Below are positions 1-64,000 of a DNA stretch of 64,000 bases, piece after piece. Both the position numbers and the translations under genes were made by a program. The notes beneath the pieces were generated by a model. The model did not search any database and had not been told where the DNA came from. It was given only the letters and a program-made list of their open reading frames with translations. Origin of the DNA: Colwellia maritima. Its GTDB lineage: Bacteria; Pseudomonadota; Gammaproteobacteria; Enterobacterales; Alteromonadaceae. Position 1 is the stretch's first letter; the number at the start of each line of letters is the position of its first letter. The stretch covers positions 124,001 through 188,000 of the forward strand of contig NZ_JAKKSL010000004.1 of the NCBI RefSeq assembly GCF_022669015.1. Reading direction: 5' to 3'.

Positions 1-898
1 AATATACTACGAGCGAGAATGCTTCGGTATCCCTTGGTAACCCAGGTTTAGAGCCGGAAGAAGTAACGTCGTTAGATCTTTCAGCTGAATGGTATTTTGC
101 AGAAGCAGCGGTTGTAAGTATTGGTTATTTCAATAAAAAACGAAGCAACTTATTTGTTACTACCTTGAATAGTGCTTCAATTGATGCCAATGGCAAGCGT
201 GACGGTAATTCTTCATGTGTAGGTGGCGGTATATGGAACCCTTGACTACTCAGCCTAATTCTTTAGGTGTACAAGGTACTACTGGATTATGTGTAGATGT
301 TGAAACCAATACCAATGATTCAGCTACAACAACTCAAACAGGTATTGAAATGGCATTCCAATATGACCTTTCTAGTTTTGAAGAAGATTTAGGTTGGGCA
401 TCAGGTTTTGGCGTTATTGCTAATTATACCATTCAAGAATATAGCGGTGGTTCAGCTACCTATAGCTCAGCGACTCGTGGAACCGATATTTTTAATGCGA
501 TTAATGGCATTTATGATGATGCAGACTTCGTTAGTCTTACCGCCGAAAGGGGGCTTCTTGACTTCTCAGAAAATGCCTACAACCTTGCGTTGTATTATGA
601 AAAATTTGGTCTTTCAGCAAGAGTACGTTATACATGGCGTGAAGCATTCCGAACAGAAGATACTGCAGGTGGTGCTACGCTTAACTCGACACTTGGTTTT
701 CCAACAGTTACCCATGACAGAGGGCAGGTTAATGCCGACTTAAGCTATGATGTAAATGATAGCCTAAATATTGGCATTGAAGCAGTTAACTTGACTAAAT
801 CAGATATTACTCAATCTTGTGTTAATGAGGGGGCTTTATTTTGCTTCCAAGGCTTAACAGACCGTCGTATTACTTTTGGGGCTAGCTATAAGTTTTAG
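1..898 (+). CDS. TonB-dependent receptor, C-terminal part (5' end outside window, one frameshift)
   Basis: This is the C-terminal part of an outer-membrane beta-barrel that imports ligands using TonB energy. The frame starting at base 3 reads YTTSENASVSLGNPGLEPEE, the NPxLxPE motif typical of TonB-dependent receptors, followed by alternating barrel strands. The reading frame changes near 235-242, where the first frame hits a stop just after IWNP, and continues to a terminal phenylalanine (FGASYKF), the usual C-terminal outer-membrane insertion signal. Because a PL7 alginate lyase follows, an alginate-oligosaccharide receptor is a reasonable inference, but the substrate is not shown by sequence. 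The single shift looks like an indel error, since both sides are conserved barrel sequence. Confidence 0.85.
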
Positions 899-1016
899 CA
901 TTAATGCATAACAAAGAAGAAGATAGCCTATTTGATTGGATATTCTCACCACGTTATCACTCGCTCTGCGTATAAAGTGGTGCCGACATTTATTGAAAAA
1001 ATAGGTTATGTCTAGG

Positions 1017-1050
1017 ATATTGGGGTATTAACAGTACCCCAATATTATTT
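1017..1050 (+). terminator. Rho-independent terminator after the TonB receptor
   Basis: An 11-bp perfect stem (ATATTGGGGTA with its complement at 1035-1045) encloses a 7-base loop and is followed by a T-rich run. The rest of the 899-1252 spacer shows no gene. It also holds a weaker long inverted repeat (AGCCTATTT near 925 with AAATAGGTTA near 1000) that could extend the structure. Confidence 0.75.
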
Positions 1051-1252
1051 TCATTTGAATGACCAACAAACACTAAAAAATGATTAAGATTGTTATCCCC
1101 TTCATTCCCCTTGAGTAGTCATTTTGGATTAACCTAATCACCTTTTGAATTCATTTAGAATTGAGAATAGTCAAAAGATCAAATTGCTCAATGTGAAAAT
1201 AATTTAATGATTATCCCAACCTGAGACCATTCTAATAAAAAGAGAACTTTCT

Positions 1253-2337
1253 ATGAATAAAATATCAATAAATAAGTCAATAATAATACTTACTGGTGTG
1301 ACATGCCTATTAACGGCTTGTGCAGCCAACTTTTTGGTAGCCGATGAACTGAACTCGATATCGGTTCCTGCTGATAACTTCGATCTTAGTTATTGGAAAC
1401 TCACACTGCCTGTTGATGAAGACAACAACGGAAAAGTAGATGAAGTCGATGTTAAAGAATTACAAACATTTTCTCACCCTAACTATTTCTACTTAGATGA
1501 AAAGGGCGGTATGGTATTTATCTCGCCAAATAAAGGAGCTACCACCAGTAGTCTAGCAAGTACGCGTAGTGAGCTACGTCAAATGAACCGTGGTTTTAAT
1601 ACCAATATTGACACTCACGCACCAGGCAATAACGTGGTGATTTCTGCGAATAAAAAGGCGAAAGAATATTCAGCCATAGGCGGAAAATTAAATGCAACGT
1701 TAAAGGTTAATGCGGTGTCATTAAGAGCCGGTCACCCAGATAAACGACCGACCTATACTGTGGTGATTGCACAAGTTCACACAGGTAAAATCAAAGGTAA
1801 TCCAGAGGGGTTTGGTGGGGTAATCAACCGATAAAAATTTACTATAAAAAATTCCCAGGGCACGATAAAGGCTCAGTTTTTTGGAATTATGAACGTAATT
1901 TAGCTAGGAATGATCCAAACAGAATTGATATATCTTATCCTGTTTGGGGATACACATGGCAGAATAAATCTGATCCAGGCGCCGAAGGCATTGCCCTTGG
2001 TGAGGAGATAAATTATGAAATCAATATTTATGAAAATATGATGTACTTAACCTTTCAATCAGAAGGTCACCCAGAGGTAAAATATTCGGTTGATATATCC
2101 AATAATATTGATCCATTTGGTAAAGTAGACGCCCTTGATAACCCTAGGGGTTACACAGGTGATTGGTTCTATTTTAAAGCCGGCGCCTATAACGAATGTA
2201 ATGCCAAAGATGGTAAACACTTTGTCTATACCGCTTGTCTGGGGACAGGGGATTGGGCTATTGATAAAGTCAATGGCGACTTTACCAGTGTCACATTTTC
2301 TAAATTAGCCCTCAGTAAATCTACACCCGTTAAGTAG
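1253..2337 (+). CDS. PL7-family alginate lyase lipoprotein (frameshifted)
   Basis: Predicted secreted alginate lyase that cleaves alginate by beta-elimination. It begins with a lipoprotein signal peptide whose lipobox is LTAC (Cys at about residue 23). The three hallmark PL7 motifs are all present: STRSELRQM, an AQVH strand (Q-[IV]-H), and YFKAGAYNEC near the C-terminus (YFKAGxYxQ-like). The frame breaks near 1825, in a run of G residues; the continuation reads IKIYYKKFPGHDKGSVFW in another frame and rejoins the segment ending at 2337. Total length of about 360 residues is normal for the family. It lies between a TonB receptor and a transporter, fitting an alginate-use locus. The frameshift is in a G homopolymer, so a sequencing error is likelier than a pseudogene. 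Confidence 0.88.
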
Positions 2338-2350
2338 GTAGAATAGACTG

Positions 2351-2389
2351 AAAAAAGGTTTATTTCTTAATGAAATAAACCTTTTTTTG
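2351..2389. terminator. Bidirectional terminator between alginate lyase and BASS transporter
   Basis: The stem AGGTTTATTT (2356-2365) pairs with AAATAAACCT (2373-2382). It is flanked by A5-6 on the left and T7 on the right, so it can end transcription of both convergent genes. Confidence 0.85.
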
Positions 2390-2425
2390 TACACTACAAA
2401 GCGCAGAAAAGCGTGATACGGGGTA

Positions 2426-3551
2426 TTAGAGCGTTTTCTCACCTGAAGTGGTTTTAACTTCGTCATTCTTGAGTTTGTTGTCGGTAGGTTTACCTTTCCA
2501 CCATACGGCTAACGATGATCCGGTAATATTCATTAACGGGCCAAAAAGGGCCGGCGCTAACCCCATACTGGCAACGCGACCCATTTCAAGCGCGATACCT
2601 GAGGCCGGCCCCAGAATTTTGCATACCCACTTCAAAAGCAATTGTACGAGCAGATGATTCATCCATTTTTAATAACTTAGCGCTACCATAACCAAGTAAG
2701 TAGCCTGAAATATTATGAATTATTACCAATACAACAAGCAGTAAACCTATATTTAATAAGTTTTCACGTCCGGCGGCAATAATAACAGTAATAATAACAA
2801 CAATACCGATCATAGAAAGCTTAGGCATAGTCTTGTCTACGATAGGGAAACGACCATGGAAGAAATGATTGAAAGACAAGCCTGCAATTATAGGTAAAAT
2901 AACAATTTTGCTAATACTAAAAAACATCGCCGTAGCATCTATAGGAATCAACTCTCCGGCAAATATAGACATATAAAACGGGGTGATGAAGGGCGCTAAC
3001 AGCGTAGATACTGACGTTAATGTTAATGAAAGGGCTAGATTAGCCCCCGAAATATAAGCCATAACGTTAGACGCTAACCCGCTAGGAGAGCAACCCATTA
3101 AAATAATGCCGGCGGCAATTTCAGGAGGTAAACCAGAGATACTCGCTAGAGTAAAACCAATTAACGGCATGATAGAAAACTGCAGAACCAACCCAATTAT
3201 TACCCCTTTAGGCATTTTAGCTACATTGGCAAAATCCTTAACACTCATCGAGGTACCCATGCCAAACATTATTATCATAAGTAAGGGCACAATGAGTCCT
3301 TTATATTTAAACTCTCCAAAACCAAGAAAAAAATCTGGGTAGTAAAGTGACGCACTAGCAGCCGCAAAAATCACAAAGGTAAAAGAAAAACCACTGAAGT
3401 TCTTTGTCATTTTTAAAAAAATAACTAACAATATAAAAAATGAAATAACGAAAGGCCCCGACAATCCCCATGCTTGCATAATGATTAAAGTTGCGCTGAT
3501 TAAACCTAATAAAATGGTTGAAAAACCAAGTAACATCTTGGTTGAATTCAT
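2426..3551 (-). CDS. BASS (bile acid:sodium symporter) family transporter, frameshifted
   Basis: Integral membrane carrier of the sodium/bile-acid symporter superfamily, with about nine or ten hydrophobic segments. Typical landmarks are FGMGTSMSVKDF, GCSPSGLASNVM (the crossover region that forms the sodium site) and FEVGMQNSG. The last motif is interrupted by a frameshift near 2610-2660, and the normal continuation (ASGIALEMGRVASMGLAP) follows in the next frame. The ATG at 3551 is preferred over the upstream GTG at 3560 because AGGTG lies about eight bases before it. Members carry bile acids, pantoate, pyruvate and other organic anions; here, next to alginate and uronate genes, a uronate or keto-deoxy-sugar substrate is an inference only. 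Confidence 0.82.
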
Positions 3552-4019
3552 AAAGTACACCTAATTTAATTGATAACTATAGTGCCTAAAAACGGGGTTA
3601 TATTGATAATAGAGTCATTTGTTATAATAAATTTTGAATGGCTTATTACCCTAACCATAACCTAGATTTTGGCCATTATTATTCTTTTTACTGATTTTAA
3701 TCTAACCAATACATCGACATCTGTCAATCAATCTATATTACCAAAATTAGTGTATTGGTTTTTATTTGGTAATATAGGTTTTTATATGGCTGATTTTAAT
3801 GGTATTTTATCTTTAATGAGTATGACCAAAAAATATTCATTTCAGGTTTAAATCGACGGTTAAATAAGGTTAGGTTTGTAGGGCTAAGATTGTGAGAGAA
3901 GGGGAGTAAAGGCACATTGTTTTAGTGGCTCGTAAGTATAATAATCTAGCCAAGATCATATTCATTGATAACAAAATCAAGTGCCTGTGGTTTCAGGTAT
4001 CTTTCTTAAATCAGGGCTG
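3552..4019. promoter_or_regulatory. Upstream region of the BASS transporter, no gene; possible operator
   Basis: This 468-bp spacer should hold the promoter of the transporter on the minus strand. A broken inverted repeat TTACCAAA ... TTTGGTAA (about 3738-3772) lies in it, with further TTGGT/ACCAA half-sites nearby (for example TAACCAAT near 3704). These resemble the half-sites in the GntR operator candidate at 4919. An open frame at 3669-3851 has no ribosome site or recognisable content and was not called. Confidence 0.25.
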
Positions 4020-4799
4020 TTAAATTAAATTGAGGGTTTTACTATATCGTTCGCGGCTCTTTAGTACTTGTTTGCGTGCGGCTTCAACCGCTTCAACTTC
4101 CGTCGCTTGTAAAATACTATCAATGACTCGCATTAAATGTGCTCGCATTAATGCTCTAGCGCTTTTCGCGTCATGCGCTTTTAGTGCTTCATATACCTCT
4201 CTATGTTCATCAACAGAAGGCTTAACTCCACTATCCCGTACGGTTTTGTACATGCGTTTAGTCAATATTGAACTTTCTCGCTCGTCCCAAAGTTCTTCAA
4301 TAACTGTGCTGATAGCACTATTGTTGGTTGCTCTAGCGATGATCATATGAAATCTTTTGTCAGCCGCTTCATGAGTATCCGCATCATTATTATTTTCACA
4401 AGCCATTTCATCGAGTGTTTCAGCAAGTTCAGCTAATTCTTCGTCGGTTATCATGGTTGCAGCTAAAGCGGCGGCCTCGCCTTCAAATAAAGCTCTTGCC
4501 TCAGTTAATTCAAATGGTCCAACATCTTTATCAGAAAAGCGGCTTTTTCCTTCATTATTTTCAATGATATAAACACCGGAACCCATTCGTACTTCAACAA
4601 AGTTTTCTAATTCAAGTGCAATCACTGCTTCACGTATCGTTGGTCGACTAACATTAAACATTGCAGCTAAATCTCGTTCAGCAGGTAAGCGCATACCCAC
4701 TGTGTATTTTTCTGATTTTATCAAAGTTACCAATTTTTCAGCCACTTGTTGATAGAGGCGTGGTAATTTTTCTGTTGCTGATTTCATATATTTTTTCAC
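4020..4799 (-). CDS. GntR-family transcriptional regulator, FadR subfamily (FCD domain)
   Basis: DNA-binding repressor with an N-terminal winged helix-turn-helix (about residues 12-78; GMRLPAERDLA and SRPTIREAVIALE are classic GntR signatures) and a C-terminal helical FCD ligand-binding domain containing a histidine-rich metal/ligand pocket (DEHREVYEAL, RALMRAHLMRVI). This subfamily includes UxuR, ExuR, LldR and FadR, which sense uronates or organic acids. It is divergent from the mannitol/fructuronate dehydrogenase at 5099, its probable target. The start is uncertain: GTG at 4799 or ATG at 4787, neither with a clear Shine-Dalgarno. Full length and intact, about 255-259 residues. Confidence 0.88.
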   Translation of the reverse strand: MKKYMKSATEKLPRLYQQVAEKLVTLIKSEKYTVGMRLPAERDLAAMFNVSRPTIREAVIALELENFVEVRMGSGVYIIENNEGKSRFSDKDVGPFELTEARALFEGEAAALAATMITDEELAELAETLDEMACENNNDADTHEAADKRFHMIIARATNNSAISTVIEELWDERESSILTKRMYKTVRDSGVKPSVDEHREVYEALKAHDAKSARALMRAHLMRVIDSILQATEVEAVEAARKQVLKSRERYSKTLNLI

Positions 4800-4918
4800 T
4801 GAAGGTTGATTTGGCCTAAATACTTAAGTTACAAGCCTAAATGGACAGTTTATCGAGTGCCTAACTACATTGCAAAACATATACTTTTCTTAATTAGAAT
4901 AAAACTCATACATGCATA

Positions 4919-4931
4919 TTGGTTAGTCCAA
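4919..4931. promoter_or_regulatory. Candidate GntR operator palindrome
   Basis: TTGGTTAGTCCAA is an interrupted palindrome (TTGG, 5 bases, CCAA) in the 4800-5098 spacer between the divergent GntR regulator and the dehydrogenase. FadR-subfamily proteins bind short palindromes, and the known UxuR/ExuR sites have TTGGT/ACCAA arms, so this is a plausible shared operator. The rest of the spacer is AT-rich with no gene. Confidence 0.35.
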
Positions 4932-5098
4932 AAAAAATAATTATTTCTACTGTTAAATAGAAGAGATAACAAGGTGATATTGTTTTTGTTGGCTTAAATC
5001 GTTTGTTGTGGACATAAAATAAAAAATAAACTGGTAAGGCCGCTTGTTTATCGTTTATTATAAAATGATTCAAGTAAACCAATCAAGAGAGCAGTACG

Positions 5099-6590
5099 GT
5101 GATTTATCAAAAACAATTAAAAGCAGATAATTTATCTCAATTAACAAATGAAAATACAATCTCTACACCAAAATACGATAGAGAACACTTGGACATTGGT
5201 ATCGTTCATCTTGGTCCTGGTGCTTTTCATCGAGGTCATCAAGCTGTTTTTACTGAAAATGCGATGAATTTATCGGGAGAAAATTGGGGGATTTGTGGCG
5301 TTTCATTACGAAGTGCAACGGCACGAGATATTTTAGCTAAACAAGATAATTTATATACGCTAGCAATTTTAGATAAAAAAATATGTTATCAAGTTATTGG
5401 CGCAATTAAAGAAATTTTAGTTGCACAGGAACAAAGTGATGATATCCTCGCCCGAATGTCAGCTGTAAACACAAAACTTGTTACCTTAACTATTACTGAA
5501 AAAGGTTATTGTTTAGGTACGGATGGCACCTTGGATTTAACTCATAAAGACATTAAACATGACTTAGAAAGCCCAGAGAACCCCGTTAGCGCAATTGGTT
5601 TTATTGTCGAATCTCTTAAGCAAAGAAGACAAAAAAAGATTAATGCGTTTAACGTGCTCAGTTGTGATAATGTTTCTGGCAATGGTGACAAACTTCGCCG
5701 CGCCGTTTTAGATTATGCAGGCCAATTTGATAAGCCCCTTCAGTTATGGATAGACCAAAATGTCGCCTTTCCCAATTCAATGGTTGATAGTATTACACCT
5801 AAAACTGAAAGCTATACTATTGAATCAGTATCAAAAGCGATTAATTTACGAGATAACTGGCCAATTCAAAGAGAATCGTTCACACAATGGGTTATTGAAA
5901 ATAACTGGGAAGGTGAACGTCCTGATTGGGAAAATGTTGGGGTGATTTTTACTGATGACGTCGAAGGGTTTGAGAAGGCAAAATTAAGGTTGCTTAACTG
6001 TCTGCACTCAACGCTTGCCTATGCCGGCTCACTCGCCGGTTTTGAAACCGTATTCGATGTCACAAGTGATGAAGGTTTTTATGAATATATAACACAACTG
6101 GCAACAGATGAAATTATAGGCTCATTTAGACCACCAAAAGAGCTAGATGTAATAAGCTATAGTCACGAAATAATTCAGCGTTTTTTAAACCCATCTATTC
6201 GTCATTTATTAGCCCAAATTGCCTATGATGGTTCGCAAAAAATTCAAATGAGGATTTTGCCTATAATTGAAGACAATATGGCTTTAGGACGTTCAACTAA
6301 GTTACTCTCATTATCGGTATCTTTGGTTTGAGTTTATATGCCGAGCCTTAAAACAAGGCACAGAAATTATTGACCCCATGGCGAGTCATTTTGCCAGAAT
6401 CCCAAACTTGTTGAGTGCTGATGTGCAGGAAGTTGTTGAAGGTTTTTTAAGTATTGAGTCAATATTTGGTCAATCTTTCCAAAAAAATTCGCAATTAAAG
6501 GCTCAATTAGCTGAAAGTTTATCAGCGTTGCGGCAGGGCAAAAGTCGAATAAACAACATTGCACATACGTTAGGCTCATCCTACCCTTAG
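5099..6590 (+). CDS. Mannitol dehydrogenase / fructuronate reductase family (UxuB/MtlK-like), frameshifted
   Basis: NAD(P)-dependent polyol dehydrogenase of the long-chain mannitol dehydrogenase family, which interconverts mannitol with fructose or mannonate with fructuronate. The N-terminal nucleotide-binding motif is GPGAFHRGHQAVF (about residues 40-52); further family markers are TITEKGYC, NVLSCDNVSGNG (catalytic region) and PNSMVDSITP. The frame changes near 6290-6310; the continuation RYLWFEFICRALKQGTEI runs into the segment ending at 6590, giving about 495 residues, normal for the family. The GTG start at 5099 has AAGAGAG upstream. Transcribed away from the GntR regulator. Mannitol and alginate are both brown-algal compounds, so either substrate fits; sequence alone does not decide. 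Confidence 0.85.
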
Positions 6591-6619
6591 TTTTGAGTTT
6601 CATTAATATTGTGTGAAAA

Positions 6620-6667
6620 GCTAAATGTAGGGTTGAACGATGGTTATCGTTCAACCCTACATTTAGC
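6620..6667. terminator. Perfect 21-bp hairpin between convergent genes
   Basis: GCTAAATGTAGGGTTGAACG and one more A (6620-6640) pair perfectly with 6647-6667 around a 6-base loop (TGGTTA). It sits between the dehydrogenase and the convergent U32 gene, so a bidirectional terminator is likely. It lacks a strong T-run, and the perfect 21-bp arms are longer than usual, so a dispersed palindromic repeat unit is the alternative. Confidence 0.6.
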
Positions 6668-6692
6668 GATGTCTATATGAATAACAGTAACG

Positions 6693-8988
6693 TTACAAGC
6701 CGTTATGGTATTGAACATTGGTCGATGCAGGTACCATTGTTTTTAACGTATTGTGTATGCTTTCAAAATCGGTTTGTTTCGAATTTTCAGGGGTAAGTAA
6801 GCGTTCAAATTGTTCAATTAAAGCGACTTTATCAGGTGATACTTTATCTCCTGCACCGATATTGGTTAAATCAATCAGAAAGCCATCATACAAATCAGAC
6901 AGATCTTTGATGATCTCTGCATTTAAAAATTGATCTTGATTATAAATGCTAGGGTAACCCGCTTTTTGTTTATCAATAGCAAAATTGTCACCTTTTAAGT
7001 TGGTAATACTTGTTGATTTATCACAAGACAACATACATCCATTATCAATTCTAGGTTTGTCACAACCAACACTCTGCCGGAAGAAGCATTGTCTGCTCGT
7101 CATTAATAAAATAGGATGGTAAACACTGTAAAACAATTTAAAGTTTTCAGGTCGGGCAATCGTTCTCATTTGTTGATGATTTATTTCATTTGAAATGAAA
7201 GCACCCGCACAATTAAATGTTTCTTTCATTGCTAATAAAGCATAGGAGTTCGTTGTATTTAAGAAAGGTCCGGCAATCCATTCTATACCTAAACAATAAG
7301 CTTCATATGCAATACCTGTGTTATTTGTAACGATGGTTTTAGGTTTTACTTGTTTTAAAATATTTAAAGCAACATCGTAGTCTTTGCCAATTAAAACCGA
7401 AGGAAACCAAGGGATTAATGCGGGATTTTCTTTAAAAAAATCAACATATTTAGTACAACCACGTTTATAAGCATCAGGTAATTTGAAATAAACGTTGGCG
7501 TTAGGTAATTTAGTTAAACCTAGATCGGCTTCATCACAAATTAGTAATGACAGTTTAGGACTGTTCGTTGCTGATGAGGTATCTGAGCTTTTAGGGTGAT
7601 TTTGCAGTGCCGGCAGTATTACTTCGGGTAATAAGGGGTTATTATCATTTAATAATGTTGCAAGTTGTCTTTTTAAAACGCTAAGCTCTTTAAAAGGAAT
7701 ACTTAACCCTTGAGGCATATTATCAGTGTTGATGTTGGTTAACGTATAACTGCTATTGTTAAAACTTTTAAAGCGCTTATCAATAACATGTTGATCAATA
7801 CTTGCTTTGTCACTTGCTGTAAGTTTACTCGTTGACTCCACTGTAAACTCATGTTTTTTATCGCTTTCAAGCACTGCAGCATGAATGATTAATGACTGAC
7901 CAAGCGCACCTGAAAAGGTTAGGCTTAATGGTCTTTTTTCTATACTTAAACAACTTATTTTATCAAATACAGTTGCTTTAATTTGCTTGTTTTGTTGGTG
8001 TAACTCTTGTTCAGCATCATGAATTTGAACAACAGAAATAGCATTTTTCTTTTCTATAGCATGTTTGGTTGAGTTATCACGAGGGTTATCAATAAACATC
8101 GACTGGTTTAAATCACCACGTAAAAAGGCGTTAGAAAAATCACGATTGAATACTTGATATAGTCGTTCACCATCTTCAGTTAATTCGCCGGTTGTTAAAA
8201 AACCGTCAATTTGTTTACGAAAACTATCAACAACCGTATGCACATAGTTCGCACCCTTTATACGTCCTTCAATTTTAAAGGAATGCACGCCGGCCTCAAT
8301 CAATGCCGGTAAATCAAAAAAAGCAGAATTATCTTTAATGTTTAGCGGAAAGTTATTACCTGATTCTGTAGTTTCGTACTCTTCTCTACAGGCTTGGCTA
8401 CAACGTCCTCTGTTACCTGAATTACCCACACTGGCAGAAGTTGAATAACATAAGCCTGAGAAAGCAACACACAAGGAGCCATGAACAAATACTTCAACTA
8501 AAATATTATTGTCTTCGGCCACTGCTGTTATTGCTTTTATTTCCTTTAGGTTCATTTCTCGTGATAGGTTTACACGAGAAGCACCAAGTTTTTTCAAGAA
8601 AGGAATTTGCCCAAACATTATGGGTAGTTAACTGTGTTGAGGCGTGAATATCTAGGGTAGGAAAGTACTTGGTAATTAAATTGAATAGTCCAAGGTCTTG
8701 CACGATCACGCCGTCTAATGTGGTATTGACTAGTTTACTCAATAACTTTGCTAAGGTTTTAAATTCTCGTTCTAAAATAACAATATTCAAAGTAAGAAAA
8801 ATTTTACATTGATACTGATGTGCCGACCGAATAATGCCTACTAATTCGTCAAAGTATATATTAGATGCTCTGTTTCGGGCATTAAAGGTATCTAGGCCAC
8901 AATAAACCGCGTCGGCACCTGCAATAATCGCGGCTTTAATAGCATCGACATCGCCACCGGGGGCTAATAATTCAATTTTAGAAGACAT
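6693..8988 (-). CDS. U32 family peptidase-like protein (RlhA/YdcP type), frameshifted
   Basis: Member of the peptidase U32 family, whose proteins act mostly in tRNA or rRNA hydroxylation (TrhP, RlhA) and ubiquinone hydroxylation (UbiU/V) rather than as proteases. The N-terminus KIELLAPGGDVDAIKAAI and the U32 signature EVFVHGSLCVAFSGLCYS are diagnostic; later cysteines (SGNRGRCSQACREE, and a C-terminal cluster near CFFRQSVGCDKPRIDNGC) are those that bind an iron-sulfur cluster in the family. The frame breaks near 8600-8640 (HNVWAN to FGQIPFLKKLGASR), leaving two overlapping open frames. Total about 765 residues, somewhat longer than E. coli RlhA. Assignment to RlhA rather than another U32 branch is tentative. 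Confidence 0.82.
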
Positions 8989-9113
8989 TTTATAACCTAT
9001 TTTTACAAATTTAATTGAGCAAAACTTAAAAGGGAGGGATTTTACCCGTATAATCAGCGAATGAATAGCGCTAAAACAATGCTTAGCGTTAGAGAATAAA
9101 ATTAAATAGCCTT

Positions 9114-10816
9114 ATGCATAGCCAACAAACGTGTTTTACACCCTTTATTCAAAGTATCGAAAGCGATACTTTGCCTCAACGTTTTACGTTTCCTTTTTGT
9201 TATGAGCCACACCCTTTGTGTATATTAGCTTCAACAGAGTTACAAAGTCAGTTAAATGAAAATAGTCACCTTAAACTAGAATTTCAACAACATGGTAAGA
9301 TGTTTGGCGTTCTCATAGTAAAAAATTTACAGGGAGATGTTGGCTATCTTAGTGCTTTTTCAGGTAAAAAATTGACAAGTGAACATCATATCAATTTTGT
9401 CCCCCCAGTGGTTGACCTTGAAGACCAAGCTGATTTTTTTTATGCAGAAAATAAAACAATTAATCAACTTAACTATGAATTAGAAGTGTTGTTAAACAAC
9501 CCTGAAATTAAAGCACATGAACGCACAATAGCTGAACTGTTTGCGAAGCAAAAAAAACAACTTGAGCAACACCGTGATGTGATGGCGTTAAACCGTCAAA
9601 CCAGAAAAGCTAAGCGTAGTCAGATAAACGCTGAGCTTTCCGGTGATGCATTAGCACAACAACTTAATCAGCTTGCCAAAGAGAGTGTTGATGATAAAAA
9701 CCAGTTGAAAGCACTTAAGCAAAATTGGCATGAGAAAATAACGCATATTGAACAACAACTAAACACGATTATGGGGGAAATTAATACGATTAAAAGCACC
9801 CGTAGCCGGCTTTCAACACGATTGCAAAAAAAACTATTTAAACAATACCGTTTATTAAATAGTCCGGCGTTGAAAAAGACGTCATGGAGTTATTTCAACA
9901 TGCGACTCATCCTATACCACCCGCGGGAACAGGTGATTGTGCCGCACCCAAATTATTACAATATGCTTTTAAGCACAAGCTAACCCCTTTGGCTATGGCA
10001 GAATTTTGGTGGGGGCGTGCACCAAAATCAGAAATACGACAACATAAAAATTTTTATGCAGCGTGCTCAGGTAAATGCCAACCCATTTTACCGCACATGC
10101 TTGAAGGTATAGCACTCGACAAAAACCCATTATTAGTAAACCAAAGACTAGGCAAAAAATTAGCTATCATTTATCAAGATGATGACATGGTGATTGTTGA
10201 TAAACCGAGTGAATTTTTATCCGTACCAGGTAAATACATCGAAGATTCGGTTTACTTACGAATAAAACAGCAATTTCCGCAGGCAACTGGCTCACTTATA
10301 GTTCATCGCCTAGATATGTCTACCTCTGGTGTAATGGTGTTAGCGTTAACGAAAAGGGCACAAAAAAATATTCAACAACAGTTTATTAATCGGACTATTA
10401 AAAAAAGGTATGTGGCATTACTTGAAGGAAAGCTCGCAGGCAATTTTGAAGGCGTATTTGAAGGCGAAATTAATTTACCTTTACGTGGTGATTTAGAAGA
10501 TAGACCCAGGCAATTAGTGTGTTTTGAACAGGGAAAGCAAGCTAAAACATACTGGCAATTAATCAAGTCAACAGCGGGTAAATCGAAACTGTATTTATAT
10601 CCCGAAACAGGTCGAACACATCAATTACGTGTGCATTGTGCTCATCAACAAGGTTTGAATATGCCAATTTTAGGCGATGACTTGTATGGTTATGATTTAT
10701 ACGAGAACAATGGTAATAAAAAGCATCAACGTTTACACCTTCACGCGCAGAGGTTAACGCTAAGCCATCCTGTTACAAAAGAAGTAATGACATTTGAAGT
10801 TGATGAAGGTTTTTAG
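9114..10816 (+). CDS. RluA-family pseudouridine synthase with long N-terminal extension, frameshifted
   Basis: Predicted rRNA or tRNA pseudouridine synthase. The catalytic half holds VIVDKPSEFLSVPGK and the RluA signature HRLDMSTSGVMVLA with the catalytic aspartate; the end (ETGRTHQLRVHCAH, PILGDDLYG) is also typical. The first 250 residues form a long, charged, coiled-coil-like region (EHRDVMALNRQTRKAKRSQ) specific to the branch of RluA-like proteins found in Vibrio and Alteromonadales. The frame changes near 9890-9920, before PPAGTGDCAAPKLLQYAF, giving about 567 residues overall. Divergent from the U32 gene. Substrate base unknown. Confidence 0.85.
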
Positions 10817-10903
10817 GTGATAAAAAAGCTTAATTATGTCGCCACAGGGTAAGGTTTTTTTAAATCTCCACCTTGTTGTACTTCCGTTCAATCAAGCGGC
10901 AAA

Positions 10904-10925
10904 AGGGGGTAATAAATTACCCCCT
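10904..10925. terminator. Hairpin terminator between convergent genes
   Basis: AGGGGGTAA (10904-10912) pairs with TTACCCCCT (10917-10925) around a 4-base loop. It lies between the pseudouridine synthase and the convergent YebC-family gene; A-runs on the left suit the minus-strand gene. Confidence 0.65.
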
Positions 10926-10985
10926 ACAATGAATATTGCATTTTTTCTACGTGTAGCTCCGTAACTAAGTAGTAAAATTTAAAAC

Positions 10986-11723
10986 TTAAGCTTCGCCTTC
11001 ATCTTTGATTTCAGCATTATGATAAACGTTTTGTACGTCATCACAATCATCTAACATGGCAATGAATTTTTCAAAATTTGCTAAATCTTCTTCGCCTTCA
11101 ATATCGATATACGTTTGAGGAACCCAAGAAATTTCTTCAACTTCCAAATCATATTCAGGCATTGAGTTTGCAAATTCAGTTTTAATTTTAAAAAACTCAG
11201 TATGTGGGGCATAAACAGTGATGATACCGTCTTCTAATTCAACGTCAGAAACGTCAATGTCAGCCATCATTAAGTTTTCTAATACCGCTTCATCATCTTC
11301 ACCTTTAAATGCAAAAACTGCTTGATGATCAAACATATGAGACACAGTGCCAGAAGAACCAATTTTAGAATTGGTTTTAGTAAAACATTGGCGAACATCT
11401 TTAATGGTGCGATTACCGTTATCGGTTAAGCAGTCAATGATTACCATGCAATTACCTGGACCGAAGCCTTCATAACGCGCCTCTTCAAAATCTTCACCAC
11501 CAGTGCCAGATGCTTTTTTTATCGCATTATCAATTACATGCGTGGGAACCTGATCTTTTTTAGCGCGATCAATTAAACCACGTAAAGCAAGGTTTCCATC
11601 CGGGTCTACCCCGCCATTTTTAGCACAAACGTAAATCGCTTTACCGTACTTTGAATAGACTTTAGTTTTGGCCCGGACAGTTTTTGCCATGGATAATTTT
11701 CGGTTTTGGTAAGCTCTTCCCAT
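10986..11723 (-). CDS. YebC/PmpR-family protein (YeeN-like)
   Basis: Member of the YebC/TACO1 family; members have been described as DNA-binding regulators and, more recently, as helpers of translation at proline-rich stretches. Recognised by [37 protein letters not shown], the [19 protein letters not shown] motif and [12 protein letters not shown]. At 245 residues it matches the YeeN branch (E. coli YeeN is about 238). The start at 11723 gives MGRAYQNRK, comparable to MGR(K/A) starts in the family, whose N-terminus is conserved. Intact, monocistronic, with a very acidic C-terminal half. Confidence 0.9.
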
Positions 11724-11922
11724 CGTTCATTGTCTCATTTTGCATAAACATAAAAATAATGGGCTAGATTCTACCAGTGTCACTAGGCTGTTGACTAGTG
11801 GGAGAGGGCAGTAATTATTGAAAAATTGATATGAACGTGAAAAATCCCCCTGAAATAGTATTCGTTTTTTTATTCTTTATCTTATAGAATGAATTATTAT
11901 TACAATATCAAGGAAGTAACGC

Positions 11923-12144
11923 ATGAAGTTTGATGAATACAAAGTTATCTATGTAACCGAGGGTGGTTGTGGCACTATTTTTTTGGGGTCAAGTGGTTTA
12001 CCTTTAAAACGTTTAGAGGCAACTTTAAATCAAGAAGCAAACGATGGTTGGCAACTTGTGTTTCAAGTGATTGAACAAAAACGTTTTTGGTTATTTTGGA
12101 GCCGTGAAGCCGTTATATTAACGCTTGGTCGTTCTAACAGCTAA
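11923..12144 (+). CDS. DUF4177 domain-containing small protein
   Basis: A 73-residue protein that fits the DUF4177 family: the strand YKVIYVTEGG, then LEATLNQEANDGWQLVFQVI (the conserved LN-x-x-ANDGWQL motif) and a final strand. No function is established for the family. AAGGAAG sits seven bases before the ATG. It is followed nine bases later by yidD. Confidence 0.75.
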   Translation: MKFDEYKVIYVTEGGCGTIFLGSSGLPLKRLEATLNQEANDGWQLVFQVIEQKRFWLFWSREAVILTLGRSNS

Positions 12145-12152
12145 AATTTATA

Positions 12153-12410
12153 GTGAAAAACATAATAAAAAATACATTACTAAAATCTATTCGTTATTAT
12201 CAAAATACGGGCGGGTCGAAAAAGCATTTTGCAACATCTTGCAATTTTACACCGACTTGCTCGCATTATACTTACCAAGCCATTGAACACTTCGGGGTAG
12301 TGAAAGGCGTTAGATTAGGCCTTAACCGTATTAGGCGTTGTAATGACCATGATTGTGTGATTATTATAGACGATCCCGTTCCGGTTTTTTGTCCAGATAA
12401 GCCCGATTAA
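12153..12410 (+). CDS. yidD: YidD membrane protein insertion efficiency factor
   Basis: Small protein thought to help the YidC/Sec pathway insert inner-membrane proteins. The family signature CNFTPTCSHYTYQAIEHFG, followed by GVRLGLNRIRRC, is complete. The start is a GTG at 12153 with no good ribosome site and no other start before the conserved region. In most gammaproteobacteria yidD lies in the rnpA-yidC cluster; here it stands apart, between a DUF4177 and a TM2 gene, so it may be a second copy. Confidence 0.9.
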   Translation: MKNIIKNTLLKSIRYYQNTGGSKKHFATSCNFTPTCSHYTYQAIEHFGVVKGVRLGLNRIRRCNDHDCVIIIDDPVPVFCPDKPD

Positions 12411-12442
12411 TGGAGAATAAAACACTCAAAAGGATTTAATTC

Positions 12443-12841
12443 ATGAAACGAGTCAGAAGCAAGGAAGCACTCCGTTTAGAAGAAAACCAATTAAGAGCGC
12501 GCGTTGCTGCGCTTACGGTTGAACAAAAAAGACAGTATTACACGCAAGAGCTCGAACAAATTAAAGACCCTGATACTTATGCCGCATTAAACTGGTTTTT
12601 TGTTGCAGGATTACATCATTTTTATTTAGGTAAATGGCCGCAGGGTATACTTAACATCATATTGATGGCAATAGGGGTAGGGTTGTGCATTATTAGCCCC
12701 TGTGCGTTGTACGGAATGGCACTTATTATATTCGTATTTCTGATTGAGCTGCCACAACTATTTAACAGTGAAAATGTGATAAGCCAATATAATAATGAGT
12801 TAATAAAAAAATTACTGATGCAATTTGAACAAAATGATTAA
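12443..12841 (+). CDS. TM2-domain membrane protein
   Basis: A 132-residue protein with a charged N-terminal helix (residues 1-45) and two membrane segments. ALNWFFVAGLHHFYLGKW, then ILNIILMAIGVGLCII, is the TM2 pattern (short first helix, G-x-H-x-FYLG turn, second helix). AAAAGG precedes the ATG. Probably cotranscribed with yidD (32-bp gap). Function of bacterial TM2 proteins is unknown. Confidence 0.8.
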   Translation: MKRVRSKEALRLEENQLRARVAALTVEQKRQYYTQELEQIKDPDTYAALNWFFVAGLHHFYLGKWPQGILNIILMAIGVGLCIISPCALYGMALIIFVFLIELPQLFNSENVISQYNNELIKKLLMQFEQND

Positions 12842-12892
12842 CTGTTTTTTCTTCTCTTTTAAATGATGAGTTGCGAAAGTAACATAAAATAG

Positions 12893-12927
12893 TATGGTGT
12901 AACCAATACATTGATTGGGTACACCAT
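12893..12927. terminator. Bidirectional hairpin between TM2 gene and yceI
   Basis: ATGGTGTA and its complement TACACCAT (12920-12927) form the base of a stem that continues as CCAAT/ATTGG with one mismatch. T-rich sequence follows on the plus strand. It separates two convergent genes. Confidence 0.65.
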
Positions 12928-12939
12928 TTCTACTTATTT

Positions 12940-13521
12940 CTACTTCTTAATACCTTCAATATAAAGGTCTAATTGTACATTGTTAGATGCAGGGCCTAAG
13001 CTCTTTTTAATTTCAAAATCAGTCATGGCTATTGTGGTTGTACCGCTAAACCCAACACGGTAACCACCCCAAGGATCTTTACCTTCACCAACTTTTTGTG
13101 CATCAATAACGATATTTTTACTAACACCGTGCAATGTTAGAGTACCCGCAATAGCTAAGTTACCATTACCTTTGTCTGTCACTGAACTACTGATGAATTT
13201 TGCTGTATTAAATGCACTTACATCAAGAAAGTCATCGCCTTTTAAATGCTTATCACGCTCAGCATGGTTTGAGTTTATCTTTGGTAGTATCAATATCAAC
13301 TTCAATTTTTGATGCTGAAACATTTGCAGAGTCATAACTAAATGTGCCACCGAATTTGTCAAAACGTCCGGTTAACTATAACCTAAATGCTGTACTTTAA
13401 AGTTAATTGAAGCATGCGCTCCTTTGGTATCAATAACATAATCTGCAGCATTCGCTGTAGGTAGAAGTGCAGCTGCTATTAGCGCTGACGTTAATGCCAA
13501 TTTAGTTAATTTATTTTTCAT
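12940..13521 (-). CDS. YceI-family periplasmic lipid-binding protein, frameshifted
   Basis: Lipocalin-like protein of the YceI family, which binds isoprenoid lipids in the periplasm. The true start is at 13521 (MKNKLTKLALTSALIAAALL, a signal peptide ending near ANA), followed by YVIDTKGAHASINFKVQHLG. Two frameshifts break the frame, near 13375 (where LGYS should continue as LTGRFDKFGG) and near 13275. The C-terminal half is regular: GDDFLDVSAFNTAKF, GTLTLHGVSKNI, VGFSGTTTIAMTDFEIKKSLG. Its start overlaps the end of the cytochrome b561 gene by 11 bases, the usual cytb561-yceI operon. Confidence 0.85.
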
Positions 13522-14080
13522 TTGTGTTCTCCGTTTCTAGGCGTCTGCCAATCATTCTGTTTAAGGTGTTATCTTTGTCGATAAAATGATGCTTTAGCGC
13601 AGCTAATGCATGCAATGTAACAAGTAACATGAGCAAATAGGCCAACCACTGATGTACTAAACCTGCTATATCTTCTTGATTTTCAATAATAGAACCCAAA
13701 GCAGGTATTGTGATTACTTCAAAAATTTCTATACCTCGACCATCAGCGGTTGAAATTAAATAGCCTGCGAGCATGATAATAAATATCAATAAATAAAGTA
13801 CATTATGTATTACTTTGCCTGCTTTTCTTTCAAGTGTGCTATGACTAGCTAAATGATTTGGCTTAATTTGTCTAGCACGCCATACAACTCTCAGCACCAT
13901 AAAAGCAAACAGTATTAAACCAATGCTTTTGTGTATGTCTGGAGCGGTTTTATACCATGAGTCATAATATGTTAAATCAACCATGTAAAAACCTAAGCCA
14001 AACAAGCCAAAAATTGTAAGTGCTGATAACCAATGAAAAAAGATACTAACATAGCCATAACTTGAGCTTGTGTTATTCAA
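13511..14080 (-). CDS. Cytochrome b561 family membrane protein
   Basis: Four-helix di-haem b-type cytochrome of the inner membrane that passes electrons between quinones and a periplasmic partner. Four hydrophobic segments are visible, with histidines at IFFHWLSALTIF, DIHKSIGLILFAF, GKVIHNVLYLLIF and GLVHQWLAYLLMLLVTLHALAALKHHF, matching the haem ligands of the family. The frame is open from a TTG at 14095, but GAGGAG lies seven bases before a TTG at 14080 that gives MNNTSSSYGY, so that start is chosen. Overlaps yceI; divergent from the LysR gene. Confidence 0.88.
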   Translation of the reverse strand: MNNTSSSYGYVSIFFHWLSALTIFGLFGLGFYMVDLTYYDSWYKTAPDIHKSIGLILFAFMVLRVVWRARQIKPNHLASHSTLERKAGKVIHNVLYLLIFIIMLAGYLISTADGRGIEIFEVITIPALGSIIENQEDIAGLVHQWLAYLLMLLVTLHALAALKHHFIDKDNTLNRMIGRRLETENTNEK

Positions 14081-14246
14081 TATATTACTCCTCAATATAT
14101 TACCCTATAAGATTTTTATGAATATTACGTCAAATTGATGAACGCAATTTTACTTTGATTTTAATAAATAAATATTGAAGGTTTATTTATATCTTGTTAA
14201 TTTTTACTTAATTTGTTTAGTGTGTAACTTTGGGTGTAATAAGTAA

Positions 14247-15156
14247 ATGACGTTAGAGCAATTAAAAATGTTAGTAAAGGTGGCTGAGCTAGGTAGTCTT
14301 AAAGCCGCGAGTGAAAAGTTATTTAAAACACAACCGACGATTAGCCAAGGGATTAAGCAGCTAGAAAACCAAATGGGACTGCAATTGTTTAGCCGTCAGG
14401 GGTATCGTTTACTGTTAACTGATAACGGCAATCAAATATACCAACACGCATTGAAATTACTTAATGAGGCTGCACAAATAAAGCAATTGGCGTCCTTCTT
14501 AGCGCAAGGTAACGAAGCTACTATTACGATTGCCATAGAAGCGTCATACGATTTAAAAAGAATTCTGCCAGTGTTTGAATTAACACAAAATAAATTTCCT
14601 CACACTCAGATCATTTTAAAACAGGAATATATTAACGGCGCATTAGAGGCTGTGAACTCAGAACAGGCTGATTTAGCGTTAACGGGGATAGATAACTTAA
14701 CATTATTGTCGGGAAAATATGAAGCAAATAAACTTTATCAAGGCCAGTTATGTAATGTGGCAGCGCCTAAGTTTTTAAAGCGTCATGACAAGCTAAGCAG
14801 TGTTTTGCAATTAAAAGAAGAATATCAAATTGTGGTACAAGACTCAGGCCAAAGTAGTCAAGGCATAAACTATAGCGTGCAAACAGGACAACGATGTTGG
14901 TATGTAAATGACTTTAACACGAAGAAAACCTTAATTATGAGTGGTATGGGGGCGATTACCTGATCACATGATTAAAGAAGAATTGAATGCTAAAAGCCTA
15001 CTGGCTGTTCACTTAAATGACTTTGATACGCAAATAACGCTAAATTATCAAGCGATAAAGTTGAAATCACGTTTACTTGGGCCGGTAGCAAGTGAGCTAT
15101 GGAAAAATATGAGCTTGGTTGATCTTAAAAAGTTTAGCTCGCAATACTTAGATTGA
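14247..15156 (+). CDS. LysR-family transcriptional regulator, frameshifted
   Basis: LysR-type regulator of about 302 residues: an N-terminal winged helix-turn-helix (residues 1-60; MTLEQLKMLVKVAELGSLKAA, KTQPTISQGIKQLENQMG) and a periplasmic-binding-like effector domain. The frame changes near 14945, where GMGAIT meets WGRLPDHMIKEEL (expected MGGWGRLPDHMI), leaving a small second segment. It is transcribed divergently from the cytochrome b561-yceI operon, its possible target, across a 166-bp AT-rich gap. Confidence 0.85.
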
Positions 15157-15173
15157 CAATATTATCTATCTCG

Positions 15174-15200
15174 ACAATATTTTGTTTCGCAAAATATTGT
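15174..15200. terminator. Hairpin between LysR gene and zapA
   Basis: ACAATATTTTG (15174-15184) and CAAAATATTGT (15190-15200) form an 11-bp perfect stem with a 5-base loop, between convergent genes. Confidence 0.6.
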
Positions 15201-15246
15201 ATTGTTAAGTGATACAGATTGATATAGAACGAAACAGAGAAATTGT

Positions 15247-15554
15247 TTACGCTTGTTTTTTAGTTGAAGACGCCAACGCTTGTTCAATGGTTGATTGTAA
15301 CAAAGCAATCTTTTGTTTATTTTCTTTTTGACTCGTCTTGAGTTGTTGCTTAGCGATTAATAAATCATTCGCTAAGTTTAGCGCCGTCATTAACAACGCT
15401 TGATCTCACCGGAAATAGACTTACTCATATTCGTTTTGGTTAAACGCTCGGTTAGTTCTGCCGCAGCACCTAGTAAGGCGCTTTCTTGTCCAATAGGGCA
15501 AGCCACCTTTAGTTTGCGGTCAATCACATTGATTTCAACAGTACGTTGACTCAT
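15247..15554 (-). CDS. zapA: ZapA, FtsZ-ring stabiliser (frameshifted)
   Basis: Small cell-division protein that cross-links FtsZ filaments. Reading the minus strand from the ATG at 15554 gives MSQRTVEINVIDRKLKVACP, then GQESALLGAAAELTERL, the conserved ZapA head. A one-base frameshift near 15400 (at SISGEIK / ALLMTALNLAND) interrupts the coiled-coil tail, which resumes as LLIAKQQLKTSQ and ends at 15247. Total about 103 residues, close to E. coli ZapA (109). Neither half exceeds 60 residues, so the gene is easily missed. The divergent zapA-ygfB arrangement is the normal gammaproteobacterial one. No 6S RNA gene is seen downstream, where many relatives have it. Confidence 0.85.
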
Positions 15555-15757
15555 CTTGTATAATATCCAAGCATATATTTTGTATAATTTCCAATCATAT
15601 ATAGTTCCATTCCATTTGAAAATACGATTTTTCTCCGTAGAGTTGCACTATAACTGTGCTGTTATAGCGATGCAAGCAAATACAACTTTTCTCATGCCTT
15701 TTATAGGTTCAAATGTTAGGATATGGCATTAGTTTTTTTTAACCAAAGCGATTTGTT
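15555..15757. promoter_or_regulatory. Divergent zapA/ygfB promoter region with short tandem repeat
   Basis: Two imperfect copies of a roughly 24-bp unit (TTGTATAATATCCAAGCATAT, shortened here to TTGTATAATATCCAAGC, and TTGTATAATTTCCAATC) lie at about 15556-15602. Both contain a TATAAT-like -10 box, so they may represent duplicated promoter elements. Confidence 0.35.
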
Positions 15758-16363
15758 ATGTCTCAGCCTTCTTCTCAAAATGCCAAGCAAAGTAATCAAT
15801 TAGACTTTGCTAGTGCGCAAGCAATTATAACCACTGAAAATATTAAAGCCCATGCTAGCGAAATTCATGGTGTATTAACTGGATTAATCTGTGCAGGTTA
15901 TCCGTTTGAAGACACGGGATATGTGTCGATGTTGAATGACCTGTTTAATAGTGGCGACGGTTTCCCTTCGCAGGTTAAATCAACGCTTAAACAAATGTTT
16001 AGCGAGTTATGGACCGATATACTCGATGATGCCTATGGCTTTCAATTAATGCTGCCAGACGACGATGACACTATAGTAGAACGAGGCCATGCGTTAAGCA
16101 TGTGGGTACAAGGGTTTAACTTAGGTTTTGGCTTACAACAAAAAGATAGCCCAGTTGTTTCTGAAGAAGTGAAAGAAGTGATCACCGATTTTGCGGAAAT
16201 TGCGAATTTGTCGGATGAAATGGAAGAAGATGAAGCAACTGAACAGGCTTATTTTGAAATAAATGAATATGTTCGTATTTCAGCTTTATTATGTTTTAGT
16301 GAGCTAGCAACGTTACCAACCAAGTCGGGCGGAGACACCCCTGCTAACAGTACTATTCATTAA
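15758..16363 (+). CDS. ygfB: UPF0149 family protein YgfB
   Basis: A 201-residue YgfB-family protein (UPF0149). The family pattern is seen at IHGVLTGLICAGYPFED, the acidic loop LMLPDDDDTIVERGHAL, WVQGFNLGFGLQ, and the end YFEINEYVRISALLCF. In Pseudomonas a YgfB relative antagonises an antiterminator; the role here is unknown. It opens the conserved ygfB-pepP-ubiH-ubiI run and is intact. Confidence 0.92.
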   Translation: MSQPSSQNAKQSNQLDFASAQAIITTENIKAHASEIHGVLTGLICAGYPFEDTGYVSMLNDLFNSGDGFPSQVKSTLKQMFSELWTDILDDAYGFQLMLPDDDDTIVERGHALSMWVQGFNLGFGLQQKDSPVVSEEVKEVITDFAEIANLSDEMEEDEATEQAYFEINEYVRISALLCFSELATLPTKSGGDTPANSTIH

Positions 16364-16446
16364 ATTCGCTATAAACTATAAAGTACAGCATCAAGTAAAC
16401 TGTAACGTTAAAGTATAATTATATAAGGTTATAAAGCAGTAATAAT

Positions 16447-17800
16447 ATGAAACAACAAGATAACATTTTACCCGGTTTAGCTCATTTGCCAATGAGTGAT
16501 TTTAAGCACCATCGTGACCGTTTTTTTGCAAACATGTCAGAAAACTCAATTGCACTTTTCTCTGCCGCTCACGAAGTAACCCGTAGTAATGATACTGAAT
16601 TCAGTTTTTGTCAAAATAAAAGTTTCTATTACTTAACAGGATTTAATGAACCCGATGCATTATTGATATTACTTAAACGTGATAATATCGAGCAGACTAT
16701 TTTATTTTCATTACCAAAAGATAAAATGCAAGAAGTATGGCACGGTCGAAGAATAGGGCAAGAGCAAGCCTGTCAGAAATACGGCTTTGATCAATGCTTC
16801 ACGTTGGATGAAAAAAATGAACTACTCACCCATTATTTAGACGGTTTATCACAAGTGTACTTTGCCTTTGATGATCAAAATTTGGTCGCGCAGGTGTTTG
16901 ATTTACTTGCACAAGTTAGAACTACAATACGACAAGGCGGCAAAGTACCCACACAATTAGTTGATGCTAGCCCACTGATTAATGAACAACGTTTAATTAA
17001 AAGCGCGAATGAAATAGCGCTAATGCGACAAGTAAACTATATTTCGTGTTTGGCGCATAAAAGAGCAATGCAAAAAACTAGAGCAGGCTTATTTGAATAT
17101 CAAATAGAAAATGAAATATTACATGAGTTTACCCGCCACGGTGCGCGACACCCAAAGATATGCCACGATAGTTGCAGGGGGAGATAACGCTAATATTTTA
17201 CATTACACCGATAATAGTGAACAACTTCATGATAATGACTTGCTGTTAATTGATCTTTGGGGTGAGTTATCAGGTTACGCGGCAGATATTACCCGAACTT
17301 TCCCCGTTAATGGAACCTTTAGTCCGGCACAAAAGTCACTTTATCAACTGGTGTTAGCGGCAAAATCGCAAGTGATTTCGGCGATTAAACCAGGTGTTAG
17401 TTTTGCAAAACTTAATGAAATTGCCAACGAATGCTTAACCAAAGGCTTAATTGAATTAAATATATTAACAGGGGATTTGAATACGCTTATTGAAGCAAAA
17501 GCCTGTAAAAAATATTTTATTCATGGTTTAGGTCACTGGCTTGGCTTAGATGTGCATGATGTGGGTGATTACCAAATAAACGCTGACAAACAACAGAGTC
17601 GGGAGTTTCTACCTGGTATGGTGTTAACCATAGAGCCAGGGCTTTACATGCCTCTTGATGATACAGACTTAGACCAACAGTGGCGTGGTATTGGTATTCG
17701 TATTGAAGACAACATTGTTGTTACGCAAAATGGTTGTGAAAATTTAACACAATATTGCCCCGAAACTATTACCGAAATTGAAGCGCTGATGGCAAGTTAA
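16447..17800 (+). CDS. pepP: Xaa-Pro aminopeptidase PepP (frameshifted)
   Basis: Cytosolic dinuclear manganese aminopeptidase that removes N-terminal residues preceding proline. The N-terminal creatinase-like domain (FLTGFNEPDA-type YYLTGFNEPDALLIL) and the pita-bread catalytic domain with metal ligands LLIDLWGELSGYAADITRTFP, FIHGLGHWLGLDVHD and LTIEPGLYMP are clear. The frame changes near 17140-17160 (TRHGARHPKIC versus RYATIVAGGDNANIL). Combined length about 451 residues, as expected (E. coli 441). It ends four bases before ubiH. Confidence 0.93.
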
Positions 17801-17804
17801 TGTG

Positions 17805-19120
17805 ATGAAAAACCAAGATAACACGTTCGATATTATTATCTCAGGCGGTGGCCTTTCAGGTAGTTTAATGGCACTCAGTCTGGCTGATTTAAAAAAATCA
17901 GATGGCAGTTTATTGTCTATTGCTATTGTTGAAACAACAGCAACTGAAGTAAGGAAACCGAAAACATCAACCGCCACCTTAGATCACAATAATACGAAAA
18001 CCTTATTTGATAATCGTGTTTTGGCACTTTCTCACGGGAGTGCTTCTTATCTGAAAAAACTCGGCGTATGGCAGCATTTATTAAACAACGCATGCGCTAT
18101 TGAAAAAATAGACATTTCAGATAGAGGTTATTATGGCAAAGCGCGCATAGAAGCTAAAGAGCACGGCGTTTTGGCGTTAGGCTATGTCATTGAAATGGCG
18201 CATATTGGCCAAGCTCTGTTAACCGCGCTAGTGCATAAAAGTAATGTACACTGGTTTAGCCCAGATTGTATCGTGGACATTGATTGGCAACCGCCTCAAC
18301 AAGACGTTGAACAATCAAATGCTTTTCAAACAGGCATTAATCACAATGAAATGGTGGCAGTAACCCTTGGTTCAAAGCAAAGCCTATACACACCATTATT
18401 GATTGCCTGTGATGGTGCCAACTCCCCTTGTCGGCAGTTAGTCGGCATACACTGCCGCCAAAGTGAATATCAACAAATGGCGTTAATTGCTAATGTTGCA
18501 ACCCGAAAATCGCACAACAATAAAGCTTTTGAACGTTTTACCGAGTATGGACCTTTAGCTATGTTACCCCAATCGCCATTAAGTGGGGATGCTAACGGTG
18601 ATAGTCGCAGCTCATTAGTGTGGACAATGTCTCCTGAGCAAAGCAGAACAATGATGGCATTAAATGGTAACGACTTTGCCGAGCAACTAGAATTAGCTTT
18701 TGGTAGCGGCTTGGTGCTATTACACAGGTGGGTAAACGTGACACGTATCCCTTAGTGTTAGTACAAGCTGAGCAACAAACGTACCATCGTATGGCGCTTA
18801 TTGGTAATGCATCGCACACTATTCATCCTATTGCGGGTCAAGGGTTTAACTTAGGTTTAAGAGACGTACAGCAATTGAGTAGCCTTATCACTCAAGCACT
18901 AAAAGAACAGCGTGATCTAGGCAGTTTTACTTTACTTAATCAATATGGACAAAAACGACAGCAAGATCAAAACCAAATTATTAACCTTACCGACTCGTTA
19001 GTTACCCTATTTGCTAATAATCTGCCACCGCTAGTGGCCGGTAGAAATCTTGGTTTGAAAGCGATGAATTATGTAATGCCTTTGAAAAAAACACTTGTGA
19101 CAAAATTGATGGGTTACTAA
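17805..19120 (+). CDS. ubiH: 2-octaprenyl-6-methoxyphenol hydroxylase UbiH (frameshifted)
   Basis: FAD-dependent monooxygenase of ubiquinone biosynthesis (C1 hydroxylation). Seen: N-terminal FAD motif ISGGGLSGSLMALSL, the middle VALACDGANS-type LIACDGANSPCRQ (DG motif), and GNASHTIHPIAGQGFNLGL (second FAD motif). The frame changes near 18710; the correct path reads GAITQVGKRDTYPLVL. One G seems missing from a G-run. Length about 439 residues, slightly over E. coli UbiH (392) because of a longer insert near residues 45-70. Organised pepP-ubiH-ubiI. Confidence 0.92.
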
Positions 19121-19204
19121 ATTTAAAGAGCTAAATACCTAAGAGCTAAATAAAGAATAGCTAAAACAGAAAACAGCTAATTCCAAAAAAGATAAGAGAA
19201 GACA

Positions 19205-20487
19205 ATGCAAAAATTTGATGTGTTAATTGTAGGCGGCATGGTGGGTTTAACACTGGCACTTTCATTACGAAAAACGAGCAACCTAATCATTGCCATTGCT
19301 GACACCTTACCTATAACAGAGTTAACGTCTGAGCCTGAAATACGGGTGAGTGCCATTAATGTTGCTAGCCAAACAATTTTTGAAAATTTAGCGGTTTGGT
19401 CGGCTATTGAAAATAAGCGAACCCAAACGTATCAGCACATGCATATTTGGGATAAAGCTGGTATAGGCAAATTAGATTTTTCGGTTAACGACTTCAATAC
19501 TTTTCCTCAAAATACCCACCTTGGTTGGATTGTTGAAAATAACGTTATTCGTAATGCCTTATGGGATAAAGCCCAAGCAGACGAAGGCATTCAATTTTTT
19601 ACTCAACATCAACTTGCGAATATAGCGGTAGGCGACAGTGAAGTTTTTGCTAGTTTTAACATGACTGCAGCCAATCACTCTGATAGCAATATAAGTTCAA
19701 CCATGCCCACGCCCATTATAGCCAAGCTAGTTGTGGGGGCCGATGGTGCTAACTCTTGGGTACGAAAACAAATGGATATGGCTATGATCAGCCGAGATTA
19801 TGATCACCATGCTATTGTTGCCACGGTTAAGTGTTCACAAGGACACAAAAATACCGCATGGCAAGTTTTTATGCCCAATGGCCCTTTAGCCTTTTTACCA
19901 CTTTTTCCAGACAGTGGTGATACTTGCTCAATTGTTTACTCAACCTCACCGGAAGAAGCTGCTCGCTTAACCGCGCTTTCACCGGTTGAATTTTCAAAAG
20001 AATTAGCGGCTGCAAGTGATGGTAAATTAGGCACTATTGAGTGGTTAGTGAACGGTTTACTCACCCATTAACCATGCGCTTGGCTCAAGATTTTGTTAAA
20101 AACCGTATGGTACTTATTGGTGATGCAGCACACACCATTCATCCGCTTGCCGGTCAGGGGGTTAATTTAGGTTTACTTGATGCTGCTGCATTAGCGCAAA
20201 CATTAACGGCTTCAACATCTTCTCAAGATCATAATGAACTCAGTACTTACGACCCCAAAAAATTAAAAGCCTTTGCTCGATATCGTAAAAGTGAGGCAAT
20301 TGAAATGATGGGGGCAATGGAAGCCATTAAACAAACATTTTCGATAAATCAATCAGCCTTTACTGTACTCCGAGGCATTGGTATGAGTGTGTTGGATAAT
20401 TTTAAACCCGCTAAAAAACGATTAATAGAACAAGCACTGGGTTTAAAACTAGAATTACCCAACCTCGCACAAAAAAATCCTCAATAA
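19205..20487 (+). CDS. ubiI: 2-octaprenylphenol hydroxylase UbiI (VisC), frameshifted
   Basis: FAD-dependent C5 hydroxylase of ubiquinone biosynthesis, homologous to UbiH. Markers: LGWIVENNVIRNALW, LVVGADGANSWVRKQ (DG motif), GPLAFLPLFPD and GDAAHTIHPLAGQGVNLG. The frame changes near 20050, where LTHP joins LTMRLAQDFVKNRMVLI in the other frame. Unusually, the N-terminal dinucleotide motif reads DVLIVGGMVGL, one glycine short of the family's GGGMVGL, as if one GGC codon of a GGC run is absent. Length about 427 residues. AAGAGAAG precedes the ATG. Confidence 0.9.
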
Positions 20488-20776
20488 CTATTCTTGGTTC
20501 AATCCTTACGCATTACAAAATATATAAACCTGATCACAAAGATAACCTTGCCCTAGCTTAAGGTCAGATTTATATTTTTTAAAATGCCATTTTGCAAAAT
20601 TTAATTCTGACAATTTTAATAAGTTGGTTTTTAATTTGAAAAATGTGGTGTTTTTTTGTTGAATAAGCATAATTCAGCGGCTATAATTAGCCGGAATTTT
20701 AAGAGCACCTTGACTGTTTTAGTGACGACTGTTTGAGGTTTGAACGCTTTAAGTATGACTTCTTTAGGAATGACGT

Positions 20777-21865
20777 ATGACAAATAAAACCGTATTACAT
20801 GCAAAACACTTAGCCGCTGGCGCTAAAATGGTTGATTTTCACGGTCGGGAAATGCCAATTAACTATGGCTCACAAATAGAAGAACATAATGCTGTTCGTC
20901 AACATGTCGGTATGTTTGATGTTTCTCATATGACTATTGTTGACGTACAAGGCCCAGACGCTAAAGCTTTTTTACGTCGTTTAGTGATTAACGATGTTGC
21001 AAAATTAACTGTTGCAGGCAAAGCACTATACACAGGTATGTTAAACGAAGAAGGTGGCGTGATTGATGATTTGATCATTTATTTCTTCTCTGACACCAAT
21101 TACCGCTTAGTGGTTAACTCAGCGACCCGTGAAAAAGATCTTGCGTGGATGACAAAACAGCTAGCCGGTTTTGATGCTACCATAACCGAACGTCCTGAAT
21201 TTGGCATGATTGCCGTACAAGGTCCGGAAGCAAAAGCTAAAGTTGCTAACTTATTAACACCCGCACAAATTGTAGCCGTTGAAGGCATGAAGCCATTTTT
21301 TGGTGTGCAAGTAGGTGATTTATTTATTGCCACAACGGGTTACACAGGCGAAGACGGTTACGAAATCATAGTGCCTGAAACTGCTGCCGAAAGTTTTTGG
21401 CAAAAACTCATTGATTTAGGTGTTGCTCCTTGTGGATTAGGTGCACGTGACACACTACGATTAGAAGCAGGCATGAACTTATATGGCTTAGATATGGACG
21501 AAACCGTATCACCATTGGCTGCTAATATGGCCTGGACTATTAGTCGGGAACCTGAAGATCGCGACTTTATTGGCCGTGACGTATTAACCGCGCAAAAAGC
21601 GGCTAATGATCAGCCCAAACTTGTTGGTTTAGTCTTAGAAGAAAAAGGCGTACTACGTTCTCATCAAGTGGTTGTTACTGAATTTGGTAACGGAGAAATC
21701 ACATCAGGTACCTTCTCACCAACACTAGGACACAGTGTTGCGTTAGCCCGTGTACCACGTAGCGTGAAAGTAGGCGATATTATTGAAGTAGAAATGCGTA
21801 AAAAGAATGTAAAAGTGCAAGTAACTAAACCTAGCTTTGTTCGAAATGGCGTAAAGGTTTTTTAA
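20777..21865 (+). CDS. gcvT: Glycine cleavage T protein (aminomethyltransferase)
   Basis: Tetrahydrofolate-dependent aminomethyltransferase that takes the aminomethyl group from lipoylated GcvH. Intact at 362 residues. Characteristic motifs: [17 protein letters not shown] at the N-terminus, [51 protein letters not shown] and the C-terminal [19 protein letters not shown]. First of the gcvTHP set. The 289-bp upstream gap contains the promoter but no recognisable tandem glycine-riboswitch consensus on inspection. Confidence 0.97.
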
Positions 21866-21879
21866 TTGAAAATATAAAC

Positions 21880-21916
21880 AGATGCTCTATATTAACAATG
21901 CAGTTAATGAGCATCT
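21880..21916 (+). other. Intergenic stem-loop gcvT-gcvH
   Basis: AGATGCTC (21880-21887) pairs with GAGCATCT (21909-21916), and the inner ATTAAC/GTTAAT arms extend the stem around AATGCA. There is no T-run, so it is more likely an mRNA processing or stability element than a full terminator. Confidence 0.5.
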
Positions 21917-21976
21917 AAACGTATTACTTAACGATCAAAACAAATTTAATTTATAACCTTTATAGGAAAAATAAAA

Positions 21977-22366
21977 ATGAGCAACATTCCTTCAGAATTA
22001 AAATATGCAACAACACATGAATGGGTACGTGAAGAAGAAAACGGTATTGTTACTGTTGGTATTACTGAACATGCGCAAGATTTATTAGGCGATATGGTAT
22101 TTGTTGAATTACCTGATGTTGGCGATAACGTGAGCACGGGTGATGATATTTGTGTGGCTGAATCAGTAAAAGCGGCTTCTGATATATATGCACCTGTTAC
22201 AGGTGAGGTTGTAGAAGTGAATGAAGAGCCGGAAGATGCACCAGAATTAGTAAACTCAGATGCCTACGGTAGCGGTTGGTTATTTAAAATTAAAATTGAA
22301 GATGCAAGTGAGTTAGCTAACCTACTTGATGCTGAAGGCTACGCCACTTCAATCGATGAAGACTAA
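21977..22366 (+). CDS. gcvH: Glycine cleavage H protein (lipoyl carrier)
   Basis: Lipoyl-bearing shuttle of the glycine cleavage system. At 129 residues it is standard. The N-terminal [12 protein letters not shown], the [19 protein letters not shown] stretch and the lipoylation site [13 protein letters not shown] (lysine carries lipoate) are all present. AGGAAA precedes the ATG. Intact. Confidence 0.97.
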
Positions 22367-22563
22367 TTTTCGATAACAATCAGCGTTTATGCTGCATTGG
22401 TTTTATTATTCGTTTCAATGCTTTTTACACTAAGCTTATTTGATGTTTAATGTCAGCGCCTGCCTAAACAAAAACTGTTTACGAAAACATTTAGCCTTGG
22501 CAATCAAGTTAAAGGTTTTACCTAACCATTAATTACCAAGCTAAAAGATTACTACCTAGTACT

Positions 22564-22602
22564 AAGCCTCTTTTTTCTAGTAAGAATATGAGGCTTTCTT
22601 TT
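22564..22602 (+). terminator. Hairpin with T-rich tail between gcvH and gcvP
   Basis: AAGCCTC (22564-22570) pairs with GAGGCTT (22590-22596), followed by TCTTTTG. It may reduce read-through into gcvP, which lies 270 bp after gcvH. The remaining spacer has no gene. Confidence 0.55.
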
Positions 22603-22636
22603 GTCTATATAAGTAAATTATTTAAGTGAAACTGTT

Positions 22637-25552
22637 ATGACTTCTCAATTACCTGTTAACCAACTTGCTTCATTGTCGTTGGCTCAATTAGAGCAAACAC
22701 AAGATTTTATTCGTCGCCACATTGGACCAAATGAAGCACAAACACAAACCATGCTCAATGATATGGGCGTTGAATCAGTTAATGCTTTAATTGATGAAAT
22801 TGTACCCCAGAATATTCGTTTAGCAGCGTTACCCGCTATTGGTGACAGTAAAACAGAAGTACAAGCATTAGCAGATTTAAAAGCGGTTGCTAGTTTAAAT
22901 AAAATTAACACTTCCTACATAGGTCTAGGTTACTACGGTACATTAACACCTAACGTTATCACCCGTAATGTTTTAGAAAATCCAGGTTGGTATACAGCAT
23001 ATACCCCTTATCAACCTGAAATTGCCCAAGGTCGATTAGAATCACTACTTAATTATCAACAAATGTGTATTGACCTAACCGGTTTACCATTGGCAAGTGC
23101 ATCATTATTAGATGAAGGCACAGCAGCGGCAGAAGCCATGGCACTGGCTAAACGTGTTTCTAAAAATAAAAAATCAAACCTATTCTTCATCTCAGACGAT
23201 GTTTACCCACAAACTATCGACGTTGTTAAGCAACGTGCAGACATGTTTGATTTTGACATTATTGTTGCTCCGGCAGCAGAAGCGACTGAACACGATATTT
23301 TTGGCGCACTTATACAATATCCAGGTGCTTCAGGCGAAGTAACCGATATCAGCGAACTCATTGCAAACATTCAAGCCAATAAAGGTATTGTTGCTGTTGC
23401 TGCCGATATTATGAGCTTAGTATTACTAAAAGCGCCTGGCGAATTAGGTGCTGATGCGGTAATTGGTTCAAGCCAACGTTTTGGTGTTCCTATGGGTTAC
23501 GGTGGCCCACACGCTGCCTTTTTTACCACCGATAAATACAAGCGTTCGTTACCTGGCAGAATTATTGGTGTGTCAAAAGACACTCGTGGTAACAGTGCAC
23601 TACGTATGGCGATGCAAACACGTGAACAACATATTCGCCGCGAAAAAGCCAACTCCAATATTTGTACAGCACAAGTATTATTAGCCAATATGGCTGCATT
23701 TTATGCGGTTTATCATGGCCCGAAAGGTTTAAAAACTATTGCGAACCGTATTCATCGTTTTGCTGATATTTTATGTTTAGGAACAGCATCGAAAGGCTTA
23801 GTCGCTGTACATGCCAACTATTTTGACACACTAACGTTTAATGTCGACGCAGCTCAAAAAGAAGCTGTGGTAGCACGTGCATTAGCAGCAAGCGCTAACT
23901 TCCGCACTGATGTTGACGGTCAAATCAGTATTTCACTTGATGAAACAACAACACGTGAAAATATCGCCGCCTTATTTGATATTTTATTAGGTGAAGGTCA
24001 TGGTTTAGACGTTGCCGAATTAGATCAACAAATTGTTGCTTCAAGTCACTCGTCAATTCAAAGATCACTAGTACGTGAGTCTGAAATTCTAACTCACCCA
24101 GTATTTAACTCATACCACAGCGAAACAGAAATGCTGCGTTATATCAAACGACTTGAGAACAAAGATTTAGCATTGAACCATTCAATGATATCTCTAGGCT
24201 CTTGTACTATGAAGTTAAATGCAACAGCGCAAATGATTCCAGTATCATGGCCTGAATTTGCAAACATGCACCCATTTGCACCCATGGACCAAGCGCAAGG
24301 TTACAAGAAAATGATTGACGAACTAGCCGATTGGTTAGTTGAGTTAACTGGTTACGACAAAATGTCTATGCAACCTAACTCAGGTGCACAAGGTGAGTAC
24401 GCGGGTTTAATCTCAATTGTTAAATACCATGAAAGCCGTGGTGATTCGCATCGTAATATTTGTTTAATTCCTGCGTCTGCACACGGAACTAACCCTGCAT
24501 CAGCAAACATGGTGGGTATGAAAGTTGTGGTTGTGGCTTGTGATAAACAAGGCAACGTTGACATGAATGACCTAAAAACCAAAGCAGAAGAATTAGCAGA
24601 TAACCTTGCCTGTATCATGATCACTTACCCGTCAACCCACGGTGTTTATGAAACGACTATTGCTGAAATTTGTGAAATTATTCATGCTCACGGAGGTCAA
24701 GTTTACCTTGACGGCGCAAACATGAACGCACAAGTTGGTTTAACATCGCCAGGTCATATTGGCGCTGATGTTTCACACCTTAACTTACATAAAACATTTG
24801 CTATTCCACATGGCGGTGGCGGTCCAGGTATGGGTCCTATCGGCGTTAAAGCACATTTAGCACCGTTTTTACCGGATCATGCCATTATCAACGTAAGTGA
24901 AGAAACTAAAGGTAACGGCGCGGTTTCTGCTGCACCCTTTGGTAGTGCAGGTATTTTATGCATCTCTTACCTTTACGTAGCAATGCTAGGTAAAAAAGGT
25001 GTTACCGAGGCAAGTAAATTTGCCATTACTAACGCTAACTACGTAGCAACTAAACTAAGCGCACATTACCCACTGTTATACACAGGTAATAACGGCCGTG
25101 TTGCTCATGAATGTATTATTGATTTACGCCCACTTAAAGCAACATCAGGTATTACAGAAGTTGATATTGCTAAGCGTTTAATCGATTACGGTTTCCATGC
25201 ACCAACCATGTCGTTCCCTGTTGCAGGCACGTTCATGATTGAACCAACAGAGTCTGAGTCTAAAGTTGAGCCGGACCGTTTTGTAGAAGCAATGACCAGT
25301 ATTCGTAATGAAGTACGTAAAGTTGAGTCAGGCGAGTGGGAATTAAACAACAACCCACTACAAAATGCACCGCATACGTTAGCTGATATTACAGCGGTTT
25401 GGGATCGTGGATACACGGTTCAAGAAGCCGTATTCCCTATCGCCGGTGTTGCCAAAAACAAATTCTGGCCAACGGTAAACCGTATTGATGATGTATACGG
25501 GGATCGTAATTTAATTTGTTCATGTCCTCCAATTGATAGTTATATTGATTAG
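22637..25552 (+). CDS. gcvP: Glycine dehydrogenase (decarboxylating), P protein
   Basis: PLP-dependent decarboxylase of glycine. Intact, 971 residues (E. coli 957), a fused two-half P protein. Start region [17 protein letters not shown] is the typical N-terminus; the catalytic lysine lies in [20 protein letters not shown]; the C-terminus has [17 protein letters not shown]. The natural terminator of this gene is displaced: an inserted element begins within ten bases of its stop codon, and the native hairpin is found at 52148-52174. Confidence 0.98.
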
Positions 25553-25555
25553 TTA

Positions 25556-25561
25556 ACTGTT
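25556..25561. repeat. Target-site duplication, gcvP-side copy
   Basis: ACTGTT here is repeated at 52127-52132. It starts four bases after the gcvP stop codon. The last base overlaps the palindromic TGATCA terminus, so 4, 5 or 6 bp are all possible. Confidence 0.7.
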
Positions 25562-25627
25562 GATCACGACAATTCTAGTTGGAAACCGATCTGATCTAGT
25601 TGGAAACTAATAAATCTAGTTGGAAAC
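25561..25627 (+). repeat. Tn7 right-end-like terminus: TIR plus three packed boxes
   Basis: After TGATCACGACA come three exact copies of TCTAGTTGGAAAC at 25574-25586, 25595-25607 and 25615-25627, with 21- and 20-bp periods. Tight packing is what Tn7 right ends show, and in Tn7 the right end likewise lies next to the attachment gene. Confidence 0.75.
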
Positions 25628-25644
25628 TCTAGTCAAACATATTC

Positions 25645-25673
25645 AAAAGCGAACTTTAAAAGTTCGCTTTTTT
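25645..25673. terminator. Terminator just inside the gcvP-side transposon end
   Basis: AAAAGCGAACTT (25645-25656) pairs with AAGTTCGCTTTT (25660-25671), followed by T residues. It resembles the displaced native gcvP terminator (AAAAAGCGAGC with GCTCGCTTTTTT) and could restore gcvP termination after insertion. Confidence 0.85.
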
Positions 25674-25791
25674 CATTTAATACCTTTTATATTAGTAGCT
25701 TAGTATAGATTTTCATTATTTTTTATTAGAAAATAGTTACAGGAATTAATCGTAAGGAGATCTAATCAAAAAATAATATAAAGGTAGAAAC

Positions 25792-26217
25792 ATGAATAAT
25801 TTTTGTGGTTATCATAACCAATTAAAGTCAGAGCTAGAGCACCTCATAGGTCAGAACAACTTCAGTATAGAACAATATAAATATTTACTTCATTTAACTT
25901 ATGAAATACTTAAAGAGTTTGAATTTGCACGCCTTCAGGTAGGGTTGTTTTTTGAAACCCAGAAAATTGATGCTGACTATGTGTTTTTTGTAGACAGCAT
26001 GGATGTAGGGTTTGATGACTTAAACGAGTATATAGAGAGTGTGTTTTTAACTTCAAATTTTGTTAATAAAACTAAATTGACAGTGAAACACAATGATGAA
26101 ATTAAAAAAATTGTGGAAGAATTCTTTGATTTAGCAAATACAGCGTTGATTCAAGAAGCAGAAGATACCGATTTACGGCAGATTTTTAAAATTGTTAACC
26201 CTATTAAAAGTGACTAA
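25792..26217 (+). CDS. Unknown protein, first gene of the island
   Basis: A 141-residue acidic protein with no motif that I recognise. Predicted mostly helical, no signal peptide or membrane segment. AAAGG lies nine bases before the ATG, and it is flanked by terminators on both sides (25645 and 26256), so it is probably expressed alone. It has the same AT-rich composition as the rest of the island. Confidence 0.65.
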   Translation: MNNFCGYHNQLKSELEHLIGQNNFSIEQYKYLLHLTYEILKEFEFARLQVGLFFETQKIDADYVFFVDSMDVGFDDLNEYIESVFLTSNFVNKTKLTVKHNDEIKKIVEEFFDLANTALIQEAEDTDLRQIFKIVNPIKSD

Positions 26218-26255
26218 AGTTTAATTCTCCCAAAATTTAGTCACATACTTAATTT

Positions 26256-26284
26256 AAAAGCGAACTATTATAGTTCGCTTTTTT
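26256..26284. terminator. Rho-independent terminator
   Basis: AAAAGCGAACTA (26256-26267) pairs perfectly with TAGTTCGCTTTT (26271-26282) around TTA, then T residues. Nearly the same sequence as the terminator at 25645. Confidence 0.85.
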
Positions 26285-26378
26285 GTTTTTTAAATCAAAA
26301 TAATTAGTAAATAGAGTTTGCTAATTAATACTATTAAGTGATTATAGGATATCTAGCATATAACACAGGGAAGTATTT

Positions 26379-27039
26379 ATGATTTTAACGTATAAAAATC
26401 TAAAAGACCGTCAACGTAAAGAACGAGATAACTACCCAATAAACTTAAGCCTTCGAGTACATCGATCTTTAAGTTGGTTAGATCGTGCAGAGCGAGCTGA
26501 AGGTGATTTAGATGGGCAATTCATTTTTCTGTGGATAGCCTTCAATGCAGCCTATGCCAATGAAATAGATGACCACCATCGCTTTACCGAGCAAGAAACC
26601 TTTCGAAATTTTATTGATAGATTATGTCAGCTAGATGAAGGCAACTTACTATCCGATTTAGTTTGGAAGGAATTTACTAGCAGTATTCGTGTGCTTCTTA
26701 GTAATCAATATGTTTTCCAAACCCTTCTGGGATTATCAAAATCAAAAGAAAACCGAAGCTCAATGGCAAGATGATTTTAAAACAGCTAATGCCTTTGCAC
26801 ACAAAGCACTAGGCCATAAAAACACTTCAGCCGTACTTTCGGTTATCTTTTCTCGTTTATACACCTTACGTAACCAGACTATGCATGGTGGTGCCACATG
26901 GAATAGTGCTGTTAATAGAGACCAGATGCGTGATGCAGTTGCTTTCATGAGTAAGTTTGTACCATCTATCATTAAAATCATGATGGATAGTGCTAATGAA
27001 CTATGGGGAGAACCATGTTTTCCTGTTGTTGAAGGTTAA
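26379..27039 (+). CDS. HEPN-motif protein (putative RNase/abortive effector), frameshifted
   Basis: About 220 residues once a frameshift near 26720 is repaired (RVLLSNQYVFQ to PFWDYQNQKK). The C-terminal part contains LRNQTMHGGATW: R-N-x3-H is the Rx4-6H catalytic motif of HEPN ribonucleases, with a polar residue after Arg as is usual for active members, and the following helix resembles Apea-like HEPN proteins. Such domains are toxins or RNA-cutting effectors in many defence systems. It lies just upstream of the BREX operon, followed 11 bp later by a small membrane protein. Function is inferred from the motif alone. Confidence 0.65.
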
Positions 27040-27049
27040 GGGATGAAGC

Positions 27050-27169
27050 ATGGATGGCATATCTGACCTGCTAGGTTTCATATTTAATATTCTATGGGCT
27101 ATTTTTATAGTCTACCTAATTGTAAAAGCCTGGAACGGCTTCTGGCATTGGTTGTTTCCTGATGAGTAA
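27050..27169 (+). CDS. 39-residue single-pass membrane protein
   Basis: The short frame MDGISDLLGFIFNILWAIF and on to WHWLFPDE holds one hydrophobic helix of about 20 residues followed by a tryptophan-rich end. It starts 11 bases after the HEPN gene stop, with AAGGG about seven bases upstream, suggesting cotranscription. A small membrane partner next to a HEPN effector could be a companion subunit, but no family is recognised. Confidence 0.5.
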   Translation: MDGISDLLGFIFNILWAIFIVYLIVKAWNGFWHWLFPDE

Positions 27170-27191
27170 AACCCTTCCGACAGAAATAACA

Positions 27192-27260
27192 AAATACAAC
27201 GTATTTACGATTGATTTTATTATAAAACGGAGTAGTATTTTGTTCTAATCAAATTGATTA
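27192..27260. promoter_or_regulatory. BREX operon upstream region with two palindromes
   Basis: AAATAC-AAC-GTATTT (27192-27206) and TAATC-AAATT-GATTA (27246-27260) are interrupted palindromes in the 127-bp gap before the WYL regulator. WYL-family BrxR repressors bind inverted repeats upstream of their BREX operons, so these are candidate operators. Confidence 0.35.
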
Positions 27261-27296
27261 TGTTTTTTACTCAATTTTAATGCGCTTAAGAAAATT

Positions 27297-28215
27297 ATGA
27301 ATAATAACAATAATAAAAAAGTTTCTGATTTTAACTATGCACAAAAGCAACGGTTGGCATTTATAGATTTTTTGCTAATGTTTAAAGGTTCATTCACTCG
27401 AAGTGACCTAACAAGTAAATTTGAGATGGGCATGGCAAATGCGACTCGCGATATTGCTCTTTATCGAGAACTTGCTGCCAAGAATATAGAATTTGATAAC
27501 CCAACCAAAACTTACTTACAAACAAAGCAGTTTAAATCACTTTTTGAATATGAATCCCGTAAAACGCTAGCGAAGTTAGCGAATAAAATAAGTGATGGCT
27601 TTGATGGTGTAATGGAAGTCGCTTTTCCTGTGGATGCACCACTACAACTTAATGTCCCTGATATTAATATTGTCGCTAAACTAGTACAGGCAGTAATAAA
27701 TAAAAAAGCAATTTCAATTATTTACACATCATTATCATCTGGATCAAAAGCCAGAGAAATTATTCCACATACAATTGTCGATAATGGCCTTCGTTGGCAT
27801 GTTCGATCTTTTGACAGAAATACAAACTCGTTTCGAGATTTTGTCATTACTCGTATTTCAAAGGTTACTTTGCTTGATAGCCCAATCGAAGAATTCGAAA
27901 AAGAAATAGAAGACAACCAATGGATGCGGAAGATGGACTTGCATTTAGTACCACACCCTACAAATGTCGAGTTTCCACAAGCTATTGAACTTGATTATGG
28001 GATGGATAAAGGGCTGTTACAAATAACTGTTAGGGCTGCCGGTAGGCTATCTACTAAGGCGTTGGAATGTTGACTGCACAAAAAATGGTACTTTAAAAGG
28101 CGGTGAATACCGGCTTTGGTTGAGAAACAGACAAACGCTATATGGTGCAGAAAATTTAACAATTGCCCCAGGTTATTCTGCTGAGGAAACTGCCCCCACT
28201 TATGAAAGTATATAA
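27297..28215 (+). CDS. BrxR-like WYL-domain transcriptional regulator, frameshifted
   Basis: Regulator of about 306 residues with an N-terminal winged helix (AQKQRLAFIDFLLMFKGSFTRSDL...MANATRDI), a WYL domain in the middle (KAISIIYTSLSSG, REIIPHTIVDNGLRWHVRSFD, FRDFVITRI) and a C-terminal WCX-like extension. The conserved WYL residues are replaced by related ones in HTIVDNG-LRWHVRSFD. The frame changes near 28063 (ALEC versus WNVDCTKNGTLKGGEYRLWL), and the gene ends at 28215, overlapping the brxF start. This placement and architecture match BrxR, the repressor found in front of many BREX operons. I infer autoregulation. Confidence 0.8.
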
Positions 28216-28699
28216 AACAAAAATAGAGAATATTAAAACTGAAATTGAACAGGCAATTAAATTTGGTTCTTTTCAATCCGGCAATCTTATTCTATTAGTG
28301 TTAAATCCCAGTGAAGAGCATGTAATTATTACACAGTTAATTGCCGGTAAGTTTAATAATACATCTAAGTTATTGTCAGAAAAATTAGTCGTATTGTCCC
28401 TAAAAGATAGAGAACGTGACTTACATAATTTAGTGTCTGACTTAGTAAAAGAGAGCAAAGATATTTGCTACTTATCAAGAATCAATGTGTTGTTTGAAGA
28501 AAGTTTACAAGCAGACCCATTAAAGCTGCTTCAACATGCAGCGAAAAAGAAACCCATAATTGTTATTTGGCCTGGGGATATAGATAGCATATCTCTGAAT
28601 TATGCAAAACCAGGTTTACCAGATCACAAAAGTTATAAATTAAATGAATTTCAAGATGTGCAGGTAATTACCACTTGTGAACAAGGAGTTAGTGAATGA
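28202..28699 (+). CDS. brxF: BrxF, type III BREX protein with degenerate P-loop
   Basis: Small first protein of type III BREX systems. The ATG at 28202 overlaps the end of the WYL gene. The C-terminal half has the pattern I recall for BrxF: CYLSRINVLFEESLQADPLKL then LQHAAKKKPIIVIWPGDI and YAKPGLPDHKSYKL. The family usually has an N-terminal P-loop; here the corresponding strand reads ILLVLNPSEEHVII and lacks a Gly-Lys-Ser/Thr. Its TGA overlaps the brxC ATG (ATGA), indicating translational coupling. Length 165 residues. Confidence 0.72.
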   Translation: MKVYKTKIENIKTEIEQAIKFGSFQSGNLILLVLNPSEEHVIITQLIAGKFNNTSKLLSEKLVVLSLKDRERDLHNLVSDLVKESKDICYLSRINVLFEESLQADPLKLLQHAAKKKPIIVIWPGDIDSISLNYAKPGLPDHKSYKLNEFQDVQVITTCEQGVSE

Positions 28700-31600
28700 A
28701 GACGTACAATGAATTAATCCAATTTGAACCTGTTAGAGATACTATCGAATTGGAAGATGCCGCAGACCATAGTAAAGCGGAAAAACTAATATCGTCATAT
28801 GTGATTTCAGACAAAATGAAATCAAAATTGAACGATATCATCATCAAACATCTTCAGTACGATGAATTTACTGATCAAAAAGCATTATGGATCGTTGGTA
28901 ATTACGGCTCAGGTAAATCACATTTAATGTCTGTCATTTCAGCGTTAGCTGAATTTCCAGATCTCGTTGATCAAGTAACAAATAATGAAGTGAGAGAATG
29001 CGCAGATAAAATTGCGGGTAAATTCAAAGTAATTCGTTTTGAAATTGGCGCTAGTAAGATGGACTTAACAGACATCATTACCTATCAACTAACCAAAGGG
29101 TTAGAAGATTTAGGCGTGAGTTATGAATTTCCGGCGATGGATCAAATTACATCAAACCATAAGCAGTATGTTGAAGAAATGATGTCGGTATTTCATGAGA
29201 AATACCCAGATCATGGCTTACTGTTAATTTGTGATGAAATACTTGATTATTTCCGTTCAAGAAACAACCAAAGAACTACCGCTCGATATGGCAATGCTTC
29301 GCGTCCTTGGTGAAGTCATCGAGGGCACACGTTTCCGCTTTATCGCCGGTGTTCAGGAAGCTATTTTTGCCGATCCTAAGTTAAGCTTTATTTCAAAAGA
29401 AGTTAAACGTATTACGGATAGGGCTGTAGAAGTTGTAATCGTCAGGGATGATATTAAATTTGTTGTTTCTGAGAGGTTATTGAAAAAAACTGCTCAACAA
29501 AAAGAGTGGATCAGAGAGTACCTACAAAAGTTCACGCCTTACTATGAGAAAATGAACGAACGCTTAGATGATTTTGTTGATATGTTCCCTGTACATCCTG
29601 ATTATATTAATACCTTTGAACGTGTTCGTATTCTTGGTTTAGAACAACGCCAAGTGTTGCGTAGTTTATCTAATCATATGGAAGCCTTAAAAAGTCAGCA
29701 AGTACCAGAAGATATTCCTGGTATTTTTTCATACGATACCTATTGGCATGAATTAAGTTCAGAGCCAAGTATGAAAACGAACCCTGAAGTAGGTCAAGTT
29801 ATTGAAACAGGTGAAACCTTAGTTGAGCGTATTGAGCAAGCATACTCTTCACCAAACCCATTAGAAAAAGAGTTCGCTAAACGCCTAGTTGCCGGTTTAG
29901 CTATTCATAGAATGGCAGTTGGTGATATTTATAAAGAGATGGGGGCTACTGCGGCAGAGTTAAGAGATTCATTGTGTTTGTTTATCAAAACCGTAGATAT
30001 TTTGCCTGGAGACAAGAGTAAAAATTTAGAGAATCATATTGTTACCGTTTTGGGAAAAATTAGAAAAACAGTGAATGGCCAGTTTTTCTCAAAAAACAAA
30101 GCTAATGATCAGTTTTATATTGATCTTAAAAAGACAGAAGACTTTGATGCGATTATTGAAACCAAAGCTGAACAATTAGCTAATGATAGCCTCAATGGCG
30201 CTTACCGTGCGGCAATGTTGGAAATTCTAGAGCAAACAGATACACAACAAGTACACACCATGTGGCAACATGAGTTGAAATGGATTGACAGAAACGTAAA
30301 TCGTCAAGGTTGGTTATTTTTAGGTTCACCAAATGAGCGTGAAACAGCTAAGCCTCAGCGTGATTATTACATGTACTTTATTCAACCTGAAGATGCACCG
30401 AAACAGAAAAAAGAGCACATACGTGAAGATGAAGTACTCTTTGTTTTAAAGAATAGAGATGAAGACTTTAATCGTTACCTTAAATATTATGCAGCATCTG
30501 TTGAATTAAGAGGCGTTGCAACAGGTAGTGCCAAAAACACTTATAAATTAAAGGCAGATGATTATTTAAGAGATATGCAAAAGTGGATAAGAAACCATAT
30601 TGCAGATGCTTTTGAAGTGAAATATAACGGCCAATCAAAACCAATTATGGACTGGCTAAAAGGGACATCAGTACGAGATATCACAGGTATATCTGCCAAT
30701 GAGCACGGTAACGTAAAAGATATTTTTGAAGCGGTTGCTAGTTATATATTTGCAGGTTATTTTCAATCACTTGCGCCAGAATACCCTAAGTTTAGCCAGT
30801 GGATTACTGGTGACAACATGCAAGGCGCAGCTAATGATGTACTTATTAGTTTATCTAGTGGTGCAAGAACCAAACGAGCCACTGCGGTTCTCGATGCATT
30901 AGAGTTGCTTGATGGTGATAAATTAAAAGCAACCAAGTCACGTTTTTCTGCAACCGTATTAGATATATTAAAGAATAAGGGCCATGGTCAAGTTGTCAAT
31001 AATGGCGAGTTATTAGATCAAGTTAATGCCAATCTTTATTTTAAACCTAATTCATTTAGATTAGAGCCTGAGTGGTTGTTAGTTATATTAGCAAGCTTAG
31101 TTTACTCAGGTGAGTTAGAACTTTCAGTGGTAGGTAATAACATTACGGCAAGTAATGCGGACCTATTAAAGTCATTAGATTTTAATGACCTGATTAACTT
31201 CAAACATATACAAGCACCTAAAGATTTTAATACTTCGGCTATCAAAGCCTTATTAGAATTGCTTGGGATGAATGAAGGGCTAGCTGTTAGCATCCAAGCA
31301 AGGTGATGACAGTATTGTTCGAGAAATGGGTGACAAAATTGAACAAAAAGTTAAGTCGCTTGTACATGATACTCAAGCTGTAAAAAGTAGATTACCTTTA
31401 TGGGGACAACATGTACTTGAAGAAAATGACGCTGAATTATTAACTGACAAGTTAATATCGGCAAAGACTTTCTTAGAAGAAATGCAACGCTTTAACACAC
31501 CCGGTAAACTGAAAAATCTAAAAGCAACACCTGAAGATATTGCATCACAAAAAGAAAACTTAATCGCTTGGAATAATTATAAGCAGCTAGAGCTGACAGT

Positions 31601-32426
31601 AAGTGAATTTATCGAAATCACAAACTATTTAAGTAAAGCTCAATTAGTATTGGCTGAAAATGATGACTGGCAACAAATGGTTAAAAGTGCTCAACATGAA
31701 CTACGTCAAGGTTTGGCTGATAAAGACACAAGGCAATCAACTGAATTTAAGCAAAAAATGCTTAAACAATTAGCTGAAGCAAAACAATCTTATATCACTC
31801 GGTTTGTTTCGTTATATCAACGCGCCCATTTAACGTTGGCTGAAGATAAAATTAAAGCAGAATTGATGAATGATGACAGGTTAACTGCTCTAAGTTTATT
31901 AAGTGGCATCGCATTATTGCCGGGTAATCAAGTTAAAAATTGGCGTGAAGATTGGGCTAATTTACAGCCTGCTTCTGCTATTGATAGTAAAATGTTAGCA
32001 GTAGATCCAAACCCTGTTTCATTCAACCCAAGAACAGATAAAGACCTTGCACCTGCAAGTAATCGCTTGAACAGATTAGATGACCAATTAGATGCCATGT
32101 TAACGGAATGGACTTCTACACTCCAAACAAACTTAGCTGACCCATTTATCCAATTAGATTTAATGAGGTCAGAACAAAAAGCTGAAGTTGCAGTTTTTAT
32201 CGATTCTGGATGTTTGCCTGAACCATTAACAAAAGACTTTATTGAAGAAGTAAATAAAGTACTTGATGGATTAGTTGCAGTAGCAATAACGTCAGAGGAA
32301 CTCGTTGCTAGCCTTGGTAAAGGCACACCACAGAGTATTGATGATATACGTAAGCGTTTTGAGCAACTCATTGCTGAACGTTGTAAAGGCCAAGATAGCG
32401 ATAAAGTTCGCATCGTTATTGAGTAA
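28696..32426 (+). CDS. brxC: BrxC (PglY-like) BREX ATPase, frameshifted
   Basis: Large P-loop ATPase central to BREX, about 1243 residues across two frameshifts (near 29250 and near 31290). The Walker A is WIVGNYGSGKSHLMS (about residue 65-80), preceded by EKLISSYVISDKMKSKL; a Walker-B-like LLICDEILDYF follows. The second junction reads LAVSIQ then GDDSIVREMGDKIEQ. The C-terminal 360 residues are helical and coiled-coil-rich. BrxC forms oligomers on DNA with other BREX subunits. Both frameshifts leave conserved sequence intact on either side, so sequencing error is likely. Confidence 0.85.
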
Positions 32427-32488
32427 ACTTTTTCAAAAATAATTTACTAGAGCGCAGTTAATTAATAATTGCCTCTAAGAGAGAAAAT

Positions 32489-35317
32489 ATGCAACAAGAT
32501 TCATTATTAGATGACGCAAAAATCAAATCATCAAAAGACCCTGTAGAATGTTTAGGCCAAGCTTTCGAAAACGAAGAAGCACGTAGAGGGCATTTCACTA
32601 AACTTTTAAGTGAAAAGTTAAAAGATCCTGAATTTAGAAAAATTGCAGGATTTCCTATTGGCACTGATGAGTCGATTCTTGAGCTGTCTGATCCGCCATA
32701 TTATACAGCCTGCCCTAATCCTTGGTTAAATGACTTTGTTGAATATTGGGAGTCCTTAAAGCCAGTAGATGTAGATGAATATCAGAGAGGTCCATTTGCA
32801 GCAGATGTAAAAGAAGGGAAAAACGATCCCGTTTATAACGCTCATTCTTATCATACTAAAGTCCCTCATAAGGCAATAATGAGGTATATTCTGCATTATA
32901 CTAACCCTGGAGATACTGTTTTTGACGGGTTTTGCGGAACAGGTATGACTGGAGTTGCTTCTCAACTGTGCGGTAAAAAAGAAGAAATTGAGGCACTGGG
33001 GTACAAAGTATATTCCAATGGAGAAATCGCAGAAGAAGTTATTAATTCTAATGGGGAAAGAGAGTGGAAAGTTTTTTCAAAAATAGGAAAAAGAAATTCT
33101 GTTTTAAATGATTTGTCACCAAGCAGCGACTTTTATTTCAAGCGTATTAAATAAAGAAGTTAATATAGATCTGTTTGAAAAAACAGGAAGAAAACTAATA
33201 AATAAACTTAGAAAGCACTTAGGTAATTATTGGGAAACATTACATTCAGATGGTACGACATCAGGCTGTGTAAATTATTTTGTTTGGTCTGATGTATATA
33301 GTTGCCCGGAATGTACTAAGGAAATTATCTATTCTGAGCAAGTGTTTTTAAATCTTTGGGGAAAAACAGTATTCTCTCCTGAATTTTTGTGCCCTAGCTG
33401 TAATTGTAAATTATCTAAAAACCCTTCTAAAAGCTCCAATGCTCAAAAACCTCTTAGGTTGTTTGTTTCAGAGTTTGATCCTTTATTAGGGGAAGTAACT
33501 TCTATACAAAAACAAGTACCGGTAAAGATTAATTACTCTGTTGGAACCACCCGGTTTGAGAAAAAAATGGAGCAGAAGGACTTTGATAACCTCAATAAAA
33601 TTGAATTAGATACAGATAATTTGGCATTTATTCCCAAGGTGCCAATAGTCGATGGAGAAAAATCATCGGATCCATTTTTATTTGGTATAAAGCATGTACA
33701 TGAATTCTATACACCGCGAATGCTGAAGTGTTTATCAATATTTTCTGAAGAAATACTTGGTAACCAAACATTAAATTTTGTTTATGGAAGTATGTTACCT
33801 AAATTAACAAAAATGAATCGTTATATGCCTCAACATGGGGGAAGGGCATTAGTTGGGCCAATGGCAAATACATTATATGTTCCGCCCGTTAGTGTTGAAA
33901 ACAACCCCTTAGATCAGTTTGAGTTTCAATTTAAAAAAATTCTAAAAGCTCTAAATGATTTAGGCGGAAATTGCATTACAACACAAGCAACACAATCATT
34001 AAATCTTAACAAAGAATCCGTTGATTACATATTTATAGATCCACCATTTGGCGCTAATATTATGTATTCAGAGTTAAGTATCCTGAGAGAGTCTTGGTTA
34101 AAAGTCATTACTAATTCAAAACCCGAAGCTATTCAAAATAAACATCAAAATAAAGGATTGGATGAGTATCGTCACTTAATGTCGGATTGCTTCCAAACAG
34201 CATTTGATGTATTGAAGCCTGGAAAATGGATGACGGTTGAGTTTTCCAATACTAAAGCTAGTGTTTGGAATAGCATTCAAAATGCTTTGTCTGAAGCCGG
34301 TTTTATTGTGGCAAATGTTTCTGCCTTGGATAAAACTAGAGGAGGACTACATGCAATGCTTGGTCCTACAGCGGTTAAACAAGATTTAATAATTACGGCC
34401 TATAAACCTGAAGAGGTATATGCAGAAAGTAAATCTGAAGAAATTATTAGTGAAGGTTTTGTTTGGGGGTTTATTACAGAACATCTAAACCACTTAAGTA
34501 TAAGTAAAATTCAAAACGGTGAGCTGCTTTCCGTTCCTGAACGGGATGCTCGATTACTTTATGATCAATTGGTTGCGTTTTATGTTCGAAATTCAGCACC
34601 TTTACCTATTTCAAGTATTGAGTTTCAAAAAGGTTTGAAAGTAAGGTTCCCTGAAAGAGATGGAATGTATTTTACTCCTGAACAGGTCGCTAAATATGAT
34701 AAACAAAGAGCATCTTCTAAGGTCGTTAAACAAATCTCCATATTTGTAGATGATGAAGCTTCATCTATCGAGTGGCTAAGACAGGAGCTAAGTCGAAAGC
34801 CTAAAACTTACTCAGAAATACATCCTTTATTCTTAAATGAAATATCTGGATGGAAGAAGAACGAACTTCAATTGGAGTTAATGACTTTACTTGAGCAGAA
34901 TTACATTAAATATGATGGTAATGAAGATGTTCCTAATCAGATTCATACCTACCTTTCTACTAATTTTAAAGATATGCGTGGATTAGCCAAAGACGATCCT
35001 GCACTTGTTGCAAAGGCAAAAGATCGTTGGTATGTGCCAGATCCGAGTAAAGCCTGGTGATATTGAAAAGCTTAGACTTCGTGCATTATTGCGTGAGTTT
35101 GATGTATATAAAGAAGAGAAGAAAAAAATTAAACAGCCCCGTGCTGAAGCGTTAAGAGCCGGATTTAATGCTTGGCCGGGAAAAGCAAGATTTACAAACA
35201 ATTTTAGATATTTCAGCCAAGATACCTCCTGCTGTATTGCAAGAAGATGAAAAGCTGCTGATGTTCTACGATAACGCGTTAACGCTAACATCGAACAATG
35301 ATGATGATTGGGATTAG
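32489..35317 (+). CDS. pglXI: PglXI, BREX type III adenine-specific DNA methyltransferase, frameshifted
   Basis: DNA methyltransferase that would mark host DNA at the BREX site. SAM-binding motif I is TVFDGFCGTGMTGVASQLC; the catalytic motif IV is FIDPPFGANIMYSE (DPPF). Two CxxC pairs (SCPECTKE and LCPSCNCK) form a zinc ribbon between them. The frame breaks near 33115 (LNDLSP to AATFISSVLNKE) and again near 35050, after which GDIEKLRLRALLREFDVYKE continues through another shift near 35180 to a stop at 35317. Total about 940 residues. The order after brxC and before a helicase is that of type III BREX. Whether the target is adenine is inferred from the family. Confidence 0.83.
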
Positions 35318-35335
35318 TTTTTAAGGGAATGATGG

Positions 35336-38128
35336 ATGTTTGATGTCGGAGAGTGGGCTTGGAGTAAAGCCCATCAGCAACATGTTAAAATCATTGAGAA
35401 CTCTGGCCTTTGGGGGCAGAGTTTTTATCGTGTTTGGCTACAGCAGCAAGATTCAGTTGTCAAAGTAGTTGCTGATGACTTAGTCAACGTTGATAACCAA
35501 GCAGAAACCTAGTGAACATTTTATTTCTTACATTGCTGTTGCCGCTAAAATAGCTAACGCACAACAAGAAGATATTTTACTTGCTCCTATTGAATCAAAT
35601 GTAATTCCTTTATCTCATCAGTTGAAAGCCTTAAATAAGGTAATGTCGCGGAAACAAATTCGTTACTTACTGGCCGATGAAGTGGGTTTAGGAAAAACAA
35701 TAGAAGCTGGTTTAGCAATGCGAGAGCTAAAACTGAGAGGTATGGCTAAACGGATATTAGTGTGTGCTCCTAAAGGTTTAGTTAGTCAGTGGGTAAGTGA
35801 AATGAGTACTCATTTTAATGAGAATTTTCACTTACTTTTACCGGGAGAGCAAAAACCTGTTGATGAACATGACAACGTTTGGCTGCGTCATGATCAAGTC
35901 ATTTGCCCAGTTGATAGCATTAAACCGATAGAAAGCCGGAAAGGTTGGTCTTTAAAGCAAGTTCATGAATACAATAAACATCGATTTGATGATTTACTTG
36001 CAGCAGGTTGGGACTTAATTGTTATTGATGAGGCACATCGCTTAGGCGGAAGTACAGAATTTGTTGCTCGATATAAATTGGGGCAAGGGTTAGCAGAAGC
36101 AGCCCCTTACTTATTGTTACTTTCAGCAACGCCACATCAAGGTAAAAGTGATGCCTTCCATCGTCTGATGGCACTGCTTGATCCAGAAGTGTTTCCTGAT
36201 ATTGGTAGTGTGACCAAAGAGCGAGTGCAACCGTTTGTTGTTCGCACAGAAAAGCGTATTTCAATTGATGGTGAAGGAAAACCTTTATTCAAACCAAGAA
36301 AAACAGAGCTAATCCCTGTTGCTTGGCAACAAAAGCACGCTATTCAACGCCACCTTTATGAAGAAGTCACCGAATATATTAAAGAAGGCTATAACCAAGC
36401 TAAAGCCAAAAAACAAAATGCTATTGGTTTTTTAATGATTTTGATGCAGCGTTTGGTGAGTTCGAGCAGCGCTGCAATAGCTAAAACATTATCTAGGCGC
36501 TTAATTGCCCTAGACACTATGGTAGTCGAAGAAGAGCTACCACTATCATTCGCAGATGAATGGGCAGACCTAGATGGGCAAGCACAGCTAGATGAATTAA
36601 TCGTTGAAAGTAAGCAAGCCCTAGAGAATGAAAAAGCTGAAGTAGCTCACCTCTTAAAGCTAGCAGAAAAGTGTGTGGCTAATGAATGCGATGCGAAAGC
36701 GGAAGTATTGCTAGATTGGCTTTATAAATTGCAACAAGAAGAACAATCTCCTGATTTGAAAATGTTAGTTTTTACTGAGTTTGTTCCAACCCAAAGAAAT
36801 GCTTGCTAAGTTTTTTACTGATCGTGGTATTAGTGTGGTTTGTTTAAATGGCTCGATGGATTTAAATGAACGCAAAAAAGTACAAGCATCTTTTGCGGAT
36901 GATACTCGCATACTTATTTCGACTGATCTTGGTGGTGAAGGCTTAAACCTTCAGTTTTGTCACGTAATTGTTAATTATGATATGCCGTGGAATCCGATGC
37001 GAATGGAGCAAAGGATAGGACGGGTTGATCGTATAGGACAGCCTCATGTAGTAAGGGCATTAAACTTTGTTTTAGAAGATACAGTTGAGCATAGGGTACG
37101 TGATGTACTTGAAACTAAGCTTCAAGTGATTTTAGAAGAGTTTGGTGTAGATAAAACCAGTGATGTGCTTGACTCTGCTGAGGCTAATCATTTATTTGAT
37201 GAATTATTTATGGAGGCATTAACAAATCCTGATTTGATGGATCAAGAACTTGCTAAAGCCTTAAAAACAATTCAAGACGCAGGAAAGGACAAAAAATCAC
37301 AAGATAATTTATTTTCTGGCGGAGAGCAGTTGCTTGCTGATACTTATCAGAAAACGGCTAATCACCCATTACCGCATTGGGTTTCGGCAATGGTTGAGCA
37401 ATATATCTTATGGCAAAACCAACAAGGCGTTAAGGCTAAGTTTGATAAATCCTTAGTAGGTGGTTTAGATATTACTTGGCCAGATGGTGCTTTATGGAAT
37501 GATATTACCTTTGTTGGTAAAGAAGCCCAAGCAAAACATTAATCTCAAGCATATTACCTTAGAGAACCCTAAAATTAGAGGATTATGTACTCATTTACCT
37601 ATTTGGAGTGATGTGCAGTCAATACCTGTTGCAAGAGTACCAACATTACCAGTAGGTGCTTCTGGATACTGGTCTTTGTGGAGTGTACGCTTTGCAGGCA
37701 ACGATGAAAGGCAAGTTAAGTATTTGCCTATTTACATTAAACCTGATGGTAGTTACTTTGCTCCAGCCTCAAATCGGATTTGGGATGTGTTATGTTCGGG
37801 TACGGTAGAAATTATCAGTGGCTCCAGTACCGCGAAAAATTCAGATATTTATCAAATGCTGAGGTTTGTAGCAGAAGAACAGGGAAAATTAGTCTTTGAA
37901 GATATGCTAGTTGATTATAAAGCTGATTTATCTGAGCAAATGGATAAAGGAGAGTATTCATTTGCTGCTCGAAAACGAGCAATAGAGAGGATAGGATTAC
38001 CTGAAGTGAAAAATTATCGTTTACGCCAGTTAGTAGATGAACAACTTAACTGGTCACAGCAAATAAATGAAAAACAGCATGTGTACCCTGAGTTATCGCT
38101 TCATATTGTTTTTGAGATAAAGGGATAA
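35336..38128 (+). CDS. brxHII: BrxHII-type SNF2/DEAD helicase of BREX, frameshifted
   Basis: Superfamily 2 helicase of about 930 residues. The real N-terminus at 35336 (MFDVGEWAWSKAHQQHV, then LWGQSFYRVWLQQQDSVVKV) joins, through a frameshift near 35510, to ISYIAVAAKIANAQQEDILL. Motifs: I, LLADEVGLGKTIEAGL; II, DLIVIDEAHRLGG; III, LLLLSATPHQGKSD; V/VI, STDLGGEGLNLQFC and MEQRIGRVDRIGQ. Further shifts lie near 36795 and near 37530; the tail (SVRFAGNDERQVKYLPIY) extends to 38128, four bases before pglZ. The role in type III BREX is likely DNA translocation or remodelling. Confidence 0.85.
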
Positions 38129-38131
38129 TTG

Positions 38132-40099
38132 ATGGATTGGCAAAAAGAATTGCTCGGTAAGTTAGATTTCAATGCGAAACAATGCTTTATTATTTCAGAT
38201 CCGGAACATTTATGTTTTGAGCCTTTAATTGCAGAGCGGTTCGAACAAGCTGAAGTTGAATTAGTTGATGATAGCGATCCTATTTCATTAAGGTTTATAT
38301 ATGAAAGCCGGCTTGAAAAAAACAACAATAAAGCGTTAATTATTACATGTGCTGAAATAGAAGATAACTATATTCCTTTTGATATCACATTCAATGCAAC
38401 CAATATCAACTTTCATATCAATGAAATAATACCAGAACTAGAGGTTGAAACACTTCGAAGTATTTCACCCGTCTATTTTCAGCCACTGAAAGAAGCCATT
38501 TCAAGTTATCGCCCAGGAAAGCTAGGTCGAATTGCTAGTTTGGATTTCTTGCTTAGGCATATATTCAAAATTGCTCCTGAAATAATTCAAACAGAAGTGG
38601 ATTTAGTAAGGCTATTAATTCAAAAACACTACCTCGGTGGTGAAATGCCTGAAGCAATAGAACAAAGGTTAATTGCATTATTAAAACTTAATGACACTTT
38701 TAATGGTTGGGACTTCGATAGATTATTGCCTAGTAAAGCTGAATTCTTTGAGTTTTTACAAGTTCAATGGACACTATATCTTGAAACATTAGTTTCTGTT
38801 GATGAATTAAAAGAACCACCATGGCCGCAAGGTAAGTTAATAGTGCCTTTTGACGATCAGGATGTTCAAGTTTATGTTGATAACTTATTTGCTGATGGTT
38901 TGCTTAAACCCGTTAATATGGAAGGAATATCAAAAAATCATTGGGCTGTGATAGGCATAATAAGTGAAGATGGAACATCTCAGTTAAAGCGGTTTTCTCA
39001 CTTACTTGCTCGTTTAAATAGTGTATTTTTACAAGAATTAGTTAATGACCTAAGTGCTGATATTTGGGGCGAACATGCCTTTGAACTTGGTATGTTAAAT
39101 GCGTTAGGTCATCAAATTAAAACGTTATCAGCTTCAGAAATAACATCTTTAAATCATCTCAATACTAAAGTTGATCATCTTTTTGAAGAATGGCTTTTTG
39201 AAAAGTTTGGCGGTTTAATTTCTTTACCTGCAATTCGCCATCCTAACATGCTGCATAAAATACCTGACTGGCTTAATAGAAAGGTACAAGACGATAAAAA
39301 AATATGTTTGTTGGTAATGGATGGCATGGGATTTCAACAATGGTCATTGTTTAGAGAGTCATTGAATTCCTGCTCAAGAATAACAATGGAAGAGCATTAT
39401 AGTTTTGCTTGGGTGCCCACTATTACTTCAATTTCACGACAGTCGATGTTTTCGGGTAAAAAACCTTATTTTTATGCTGACTCACTTTTAACAACATCAA
39501 AAGAAAGTAAGCTATGGCAGGCATACTGGGAAAATAATGGATTAACTAGTAAAGAAGTGTTGTATGCAAAAAAAGTTGAAGACAGAGCAACTAATGAATC
39601 TTTTAGTGATTTGATATCTAATCGTCATATTAAAGCTCTTGGCTTAGTAATCAATTTTGTTGATGAACAAATGCATGGCATGAAGGCCGGAATGTCAGGA
39701 CTAAATGCTGTAGTGTCTGACTGGATAGTAACTTGGAAATTTGAAGAAAAAATTAACATTTTAATTGATCTTGGTTATGAGGTGATTATTACTGCTGATC
39801 ACGGTAATCAAGAAGCTATTGGCTGTGGGGCGTTGAGGGAAGGCGTAAAGGCTGAAACTAAAGGTGAGCGAGTTAGGATATATGATTCAGAAAATGCAGC
39901 GACTAGTTCTAATGACCTTTTAGACGGGAAAGTGCTAAAATGGCCAGGCAAGAAATATGGCTTACCTGAAGGACGATTTCCATTAGTAAGCAGAGGAACT
40001 CATGCGTTTGTAAAAGAAGGGAAAAAAATTGTTGGGCATGGTGGGATCAGCTTACATGAAGTTGTTGTACCGCTAGCCGTTATAAAAAGAAAGTTGTAA
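38132..40099 (+). CDS. pglZ: PglZ, alkaline-phosphatase-superfamily BREX protein
   Basis: Hallmark BREX protein present in all BREX types, intact at about 655 residues. The C-terminal PglZ domain has the metal-binding motifs CLLVMDGMGFQQW and VIITADHGNQE, and HAFVKEGKKIVGHGGIS near the end. The N-terminal half is helical (about 380 residues) and not recognisable by motif. The ATG at 38132 is preferred to the TTG just before it; AAGGGAT lies upstream. Metal-dependent nuclease or phosphatase activity is proposed for the family. Confidence 0.88.
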   Translation: MDWQKELLGKLDFNAKQCFIISDPEHLCFEPLIAERFEQAEVELVDDSDPISLRFIYESRLEKNNNKALIITCAEIEDNYIPFDITFNATNINFHINEIIPELEVETLRSISPVYFQPLKEAISSYRPGKLGRIASLDFLLRHIFKIAPEIIQTEVDLVRLLIQKHYLGGEMPEAIEQRLIALLKLNDTFNGWDFDRLLPSKAEFFEFLQVQWTLYLETLVSVDELKEPPWPQGKLIVPFDDQDVQVYVDNLFADGLLKPVNMEGISKNHWAVIGIISEDGTSQLKRFSHLLARLNSVFLQELVNDLSADIWGEHAFELGMLNALGHQIKTLSASEITSLNHLNTKVDHLFEEWLFEKFGGLISLPAIRHPNMLHKIPDWLNRKVQDDKKICLLVMDGMGFQQWSLFRESLNSCSRITMEEHYSFAWVPTITSISRQSMFSGKKPYFYADSLLTTSKESKLWQAYWENNGLTSKEVLYAKKVEDRATNESFSDLISNRHIKALGLVINFVDEQMHGMKAGMSGLNAVVSDWIVTWKFEEKINILIDLGYEVIITADHGNQEAIGCGALREGVKAETKGERVRIYDSENAATSSNDLLDGKVLKWPGKKYGLPEGRFPLVSRGTHAFVKEGKKIVGHGGISLHEVVVPLAVIKRKL

Positions 40100-40104
40100 T
40101 AGAT

Positions 40105-40815
40105 ATGTCTAAAAGGGTTAATTATAGTCGTCATATAGAGGCTCATTGGTTAGATCAAACGGCACTTTGGGTTGCCGAAGGGCTAAGCAAACAAGAATTA
40201 CACGATAAAATTAATTCAATGCTTTCACCGCTAATTAATTGCAAGGTTAACTTAGGAAAAACGAGAAACCAATTAACATCGTTATGGTTTGATAAGAACG
40301 AAAATGTCAGTAGTGAGTTCTCAGCATTTGCAGTAGAGTACGTGAAAGAGGGCCATGATATTCCTCTAATTATTCATTGGGGCTTATTGATAGCTAAAAA
40401 GAAGTTTTTTGCTGATGTAGCAAGGTTTATAGGTAGAAACTCTAAGCTAAATGATTCATTTACTTACGCTCAAGTGCAAAAGCGAATGATTGAGATGTAT
40501 GGTGACACTGAAACAGTTAAACGTGGGCTGCGTTCAGTGCTTAAGACGATGGTTGATTTTGGTGTTTTGCTACGAAGTAACGCCAGAAGTTATCAAGTAA
40601 ACCCAAATAATTTAACAGTACCTAATAAGTTAATGAATTGGCTATTATGTGCATTATTATTTAGTGAAGATGTAATGAGCAGAACATTGTCAGATATGAT
40701 TGATGATGCTGTATGGTTCCCTTTTGATATTAGTATTCAGCCAGAAGACATCGATAAACAATGGTTTGAAGTGCATCAGCAAGGTTATGACTTGATGTTG
40801 TTCAGAAAGAAATAA
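40105..40815 (+). CDS. brxA: BrxA-like protein (DUF1819-type), copy 1
   Basis: A 236-residue helical DNA-binding-type protein in the last position of the type III BREX operon, where brxA belongs. It shares a clear pattern with the next gene: RHIEAHWLDQTALWVAEG, IIHWGLLIAKKKFF, KLNDSFTYAQVQKRM and YGDTETVKRGLRSVLKTM. No signal peptide or membrane segment. It starts five bases after pglZ without a strong ribosome site, suggesting coupling. The family name rests on position and weak pattern resemblance. Confidence 0.65.
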   Translation: MSKRVNYSRHIEAHWLDQTALWVAEGLSKQELHDKINSMLSPLINCKVNLGKTRNQLTSLWFDKNENVSSEFSAFAVEYVKEGHDIPLIIHWGLLIAKKKFFADVARFIGRNSKLNDSFTYAQVQKRMIEMYGDTETVKRGLRSVLKTMVDFGVLLRSNARSYQVNPNNLTVPNKLMNWLLCALLFSEDVMSRTLSDMIDDAVWFPFDISIQPEDIDKQWFEVHQQGYDLMLFRKK

Positions 40816-40835
40816 TAAAAAATAAGAGAAGTAAT

Positions 40836-41543
40836 TTGAAAGTATCAATTGGTTTTAATCGACACTTAGAGTCGAACTGGCTAGCTCAAACAGCATCTTG
40901 GGTAGCAAATGGCATTGAAGGCAAAGAGTTAAAAGATAAGATTGATTTATTACTTACTCCTGATTTTACTAGCCAAGTAGCCAAGGATAAAACACGTAAT
41001 TTACTTTTTGGGATTTGGAGTAAATTACCAAAACATATCCCAAGTGATTTTCAACGTGATGCTGCTAACTTATTGATGGAGTACAGCGAATTTAATTTGG
41101 TGTTTCATTGGGGAATGATGCTTTCAAAATACCCGTTCTTCAAATCTGTAGTTGAACAAATTGGTCGGTTAACCAAATTAAATGACTCATTTTTATATTC
41201 TCAACTAGAGCAAAGAATTACTGAAAACTATGGTGATACTTCAACCATAAAAAGAAGTATGCAATTCGTGATAAGAACTTTGATGAACTTAGAGTTACTA
41301 GCTAATCCTAAGCAAGGTATATATCAACTTAGAAAGCCTATTCAAGTTAATAATCCATCAATAAAAGCTTGGTTAGTTGAAGCTAGTGTTTATTCAGCGC
41401 AAGTAACAAGTCGAAGCTTAACCGCTATTAATGATGAAAATGTATGGTTTCCATTTGAGCTTTATTTCGATGAAAATGATCTGAGTCATAATGATCGCTT
41501 AGAAGCACACCATCAAACCGCTGATGTGATAGTGTTTGTTTAA
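40836..41543 (+). CDS. BrxA-like protein, tandem paralogue
   Basis: A second copy of the preceding gene, 235 residues, with the same blocks: RHLESNWLAQTASWVANG, VFHWGMMLSKYPFF, KLNDSFLYSQLEQRI and YGDTSTIKRSMQFVIRTL. By eye about 30-35 percent of positions agree, so the duplication is old. The start is TTG at 40836, supported by AAGAGAAG three to five bases upstream. Type III BREX operons normally have one brxA, so a diverged tandem pair is unusual. It ends the operon. Confidence 0.65.
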   Translation: MKVSIGFNRHLESNWLAQTASWVANGIEGKELKDKIDLLLTPDFTSQVAKDKTRNLLFGIWSKLPKHIPSDFQRDAANLLMEYSEFNLVFHWGMMLSKYPFFKSVVEQIGRLTKLNDSFLYSQLEQRITENYGDTSTIKRSMQFVIRTLMNLELLANPKQGIYQLRKPIQVNNPSIKAWLVEASVYSAQVTSRSLTAINDENVWFPFELYFDENDLSHNDRLEAHHQTADVIVFV

Positions 41544-41592
41544 TAGTCCCTAATTAATTTATAGCCAGTGTTCCGGTATTTAATGAAAATAA

Positions 41593-41910
41593 TTAATGGA
41601 ATTTGTGTCGAGGGGCTGAGCGAAAAGCTTTAATTTCTTGGGGAGAGCAACCTTGGCGTAATAGTTCAAACTCGCTTAGTTGGATATCATCATATTGCCC
41701 ATTGTCTAAAATTTGATAAAGGCTGCCTGTTTGAGTTTTTACTAATTTAGTCTCTAAGTTGAAAGCGGTTATTGCAGATGTGCAAACGTAATCTCCCTTT
41801 AAATATCGACAACTGCTGTCATCAATTACTGTTCCGTATAGGACCTTACCAATCAACAGATTTTCATCATAAACAGAAACAACGAACCAGTCGGTAATCA
41901 CTGTATTCAT
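41593..41910 (-). CDS. Unknown protein on the minus strand within the island
   Basis: A 105-residue protein (start MNTVITDWFVVSVYD, preferred over an upstream TTG at 41925) with beta-strand-rich first half, cysteines in SSCRYLKGDYVCTSA and a C-terminal RQGCSPQEIKAF. No family recognised with confidence. It runs opposite to all other genes of the island and may be a separate cargo or regulator. Confidence 0.6.
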   Translation of the reverse strand: MNTVITDWFVVSVYDENLLIGKVLYGTVIDDSSCRYLKGDYVCTSAITAFNLETKLVKTQTGSLYQILDNGQYDDIQLSEFELLRQGCSPQEIKAFRSAPRHKFH

Positions 41911-41925
41911 ATCTAACACCGTCAA

Positions 41926-42247
41926 AAAGATTATACCTAGATTTTAGAGTATAAAGTGATCACAACGCCAATAACTTTTAGTCTGATTGAGAAGAAATTT
42001 AAGTACCAACTAGTCTTTCTCAATGTTTATTGATAGTATTAACCTGGATTAACTAAGGCGCTGATAAATATATATTTTAATGTTTATTTATTCTTTTTAG
42101 TCTTAACTAATATTACGATTAATTTTCTTGTTGCCAAAACGCCTGCATCTTATTAATTAACCATGATTTAAAGTTCGTTTCGACTTCACTGAGTTTATTC
42201 AAAAACCAGGAAGTATTTTTTATATTAACTTTAAAGGAAATTTAATT
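41926..42247. other. Gene-free spacer
   Basis: About 320 bp of AT-rich sequence with no open frame of note. It should contain the promoter of the minus-strand gene and of the small gene at 42248; AAAGGA at about 42232 is the ribosome site of the latter. Nothing else seen. Confidence 0.4.
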
Positions 42248-42376
42248 ATGGCGAATAACAACAACTCTAGACCACCATCAAGCCACCCAGGTCCAGGTGG
42301 TAACTGGCCAGGAACCACTGGTAACAAGTCAGGTGGTAATCGAGGAAATGCTGTCCCTAAAGGCGGTAAAAAATAA
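42248..42376 (+). CDS. 42-residue Gly/Asn/Pro-rich disordered small protein
   Basis: MANNNNSRPPSSHPGPGGNW followed by PGTTGNKSGG and a lysine-rich end (KGGKK). The composition is low-complexity, positively charged and surely disordered. AAAGGAAA lies nine bases before the ATG, and a terminator begins ten bases after the stop, so it has the look of a real small transcription unit. Short proteins of this kind occur next to defence genes, but no family is recognised. Confidence 0.55.
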   Translation: MANNNNSRPPSSHPGPGGNWPGTTGNKSGGNRGNAVPKGGKK

Positions 42377-42386
42377 AATGGAGTTT

Positions 42387-42409
42387 GGCCCCTTATATTG
42401 GGGCCTTTT
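42387..42409 (+). terminator. Strong terminator after the small gene
   Basis: GGCCCC (42387-42392) pairs with GGGGCC (42400-42405), followed by TTTT. It ends seven bases before the next ATG (42416), so it could also act as an attenuator or block the next gene's start. Confidence 0.8.
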
Positions 42410-42415
42410 ATAATT

Positions 42416-44014
42416 ATGGAAAATATAGAAATTTCATTTCCCACTATTGGCGAAGTAGTTAGGGAAATCTTTAATTGCTCTGGGCTGCTGCCACAAAAAG
42501 AAGATCCAAATAACTCAATATTATCAGCTAGCGACAAGAAAACGCTTCAAATGCAATTGAAACGACTTGCTGATGAAAGCTCAAAAATCGACGGTAAACT
42601 TGATGAGTTATTAATTACACTTAAAAAACTTCTCATCAAAGCGGTCCCTAATGAACGAGTTGCCTGTTTGATTATGGAATTCGTAGAAGAGCTTTTAGGC
42701 AATTACAAGGTTGTGTTAAAAGATGATGGAACATACCTAGGTAAAAAGAAAGCGACACAATGGTTCATTAAGGTTTATTTGTTAGATAGATTGGTCATTT
42801 CTTTTTATAAAAACTATCTACGGTTTAATGTTGTTGATGAGAAACTCAATATTCCTGATCTGATTTCTTGGGTGCTGCCCGAAACTAATAGCAAAAAAAC
42901 TACTTGGCCTTTGGCTCATGCGTGGAAGCTCATTTATAGCACCTTTTCTATTAGTCAGTCAGCTTTTCACCACCCAAATAAAAATTCAGACGACTATAAA
43001 GCGATTCAAAATCTAGAAAAGGCACAATCTTTGGGTGGTCTGAAGCAGTTGCCAAGTGTTAGCTCTTTGTATGCAAATCTAGATTATTCATTAGAATTAC
43101 TAAATAAATCTAAAGATGCGAAAACACATCGTATCGTCAATGCTAAGCAAGTAAATGAATTCAAGTTAATCCTATTTATTGCAAGAGCCGCCACTTTCTT
43201 TTTTAAAGAGGTTCAAAAATCTTTTGGGGACGATTTTCTTTTAAATGTGTGCACACACATAAAAGGGCAATCAGGCAGGTTGTTACGAATTAACAAGAAA
43301 ATTGGAAAAGACCTAGACTCAATCAAAGCGAATTATACAGATTTAACGACAGAAGAGATTGATGAGATAAACTTTCAGTATGTTAGTCGGTGTTGGCAAA
43401 ATAACGCAATAAAACAAGAAAAAGGTGCACTTCTTTTACAGGAATACATTGAGGCTGACGCTTTTAAAGACTTGTCTGAACGTGAGGCTGCAATGGTGCG
43501 TATTTCATGTGTAGGCTCTTTTCAGGCTTATAGAATATTAGAAGCAGAGAAGTTTAATACTCTAGAGAATATGCCAATATCGTTCCCTGAATTTTTGGTA
43601 AAAGGGCTAGAGTTAAAGAAACGTATTACTTCCCTTAGCCAAGCTAAAGGCTATGAAAAAGAACTGAAAGATAAAGGACTTGAAGAAATTTTAGGGTGGT
43701 TATCTGATTGGTGTTATGCAAATTTTTATTACCGTAATGAAGATAATGAAAATGCGAATTTTTTTTATAAAAAAGCTTTCACTAAAGCAAAATACTCTGC
43801 GGGAGAAAATCAATATACCTTAGTTAATCAATACATTGAGTCTTGCGCTAAAAATAATAAATACCGAGACTTTAAAAAGGCTGTTGCTTGGGCAAATTAC
43901 CTTGGTTTAAAAGTTAGATGGCTAAGAGGTTGGGATGATCCTGAATCAGAAGAAAGTTTAAAAGGGCTATTTAACCTTATGGGGCAAGATAAGTTTAGAT
44001 ATGCTCAATTATAA
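42416..44014 (+). CDS. Unknown 532-residue helical protein
   Basis: Start ATG at 42416 gives MENIEISFPTIGEVVREIF; there is no clear ribosome site because a terminator hairpin lies immediately upstream. The protein is almost entirely helical and charged, with a coiled-coil-like block near residues 40-80 (KKTLQMQLKRLADESSKIDG) and possible TPR-like helices at the C-terminus (YRNEDNENANFFYKKAFTKA). No enzyme motif, signal peptide or membrane segment was found. Its place between BREX and a nuclease suggests a defence-related or island-maintenance role, which is only inferred. Confidence 0.65.
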   Translation: MENIEISFPTIGEVVREIFNCSGLLPQKEDPNNSILSASDKKTLQMQLKRLADESSKIDGKLDELLITLKKLLIKAVPNERVACLIMEFVEELLGNYKVVLKDDGTYLGKKKATQWFIKVYLLDRLVISFYKNYLRFNVVDEKLNIPDLISWVLPETNSKKTTWPLAHAWKLIYSTFSISQSAFHHPNKNSDDYKAIQNLEKAQSLGGLKQLPSVSSLYANLDYSLELLNKSKDAKTHRIVNAKQVNEFKLILFIARAATFFFKEVQKSFGDDFLLNVCTHIKGQSGRLLRINKKIGKDLDSIKANYTDLTTEEIDEINFQYVSRCWQNNAIKQEKGALLLQEYIEADAFKDLSEREAAMVRISCVGSFQAYRILEAEKFNTLENMPISFPEFLVKGLELKKRITSLSQAKGYEKELKDKGLEEILGWLSDWCYANFYYRNEDNENANFFYKKAFTKAKYSAGENQYTLVNQYIESCAKNNKYRDFKKAVAWANYLGLKVRWLRGWDDPESEESLKGLFNLMGQDKFRYAQL

Positions 44015-44054
44015 GTTGGTTGCTTTAGTTTTTTGTATTTCTTAGATTTGTTTT

Positions 44055-44262
44055 AAGCTTTATCACAGGCTCTAAAGCCTGATAATAGTATTAATGCATG
44101 ATACCCGTTATGGGAAATTGCAAGGCCGGCAGCCTCTCTATTAGATACAAACCATTTAGGTTGTATGGTGATATTAAATTGGCGGTGATCTTTTATAGAT
44201 ACCGGGTTCGCAGCATATAGAGGTCCCTACTGGCCTGCGGCATCAATTTTATATTGGATATA
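44055..44262 (+). ncRNA. Possible structured RNA upstream of the PD-(D/E)XK gene
   Basis: Several stable hairpins occur in series: CAGGCT/AGCCTG (near 44067-44082), CCC/GGG around GTTAT (44104), AGGC/GCCT (44122), ATACAAACC/GGTTGTAT (44145-44166), and a three-way junction closed by AAATTG (44176-44181) and CAATTT (44244-44249) that holds GGT(G)ATC/GAT(A)CC and CGCAG/CTGCG arms. The stretch is more GC-rich than its surroundings and has no open frame. I do not recognise the family and saw no group I or group II intron core. Confidence 0.35.
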
Positions 44263-44265
44263 ACT

Positions 44266-44661
44266 ATGCCTGTAAAAAATGCAAACCGCACAGCACCCGC
44301 AAATCAATATTATAAAAACACCTCTTTTGAAACGTTAGCCGCAAGTTGGTTTACCTATGATGGTTGGGAAGTTTTCGTTCCTGTTATTGACCATGATATG
44401 AAAACAGACCTATTGGTGAGTGATGGCGTTAACTTCTACCGGATTCAAATTAAAACGGTTGAGTCAGCAGATGAGTCTCACTTAGTTGAAAATAAGTGGG
44501 GTGATGCCAAAATCGATTATGTTATCTATTTCTCGAAAAGTGCTAATTGGGGTTATATATCTAAACCCTTCAAGAAGCGCAGAAAGCGCTTAAATTCTCC
44601 AGACAATATAAAGTTCCACCAACATCATAAGCCGTTTATTAAAGCGCTTAGTTTGATATAG
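44266..44661 (+). CDS. Small PD-(D/E)XK-type nuclease (intron-endonuclease-like)
   Basis: A 131-residue protein starting MPVKNANRTAPANQYYKNTS. The nuclease core is visible as SFETLAASWFTYDGWEVFVP then DMKTDLLVSDGVNFYRIQIK: an acidic residue, a beta-hairpin and a Q-x-K strand end, as in PD-(D/E)XK proteins and in the small endonucleases associated with group I introns. The basic patch KPFKKRRKRL may bind nucleic acid. No Shine-Dalgarno precedes the ATG; instead a folded region ends four bases upstream. Target unknown. Confidence 0.65.
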   Translation: MPVKNANRTAPANQYYKNTSFETLAASWFTYDGWEVFVPVIDHDMKTDLLVSDGVNFYRIQIKTVESADESHLVENKWGDAKIDYVIYFSKSANWGYISKPFKKRRKRLNSPDNIKFHQHHKPFIKALSLI

Positions 44662-44842
44662 AAAATAAATAAAGTTAGATCGATCCTGTATTTAACTAAA
44701 GTTATTATTAGAAATTTCAGGTGATTATGATTTGTGTTACAGTGTAGATATATAAGTAAAACATAAAAGATAATATACTTGTTAACAGCCAGGGAAGGTC
44801 ACTGATATTATGATTTTCTAGTTATTAAGATAAGGATTTCAC

Positions 44843-47800
44843 ATGTCGTTTGAAGTTAATTATGAAGAAGATTTAGTTTCTAGAATTAGAGACCTTATTG
44901 ATGGTTATTCAAAAAACTCTATATTGAAAGAGTATCTGCAAAATGCAGATGACTCAAACGCAACCGAGCTAATAGTTACTTTTGATAAAAGACGACACTC
45001 TTCATTAACTGATTCTAAATTTGAAGTAGCTAGCGGACCATCACTTCTACTCTTTAATAACTCTCAGTTTAAAGAAAAAGATTTTAAATCAATTGTTAAA
45101 ATCAGTGCACAAGGAAAGGTGGATGATCCAAATTCTACCGGACGTTTTGGCCAAGGATTTAGTTCCGGCTTCAGTATATGTGACCATCCTACATTTATTT
45201 CTAACGGTAGAGCCTATTGGTTTGATGTACTTAAAAGTGCGGTAGCAAAAGGAAATAATAAAAGTATTCAAGGTTGGGATTTAGGGCAAGATCATGAAGA
45301 AATTTCTGAATGGTTAACAACTTTCAATTTAGATAATGAAAATCCAGGGACTACATTTCGATTACCATTAAGACATAAAAATACTGCACGATTAGGAAAC
45401 ATCAGTCATGAAGAGTTTACGTTTGATGACTTCTTGATATGGTGTGATGAGTGGAAAGATAATTCTTCAGGTTTATTGTTCTTAAGACATATTCAAAAGC
45501 TAACTTTACAAGAAATTAATGAAAATAATGAAAAGATCATTCATGTTGAAATAAGCACAGAAAACACTAAAGAAATACATGATATTAGCAAACAAATACA
45601 AAATGAATTTACAGATGGGCTTTTAAATATATGTTCAGGCCGGAAAAATAGAGCAGAAGAATTACCTCTTTTTACATATCAGCATCATTTTAAAATAAAT
45701 CACTATGACAGAGAAAAGCAAGCTGTTCATAAGACGGAAGAAAGTTGGGCGGTAGTTAATGGTTTATTCAGGGGGGAAAATGATGTCTTAATAGATCAGG
45801 CTATAAAGGTATTAAATATTTCACCTAATCCTCGTAAAGTCCTTCCTTGGGCCGGAGTGGCGATTAGACTAGATGAAAAAGGAAATGTAAAAAAACTTGA
45901 AAAGTCTAATTATCATGCATTCCTACCATTGCCAATTAAATCTAAACACTCAGTTAACATTCATGGGTGGTTTGATCTAAACCCTAAAAGAACAGAGATT
46001 ACTTATGATGGTTCAGGAAACGATAAAGAAATATTAATAGAGTGGAATCAACTATTATTTAAAGAAGCAATTGGTTGTGCTTGGGCGTATTTGATTGACT
46101 TTATTAAGCTTAATTGCTCTTCAACTATTTACTACTCCCTATGGCCTAAGAATAATGATGACGAGTTTGATGAATACCTTTTAGACGGATTTTATAACAC
46201 TATATATGAACTTGCCTGCTTAAAAACCAAGTACAAAAAAGAAACTATCTGGAGTAAGTCAACAGATGAAATTTACTACCTTCCAAAAACTACAAAGAAT
46301 TTATTCGAGGCAATTAAAGAACATTTTTCAATAATTTCACCCAAGCCTCCATTAAATGTTATCAATGGCTTTCGTGATATTGAAACAGAGTTAAAAATTA
46401 TTTCCCCTGTACAGGTAAGAAACTTTTTGACTGAGGAAGCAGAGAATATTGAGTTTCCAGTAGATTTAAATAGTATTCCAATCACAATGATCTCAAAATT
46501 GGAGTGGTTAAAATCAATTTTAATTTATTGTGCGGAAGCCGATGACGATCAAGATTTTAGTTACCTAGACTCGCTTCCTTTAGAATTAACAATTGATAAT
46601 AAAGTGAATATCATATCTGGCAATAGACTCTTAGATAACAGCCCAAGGCTTTCTGTATTCGAACTAGATAAATCTCTATTTATACATCCTGAAATAATTG
46701 AGATTGTTAAGAATGCTGAAGAACTACCTCCATCATGGTTAGTTCCTTCTCTAAATAATTATTTAACTGTTCTAAATGAACATATTGAATCATACGATCG
46801 TACAAAAAAGGAGTGGTTGAAGAACGTTATTTCTTTGATTGTTAAAGCTAATGAAGTTGAAATATTAGATGCTCTTGGGCAGATTCATGAATTAGAAATT
46901 GTATGTCAACATGATTCCACATTTGCAAAACTTCAAACAAGTAAAAACTCTCCTTTTTTTGTAAAAGAAAATGAAGTCTCTAATATCCACTTTCTATTAG
47001 GTACAGGTTTGAGTACAGTTCACCCAGAGTATTTGGATATCTATAATCCTATACTCAAATGGAATAAGCATGGATTAATAAAAGAATTTAATTCTCATAC
47101 ATTAGCCAAATACCTGCTTTTAGTTCCTGTTGATGACTACCAGTTTTTTAATCAAAAACCTACAAGAGAGTACTTAATTGATATTTTGGCACAAGACCTA
47201 ACATGGATGGATGACCTAAATAGCAATGAAAAAAAATACTTGAATGAAATGCCTTTTATTGCAACCGAAAGTGGAAACGTTTATTCGAAAAGTGAAGACG
47301 TAAAGTTATATCTTCCTGCCGGTTTTGTTCCGCCTAAGCACATTCAAAAGTTAAAAGGAGAGTTTGAGATAATACATACAAACGATGATAGAGAGCATCG
47401 AATGTATTTAAAAATGGAGATTGAGGAACAAACACCACAAAACTACCTTAAACAAGTTATTTTGCCATTTATTGATAATTCTCCATTAGTTGAAGATGTT
47501 ATAAAAATATCTGAATGGCTAGCTAATAATTGGAAAACCTTAGTTAAAGACTTGTCTGAAGATGAAGAAAGCGAATTGAAATTAAGCTTGTCTTCAGCTC
47601 ATTTTGTTATTGATTCTGAACGTAACCTAAACCTTGCAAGTAACTACTATCATCCAAGTTTTTTCGCTACCCTCCCTAAGACTATTCAAGATAAAAAGTA
47701 TTCGCCATATAAATTTGAAAGTCCAGAAACTCAGAGTAATTGGTTAGACTTGCTATCAAAAATAGGAATCTCAAATACAGTAATTCCAGAACATATTGTT

Positions 47801-50247
47801 AACGTTGTCAATTCAATCGTAGCAGAAGAAAATGTACTTAAATCAGTCGAATTAATAAATTTTATATCTAATTTTTTCGAGATATTTGAAGATATGAAAT
47901 TTGAAAATAAGAATATTTTAATTTATCTGTCAAAGCGGCTTGGGTTCCTTCCGAAGGAGTTCGTGGAAGGGTGTTGTGTCCAGAGGAAAAGTATCAAAAG
48001 TTACGAACACCAAATGAGTTAATATTAGGTCGAGATTACAAGAGGGTGGTGGTGCGCATTATTGTGTTTCTTCAGAAATAAAGTTAGGAAAGAAAGATAT
48101 AGATGGCGAGTACTCTGAAAAACAGATGGCAGAAAAAATCGGTATATTAGCAACACCAACAATGTCTAGCATACTCAAGAGTTTTCGTAGGCTCATTCAT
48201 TTAAACAATTCAGGGAAAAGCTACGACAAAAGAGTTTCTGAATATGCCAAAGAGTTTTATAAATATGTAGGACTTAATAATGTATATGAGAGCCAAATAC
48301 CTGAAGATATAAAAGAAAAGTCAATTTTTATTAAAGGGAATTGGTTACCATCAAGCAGTGTTTTTCAACAGCTAATTGAGCTATCAGGAATTTATAGCCG
48401 GGATGAGTTAATTGTCAATGATGGTAAAGAGTCAAGATTAGCTGAAGGGCTTATTAAACTGGGAGTTTCTGAACGGCCAGATAATGAATATTTAGTCAGT
48501 TTTTTACGTGGTTTGCCACAAAATCAAAAGTTAGAAAAACAAAACCTCAAAGATGCTAAAGCTATATTGTTTGAATTACAAACCAAACTTGTCGGATATC
48601 GATTATGATAAGGTGTTATTACTATCTCGCTCTGATAAGTTACTGACTAGTAAGAGTCTTTACATAAAAGATTTACCCTCATATGATAATTCTGATAGAA
48701 AGAATGAACAGATAGACTTCTGTCAGCAGCAATTTGAAAGATTAGCTAGAAAATGCGATGTCGTTTCGTTAGCTGATAAAATAACACCAATCTTAGATAC
48801 CGAACAATCGAAAAATTCATCAGAAGGTTTGGGGATTTGGGGGGATGCTATACATAGTGAGCCTTTTAAATTCTCAATTTTAAGATTAGTTTATCATGAG
48901 GGTAACATTGATGAAGGCGACATTAATCATGATGCAATCGAATCAGTATTACCTTCAGAGCTTTACTTGATGGATTCCATCGTAGTGAAGTACTTTGTGG
49001 GGGATATTTGGGCTTATGATGATTTACATGCATCAACGTTTCAAGATATAGCTAATAGCTCACTCTATCTTTTGAATCAAGAAGATGATGAAGACATGTG
49101 CGAAAGTATTGCCACTTTCATAAGTGACTCTTCTGATTTAAGTAGAAGTAGCTACAGTTTGATAAGCCGAATTCTTAGAAATAAAATATTTACTTTAGAA
49201 GAGATAAATTATTTGCCGGATTCCAAAAATATAAAATCTTTACCAGAAGCAATTATTGTAGATGATAATATTTCACTTTATGGTGAAATTGAAGATGAAT
49301 CCTTAGATGATGATCATAGCTTTGCAAGTGATTTAGAGAAAAAACTTACTGAAACAGATTTTTTGAGTGATAGCGAAAAATTAGAATTTCAAAATACGGA
49401 TCTTGCTCCACCTATTAACCCCAAGTCAACAAAACCATCTGATAGTAATAATAAAGGCTCAAATGGTAGAAGCGTTAGTAGCTCTAATCGAAGCTTTACC
49501 AATAATCAAGATTCAAGGCCCAATCAAAGTGCTAATAATGACTCATTTAATAATAATGACTCATTAAATAATAAAGATATAAATCGACTTTCTCACACAT
49601 CAGAAAACCCAAATAAGATTGTTAGTCCAAATGATAGAAAACCTGTATATGTAGGTAAAGAGAAAGAAGTTGAGTCTGAATCTACGCTAGATAAAAAAGG
49701 TTTTGCCACTGAAATTGGTAATAAAGGTGAAGATTATATTATAAAACATTCATCTGATTACATCCTGTCGAAATCGAATAGACTAGAGAAAGCGTCTGTA
49801 AATAATAAAGGTTTTGATATTCGAGAGTTAAATTCAGAAGGTGATCTTGTTAGGTATATTGAAGTGAAAACACTAACAGGAATGTGGGCCGAAGGGGGAG
49901 TAGCCGTAACAGAGTCGCAACTCGAATTTGCCCAAGTAAATGATGAATGGTGGTTATTTGTTGTTGAGAATGTTAATTGTAATAATCCTAGTGTATATGT
50001 TTTTGAAAACCCAGTGCAAGAAGCAAATCGCTTCATGTTTGATCATAGCCGGAAGCAGCTCAGTAAAACTGCTGTAAAAGTGCAAGAAAAAATACCTGAA
50101 CAAGGCGAGAGATATAAATTGTCTGATGGAATATATGAAATATGTAAGGTTGATACGAAAGGTAAGCTTCATAAAGTCACCATTAAAGAAGTTGGTTCTG
50201 ATAAGAAGTTAACGAAAAAGTATGATCCGACATGGGAGAAGTGTTAA
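44843..50247 (+). CDS. Giant sacsin-like HATPase protein with C-terminal DUF3883, frameshifted
   Basis: About 1800 residues after repairing frameshifts near 47985, 48045 and 48590. The N-terminus is an HSP90/histidine-kinase-type ATPase of the sacsin kind: LKEYLQNADDSNATEL (N-box), GRFGQGFSSGFSICDHP (G-box) and GTTFRLPLR. A long unrecognised helical region follows, then an acidic, Asn/Ser-rich linker (about 49300-49640), then a DUF3883 domain: GNKGEDYIIKHS, NNKGFDIRELNSEG, RYIEVKTLTG, EGGVAVTESQLEFA, EWWLFVVENV. DUF3883 resembles a PD-(D/E)XK nuclease fold (D...E-x-K). It shares an overlapping stop/start with the next gene. HATPase plus DUF3883 proteins are common in defence islands; exact role unknown. 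Confidence 0.8.
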
Positions 50248-51929
50248 TGGCGAACATTATTCCATTATTGTCTGATGAACAGATTGAAAAAATATCATCA
50301 AAAGCAGAACAAAAGCTTTATAAAGCTCTTGCGGAACAGTTACCTAAAGACTGTTTGATAATCCACTCATTAGAGTTTATTAAACAAACCTCTAAATACA
50401 AAAGTCATGGAGACCGAGAAGCTGATTTTGTTATTTTCTCACCATTATATGGGGTTTTGGTTGTTGAAGTTAAGGGAGGGGGGATTCAATATGATAAGTC
50501 GATTGATCAGTGGTATTCAATAGATCGTTATAAAAAGCAACACGAAATAAAAAACCCTGTTAGACAAGCAAAAGATGCTAAATACGAGATAAAAAATCAT
50601 CTCCAACAAAAGCTAGGCAAGACGAATATTCTTCTTGCTCACGCGGTAATGTTCCCTGATATCGAGCATGCGGGACCTTTAGCGTCACCAGAAATGGTAA
50701 CTGAAATCATAGGAACAAATGCTAATATTAAGAACCTTAATAATTGGGTAATAGATGTTTTCGAGTATTGGTCTGGTGAAAACTCTAAACAAGATAAACT
50801 TGGAGTAAATGGAATTAGAGTAGCTGAGCAGATTTACGGCAAAAAAGTTTCTATTCAGCCCTCCTTACGCTCAATAATTGAGAAAGAAGTACAAAAACAA
50901 ATTGAATTGACTAATCAGCAAAAAATTATTCTTAGACAATTAAAAAGAAGGAAAGAAGCATTAATTGAAGGAGGAGCAGGAACTGGAAAAACAGTTTTGG
51001 CTTTAGATCAAGCTGTCAGTCTTGCTGAACAAGGATTGAAAGTCTTACTTCTTTGCTATAACCAAAAATTAGGCGATGCTCTAAAAGTTAAATCACAACA
51101 TACCAATAACCTTCACTCTATGAGTTTTCATGAGTTTTGCTCATGGAGAGTTAGGCAAGTAAAACACAATACAGATCGCGATTTAATTGAAGAGTCTAGG
51201 CAAGTATATCCACAAGATAATTTATATGACGTATTGATGCCAAATGCATTAATCAATAGCTATGACCTAGCACCGATTGAATATGATGTGATTTTAATAG
51301 ATGAAGGGCAAGATTTTAAACCCGAATTTTGGTTTGCTATTGAAATGTTAAAAGATCAAAAAGAAGATACGAAGCTATATATTTTTCAAGATTGTAATCA
51401 AGCAATTTATTCAGAGGTGACTGAATTACCAATTAGTTGTGAACCATTATATCTCTTCGATAATTGTCGTAATACTAAGTTTATACATGATGCTGCTTAT
51501 AGGTATTATAAAGGTTCTGAAGTTGATGCTCCTGAACTTAAAGGAGAACCAATTCAACTAATCGATAAAATCTCCTTAGAGCACCAAGCAGCAGAAATTG
51601 ATAAAATGATATCTAAACTAGTAAATACAGAAAGAATTACCTCTGAAGATATTGCGGTAATAATTATAGGATCATTTTTTCAAGCTCAAGAATTACTATC
51701 AAAAACGAAGAATAACCATATGTGGGCTTTTAAAGAGTTTTCACCTAAATCAAAAGTTTTAGTCGAAACAGCAAAAAGGTTTAAAGGATTGGAATCAAAG
51801 CTGATTTTTTTATGGGTTGTTGATGAACAAAAGGTCGATGAAAAATTACTTTATGTATCTATTTCACGTGCTAGACTTAGGTTATGGATAGTGGGTTGCA
51901 AACCATTTCTTGATGGTCTGGATTTATAA
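50247..51929 (+). CDS. NERD nuclease-UvrD-like SF1 helicase fusion
   Basis: A 560-residue protein whose ATG overlaps the previous stop codon (TAATG); GGGAG lies upstream. Residues about 20-130 form a NERD domain: GDREADFVIFSPLYGVLVVEV then KG, i.e. D...EVK, and KNPVRQAKDAKYEIKNHL. A superfamily 1 helicase follows: Walker A EGGAGTGKTVLALDQA, Walker B DVILIDEGQDFKPEFW, LFDNCRNTKFIHDAAY, and motif VI VSISRARLRLWIVG. NERD domains are nuclease-like. Coupling with the sacsin-like gene suggests one two-protein system in which this subunit unwinds and perhaps cuts DNA. Confidence 0.85.
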   Translation: MANIIPLLSDEQIEKISSKAEQKLYKALAEQLPKDCLIIHSLEFIKQTSKYKSHGDREADFVIFSPLYGVLVVEVKGGGIQYDKSIDQWYSIDRYKKQHEIKNPVRQAKDAKYEIKNHLQQKLGKTNILLAHAVMFPDIEHAGPLASPEMVTEIIGTNANIKNLNNWVIDVFEYWSGENSKQDKLGVNGIRVAEQIYGKKVSIQPSLRSIIEKEVQKQIELTNQQKIILRQLKRRKEALIEGGAGTGKTVLALDQAVSLAEQGLKVLLLCYNQKLGDALKVKSQHTNNLHSMSFHEFCSWRVRQVKHNTDRDLIEESRQVYPQDNLYDVLMPNALINSYDLAPIEYDVILIDEGQDFKPEFWFAIEMLKDQKEDTKLYIFQDCNQAIYSEVTELPISCEPLYLFDNCRNTKFIHDAAYRYYKGSEVDAPELKGEPIQLIDKISLEHQAAEIDKMISKLVNTERITSEDIAVIIIGSFFQAQELLSKTKNNHMWAFKEFSPKSKVLVETAKRFKGLESKLIFLWVVDEQKVDEKLLYVSISRARLRLWIVGCKPFLDGLDL

Positions 51930-51987
51930 TAGATTTGTGAAATCATGTGGACCAATGAATCCCTTATACACAAAGGGATTCTGGCTT

Positions 51988-52127
51988 GTTTCTAACTTGA
52001 TCTGTTTATTATTTTCTTTTTCCTACAACAGTATATGCTCTAGTTTCCAACCTCGATTGCTTTTAAGCCCTTCCTAAGCTATTGAAAAATATAGGGGCAG
52101 AGTTTCCATCCTGATCTGTCGTGATCA
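51988..52127 (-). repeat. Tn7 left-end-like terminus: TIR plus three spaced boxes
   Basis: Read inward on the minus strand from 52127: TGATCACGACA, then boxes containing GGATGGAAAC (complement of 52102-52111), AGGTTGGAAACTAGAGC (about 52037-52053) and GATCAAGTTAGAAAC (51988-52002). They are 55-59 bp apart, as in Tn7 left ends, and correspond to the TCTAGTTGGAAAC boxes at the other end. Confidence 0.72.
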
Positions 52128-52132
52128 CTGTT
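52127..52132. repeat. Target-site duplication, distal copy
   Basis: ACTGTT, identical to 25556-25561. Confidence 0.7.
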
Positions 52133-52147
52133 TGATATACAAATAAC

Positions 52148-52174
52148 AAAAAGCGAGCTGATGCTCGCTTTTTT
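52148..52174 (+). terminator. Displaced native gcvP terminator
   Basis: AAAAAGCGAGC (52148-52158), loop TGAT, GCTCGCTTTTTT (52163-52174). It lies 16 bp beyond the target duplication, just where a terminator for gcvP would stand if the 26.5-kb insert were removed. Confidence 0.85.
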
Positions 52175-52445
52175 GTTTAGCGTCACATAAAGAGGTGATA
52201 ACGCCGTAAAATGTCCAATAAACGCTGTCCGAAGGATTCGGCTAAAAGCGTTTTACTCTTTGTTGAGCTGTATTAGCTAAGAATGACTAGGCTACACACT
52301 ACTCGCCGCGATTAAAACGCTTTTATCTCGAACAAAATTGATCAACAGGCCCTAATAAAAAGTGTTATTTTGTGGTCAGTTGTTTTATGGTTATTTGCTA
52401 CAGTATGCTTATTATTACGTTTCAATATCTATTTTAAAGGTTGCT
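52175..52445. other. Gene-free spacer with repeat-like hairpin
   Basis: AAACGCT (about 52229) pairs with AGCGTTT (about 52257) around an inner CCGAA/TTCGG stem. The rest has no gene. The look is of a degenerate dispersed repeat. The upstream part of an open frame here (52362-52445) is not needed, because the solute-binding protein has its own signal peptide start at 52446. Confidence 0.35.
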
Positions 52446-53231
52446 ATGAATTCTATTTTTCCTCTATTTTTATTTTGTTTAATAGGAGTAATACCATTTT
52501 ATGTGAAGGCAAGCGATAGAGTGTTAGCTTATGTAGAGCAAATACCGCCGTATATCTTTATTAGTAATGATAATATTATAGGGGCAGCAGTAGATATATT
52601 AGATGAAGCTTTAAAAGAAAGTGGTATAGAGATAAGTTATGAAGAAATTATTTGGTCGCGAGCTTTATATGAAAGTAAAAAAAAGCCAAATATTCTCTTA
52701 ACAGGACTCATGAGAAACGCTTCTAGGGAGGACAAATTTCACTGGTTATATAAATTACCCCTTAACAGCAATAGAGAAAGAGTTTTTTTGTGGCAATTAA
52801 AGAGTAAGTCTGAAGAAAATAAGAAAATAGGTTTAAAAAAAGCTTCTATTTCTGTGACGCAGGGGGATCATAAAAGTAAGGCTTATAAAAATTATCTTGA
52901 AAGTTTAGGTTATCAAGCCAACATTTATTCTGTCGGGGGGCGCGAACAGGTAATTCATATGCTGTTTAAAGGGCGAGTCGATTATATTCTTGGTGGTGAA
53001 CTAATTAATATACAGAAATTAAAGAAATTGGGCTATGACCCCGATATGATTGAACGGACAGTAGAGATACCTTATATAAGGCAAGGTTTATATATAGCTA
53101 TAGGAAATCATACCGATATGGCACTTGTTAACAAAATTAAAAAAGCTTTAGTTGATTTAGAACAAAGCGGGCGAGTCAGTGAGATTATGTCATTGTGGCT
53201 TAAAAGAGCAGAAAAATCTTCCTCACCATAG
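52446..53231 (+). CDS. Periplasmic solute-binding protein, family 3 type
   Basis: About 261 residues. The ATG at 52446 (MNSIFPLFLFCLIGVIPFYV) opens a signal peptide cut near VKA-SDR, with AAAGG seven bases upstream; longer upstream open frame is ignored. The mature protein follows the periplasmic binding protein type 2 pattern: PPYIFISNDNIIGAAVDILDEAL, SRALYESKK, SVTQGDHKSKAYKNYLESLGY, and RVDYILGGEL. Proteins of this kind without an adjacent permease are frequent in Alteromonadales. Ligand unknown. Confidence 0.8.
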   Translation: MNSIFPLFLFCLIGVIPFYVKASDRVLAYVEQIPPYIFISNDNIIGAAVDILDEALKESGIEISYEEIIWSRALYESKKKPNILLTGLMRNASREDKFHWLYKLPLNSNRERVFLWQLKSKSEENKKIGLKKASISVTQGDHKSKAYKNYLESLGYQANIYSVGGREQVIHMLFKGRVDYILGGELINIQKLKKLGYDPDMIERTVEIPYIRQGLYIAIGNHTDMALVNKIKKALVDLEQSGRVSEIMSLWLKRAEKSSSP

Positions 53232-53456
53232 AATACGTAAACCGAGAGAACAAGTTGGTGAATAAATAATAATTCCACAAGCAGTAATAGCTAGAAGCTA
53301 TGCCAACAGTTAACTGTATAGTTGATGTGTACGGTAATTGCCATTGGTTCTTCGAGAGGGAGATTAGCGGCATTTCTTCAGTAACTGATAGTTTCTACAC
53401 GCATAATAATATCCATTGTTGCCTTACTTTTAGTGTCCTAAATATAGTAGAAATAG

Positions 53457-53480
53457 ACAAGGGAGCCACGGCTCCCTTGT
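53457..53480. terminator. Terminator between solute-binding gene and small minus-strand gene
   Basis: ACAAGGGAGC (53457-53466) pairs with GCTCCCTTGT (53471-53480), loop CACG. Ten-bp perfect stem. The 53232-53456 stretch before it has no convincing gene. Confidence 0.7.
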
Positions 53481-53519
53481 AATCTATTAACTCAGCAGTT
53501 TTACCGAGTAACTTAGTTA

Positions 53520-53657
53520 TTATTGCTCAAGTATTTCACGTTGTTCAGCAACTTCAATTCGGATATCAAAATCACGAGGTAAGCTCTCATTACTATAATC
53601 AAATGCGGTCGCTTCAGTTGTGTTGTCAGCGCTTAAATGTGTTTGTTGATTTTGCAT
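53520..53657 (-). CDS. 45-residue small protein
   Basis: On the minus strand MQNQQTHLSADNTTEATAFD leads to ESLPRDFDIRIEVAEQREIL and a stop at 53520. AGAGG lies eleven to twelve bases before the ATG, and a terminator faces its 3' end at 53457, which supports a real transcription unit. Acidic and hydrophilic; no family recognised. Confidence 0.45.
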   Translation of the reverse strand: MQNQQTHLSADNTTEATAFDYSNESLPRDFDIRIEVAEQREILEQ

Positions 53658-53975
53658 ATGTAAATAACCTCTATTAATAAGATTTATCTAATATGTAATA
53701 TTATTACGTATTAATCAATCAAAATTTGTATTTTTATGATTGTTTTTGTTTTATTTGTTGTTATTTTATCAAAAAAATAAAGGTTTCAGAAAGGGCAATA
53801 AGACCTAATAAAAAAACTAATAAAATGGTATTTCTGTCGACATATAATATCAAAAGCAATTCTTTTTCAAATGCATAATTAATGCATAAAATGTATTATT
53901 ACAATTCATAGAAAAGAGCTTAGGGTCTTTTTTACTGTTATGCTCAATTATCAAATACGTTAAACGGAATTAAAA
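53658..53975. other. Gene-free AT-rich spacer
   Basis: About 318 bp, extremely AT-rich, holding the divergent promoters for the small minus-strand gene and the lipoprotein gene. Nothing else seen. Confidence 0.4.
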
Positions 53976-55061
53976 ATGAAAAACATTATTGTATTGTTAT
54001 TTAGTATTATTCTTGCCTCTTGTGTAACAACTAAACCTTATACTAATCAATTTAACGGAAAATATGCCGTTGTAGACGATAGTTACCGTAATAGCGGCCA
54101 TTTTGGAGGCGGTACACATTATTTCTTTATTGAAGATATTGATGGAATAAAACAAAGTAATGCCTTTGAAAGAGCAATAAACACTCTGTCCAATAACTAT
54201 AATCAATTTGGTTTTACTCGAAACATTGCCGCTAAAAATATGAAGATCACACTAGCTGCAGGGACAATGTTTAGAACAGGTTTTAATGCTTTAGCATCTG
54301 ACTCTGGTTATTTTGGCGTTAAGGGGATAGTTGATTTTACAGGAGAGATAGGAAAACACTATTTAATTAACGGTGTGATATTGAAAGATTATTCGGCAGT
54401 ATGGATTGAAGATGGGTTTGGAAATGTTGTTTCTGAACTAGTTGAATTAGGCCACAATGCTAATAAATTCTCCCTAACTGACGGACAGAACTTAAATAAA
54501 AATAATAAACGAAAAAAAACGCGTTCTGAGCTTTTCTCTACCATCATGACAGGAGAAAGTTCGCAATTAATAATCTATAAGTTTGGTAAACCTACAGAGG
54601 TTTTATACCCCGAAAAAAATTCGACTTTTATTTATCAAGGTTTAGGAAAAATAAAGTTCATAAGACGCAACGACAATGAATCCTTCGTCTATATGATTAT
54701 TCCTGACATAGATATTATTAATTTGTCAGCAAGCTCAGTTTACTCTTTAATTAATCCTGCAACTGGCAGAACTATTCGTGAACTCGCGAAAGAGTATTAT
54801 GGATTGAATATTACAGATATTGAAATATTGGATGTTTTTGCTGATAAAATTTGGAAAGAAAGGAATAGTAAAGATCGATATATGAGCGATGGAATTGCTT
54901 GGTTATGCAAAATACTTGGCCAAAGTCAGAACTACCGATACAAGATGCTACTGGAAACGCTGTTGGATTCAAAACAATCTAATTTAAAAACACGGCATGT
55001 GAAAGCTAGTTTAGCGAATCTTGTACAGAAAGATGTCCCTCAATTTAAGTTTAAGTCATAG
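53976..55061 (+). CDS. Unknown lipoprotein
   Basis: A 361-residue protein with a lipoprotein signal: MKNIIVLLFSIILASCVTT, lipobox LASC (Cys 16). The mature part begins with a beta-rich region (GGGTHYFFIEDIDGIKQSNAF, FRTGFNALASDSGYFGVKG), then FGKPTEVLYPEKN, a SmpA/OmlA-like short motif used in some outer-membrane lipoproteins, and a helical C-terminus. No confident family. Not cotranscribed with neighbours (180-bp gaps). Confidence 0.75.
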   Translation: MKNIIVLLFSIILASCVTTKPYTNQFNGKYAVVDDSYRNSGHFGGGTHYFFIEDIDGIKQSNAFERAINTLSNNYNQFGFTRNIAAKNMKITLAAGTMFRTGFNALASDSGYFGVKGIVDFTGEIGKHYLINGVILKDYSAVWIEDGFGNVVSELVELGHNANKFSLTDGQNLNKNNKRKKTRSELFSTIMTGESSQLIIYKFGKPTEVLYPEKNSTFIYQGLGKIKFIRRNDNESFVYMIIPDIDIINLSASSVYSLINPATGRTIRELAKEYYGLNITDIEILDVFADKIWKERNSKDRYMSDGIAWLCKILGQSQNYRYKMLLETLLDSKQSNLKTRHVKASLANLVQKDVPQFKFKS

Positions 55062-55241
55062 CGGAATAAATCGTGAATATGTCAGACATTTGACTTCCTA
55101 AATATTGATAGCGATATTCTTAATTAAATAAGAAAAACTTACTTAATTTCAATCACTAATAGGCGATAGCCTGTCAAACAGCTATTTATTTCGTGTTGAT
55201 TCTAGTAGTATTTGTTTTTTTTAAAATAATGGATTATTGAA

Positions 55242-55802
55242 ATGGACACTTCGGTATTACTAATTAATGCAATGTTATATGTTTTTTTACCTTTGTGGGG
55301 AATAGCAGGTTTTGCTGATTGGTGCTGTCACCGTGCTACAAAAATTGAAATCACTTCGGGTATTCAAGAATCGTTAATGCATTCTTTAATGGGCATTCAA
55401 ATGGGTATTCCTATATTGATGTGTTTGTTGTTTGAAGTGAATGTACTTATTTTACTTATTTGCATTATTACATGGATTTCGCATGAAATTGTCGCTCATT
55501 GGGATGTACGGTATGCGGCTCCAAAGCGTGAAATATCAATATGGGAAATGCATGCGCATACCTATTTAGGCTCGTTACCGCTGTACATGTTAACGTCAAT
55601 ATTAGTGATTAATTGGGAGCAATTTCAGTTACTAATGACGTTAGAGTGGGCGGGAAATATGTCATTACTTCCACTTGAAAACCCTCATGGCACGACATCA
55701 TATTTACCCGCTTATTTAATTTTTATGGGTATTGTGTGTGTATTTCCGTATATAGAAGAAAATCTGCGTTGTTTAAACGTATATTTAAAAAAAGGAGTTT
55801 AG
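55242..55802 (+). CDS. Membrane protein with conserved-looking histidine clusters
   Basis: A 186-residue protein with about five hydrophobic segments. Histidines stand at the membrane edges: GFADWCCHRATKIE, LMHSLMGIQ, WISHEIVAHWDVRYA and WEMHAHTYLG. The pattern HExxxH plus HxH recalls membrane di-iron hydroxylases or desaturases, but the canonical three-box spacing is not met, so this is only a suggestion. It is first in a tightly packed four-gene set; its stop TAG directly precedes the next gene's GTG. Confidence 0.65.
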   Translation: MDTSVLLINAMLYVFLPLWGIAGFADWCCHRATKIEITSGIQESLMHSLMGIQMGIPILMCLLFEVNVLILLICIITWISHEIVAHWDVRYAAPKREISIWEMHAHTYLGSLPLYMLTSILVINWEQFQLLMTLEWAGNMSLLPLENPHGTTSYLPAYLIFMGIVCVFPYIEENLRCLNVYLKKGV

Positions 55803-56912
55803 GTGAACGTTTATATTAATAGTACCGGGCATTATTTACCGGGCGACCCTGTTGGCAATGATGAAATTGAAGATGTTTTAGGTTTAATAAATGGTAAAAA
55901 AAGCCGCTTAAAAAATAAAATACTTAACTCTAATGGCATAGTGCAACGACATTACGCCATTAATAACCAACAACAAACGCAAATATCAAATAGTGAAATG
56001 GCAGCAAGTCTTGGTGTAGCTTGTATTGAAAACAGCTATCTTTCTCCTACAAAAATACAGATGTTAAGTTGTGCCACTAGTCAAGGTGATATGGTGTTAC
56101 CCGGCTTTGGAAGTATGGTGCAAGCCTCATTAAACCTTTCAGAAGTTGAACTACATACTAGCCACGGAATTTGTTCTAGCAGTATGATGGCGTTAAAAGC
56201 GGCCTTCACTAACATAAAATCAGACTGTAGTGAAAATGCTTTAGTGGTTGCTAGCGAACTCACTTCAAGACTTTTTAAAAATAAGCGTTATGAGCAAGTT
56301 GAAGGTAACGAAGTTGATTTTAATGCTGAGTTTTTACGTTGGATGTTGTCTGACGGGGCAGGCGCGTTACTTTTAGAAAATCAACCTAGACCTACAGGAA
56401 AAAGCCTGAGAATTGATTGGATCAAAAGCTTTTCACATGCCAATGTTTATCCGGTTTGTATGTCGGTGGGTACGGCTAAAAATGAAGAGCATAAAACTTG
56501 GCAAGACTACGATACCTATGCTGATGCCGAAAAAGCAGGGGCATTAATGCTGCGACAAGATGTTCGGTTATTAGATAATATTGTGTCAGTTGGCGTACAT
56601 GGTTTTTTAAAATTAATTGCCCAAGGTGATGTTGAAGTTAACAAAATAGACCACGTGTTATGTCATTTTTCGTCTAAATATTTTAAAAGTAAAATCTTTG
56701 ACATGCTTGAAACCGCAGGAGCTAGTATTGAGGAAGAAAAATGGTACACCAATTTATATGAAAGGGGTAACACTGGCTGTGCATCTATTTTTATTATGCT
56801 TGATGAATTTATTAACACGCATGATTTAAAGGTTGGTGAAACTATTTTTTGTATGGTGCCTGAAAGTGGCCGATTTAATTGTGCTTATATGCACTTAACT
56901 GTAGCGGAGTAA
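55803..56912 (+). CDS. 3-oxoacyl-ACP synthase III-like enzyme
   Basis: A 369-residue thiolase-fold condensing enzyme. The active cysteine lies in HGICSSSMMALKAAF (about Cys 121), followed by the family's catalytic histidine and asparagine in HVLCHFSSKYF and ERGNTGCASIFIML. The substrate tunnel part differs from FabH, and the fabD/fabG genes are not nearby, so a specialised role is likely. The start is GTG at 55803, with AAAAGGAG seven bases before. It is coupled to the membrane protein upstream and to the iron-protein gene downstream. Confidence 0.85.
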   Translation: MNVYINSTGHYLPGDPVGNDEIEDVLGLINGKKSRLKNKILNSNGIVQRHYAINNQQQTQISNSEMAASLGVACIENSYLSPTKIQMLSCATSQGDMVLPGFGSMVQASLNLSEVELHTSHGICSSSMMALKAAFTNIKSDCSENALVVASELTSRLFKNKRYEQVEGNEVDFNAEFLRWMLSDGAGALLLENQPRPTGKSLRIDWIKSFSHANVYPVCMSVGTAKNEEHKTWQDYDTYADAEKAGALMLRQDVRLLDNIVSVGVHGFLKLIAQGDVEVNKIDHVLCHFSSKYFKSKIFDMLETAGASIEEEKWYTNLYERGNTGCASIFIMLDEFINTHDLKVGETIFCMVPESGRFNCAYMHLTVAE

Positions 56913-56919
56913 TTTTTTG

Positions 56920-57605
56920 ATGGAACAAGTTGTATTAACCCCTTTAGGACAAAACTGTTTACAAGCATTATTAAAAGTTTGGTTAGATTTTGATTTAGCT
57001 TTGTCTAAAGTCGCTATTGTTAAACGATTAGAGCAAGGGAGATTAAGCCTTGAAGATTACCAAAAACTGTTACTTAATTTACGCCAGCAAGTAATTGAAG
57101 GCTCAAGGTGGATCAGTAGAAGTGCGTCAAGCTTTGACCGCGATTACTCCGATATACGTTCAACCGTTATACATCATGCACAAGAAGAACATCGAGATTA
57201 TCAATTATTAGAAACAGACTATGTTGCTGCCGGCGGTGAGCAAAGCGTGATTGAATCAACAAAAAAAAATATTGGTTCAGAAGCGTTACATGGTTTTTTA
57301 ATGTATAGAGCAAGTCAGCCTAATCCGGTTGATTTAATTGGCGCTATGTGGATTATTGAAGGTCGGGTAACAAAATGGCAATGAAATGGTCTCGGTATAT
57401 TAATGAGCAATTTAGCTTTGAAAACAATGCGACAACTTTTATGGATTACCATGGTGAAAATGACGAAAACCACCTACAAGAGCTTTATAACCTGATTGAT
57501 CGGGTAGCCACTTCGCAAAAAAACATTGATGACATTATTCGCACGGCTAAAGTGGTAGCTAAGTTATATCAGCTACAATTAGAAGAGGTTGATAACCATG
57601 AATAA
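56920..57605 (+). CDS. Heme-oxygenase-like iron-dependent enzyme (HDO-type), frameshifted
   Basis: About 228 residues after repairing a frameshift near 57368 (IIEGRVTKWQ to KMAMKWSRYIN). All-helical with iron-ligand-like sites: VIHHAQEEHRDYQLLE (E-x-x-H), EALHGFLMYRAS and MDYHGENDENHLQEL (H-x3-D-x2-H). This is the arrangement of heme-oxygenase-like di-iron oxidases/oxygenases (UndA, BesC, SznF families), which oxidise or cleave fatty acids or amino acids. It follows the KAS III-like gene by seven bases and overlaps the next gene by eight. Confidence 0.7.
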
Positions 57606-58433
57606 ATCGCGTAGCGCTTATTTACAAGCCATAAGTACAGACGATTCATTACCAATACAAAGTGAAGCGGCTAATTTATGGTTACAAGATTTAGATAATA
57701 GATTCCGGGTATTAAGACCTATTTTACAATTTACCTTTGCTATTTTGTTGCATATTGTTTGGTTTATTAAGCGATTACCTTTACCTCAGTTTAGTGCGCA
57801 TAACACCTTACAAAAAACAATTTCTTGGTTTTGTAAATACTTTGTCTCTCCTGAAGCCAATTTACTTATTTTAAGGCACTACGCGACAGAATCTAATATT
57901 TTAAATTTTTTGTCAGAAAATACCGGCTATGAACATCGAGTTAATCTTTACCCAAAAACAATTAACGATATGTTGCACAGTACATTTGTTGATCATGACC
58001 AAGAACTCTTTGATTGTTTTATCAAGTTAGGTAATAGCAGTAAAGCCATTAACCACAATGCTAACACGCCTTACCAATGGCAGAGTTGGCAACCTATTAA
58101 TATGGATGAATTATTAGTTGAGAAAAAGGCGACTCAAATTTTAGACTTTGAAACCTCCCATGCTTTGTTTATGTGTTTATTTTGTTTGTTACTTAAAAAA
58201 GATGAATACAGAGACGCAATCAATGGCTTTAATTTAGACCAATCTATAGCCATAAGAATTGGCCGTATCATTGGCGAAAATACCTTAACTGAGTGGCGTA
58301 TAACAAATATCCACAGTATTTAGTTGGTCCTTGGAATTTGGGACAGCGCTTTTTAATGCATGGTTTTTTTACAGAACATTTATATGCAAAATTAGAAGAA
58401 ATAAGACAAGCAGAAATATCAGGAAATAGCTGA
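57598..58433 (+). CDS. Unknown protein of the KAS III/HDO cluster, frameshifted
   Basis: About 278 residues; AGAAGAGG precedes the ATG at 57598. One hydrophobic helix (LQFTFAILLHIVWFIKRL, about residues 40-57), then a cytosolic domain with aromatic-rich and histidine-bearing motifs. A frameshift near 58310 separates the last 40 residues (YPQYLVGPWNLGQRFLMHG), ending at 58433. No family recognised. Always packed with the preceding three genes here, so probably the same pathway. Confidence 0.65.
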
Positions 58434-58505
58434 ATAAGGAATACTAAAACCTTAGATTAATCTTAAAAAGGCGCACCAGAAATAGGAATGTCCAACTATT
58501 GGGGG

Positions 58506-58910
58506 TCACTTCAATGATTCGCCTTTTTCGCTTCTTTTATAGTTACATAGTTCCATGGTTTCAAGGAAAAACGGGATGGTTTTATGTTTCAGATGAAAGA
58601 TCCCGTACTTTACTTTTAGCTCTTTTTTTCTTTGTTCTTTTTTACTCGCTAACACGACAGTATTAATAAACTCTGCTGATTTTTGGCCGGGATTATAAGC
58701 GACTTTAATAGTTTTACCGTTATATTGAATAATATCGCCGTGGCGAATTTTTTTACGTTTTTGAACAGTAACTTCATCATTTACTAAAACATTACCCTCA
58801 CTGATCATGGTTTTAGCTTCGCCGCCGCCACCAACCATATTGGCTATTTTGAGTAATTTACAAAGTTCTATAGGTTCAACACAAATGTCGAAAATTGGGT
58901 GTTCAGACAT
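58506..58910 (-). CDS. S4-domain RNA-binding protein (YbcJ-like)
   Basis: The first 75 residues form an S4 RNA-binding domain: ELCKLLKIANMVGGGGEAKTM, then ISEGNVLVNDEV and RHGDIIQYNGKTIKV. E. coli YbcJ has only this domain (about 70 residues); here a basic tail of about 60 residues (KKEQRKKELKVKYGIFHLKH) follows, which could be an extension or a result of lost stop. Convergent with the KAS III cluster. Confidence 0.8.
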   Translation of the reverse strand: MSEHPIFDICVEPIELCKLLKIANMVGGGGEAKTMISEGNVLVNDEVTVQKRKKIRHGDIIQYNGKTIKVAYNPGQKSAEFINTVVLASKKEQRKKELKVKYGIFHLKHKTIPFFLETMELCNYKRSEKGESLK

Positions 58911-59448
58911 GAAATACGCCTAATGATTTTAAATAAAATAATTACTGATATTCTAACATGTATTGAATAAAACTTATATTAAGGATGCTTTATTATGTTG
59001 AACAAGCATAGACAGTAAATACGCGCTGCAAGAATAGATAAAAACATTAATTATGTCATTTATACTTCCCTCTGTGTCAGGATAGTTATTATTATGTTAT
59101 TTAACCTCAGCTCGGCTTAATAAATGTTCTTCTAGCAGTTTTTTTTACTAACTTCGGCGTTAAATTCACTTGCAATAGTTCCCTATTGACGCGTAAATAA
59201 GCCTTGCTTATTTTGCGGACTAAAGTATTAAAACTATCAAGCTATAAGTGAACTAAAATTTTAATGTTTATTTTTCAACAGGTTAGCCGTATCTTAAACA
59301 AGACTCAGGTTATTTAGAATCAAGAGCCTTTTTTTTAAAAAAATTAACAACAATTTTTACTAATAAACACACAATATCACTGTGAACAATAATAATAGAC
59401 TGTTATATTTACGGGTATATTTTACTTATACAATTTCGAGGAATAATA
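58911..59448. other. Gene-free 538-bp spacer upstream of ilvE
   Basis: AT-rich, divergent promoter region of the S4 gene and ilvE. TATACA (about 59429) is a possible -10 box for ilvE, and CGAGGA precedes its ATG. No leader peptide, T-box or other structured element was recognised. Confidence 0.4.
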
Positions 59449-60512
59449 ATGTCGATAGAAGTAAACTCACTCGAGTTTGAAAAACGTCGGTCTTGTCCAG
59501 AATCATACAGTTTTGGTGAAACTTTTTCTGATCATATGTTCACCCAAGATTACTCTGCGGATAAAGGCGGCATAATGCTTTAATTAGTCCTTATCATGCA
59601 TTATCGCTTGACCCTTCAGCGGCTGTGTTTCATTACAGTCAGGAAATTTTTGAAGGACTTAAAGCTTATCGTAAAGCCGATGGTAGTATTAATTTATTTC
59701 GTCCTCAAGAAAATGTAAAACGTTTTAATCGTTCAGCAAAACGCATGGTTATGCCTGAAGTAAATGAAGAAGATCACCTACAAGCGATTAAAACATTGGT
59801 TGAACTTGATCAAAATTGGGTTCCCAGTCAGCATGGTTCATCGTTATATATCCGCCCAACAATGATTGCTACTAGCGCTAAACTAGGTTTAGGCGCGAGT
59901 GCTAATTATTGTCATTATATTATTGCGGGTCCTGCCGGTAGTTATTTTAAGGGTGGATTAACCCCAATATCAGTGCATGTAGCTGATAAGTATCGCCGGG
60001 CAGTAAAAGGTGGTGTGGGTGAAGCTAAAACGGGCGGAAACTATGCGGCAAGCTTATACGCTTCTGAAGAAGTGGTTAAGCAAGGTTACTCTCAAGTGTT
60101 ATGGTTAGATGCGGTTGAAGGTAAATATATTGAAGAAGTTGGTGCGATGAACATCTGTTTTGTTTATGAAGGTAAACGCATTGTCACACCTGAGTTAAGC
60201 GGTAGTATTTTACCCGGTATCACTCGAGATTCTATCTTAACGTTAGCGCCAACGTTAGGTTATGAAATTAGTGAGCAGCGTTTAAATATTGAAGAAATTC
60301 TGGCTGACATTGACAGCGGTAAAATAACCGAAGTATTTGGTTGTGGTACAGCAGCGGTAATATCACCTGTAGGAAACCTTGGTTTTAAAGGTAAAGATCA
60401 TATTATTAATAATAATAAAACTGGTGAGGTTTCTACTAAACTCTATGATGAGTTGACAGGCATTCAATATGGTACTCGCGAAGATAAATTTGGATGGATT
60501 GTTTCTATTTAA
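59449..60512 (+). CDS. ilvE: Branched-chain amino-acid aminotransferase, frameshifted
   Basis: PLP enzyme (fold class IV) that interconverts branched-chain amino and keto acids. The start at 59449 (MSIEVNSLEFEKRRS, GAGGA upstream) is joined by a frameshift near 59570 to HNALISPYHALSLDPSAAVF; a T appears lost in a Trp codon. Motifs: FHYSQEIFEGLKAYR, RLFRP-type FRPQENVKRFNRSA, GVGEAKTGGNYAASLYA (with the PLP lysine) and EVFGCGTAAVISPV. About 354 residues, of the longer eukaryote-like branch. Confidence 0.92.
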
Positions 60513-60741
60513 AGTTTTTGTGTTTGGATGAGAGATAACTTGAAAAAGTGATGATTCTCTAATGTAACAAAGTATAGGGCTTTAAGTGTCTAGTGAATTT
60601 GGTGTCCATAATGCTGTTTACAAGTAGAAAATAAACTATAAGTACTATAAGACGACAGTTATATTTAAAAAATGTATGAATATAACTGTTGTTAGATAGC
60701 CATTAAATCAGTAATAAATGAAGTTTGTAAGCGACTGAATT

Positions 60742-61102
60742 ATGATTGAAATTAACGGTAGTTGTCATTGCGAAGACATTACTTTTACTGCGGTAATTGA
60801 ACCAGAAAAGTGCGGGTTTGTCACTGTATTGATTGTCAAAAATTATCTGGTACTGCTTTTAGAACAACCGTGACGTCTGAACCTGACGGGGTGATTTTTA
60901 CAAAAGGAAAGCAAAAGAATATATTAAAATCGCAGCAAATGGCAATCGTAGAGCACAAGGCTTTTGTCAGCACTGTGGCAGTAGTCTCTATGTTACAACT
61001 GAAGAAAAGTCTAACCGAATTTATGGTATAAGGGTAGGCACTCTTGAACAACGCAATGACCTTATACCTTGCTTTCAAACATGCCAGGACAAAGCGCATT
61101 AA
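60742..61102 (+). pseudogene. GFA-family protein, broken and truncated
   Basis: Glutathione-dependent formaldehyde-activating enzyme family. MIEINGSCHCEDITFTAVIE, then in another frame VCHCIDCQKLSGTAFRTTV, and in a third frame KIAANGNRRAQGFCQHCGSS to RIYGIRVGTLEQRNDLIP. All the zinc cysteines (CHC, CHCxxC, CxxC) are present but spread over three frames, with breaks near 60812 and 60930. The C-terminal 15-20 residues are missing; the sequence runs into a different gene remnant near 61100. It may be a real remnant, because the downstream gene is also degenerate. Confidence 0.7.
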
Positions 61103-61883
61103 CTCTAATGTTATTTTCACCTAATTCAACTGCTAAGTTTTTGGTTAATCCTATTATTGCAGATTTAGATAATGACGGTTATCAAGATTTGCTGCTTTCC
61201 GACCACGGTTTTTCAATTAAATTATACTGGAATAATAATAGAATATACGGCAAATGTATTGATCTCATTGTTGGTGATACCCATGGTATTGCTATCGGCG
61301 ACTTTAATAAAGATGGTGTTACCGATGTTTTGGTTTCTCGAGGTGGGGGCTCTGGAGATAACGCGAGAAATGCTAAACTTTTTCATATCAATATAAAAGA
61401 GAAATAAGTGAAGGTAAGGAATTTATAGAGCCATTGAAATTAATGCGTGGCAGAACGTCAAAATTCTATGATGGCGATTTAGATTTATTATTATTCGGTT
61501 TTCCTAGCAATAATGGAGAAAAAGATGTTCCTAGCTATTCCTACAAAAATGATGGTAAAGGTCAGTTAGTTTTTCGTCATATTTACCCAAAACAAATAAA
61601 GATGGACAAAAATTGTTGCTTACAGACTTTAATGAAGACAATATTAGTGACTTTGTGTTGTACGGCGATGGACGTATTACTCTGAACCAAGGTAATGGCA
61701 TGTCAGAAATCACAAATAAGAAGAGTTGGCTCATCAAGCGCTCCATATTCTCAAAGTAGGGATACTTTGATCCATTTTGGTTTGGGCACTTGTCAAAATA
61801 TTGATCGTATTGAAATTCAATGGCCAACGGGTGAGAAATATGTATCTGATGAAATAGAAATAAATAGCATACTGAAATTGTAG
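61103..61883 (+). pseudogene. Remnant of a CRTAC1-like FG-GAP/ASPIC-UnbV protein
   Basis: Fragments of a large secreted repeat protein. FG-GAP/VCBS repeats with calcium sites are seen as IIADLDNDGYQDLLLSDHG and IAIGDFNKDGVTDVLVSRGG, and the C-terminal ASPIC/UnbV domain as SSAPYSQSRDTLIHFGLGTC then RIEIQWPTGEKY. The frames change at least three times (near 61410, 61600 and 61690), and only about 260 residues remain of a protein normally 500 or more long. The 5' part seems deleted at the junction with the GFA gene. Confidence 0.7.
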
Positions 61884-62021
61884 AAGTATATTGGTCATCT
61901 ATCCGTTTGGTAAATTTTAGATATTAAGGTGTTTTCCATTACAAAAAACTTGTTATCACTCACTATAGGGCTAATAATATCAGGCTTATGTAACGTCAAT
62001 TACATTATTAAGTTGTAACCA

Positions 62022-62741
62022 ATGTTAAAGATATCAAACCTTCACAATTGGCTTTCTCCACTCCCTAATGAAATATTAGCCGAGATAGAGAGCTTAATGA
62101 GTGTTCGAACCTTAGTTGATGGTGAGGCGCTATACCATTTAGGTGATAAGGCTAACGAACTCTATCAAGTTGTAGAAGGTGTTATAAAATGCAATATGCA
62201 CAGTCATGATGGTAAGGAAGTTGTGATTGCCACGTTTTTGTCGGGGGATACTTTTGGTGAGTTAGGTTTGCTAGATGGTTTGCCTAGGGCAGCCAATACT
62301 TTAGCCGTAGGTAATACAACCATAAGAACGTTAAATAAAAAAAACTTTAATCGACTAAGTTTAAAATATCCTGAAATTAATGCGCAACTGCTAGTTATGT
62401 TTAGCCACAGGATGCGTATGGCATTTACTATTAATACCGATAGTTTAACACTCACGTTAAACAAACGTTTAGCGCGTTATATTCATCGTATTGCTGTTAG
62501 TCGCAGTGTAAATGAAAATAATGATAACGATGTGCTTATTGATATTTCGCATGAGGAGCTTGGACGGATACTGGGTGCCTCTCGTCAAAGTATTAGTAAA
62601 GAGTTAAAGCAAATGGAAAAGGATGGTTTGCTTGAAATAAAATATGGGAAGGTCATTATTAAAGGTTCTCATATCTTTTCCAGTCAATACGACTACCTTA
62701 TAGGTCATAATCAAATTACGCCAGATTACAGCGAAGAATGA
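62022..62741 (+). CDS. Crp/Fnr-family transcriptional regulator
   Basis: A 239-residue regulator with an N-terminal cyclic-nucleotide-binding-type beta-barrel (VDGEALYHLGDKANELYQVV, SGDTFGELGLLDG, PRAANTLAV) and a C-terminal winged helix (ISHEELGRILGASRQSISKEL). The GELGLLDGxPRAA stretch resembles the cAMP pocket of CRP, so ligand binding is likely; there are no Fnr cysteines. Intact. Convergent with the DapA-family gene, so its targets cannot be told. Confidence 0.88.
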   Translation: MLKISNLHNWLSPLPNEILAEIESLMSVRTLVDGEALYHLGDKANELYQVVEGVIKCNMHSHDGKEVVIATFLSGDTFGELGLLDGLPRAANTLAVGNTTIRTLNKKNFNRLSLKYPEINAQLLVMFSHRMRMAFTINTDSLTLTLNKRLARYIHRIAVSRSVNENNDNDVLIDISHEELGRILGASRQSISKELKQMEKDGLLEIKYGKVIIKGSHIFSSQYDYLIGHNQITPDYSEE

Positions 62742-62773
62742 TTAACTAATTTAACTAATTTAATTTAAACAAG

Positions 62774-63733
62774 TTAATCTAGGTAAGTTAATTGCTTAAG
62801 AATTCGAGCTATTTTTTCAGAAGCGCCATTCGCCAGACCCGGCAAAGGTTTTCTTACCGTAGACTTTATCGGTAATCCTAATATTTGTAATGCTTCTTTA
62901 GTATTTGCATGTGAACTTGCTACATTTTTGAGTAGAGGAATAGGGCTGTTACTCAATACATTGAGTGCTAAAATTTGAATAGTAGCGGGAATATGTAGCG
63001 TATTGACTATTGGCAAAATAGATTTTAACGATTGACTGTATTGTTCAATGTTATATGTGTCTGCGCTACTAACCGCGTTAAAATAGGCATTAACTTGCGC
63101 GGGCAATATTGATGCAATAGGGCAAATAGCACCGGCAGCGCCTTTATTGACTAATTTTTCTAATAGTAAACTTAAACCACTAAAATAAAGTGTTTGAGGC
63201 ATGTTTTTTAATATTTTTTTTGCAGTAGGTAAGTGCATAGAGCTGTCTTTTATACCAATAATATTATTGATAGACAGTAGTTTTATTAACTGATCAGATG
63301 AAAAATATCGTCCAGTAACTTGAGGGAAATAATACAGTAATATAGGTACAGAAGCAGAATGTGCGATTGTTGAAATTGCGTGATAATAATCTTCAAATGT
63401 ACTTTGATAATATTCATTCAATAAAAGCAACACGCTATCTATATAAGGTGTGTATGCTTTTATTTTTTGTAGTGCATGATGACTACTATAAGCATTAATT
63501 CCGGCGATAAGTGTTTTTTTGTTCTGTAATTTTTCAGACACCATTCTAACCATAAGGTATTGTTCATTATCTGAAAAGTAAGGTAACTCACCGCCACTTC
63601 CTAGGATGGTTAAACCTGCAATCTGGGTTTCAAGGTAATGTTCAATACATGTGTTTAAGCCGTCAAAGTCAATACTTTCATCGTCTAATAATGGTGTATG
63701 AATCACGGGATATATACCGCGTTTAAGTAGCAT
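62774..63733 (-). CDS. Dihydrodipicolinate synthase / N-acetylneuraminate lyase family aldolase
   Basis: A TIM-barrel class I aldolase of about 319 residues. The Schiff-base lysine lies in IIGIKDSSMHLP and the conserved tyrosine in LLYYFPQVTGRYF; the substrate loop is GSGGELPYFSDNEQY in place of DapA's GTTGE. That change argues against DapA itself and for a catabolic member (keto-deoxy sugar acid, hydroxyproline or sialic acid type). The ATG at 63733 is preferred over the GTG at 63745 because GTGAGA lies just upstream. The neighbouring lactate dehydrogenase is on the same strand. Confidence 0.82.
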   Translation of the reverse strand: MLLKRGIYPVIHTPLLDDESIDFDGLNTCIEHYLETQIAGLTILGSGGELPYFSDNEQYLMVRMVSEKLQNKKTLIAGINAYSSHHALQKIKAYTPYIDSVLLLLNEYYQSTFEDYYHAISTIAHSASVPILLYYFPQVTGRYFSSDQLIKLLSINNIIGIKDSSMHLPTAKKILKNMPQTLYFSGLSLLLEKLVNKGAAGAICPIASILPAQVNAYFNAVSSADTYNIEQYSQSLKSILPIVNTLHIPATIQILALNVLSNSPIPLLKNVASSHANTKEALQILGLPIKSTVRKPLPGLANGASEKIARILKQLTYLD

Positions 63734-63816
63734 AGATATTCTCACAGGTAGTATTTTTATACGTTTAATAGTAAACAGACCAATAAATCAGGCTGATTGG
63801 TGTTATGTACTCATAC

Positions 63817-64000
63817 TTAGTAATCGATTAAATCTGACGTGATCTCGTCTATATGGTTAACGCCCATTAGTCCCATAGCCGCTGCTATTTCATGGTGGAA
63901 TAGTGTTAAGAGTTTATTAACGCCATCTTCGCCTTGAGCTGCCATTGCATAAACCCAGGGACGACCAATTAAAACGCCTTTTGCGCCCAAAGCAACGGCC
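63817..64000 (-). CDS. lldD: FMN-dependent L-lactate dehydrogenase / alpha-hydroxy-acid oxidase, C-terminal part
   Basis: The minus strand reads AVALGAKGVLIGRPWVYAMA then AQGEDGVNKLLTLFHHEI, AAAMGLMGVNHIDEI and a stop at 63817. ALGAxxVxIGRPWxYxxAxxGExGV is the FMN-phosphate-binding signature of the alpha-hydroxy-acid dehydrogenase family, and AMGLMG is its usual C-terminus. The rest lies beyond the window. Symbol tentative: other family members (glycolate oxidase, lactate oxidase) cannot be excluded. Confidence 0.85.
   Translation of the reverse strand, partial: AVALGAKGVLIGRPWVYAMAAQGEDGVNKLLTLFHHEIAAAMGLMGVNHIDEITSDLIDY

What the first reader, a model, noticed from the sequence alone, without database searches (positions are those of the whole stretch)
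44843..51929. Candidate undescribed two-gene system: sacsin-like ATPase/DUF3883 giant plus NERD-helicase
A roughly 1800-residue protein with an HSP90-like ATPase at one end and a nuclease-like DUF3883 at the other is translationally coupled (TAATG) to a NERD-SF1 helicase. Both proteins carry both an ATPase and a nuclease-like domain. I cannot match this exact pair to a named defence system.
Basis: partly seen in the sequence, partly recalled or inferred. Interest (0 to 1): 0.7.

Follow-up and report, generated by a model that had tools for sequence, protein, structure and literature searches.

The report
Tiamat defence gene with helicase partner
Next to a BREX phage-defence system, a bacterium carries a relative of the known anti-phage gene Tiamat coupled to its own nuclease-helicase gene; the same pair recurs in other bacteria, so this defence may often work with a DNA-handling partner, although the copy in this assembly is interrupted by frame breaks.

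Summary
The pair is real and recurrent, but the giant is not undescribed. Its three ORF pieces match PADLOC's TmtA (Tiamat; E 3.9e-198, 1.1e-24, 5.7e-107), with a sacsin-like N-terminus and a NOV_C/DUF3883 C-terminus. Housekeeping genes in the window are split too and ORF overlaps are raised elsewhere in this genome, so assembly indels are likelier than decay. The second gene, an intact NERD-SF1 helicase, is joined by TAATG. Eight TmtA+NERD-helicase loci were found; their helicases form one branch (100/99) of 33. All eight TmtAs carry an extra C-terminal segment, modelled in one as a Tudor/SH3-like barrel; 1 of 11 unpaired TmtAs has it. Some other TmtAs sit beside different SF1 helicases or a NERD protein. 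Best reading: a two-gene Tiamat variant in which TmtA senses infection and licenses a helicase-nuclease attack on DNA. Identity and co-occurrence are shown; mechanism is inferred.

The parts
44843..48022 (+). tmtA, N-terminal and central part: sacsin-like Hsp90-type ATPase region (residues 9-231) plus TmtA central region; roughly the last 27 codons are out of the gene's frame
   Evidence: ORF; Pfam SACS E 3.9e-46; PADLOC TmtA PDLC03966 E 3.9e-198; 60% identity to S. morhuae TmtA
47941..48045 (+). short stretch of tmtA that matches in another frame between the first two breaks
   Evidence: tblastn with S. morhuae TmtA residues 1034-1068, frame 1, 40%
48024..48596 (+). tmtA, central part in a third frame (holds most of ORF 48126-48608)
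   Evidence: tblastn residues 1062-1253, frame 3, 59%; PADLOC TmtA E 1.1e-24
48553..50247 (+). tmtA, C-terminal part: NOV_C/DUF3883 PD-(D/E)XK-like nuclease domain (about 49726-49995) and C-terminal extra segment, barrel-like (about 50089-50244)
   Evidence: ORF; NOV_C E 1.4e-10; PADLOC TmtA E 5.7e-107; barrel modelled on the S. morhuae homologue, aligned
50245..50249 (+). TAATG stop-start overlap joining tmtA to the helicase gene
   Evidence: sequence printed; TAATG or TGATG in 5 of the 7 junctions printed there
50247..51929 (+). NERD-SF1 helicase, intact: NERD (about 50298-50648; D65, E79, K81 counted from ORF start 50232), SF1 helicase (about 50913-51902; Walker A GGAGTGKT, DEGQ box)
   Evidence: ORF from 50232; Pfam NERD and UvrD; residues invariant in 5 paired homologues, the G of DEGQ excepted; AlphaFold mean pLDDT 84.8
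27297..41543 (+). context: type 3 BREX (WYL regulator, BrxF, BrxC/DUF6079 in 3 ORFs, PglXI in 2, BrxH in 3, PglZ, two BrxA)
   Evidence: BREX-3 PglZ NF033449 565 bits, cut-off 250
44254..44661 (+). context: small PD-(D/E)XK-like protein just upstream of tmtA, weak match below cut-off
   Evidence: PDDEXK_5 E 1.6e-4

Best explanation
This is a two-gene variant of the Tiamat defence system. TmtA (sacsin/Hsp90-like ATPase switch, long central region, NOV_C nuclease-like domain, C-terminal Tudor/SH3-like segment) is translationally coupled to a Tiamat-dedicated NERD-SF1 helicase. Most likely working: TmtA's Hsp90-like domain is the ATP-gated sensor and clamp that changes state when it meets an infection product; its C-terminal barrel docks the partner machinery (the helicase, or RNA polymerase/DNA); the NERD-helicase loads on exposed or branched phage DNA, unwinds it, and the NERD and NOV_C nucleases cut it. 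Shown here: family identity, repeated pairing, stop-start overlap, an invariant Walker A motif and catalytic-type residues in the helicase, and the association of the C-terminal segment with the partner. Inferred: sensing, docking, DNA as target, and that both genes are needed.
For: TmtA identity of the pieces and of intact relatives. These eight helicases form one branch, 100/99, among 33. TmtA and helicase trees agree in part: L088 groups with the window set and L069 with L107 in both; identity matrices correlate (rho 0.67; 169 of 5040 permutations as high, 7 loci). TAATG/TGATG at 5 of 7 printed junctions. pN/pS between window and S. morhuae is 0.31-0.41 in the three tmtA pieces measured and 0.20 in the helicase. 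C-terminal segment in 8 of 8 paired and 1 of 11 unpaired TmtAs (Fisher 1.2e-4), modelled for S. morhuae with good confidence over 52 residues and like EF-P domain I and the PcrA/UvrD Tudor domain. Some other TmtAs sit directly beside other SF1 helicases or a NERD protein.
Against: No functional data. TmtA without this helicase exists, including one in the window's own genus (G007; nearest helicase-like ORF 5.6 kb away) nested among paired TmtAs, so the helicase is not obligatory for the family. Microvirga TmtA has the C-terminal segment but no NERD-helicase. The Fisher test ignores relatedness; on the TmtA tree pairing needs 4 changes against a shuffled mean of 5.7 (72 of 500 shuffles as low) and the segment 3 against 5.9 (10 of 500). 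G516 groups with Sphingomonas and G070 in the TmtA tree but is unplaced within the helicase branch. The local tmtA reads broken.
Confidence: 0.58

Rival explanations
1. TmtA is a self-sufficient abortive-infection device: Hsp90-like sensing unleashes NOV_C on host nucleic acid, and the NERD-helicase is an accessory, back-up or anti-escape module that is not needed for the basic activity.
For: TmtA loci without a helicase next to them were seen (G007; G400 L101). Passages in a review and a survey list Tiamat with mechanism unknown; that PADLOC and the founding paper treat it as one gene is recalled.
Against: A helicase branch found only with TmtA (8 of 8), stop-start overlap and the coupled absence of helicase and C-terminal segment in G007 suggest more than an optional neighbour.
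Confidence: 0.25
2. The NERD-helicase is only a neighbour in a defence island; the two proteins do not work together.
For: Relatives of this helicase also sit behind DrmB/DUF1998 and DruE genes, and the window is a defence island.
Against: Eight loci in different contexts (BREX-3, a PglZ gene, type I R-M genes by eye, a plasmid, a viral contig) keep the same order and near-zero spacing, and the eight helicases form one branch.
Confidence: 0.08
3. In this strain the system is dead: tmtA is a pseudogene with real frameshifts.
For: Three frame changes in tmtA; the window has more ORF overlaps than the rest of the genome sampled (17 against 6.5 per 100 kb); BrxC, PglXI and BrxH are split too.
Against: Conserved housekeeping genes in the window are split as well; overlaps are raised elsewhere in this genome against G009; pN/pS shows constraint before and after the breaks.
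Confidence: 0.2

Closest known systems
Tiamat (TmtA; PADLOC PDLC03964-03972)
   Same: Profile matches along nearly the whole length (PDLC03966 positions 27-1652 of 1655 in three pieces); sacsin-like N-terminus and NOV_C C-terminus.
   Different: Coupled to a dedicated NERD-SF1 helicase and carrying a C-terminal segment past the end of the PDLC03966 match (S. morhuae TmtA matches to residue 1740 of 1791). That Tiamat is defined as one gene is recalled.
RTasNERD-Hel (PADLOC PDLC03813, listed under DRT)
   Same: Best PADLOC model for the helicase, nearly end to end (E 2.1e-63).
   Different: No reverse transcriptase among the neighbours profiled or annotated here; the partner is TmtA.
NERD-helicases of DrmB/DUF1998 and DruE loci (DISARM- or Druantia-like)
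   Same: Same NERD-SF1 architecture; the DrmB/DUF1998 set is the nearest branch in the helicase tree, with modest support 85/72; genes end to end with DrmB or DruE.
   Different: About 25-31% identity to the window's helicase, separate branch, other partner.
Schlafen SLFN11/SLFN14 and UvrD/PcrA helicases
   Same: Foldseek: SLFN11 E 6e-20, UvrD/PcrA about 1e-12; Pfam SLFN-g3 helicase E 7.7e-7.
   Different: TM-score (query) 0.48 or less and 11-19% identity in the rows shown; the N-terminal nuclease is NERD; the helicase model ends without the C-terminal Tudor domain of UvrD/PcrA (that domain's place recalled and seen as 5dma/7egs titles).
Sacsin SR1 domain (PDB 5v44-5v47)
   Same: N-terminal positions 12-225 of a 3-sequence TmtA profile match, E 2.6e-27.
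   Different: One such region was found here and NOV_C at the other end; sacsin has three Hsp90-like modules, DnaJ and HEPN (PMC3710099 passage).

Membership tests
Tiamat (TmtA) | Match to TmtA profiles along most of the protein | tested here: met
   three pieces cover 27-893, 965-1118, 1130-1652 of 1655
Tiamat (TmtA) | Sacsin/Hsp90-like N-terminal ATPase region | tested here: met
   (SACS E 3.9e-46)
Tiamat (TmtA) | C-terminal NOV_C/DUF3883 domain | tested here: met
   (E 1.4e-10)
Tiamat (TmtA) | One uninterrupted reading frame in this strain | tested here: not met
   probably sequence errors; intact in relatives. A property of this copy, not of the family
Tiamat (TmtA) | Single-gene system (recalled definition) | tested here: inconclusive
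   a dedicated helicase is coupled to it, but whether TmtA alone protects was not tested
Tiamat (TmtA) | Protects against phage | not testable with these tools
   needs plating assays
DRT-associated RTasNERD-Hel | Profile match to PDLC03813 | tested here: met
   E 2.1e-63
DRT-associated RTasNERD-Hel | Adjacent reverse transcriptase | tested here: not met
   the gene before is TmtA and the next one after is a transporter-type binding protein; not every window ORF was profiled
Type 3 BREX (neighbour) | BrxF, BrxC/DUF6079, PglXI, BrxHII, PglZ, BrxA | tested here: met
   three genes split by frame breaks; PADLOC does not tell BrxHI from BrxHII in the model matched
Mokosh, Gabija (GajB), Nhi | Full-length profile match of the helicase or the giant | tested here: not met
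   partial matches of the helicase only, best of these three E 5.9e-9 (Nhi)

The most novel reading that the evidence does not exclude
TmtA is the switch subunit of a wider class of defence machines that borrow an SF1 helicase-nuclease: different TmtA branches have separately acquired NERD-SF1, UvrD-PD-(D/E)XK, UvrD-only or SF1B-type helicases. In the NERD branch the UvrD/PcrA-type Tudor domain has been moved off the helicase and onto TmtA, so that TmtA docks the helicase (or RNA polymerase) in trans: an Hsp90-gated, possibly transcription-coupled attack on phage DNA.
Probability: 0.17. Interest if true: 0.7.

Novelty: new variant of a known kind. Interest (0 to 1): 0.47.

Why it matters
In the passages I read, Tiamat's mechanism is given as unknown. 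A dedicated helicase-nuclease and a C-terminal segment that goes with it point to DNA as the substrate and name concrete parts to mutate, so the question of how an Hsp90/sacsin-like giant defends a cell becomes testable. It also warns that scoring Tiamat as one gene may miss a partner, and shows the NERD-helicase as a module shared by Tiamat, DrmB-type and DruE-type loci.

Tried and rejected
Rejected: 'undescribed giant'. Rejected: a real 1800-residue ORF in this assembly. Held unlikely: chance neighbourhood of the helicase.

Led nowhere or gave little: TmtA N-terminal part in phage records, no match, and in plasmids, no match, though the Sphingomonas TmtA found 10 plasmid records, its own included; TmtA queries in viral contigs, none for two queries and only its own contig for L088; S. 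morhuae NERD-helicase in phages, 2 distant records. In 279 genomes of the class of G790 (taken for Alphaproteobacteria by eye) 36 have a helicase-profile match and 8 a TmtA C-terminal match; in the two genomes on both lists (G1106, G1122) the matches lie on different contigs, so no pair was seen there. In 398 genomes of the phylum 5 have a TmtA C-terminal match, own included; the loci of the other four show no NERD-helicase of this kind. The NOV_C part of the model is of low confidence (pLDDT mostly under 50) and was not interpreted. The Pfam Tudor matches are below the curated cut-off (E 0.002 and 0.083); Foldseek hits for the barrel are weak (best E 0.012) and a Z under 8 may mean only a common small barrel.

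Papers: the founding Tiamat paper is not held and is recalled. Searches for a TmtA-NERD link found none: Tiamat+TmtA 0 papers, three of NERD/helicase/Tiamat/sacsin 0, tmtA+anti-phage+ATPase 0; some searches listed papers, none with such a link in its listing or in the passages I opened. This covers open-licence PMC text only. Of PMC3710099, PMC12629846, PMC12926258, PMC10482375, PMC9009780, PMC12409351, PMC12458937, PMC10952713, PMC12839542 and PMC10853773 I saw passages found by keyword, no whole text.

Rows dropped: of 49 helicase ORFs of 60 bits or more 33 went into the tree; dropped were 4 duplicates, 2 partial and the 10 lowest scoring. Of the 25 unpaired rows 22 were scanned for TmtA with profiles, 2 judged by annotation and 1 (L114) not checked; several scanned loci had only about 1.5 kb of flank. 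Among the 25 family genomes with a helicase match the weakest loci (L025-L039) were not scanned for TmtA. For the C-terminal count L141 (no NOV_C match) and L100 (cut by contig end) were left out. The TmtA tree left out L046 (cut), L103 and L143, and used only the first piece of the window's tmtA and the longer piece of L107's.

Full report
What is there. The finding's coordinates hold a giant gene and a helicase gene on the + strand. The giant is not one ORF: ORFs 44843-48022 (1059 aa), 48126-48608 (160 aa) and 48553-50247 (564 aa) lie in three frames, and tblastn with an intact homologue, the 1791-aa protein of Shewanella morhuae, covers it in four pieces in frames 2, 1, 3 and 1 with changes near 47.94, 48.04 and 48.59 kb. 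The helicase ORF 50232-51929 is intact; its start is more likely at 50247, inside TAATG.

Error or decay. The same window splits conserved genes outside the defence cluster: a U32 peptidase, aminopeptidase P and a FAD_binding_3 protein each match one Pfam family over two ORFs. In ten 20-kb stretches of this genome 13 neighbouring same-strand ORFs overlap by 20 nt or more, against 2 in ten stretches of relative G009. This favours indel errors in the assembly, but the window itself has 11 in 64 kb, so decay of this island is possible. Between the window and S. morhuae pN/pS is 0.31 (first piece), 0.375 (middle) and 0.41 (C-terminal piece), and 0.20 for the helicase; synonymous sites are saturated or nearly so.

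What the giant is. The three ORF pieces hit PADLOC's TmtA (PDLC03966) in order along the profile. Pfam gives the SACS (sacsin) domain at the N-terminus and NOV_C at the C-terminus; a profile of three relatives hits solved sacsin SR1 domains (E 2.6e-27). That TmtA is the protein of Tiamat is recalled; PADLOC prints the name TmtA only. Passages in a review and a survey list Tiamat among systems of unknown mechanism (PMC12926258; PMC10482375). A 2013 analysis calls DUF3883 a novel REase domain (PMC3710099 passage).

The partner recurs. A scan of GTDB contigs with a two-sequence helicase profile gave three loci: S. morhuae (75%), a MAG (72%) and Colwellia sp. MB02u-6 (56%). Each has TmtA directly upstream with the same 16-nt overlap of the ORFs as called; in the MAG TmtA is cut by the contig end. 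More pairs came from a Sphingomonas naphthae plasmid (37%; DUF3883 protein of TmtA subfamily PDLC03969), genomes G070 (same family as the window; TmtA in two ORFs) and G516 (same class), and a viral contig (L088; recombinase- and transposase-like ORFs nearby, by eye). With the window that makes eight. Among the hits I could place, each NERD-helicase with 37% or more identity to the window's over most of its length lies behind TmtA. In a tree of 33 NERD-helicases the eight form one branch with 100/99 support. The nearest branch (joined with modest support, 85/72) includes five helicases next to DUF1998 or DrmB genes (L071, L072, L146, L144, L095); L091 stands behind a DruE. The pair is uncommon: with the helicase as query 25 of 295 genomes of the family match, and three of them (own, G309, G070) are known pairs.

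Co-inheritance. In the TmtA tree (17 rows) window, Shewanella and Colwellia group with L088 as the outer row, and Sphingomonas with G070, as in the helicase tree; G516 joins Sphingomonas and G070 in the TmtA tree but is unplaced inside the helicase branch. Identity matrices for seven loci correlate (rho 0.67; 169 of 5040 permutations reach it). Against: pairing needs 4 changes on the TmtA tree and is only weakly clustered (72 of 500 shuffles as low).

The C-terminal segment. Paired TmtAs run 128-140 residues from the NOV_C E-x-K motif to the end; of 11 unpaired TmtAs with a readable C-terminus seven have 72-88, three (L102, L013, L014) have another tail, and one (Microvirga, L140) has the segment (132). 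AlphaFold models the last 52 residues of the S. morhuae protein as a small all-beta barrel-like fold (four strands of three or more residues), ten-residue blocks at pLDDT 78-92, while the rest of the fragment is poor. Structural neighbours are 1yby (Z 7.7), EF-P domain I (Z up to 7.6), the PcrA/UvrD Tudor domain (5dma, Z 7.0; 7egs, UvrD C-terminal domain with the RNA polymerase lobe, Z 7.0) and other Tudor/SH3-like folds; a Z under 8 may mean only a common arrangement. Pfam's PcrA_UvrD_tudor model matches the same stretch in L107 (E 0.002) and L069 (E 0.083), both below its cut-off. The window's helicase model shows no such barrel after its helicase core. G007's TmtA, in the window's own genus, lacks both segment and helicase although it is nested among paired TmtAs (99/99): a coupled absence. 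Microvirga is the counter-example.

Other TmtAs have other partners. L106 (G790): a UvrD helicase with a PD-(D/E)XK nuclease domain ends 3 nt before TmtA. L103 (G515): an AAA_11/AAA_12 helicase follows 3 nt after a TmtA-like C-terminal part. L102 (G436): a UvrD helicase follows after 57 nt. L105 (G883): a UvrD-PD-(D/E)XK gene stands divergently about 0.3 kb away. L143 (Sulfuricurvum plasmid): a NERD-zinc-ribbon protein overlaps the TmtA start by 4 nt. In L004 and L101 no such partner was seen next to TmtA, L142 is followed by methyltransferase and S-subunit genes, and L141 by unrelated genes. So helicase or NERD partners recur with different TmtAs, apparently by separate acquisition; this is a small, uneven sample.

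How it most likely works. Shown: architecture, recurrence, coupling. Inferred from family knowledge (recalled): Hsp90-type ATPases act as nucleotide-gated clamps; NERD and NOV_C are PD-(D/E)XK-class nucleases; SF1 helicases translocate on single strands. I propose that TmtA senses infection and, through its C-terminal barrel, holds or licenses the NERD-helicase on phage DNA, with cutting by NERD and/or NOV_C. Whether the target is phage DNA or the host's is open. The helicase fold is nearest by Foldseek to Schlafen helicases (SLFN11 E 6e-20, TM 0.46), then Upf1 and UvrD/PcrA.

Context. The pair follows a type 3 BREX system (BREX-3 PglZ 565 bits against a cut-off of 250). The island begins just after gcvP: DNA similarity to two relatives of the genus stops at 25.56-25.68 kb and what follows differs in each.

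Verdict. Known family, new variant: Tiamat with a dedicated helicase partner. Identity 0.95, functional unit about 0.8, proposed mechanism about 0.45; these are my estimates.

Noticed in passing
window 25560-25680: Similarity to relatives G021 and G017 ends right after gcvP and a different set of genes follows in each genome, so the 3' side of gcvP looks like a hotspot for variable islands in this genus.
   Followed up: partly
window 40105-40815 and 40836-41543: Two BrxA genes in tandem in the type 3 BREX operon, both matching PADLOC BrxA.
   Followed up: no
window 26379-27039 and L006 9433-10083: A small protein (split here over two overlapping ORFs) resembles by eye the gene directly before a 2493-aa giant with a weak sacsin-region match in relative G026.
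   Followed up: no
L143 7195-10901 (Sulfuricurvum kujiense plasmid): A NERD-zinc-ribbon protein overlaps the start of a 1006-aa TmtA-like protein, next to qatABCD: a NERD partner without a helicase.
   Followed up: partly
L106 9185-15193, L103 740-7213, L102 4461-11516: TmtA-like proteins directly beside UvrD-PD-(D/E)XK, AAA_11/12 or UvrD helicases.
   Followed up: partly
L091 1639-9743; L144 5151-8695; L095 280-3779; L151 2776-6536: NERD-SF1 helicases end to end with DruE (L091) or DrmB (the others), on more than one branch of the helicase tree.
   Followed up: partly
window 6693-8988, 16447-17800, 19205-20487: Conserved genes split into overlapping ORFs, a sign of indel errors in this assembly.
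   Followed up: yes
window 42398-44014: A 538-aa protein between BREX and tmtA with no match in Pfam, PADLOC or NCBIfam at the limits used.
   Followed up: no
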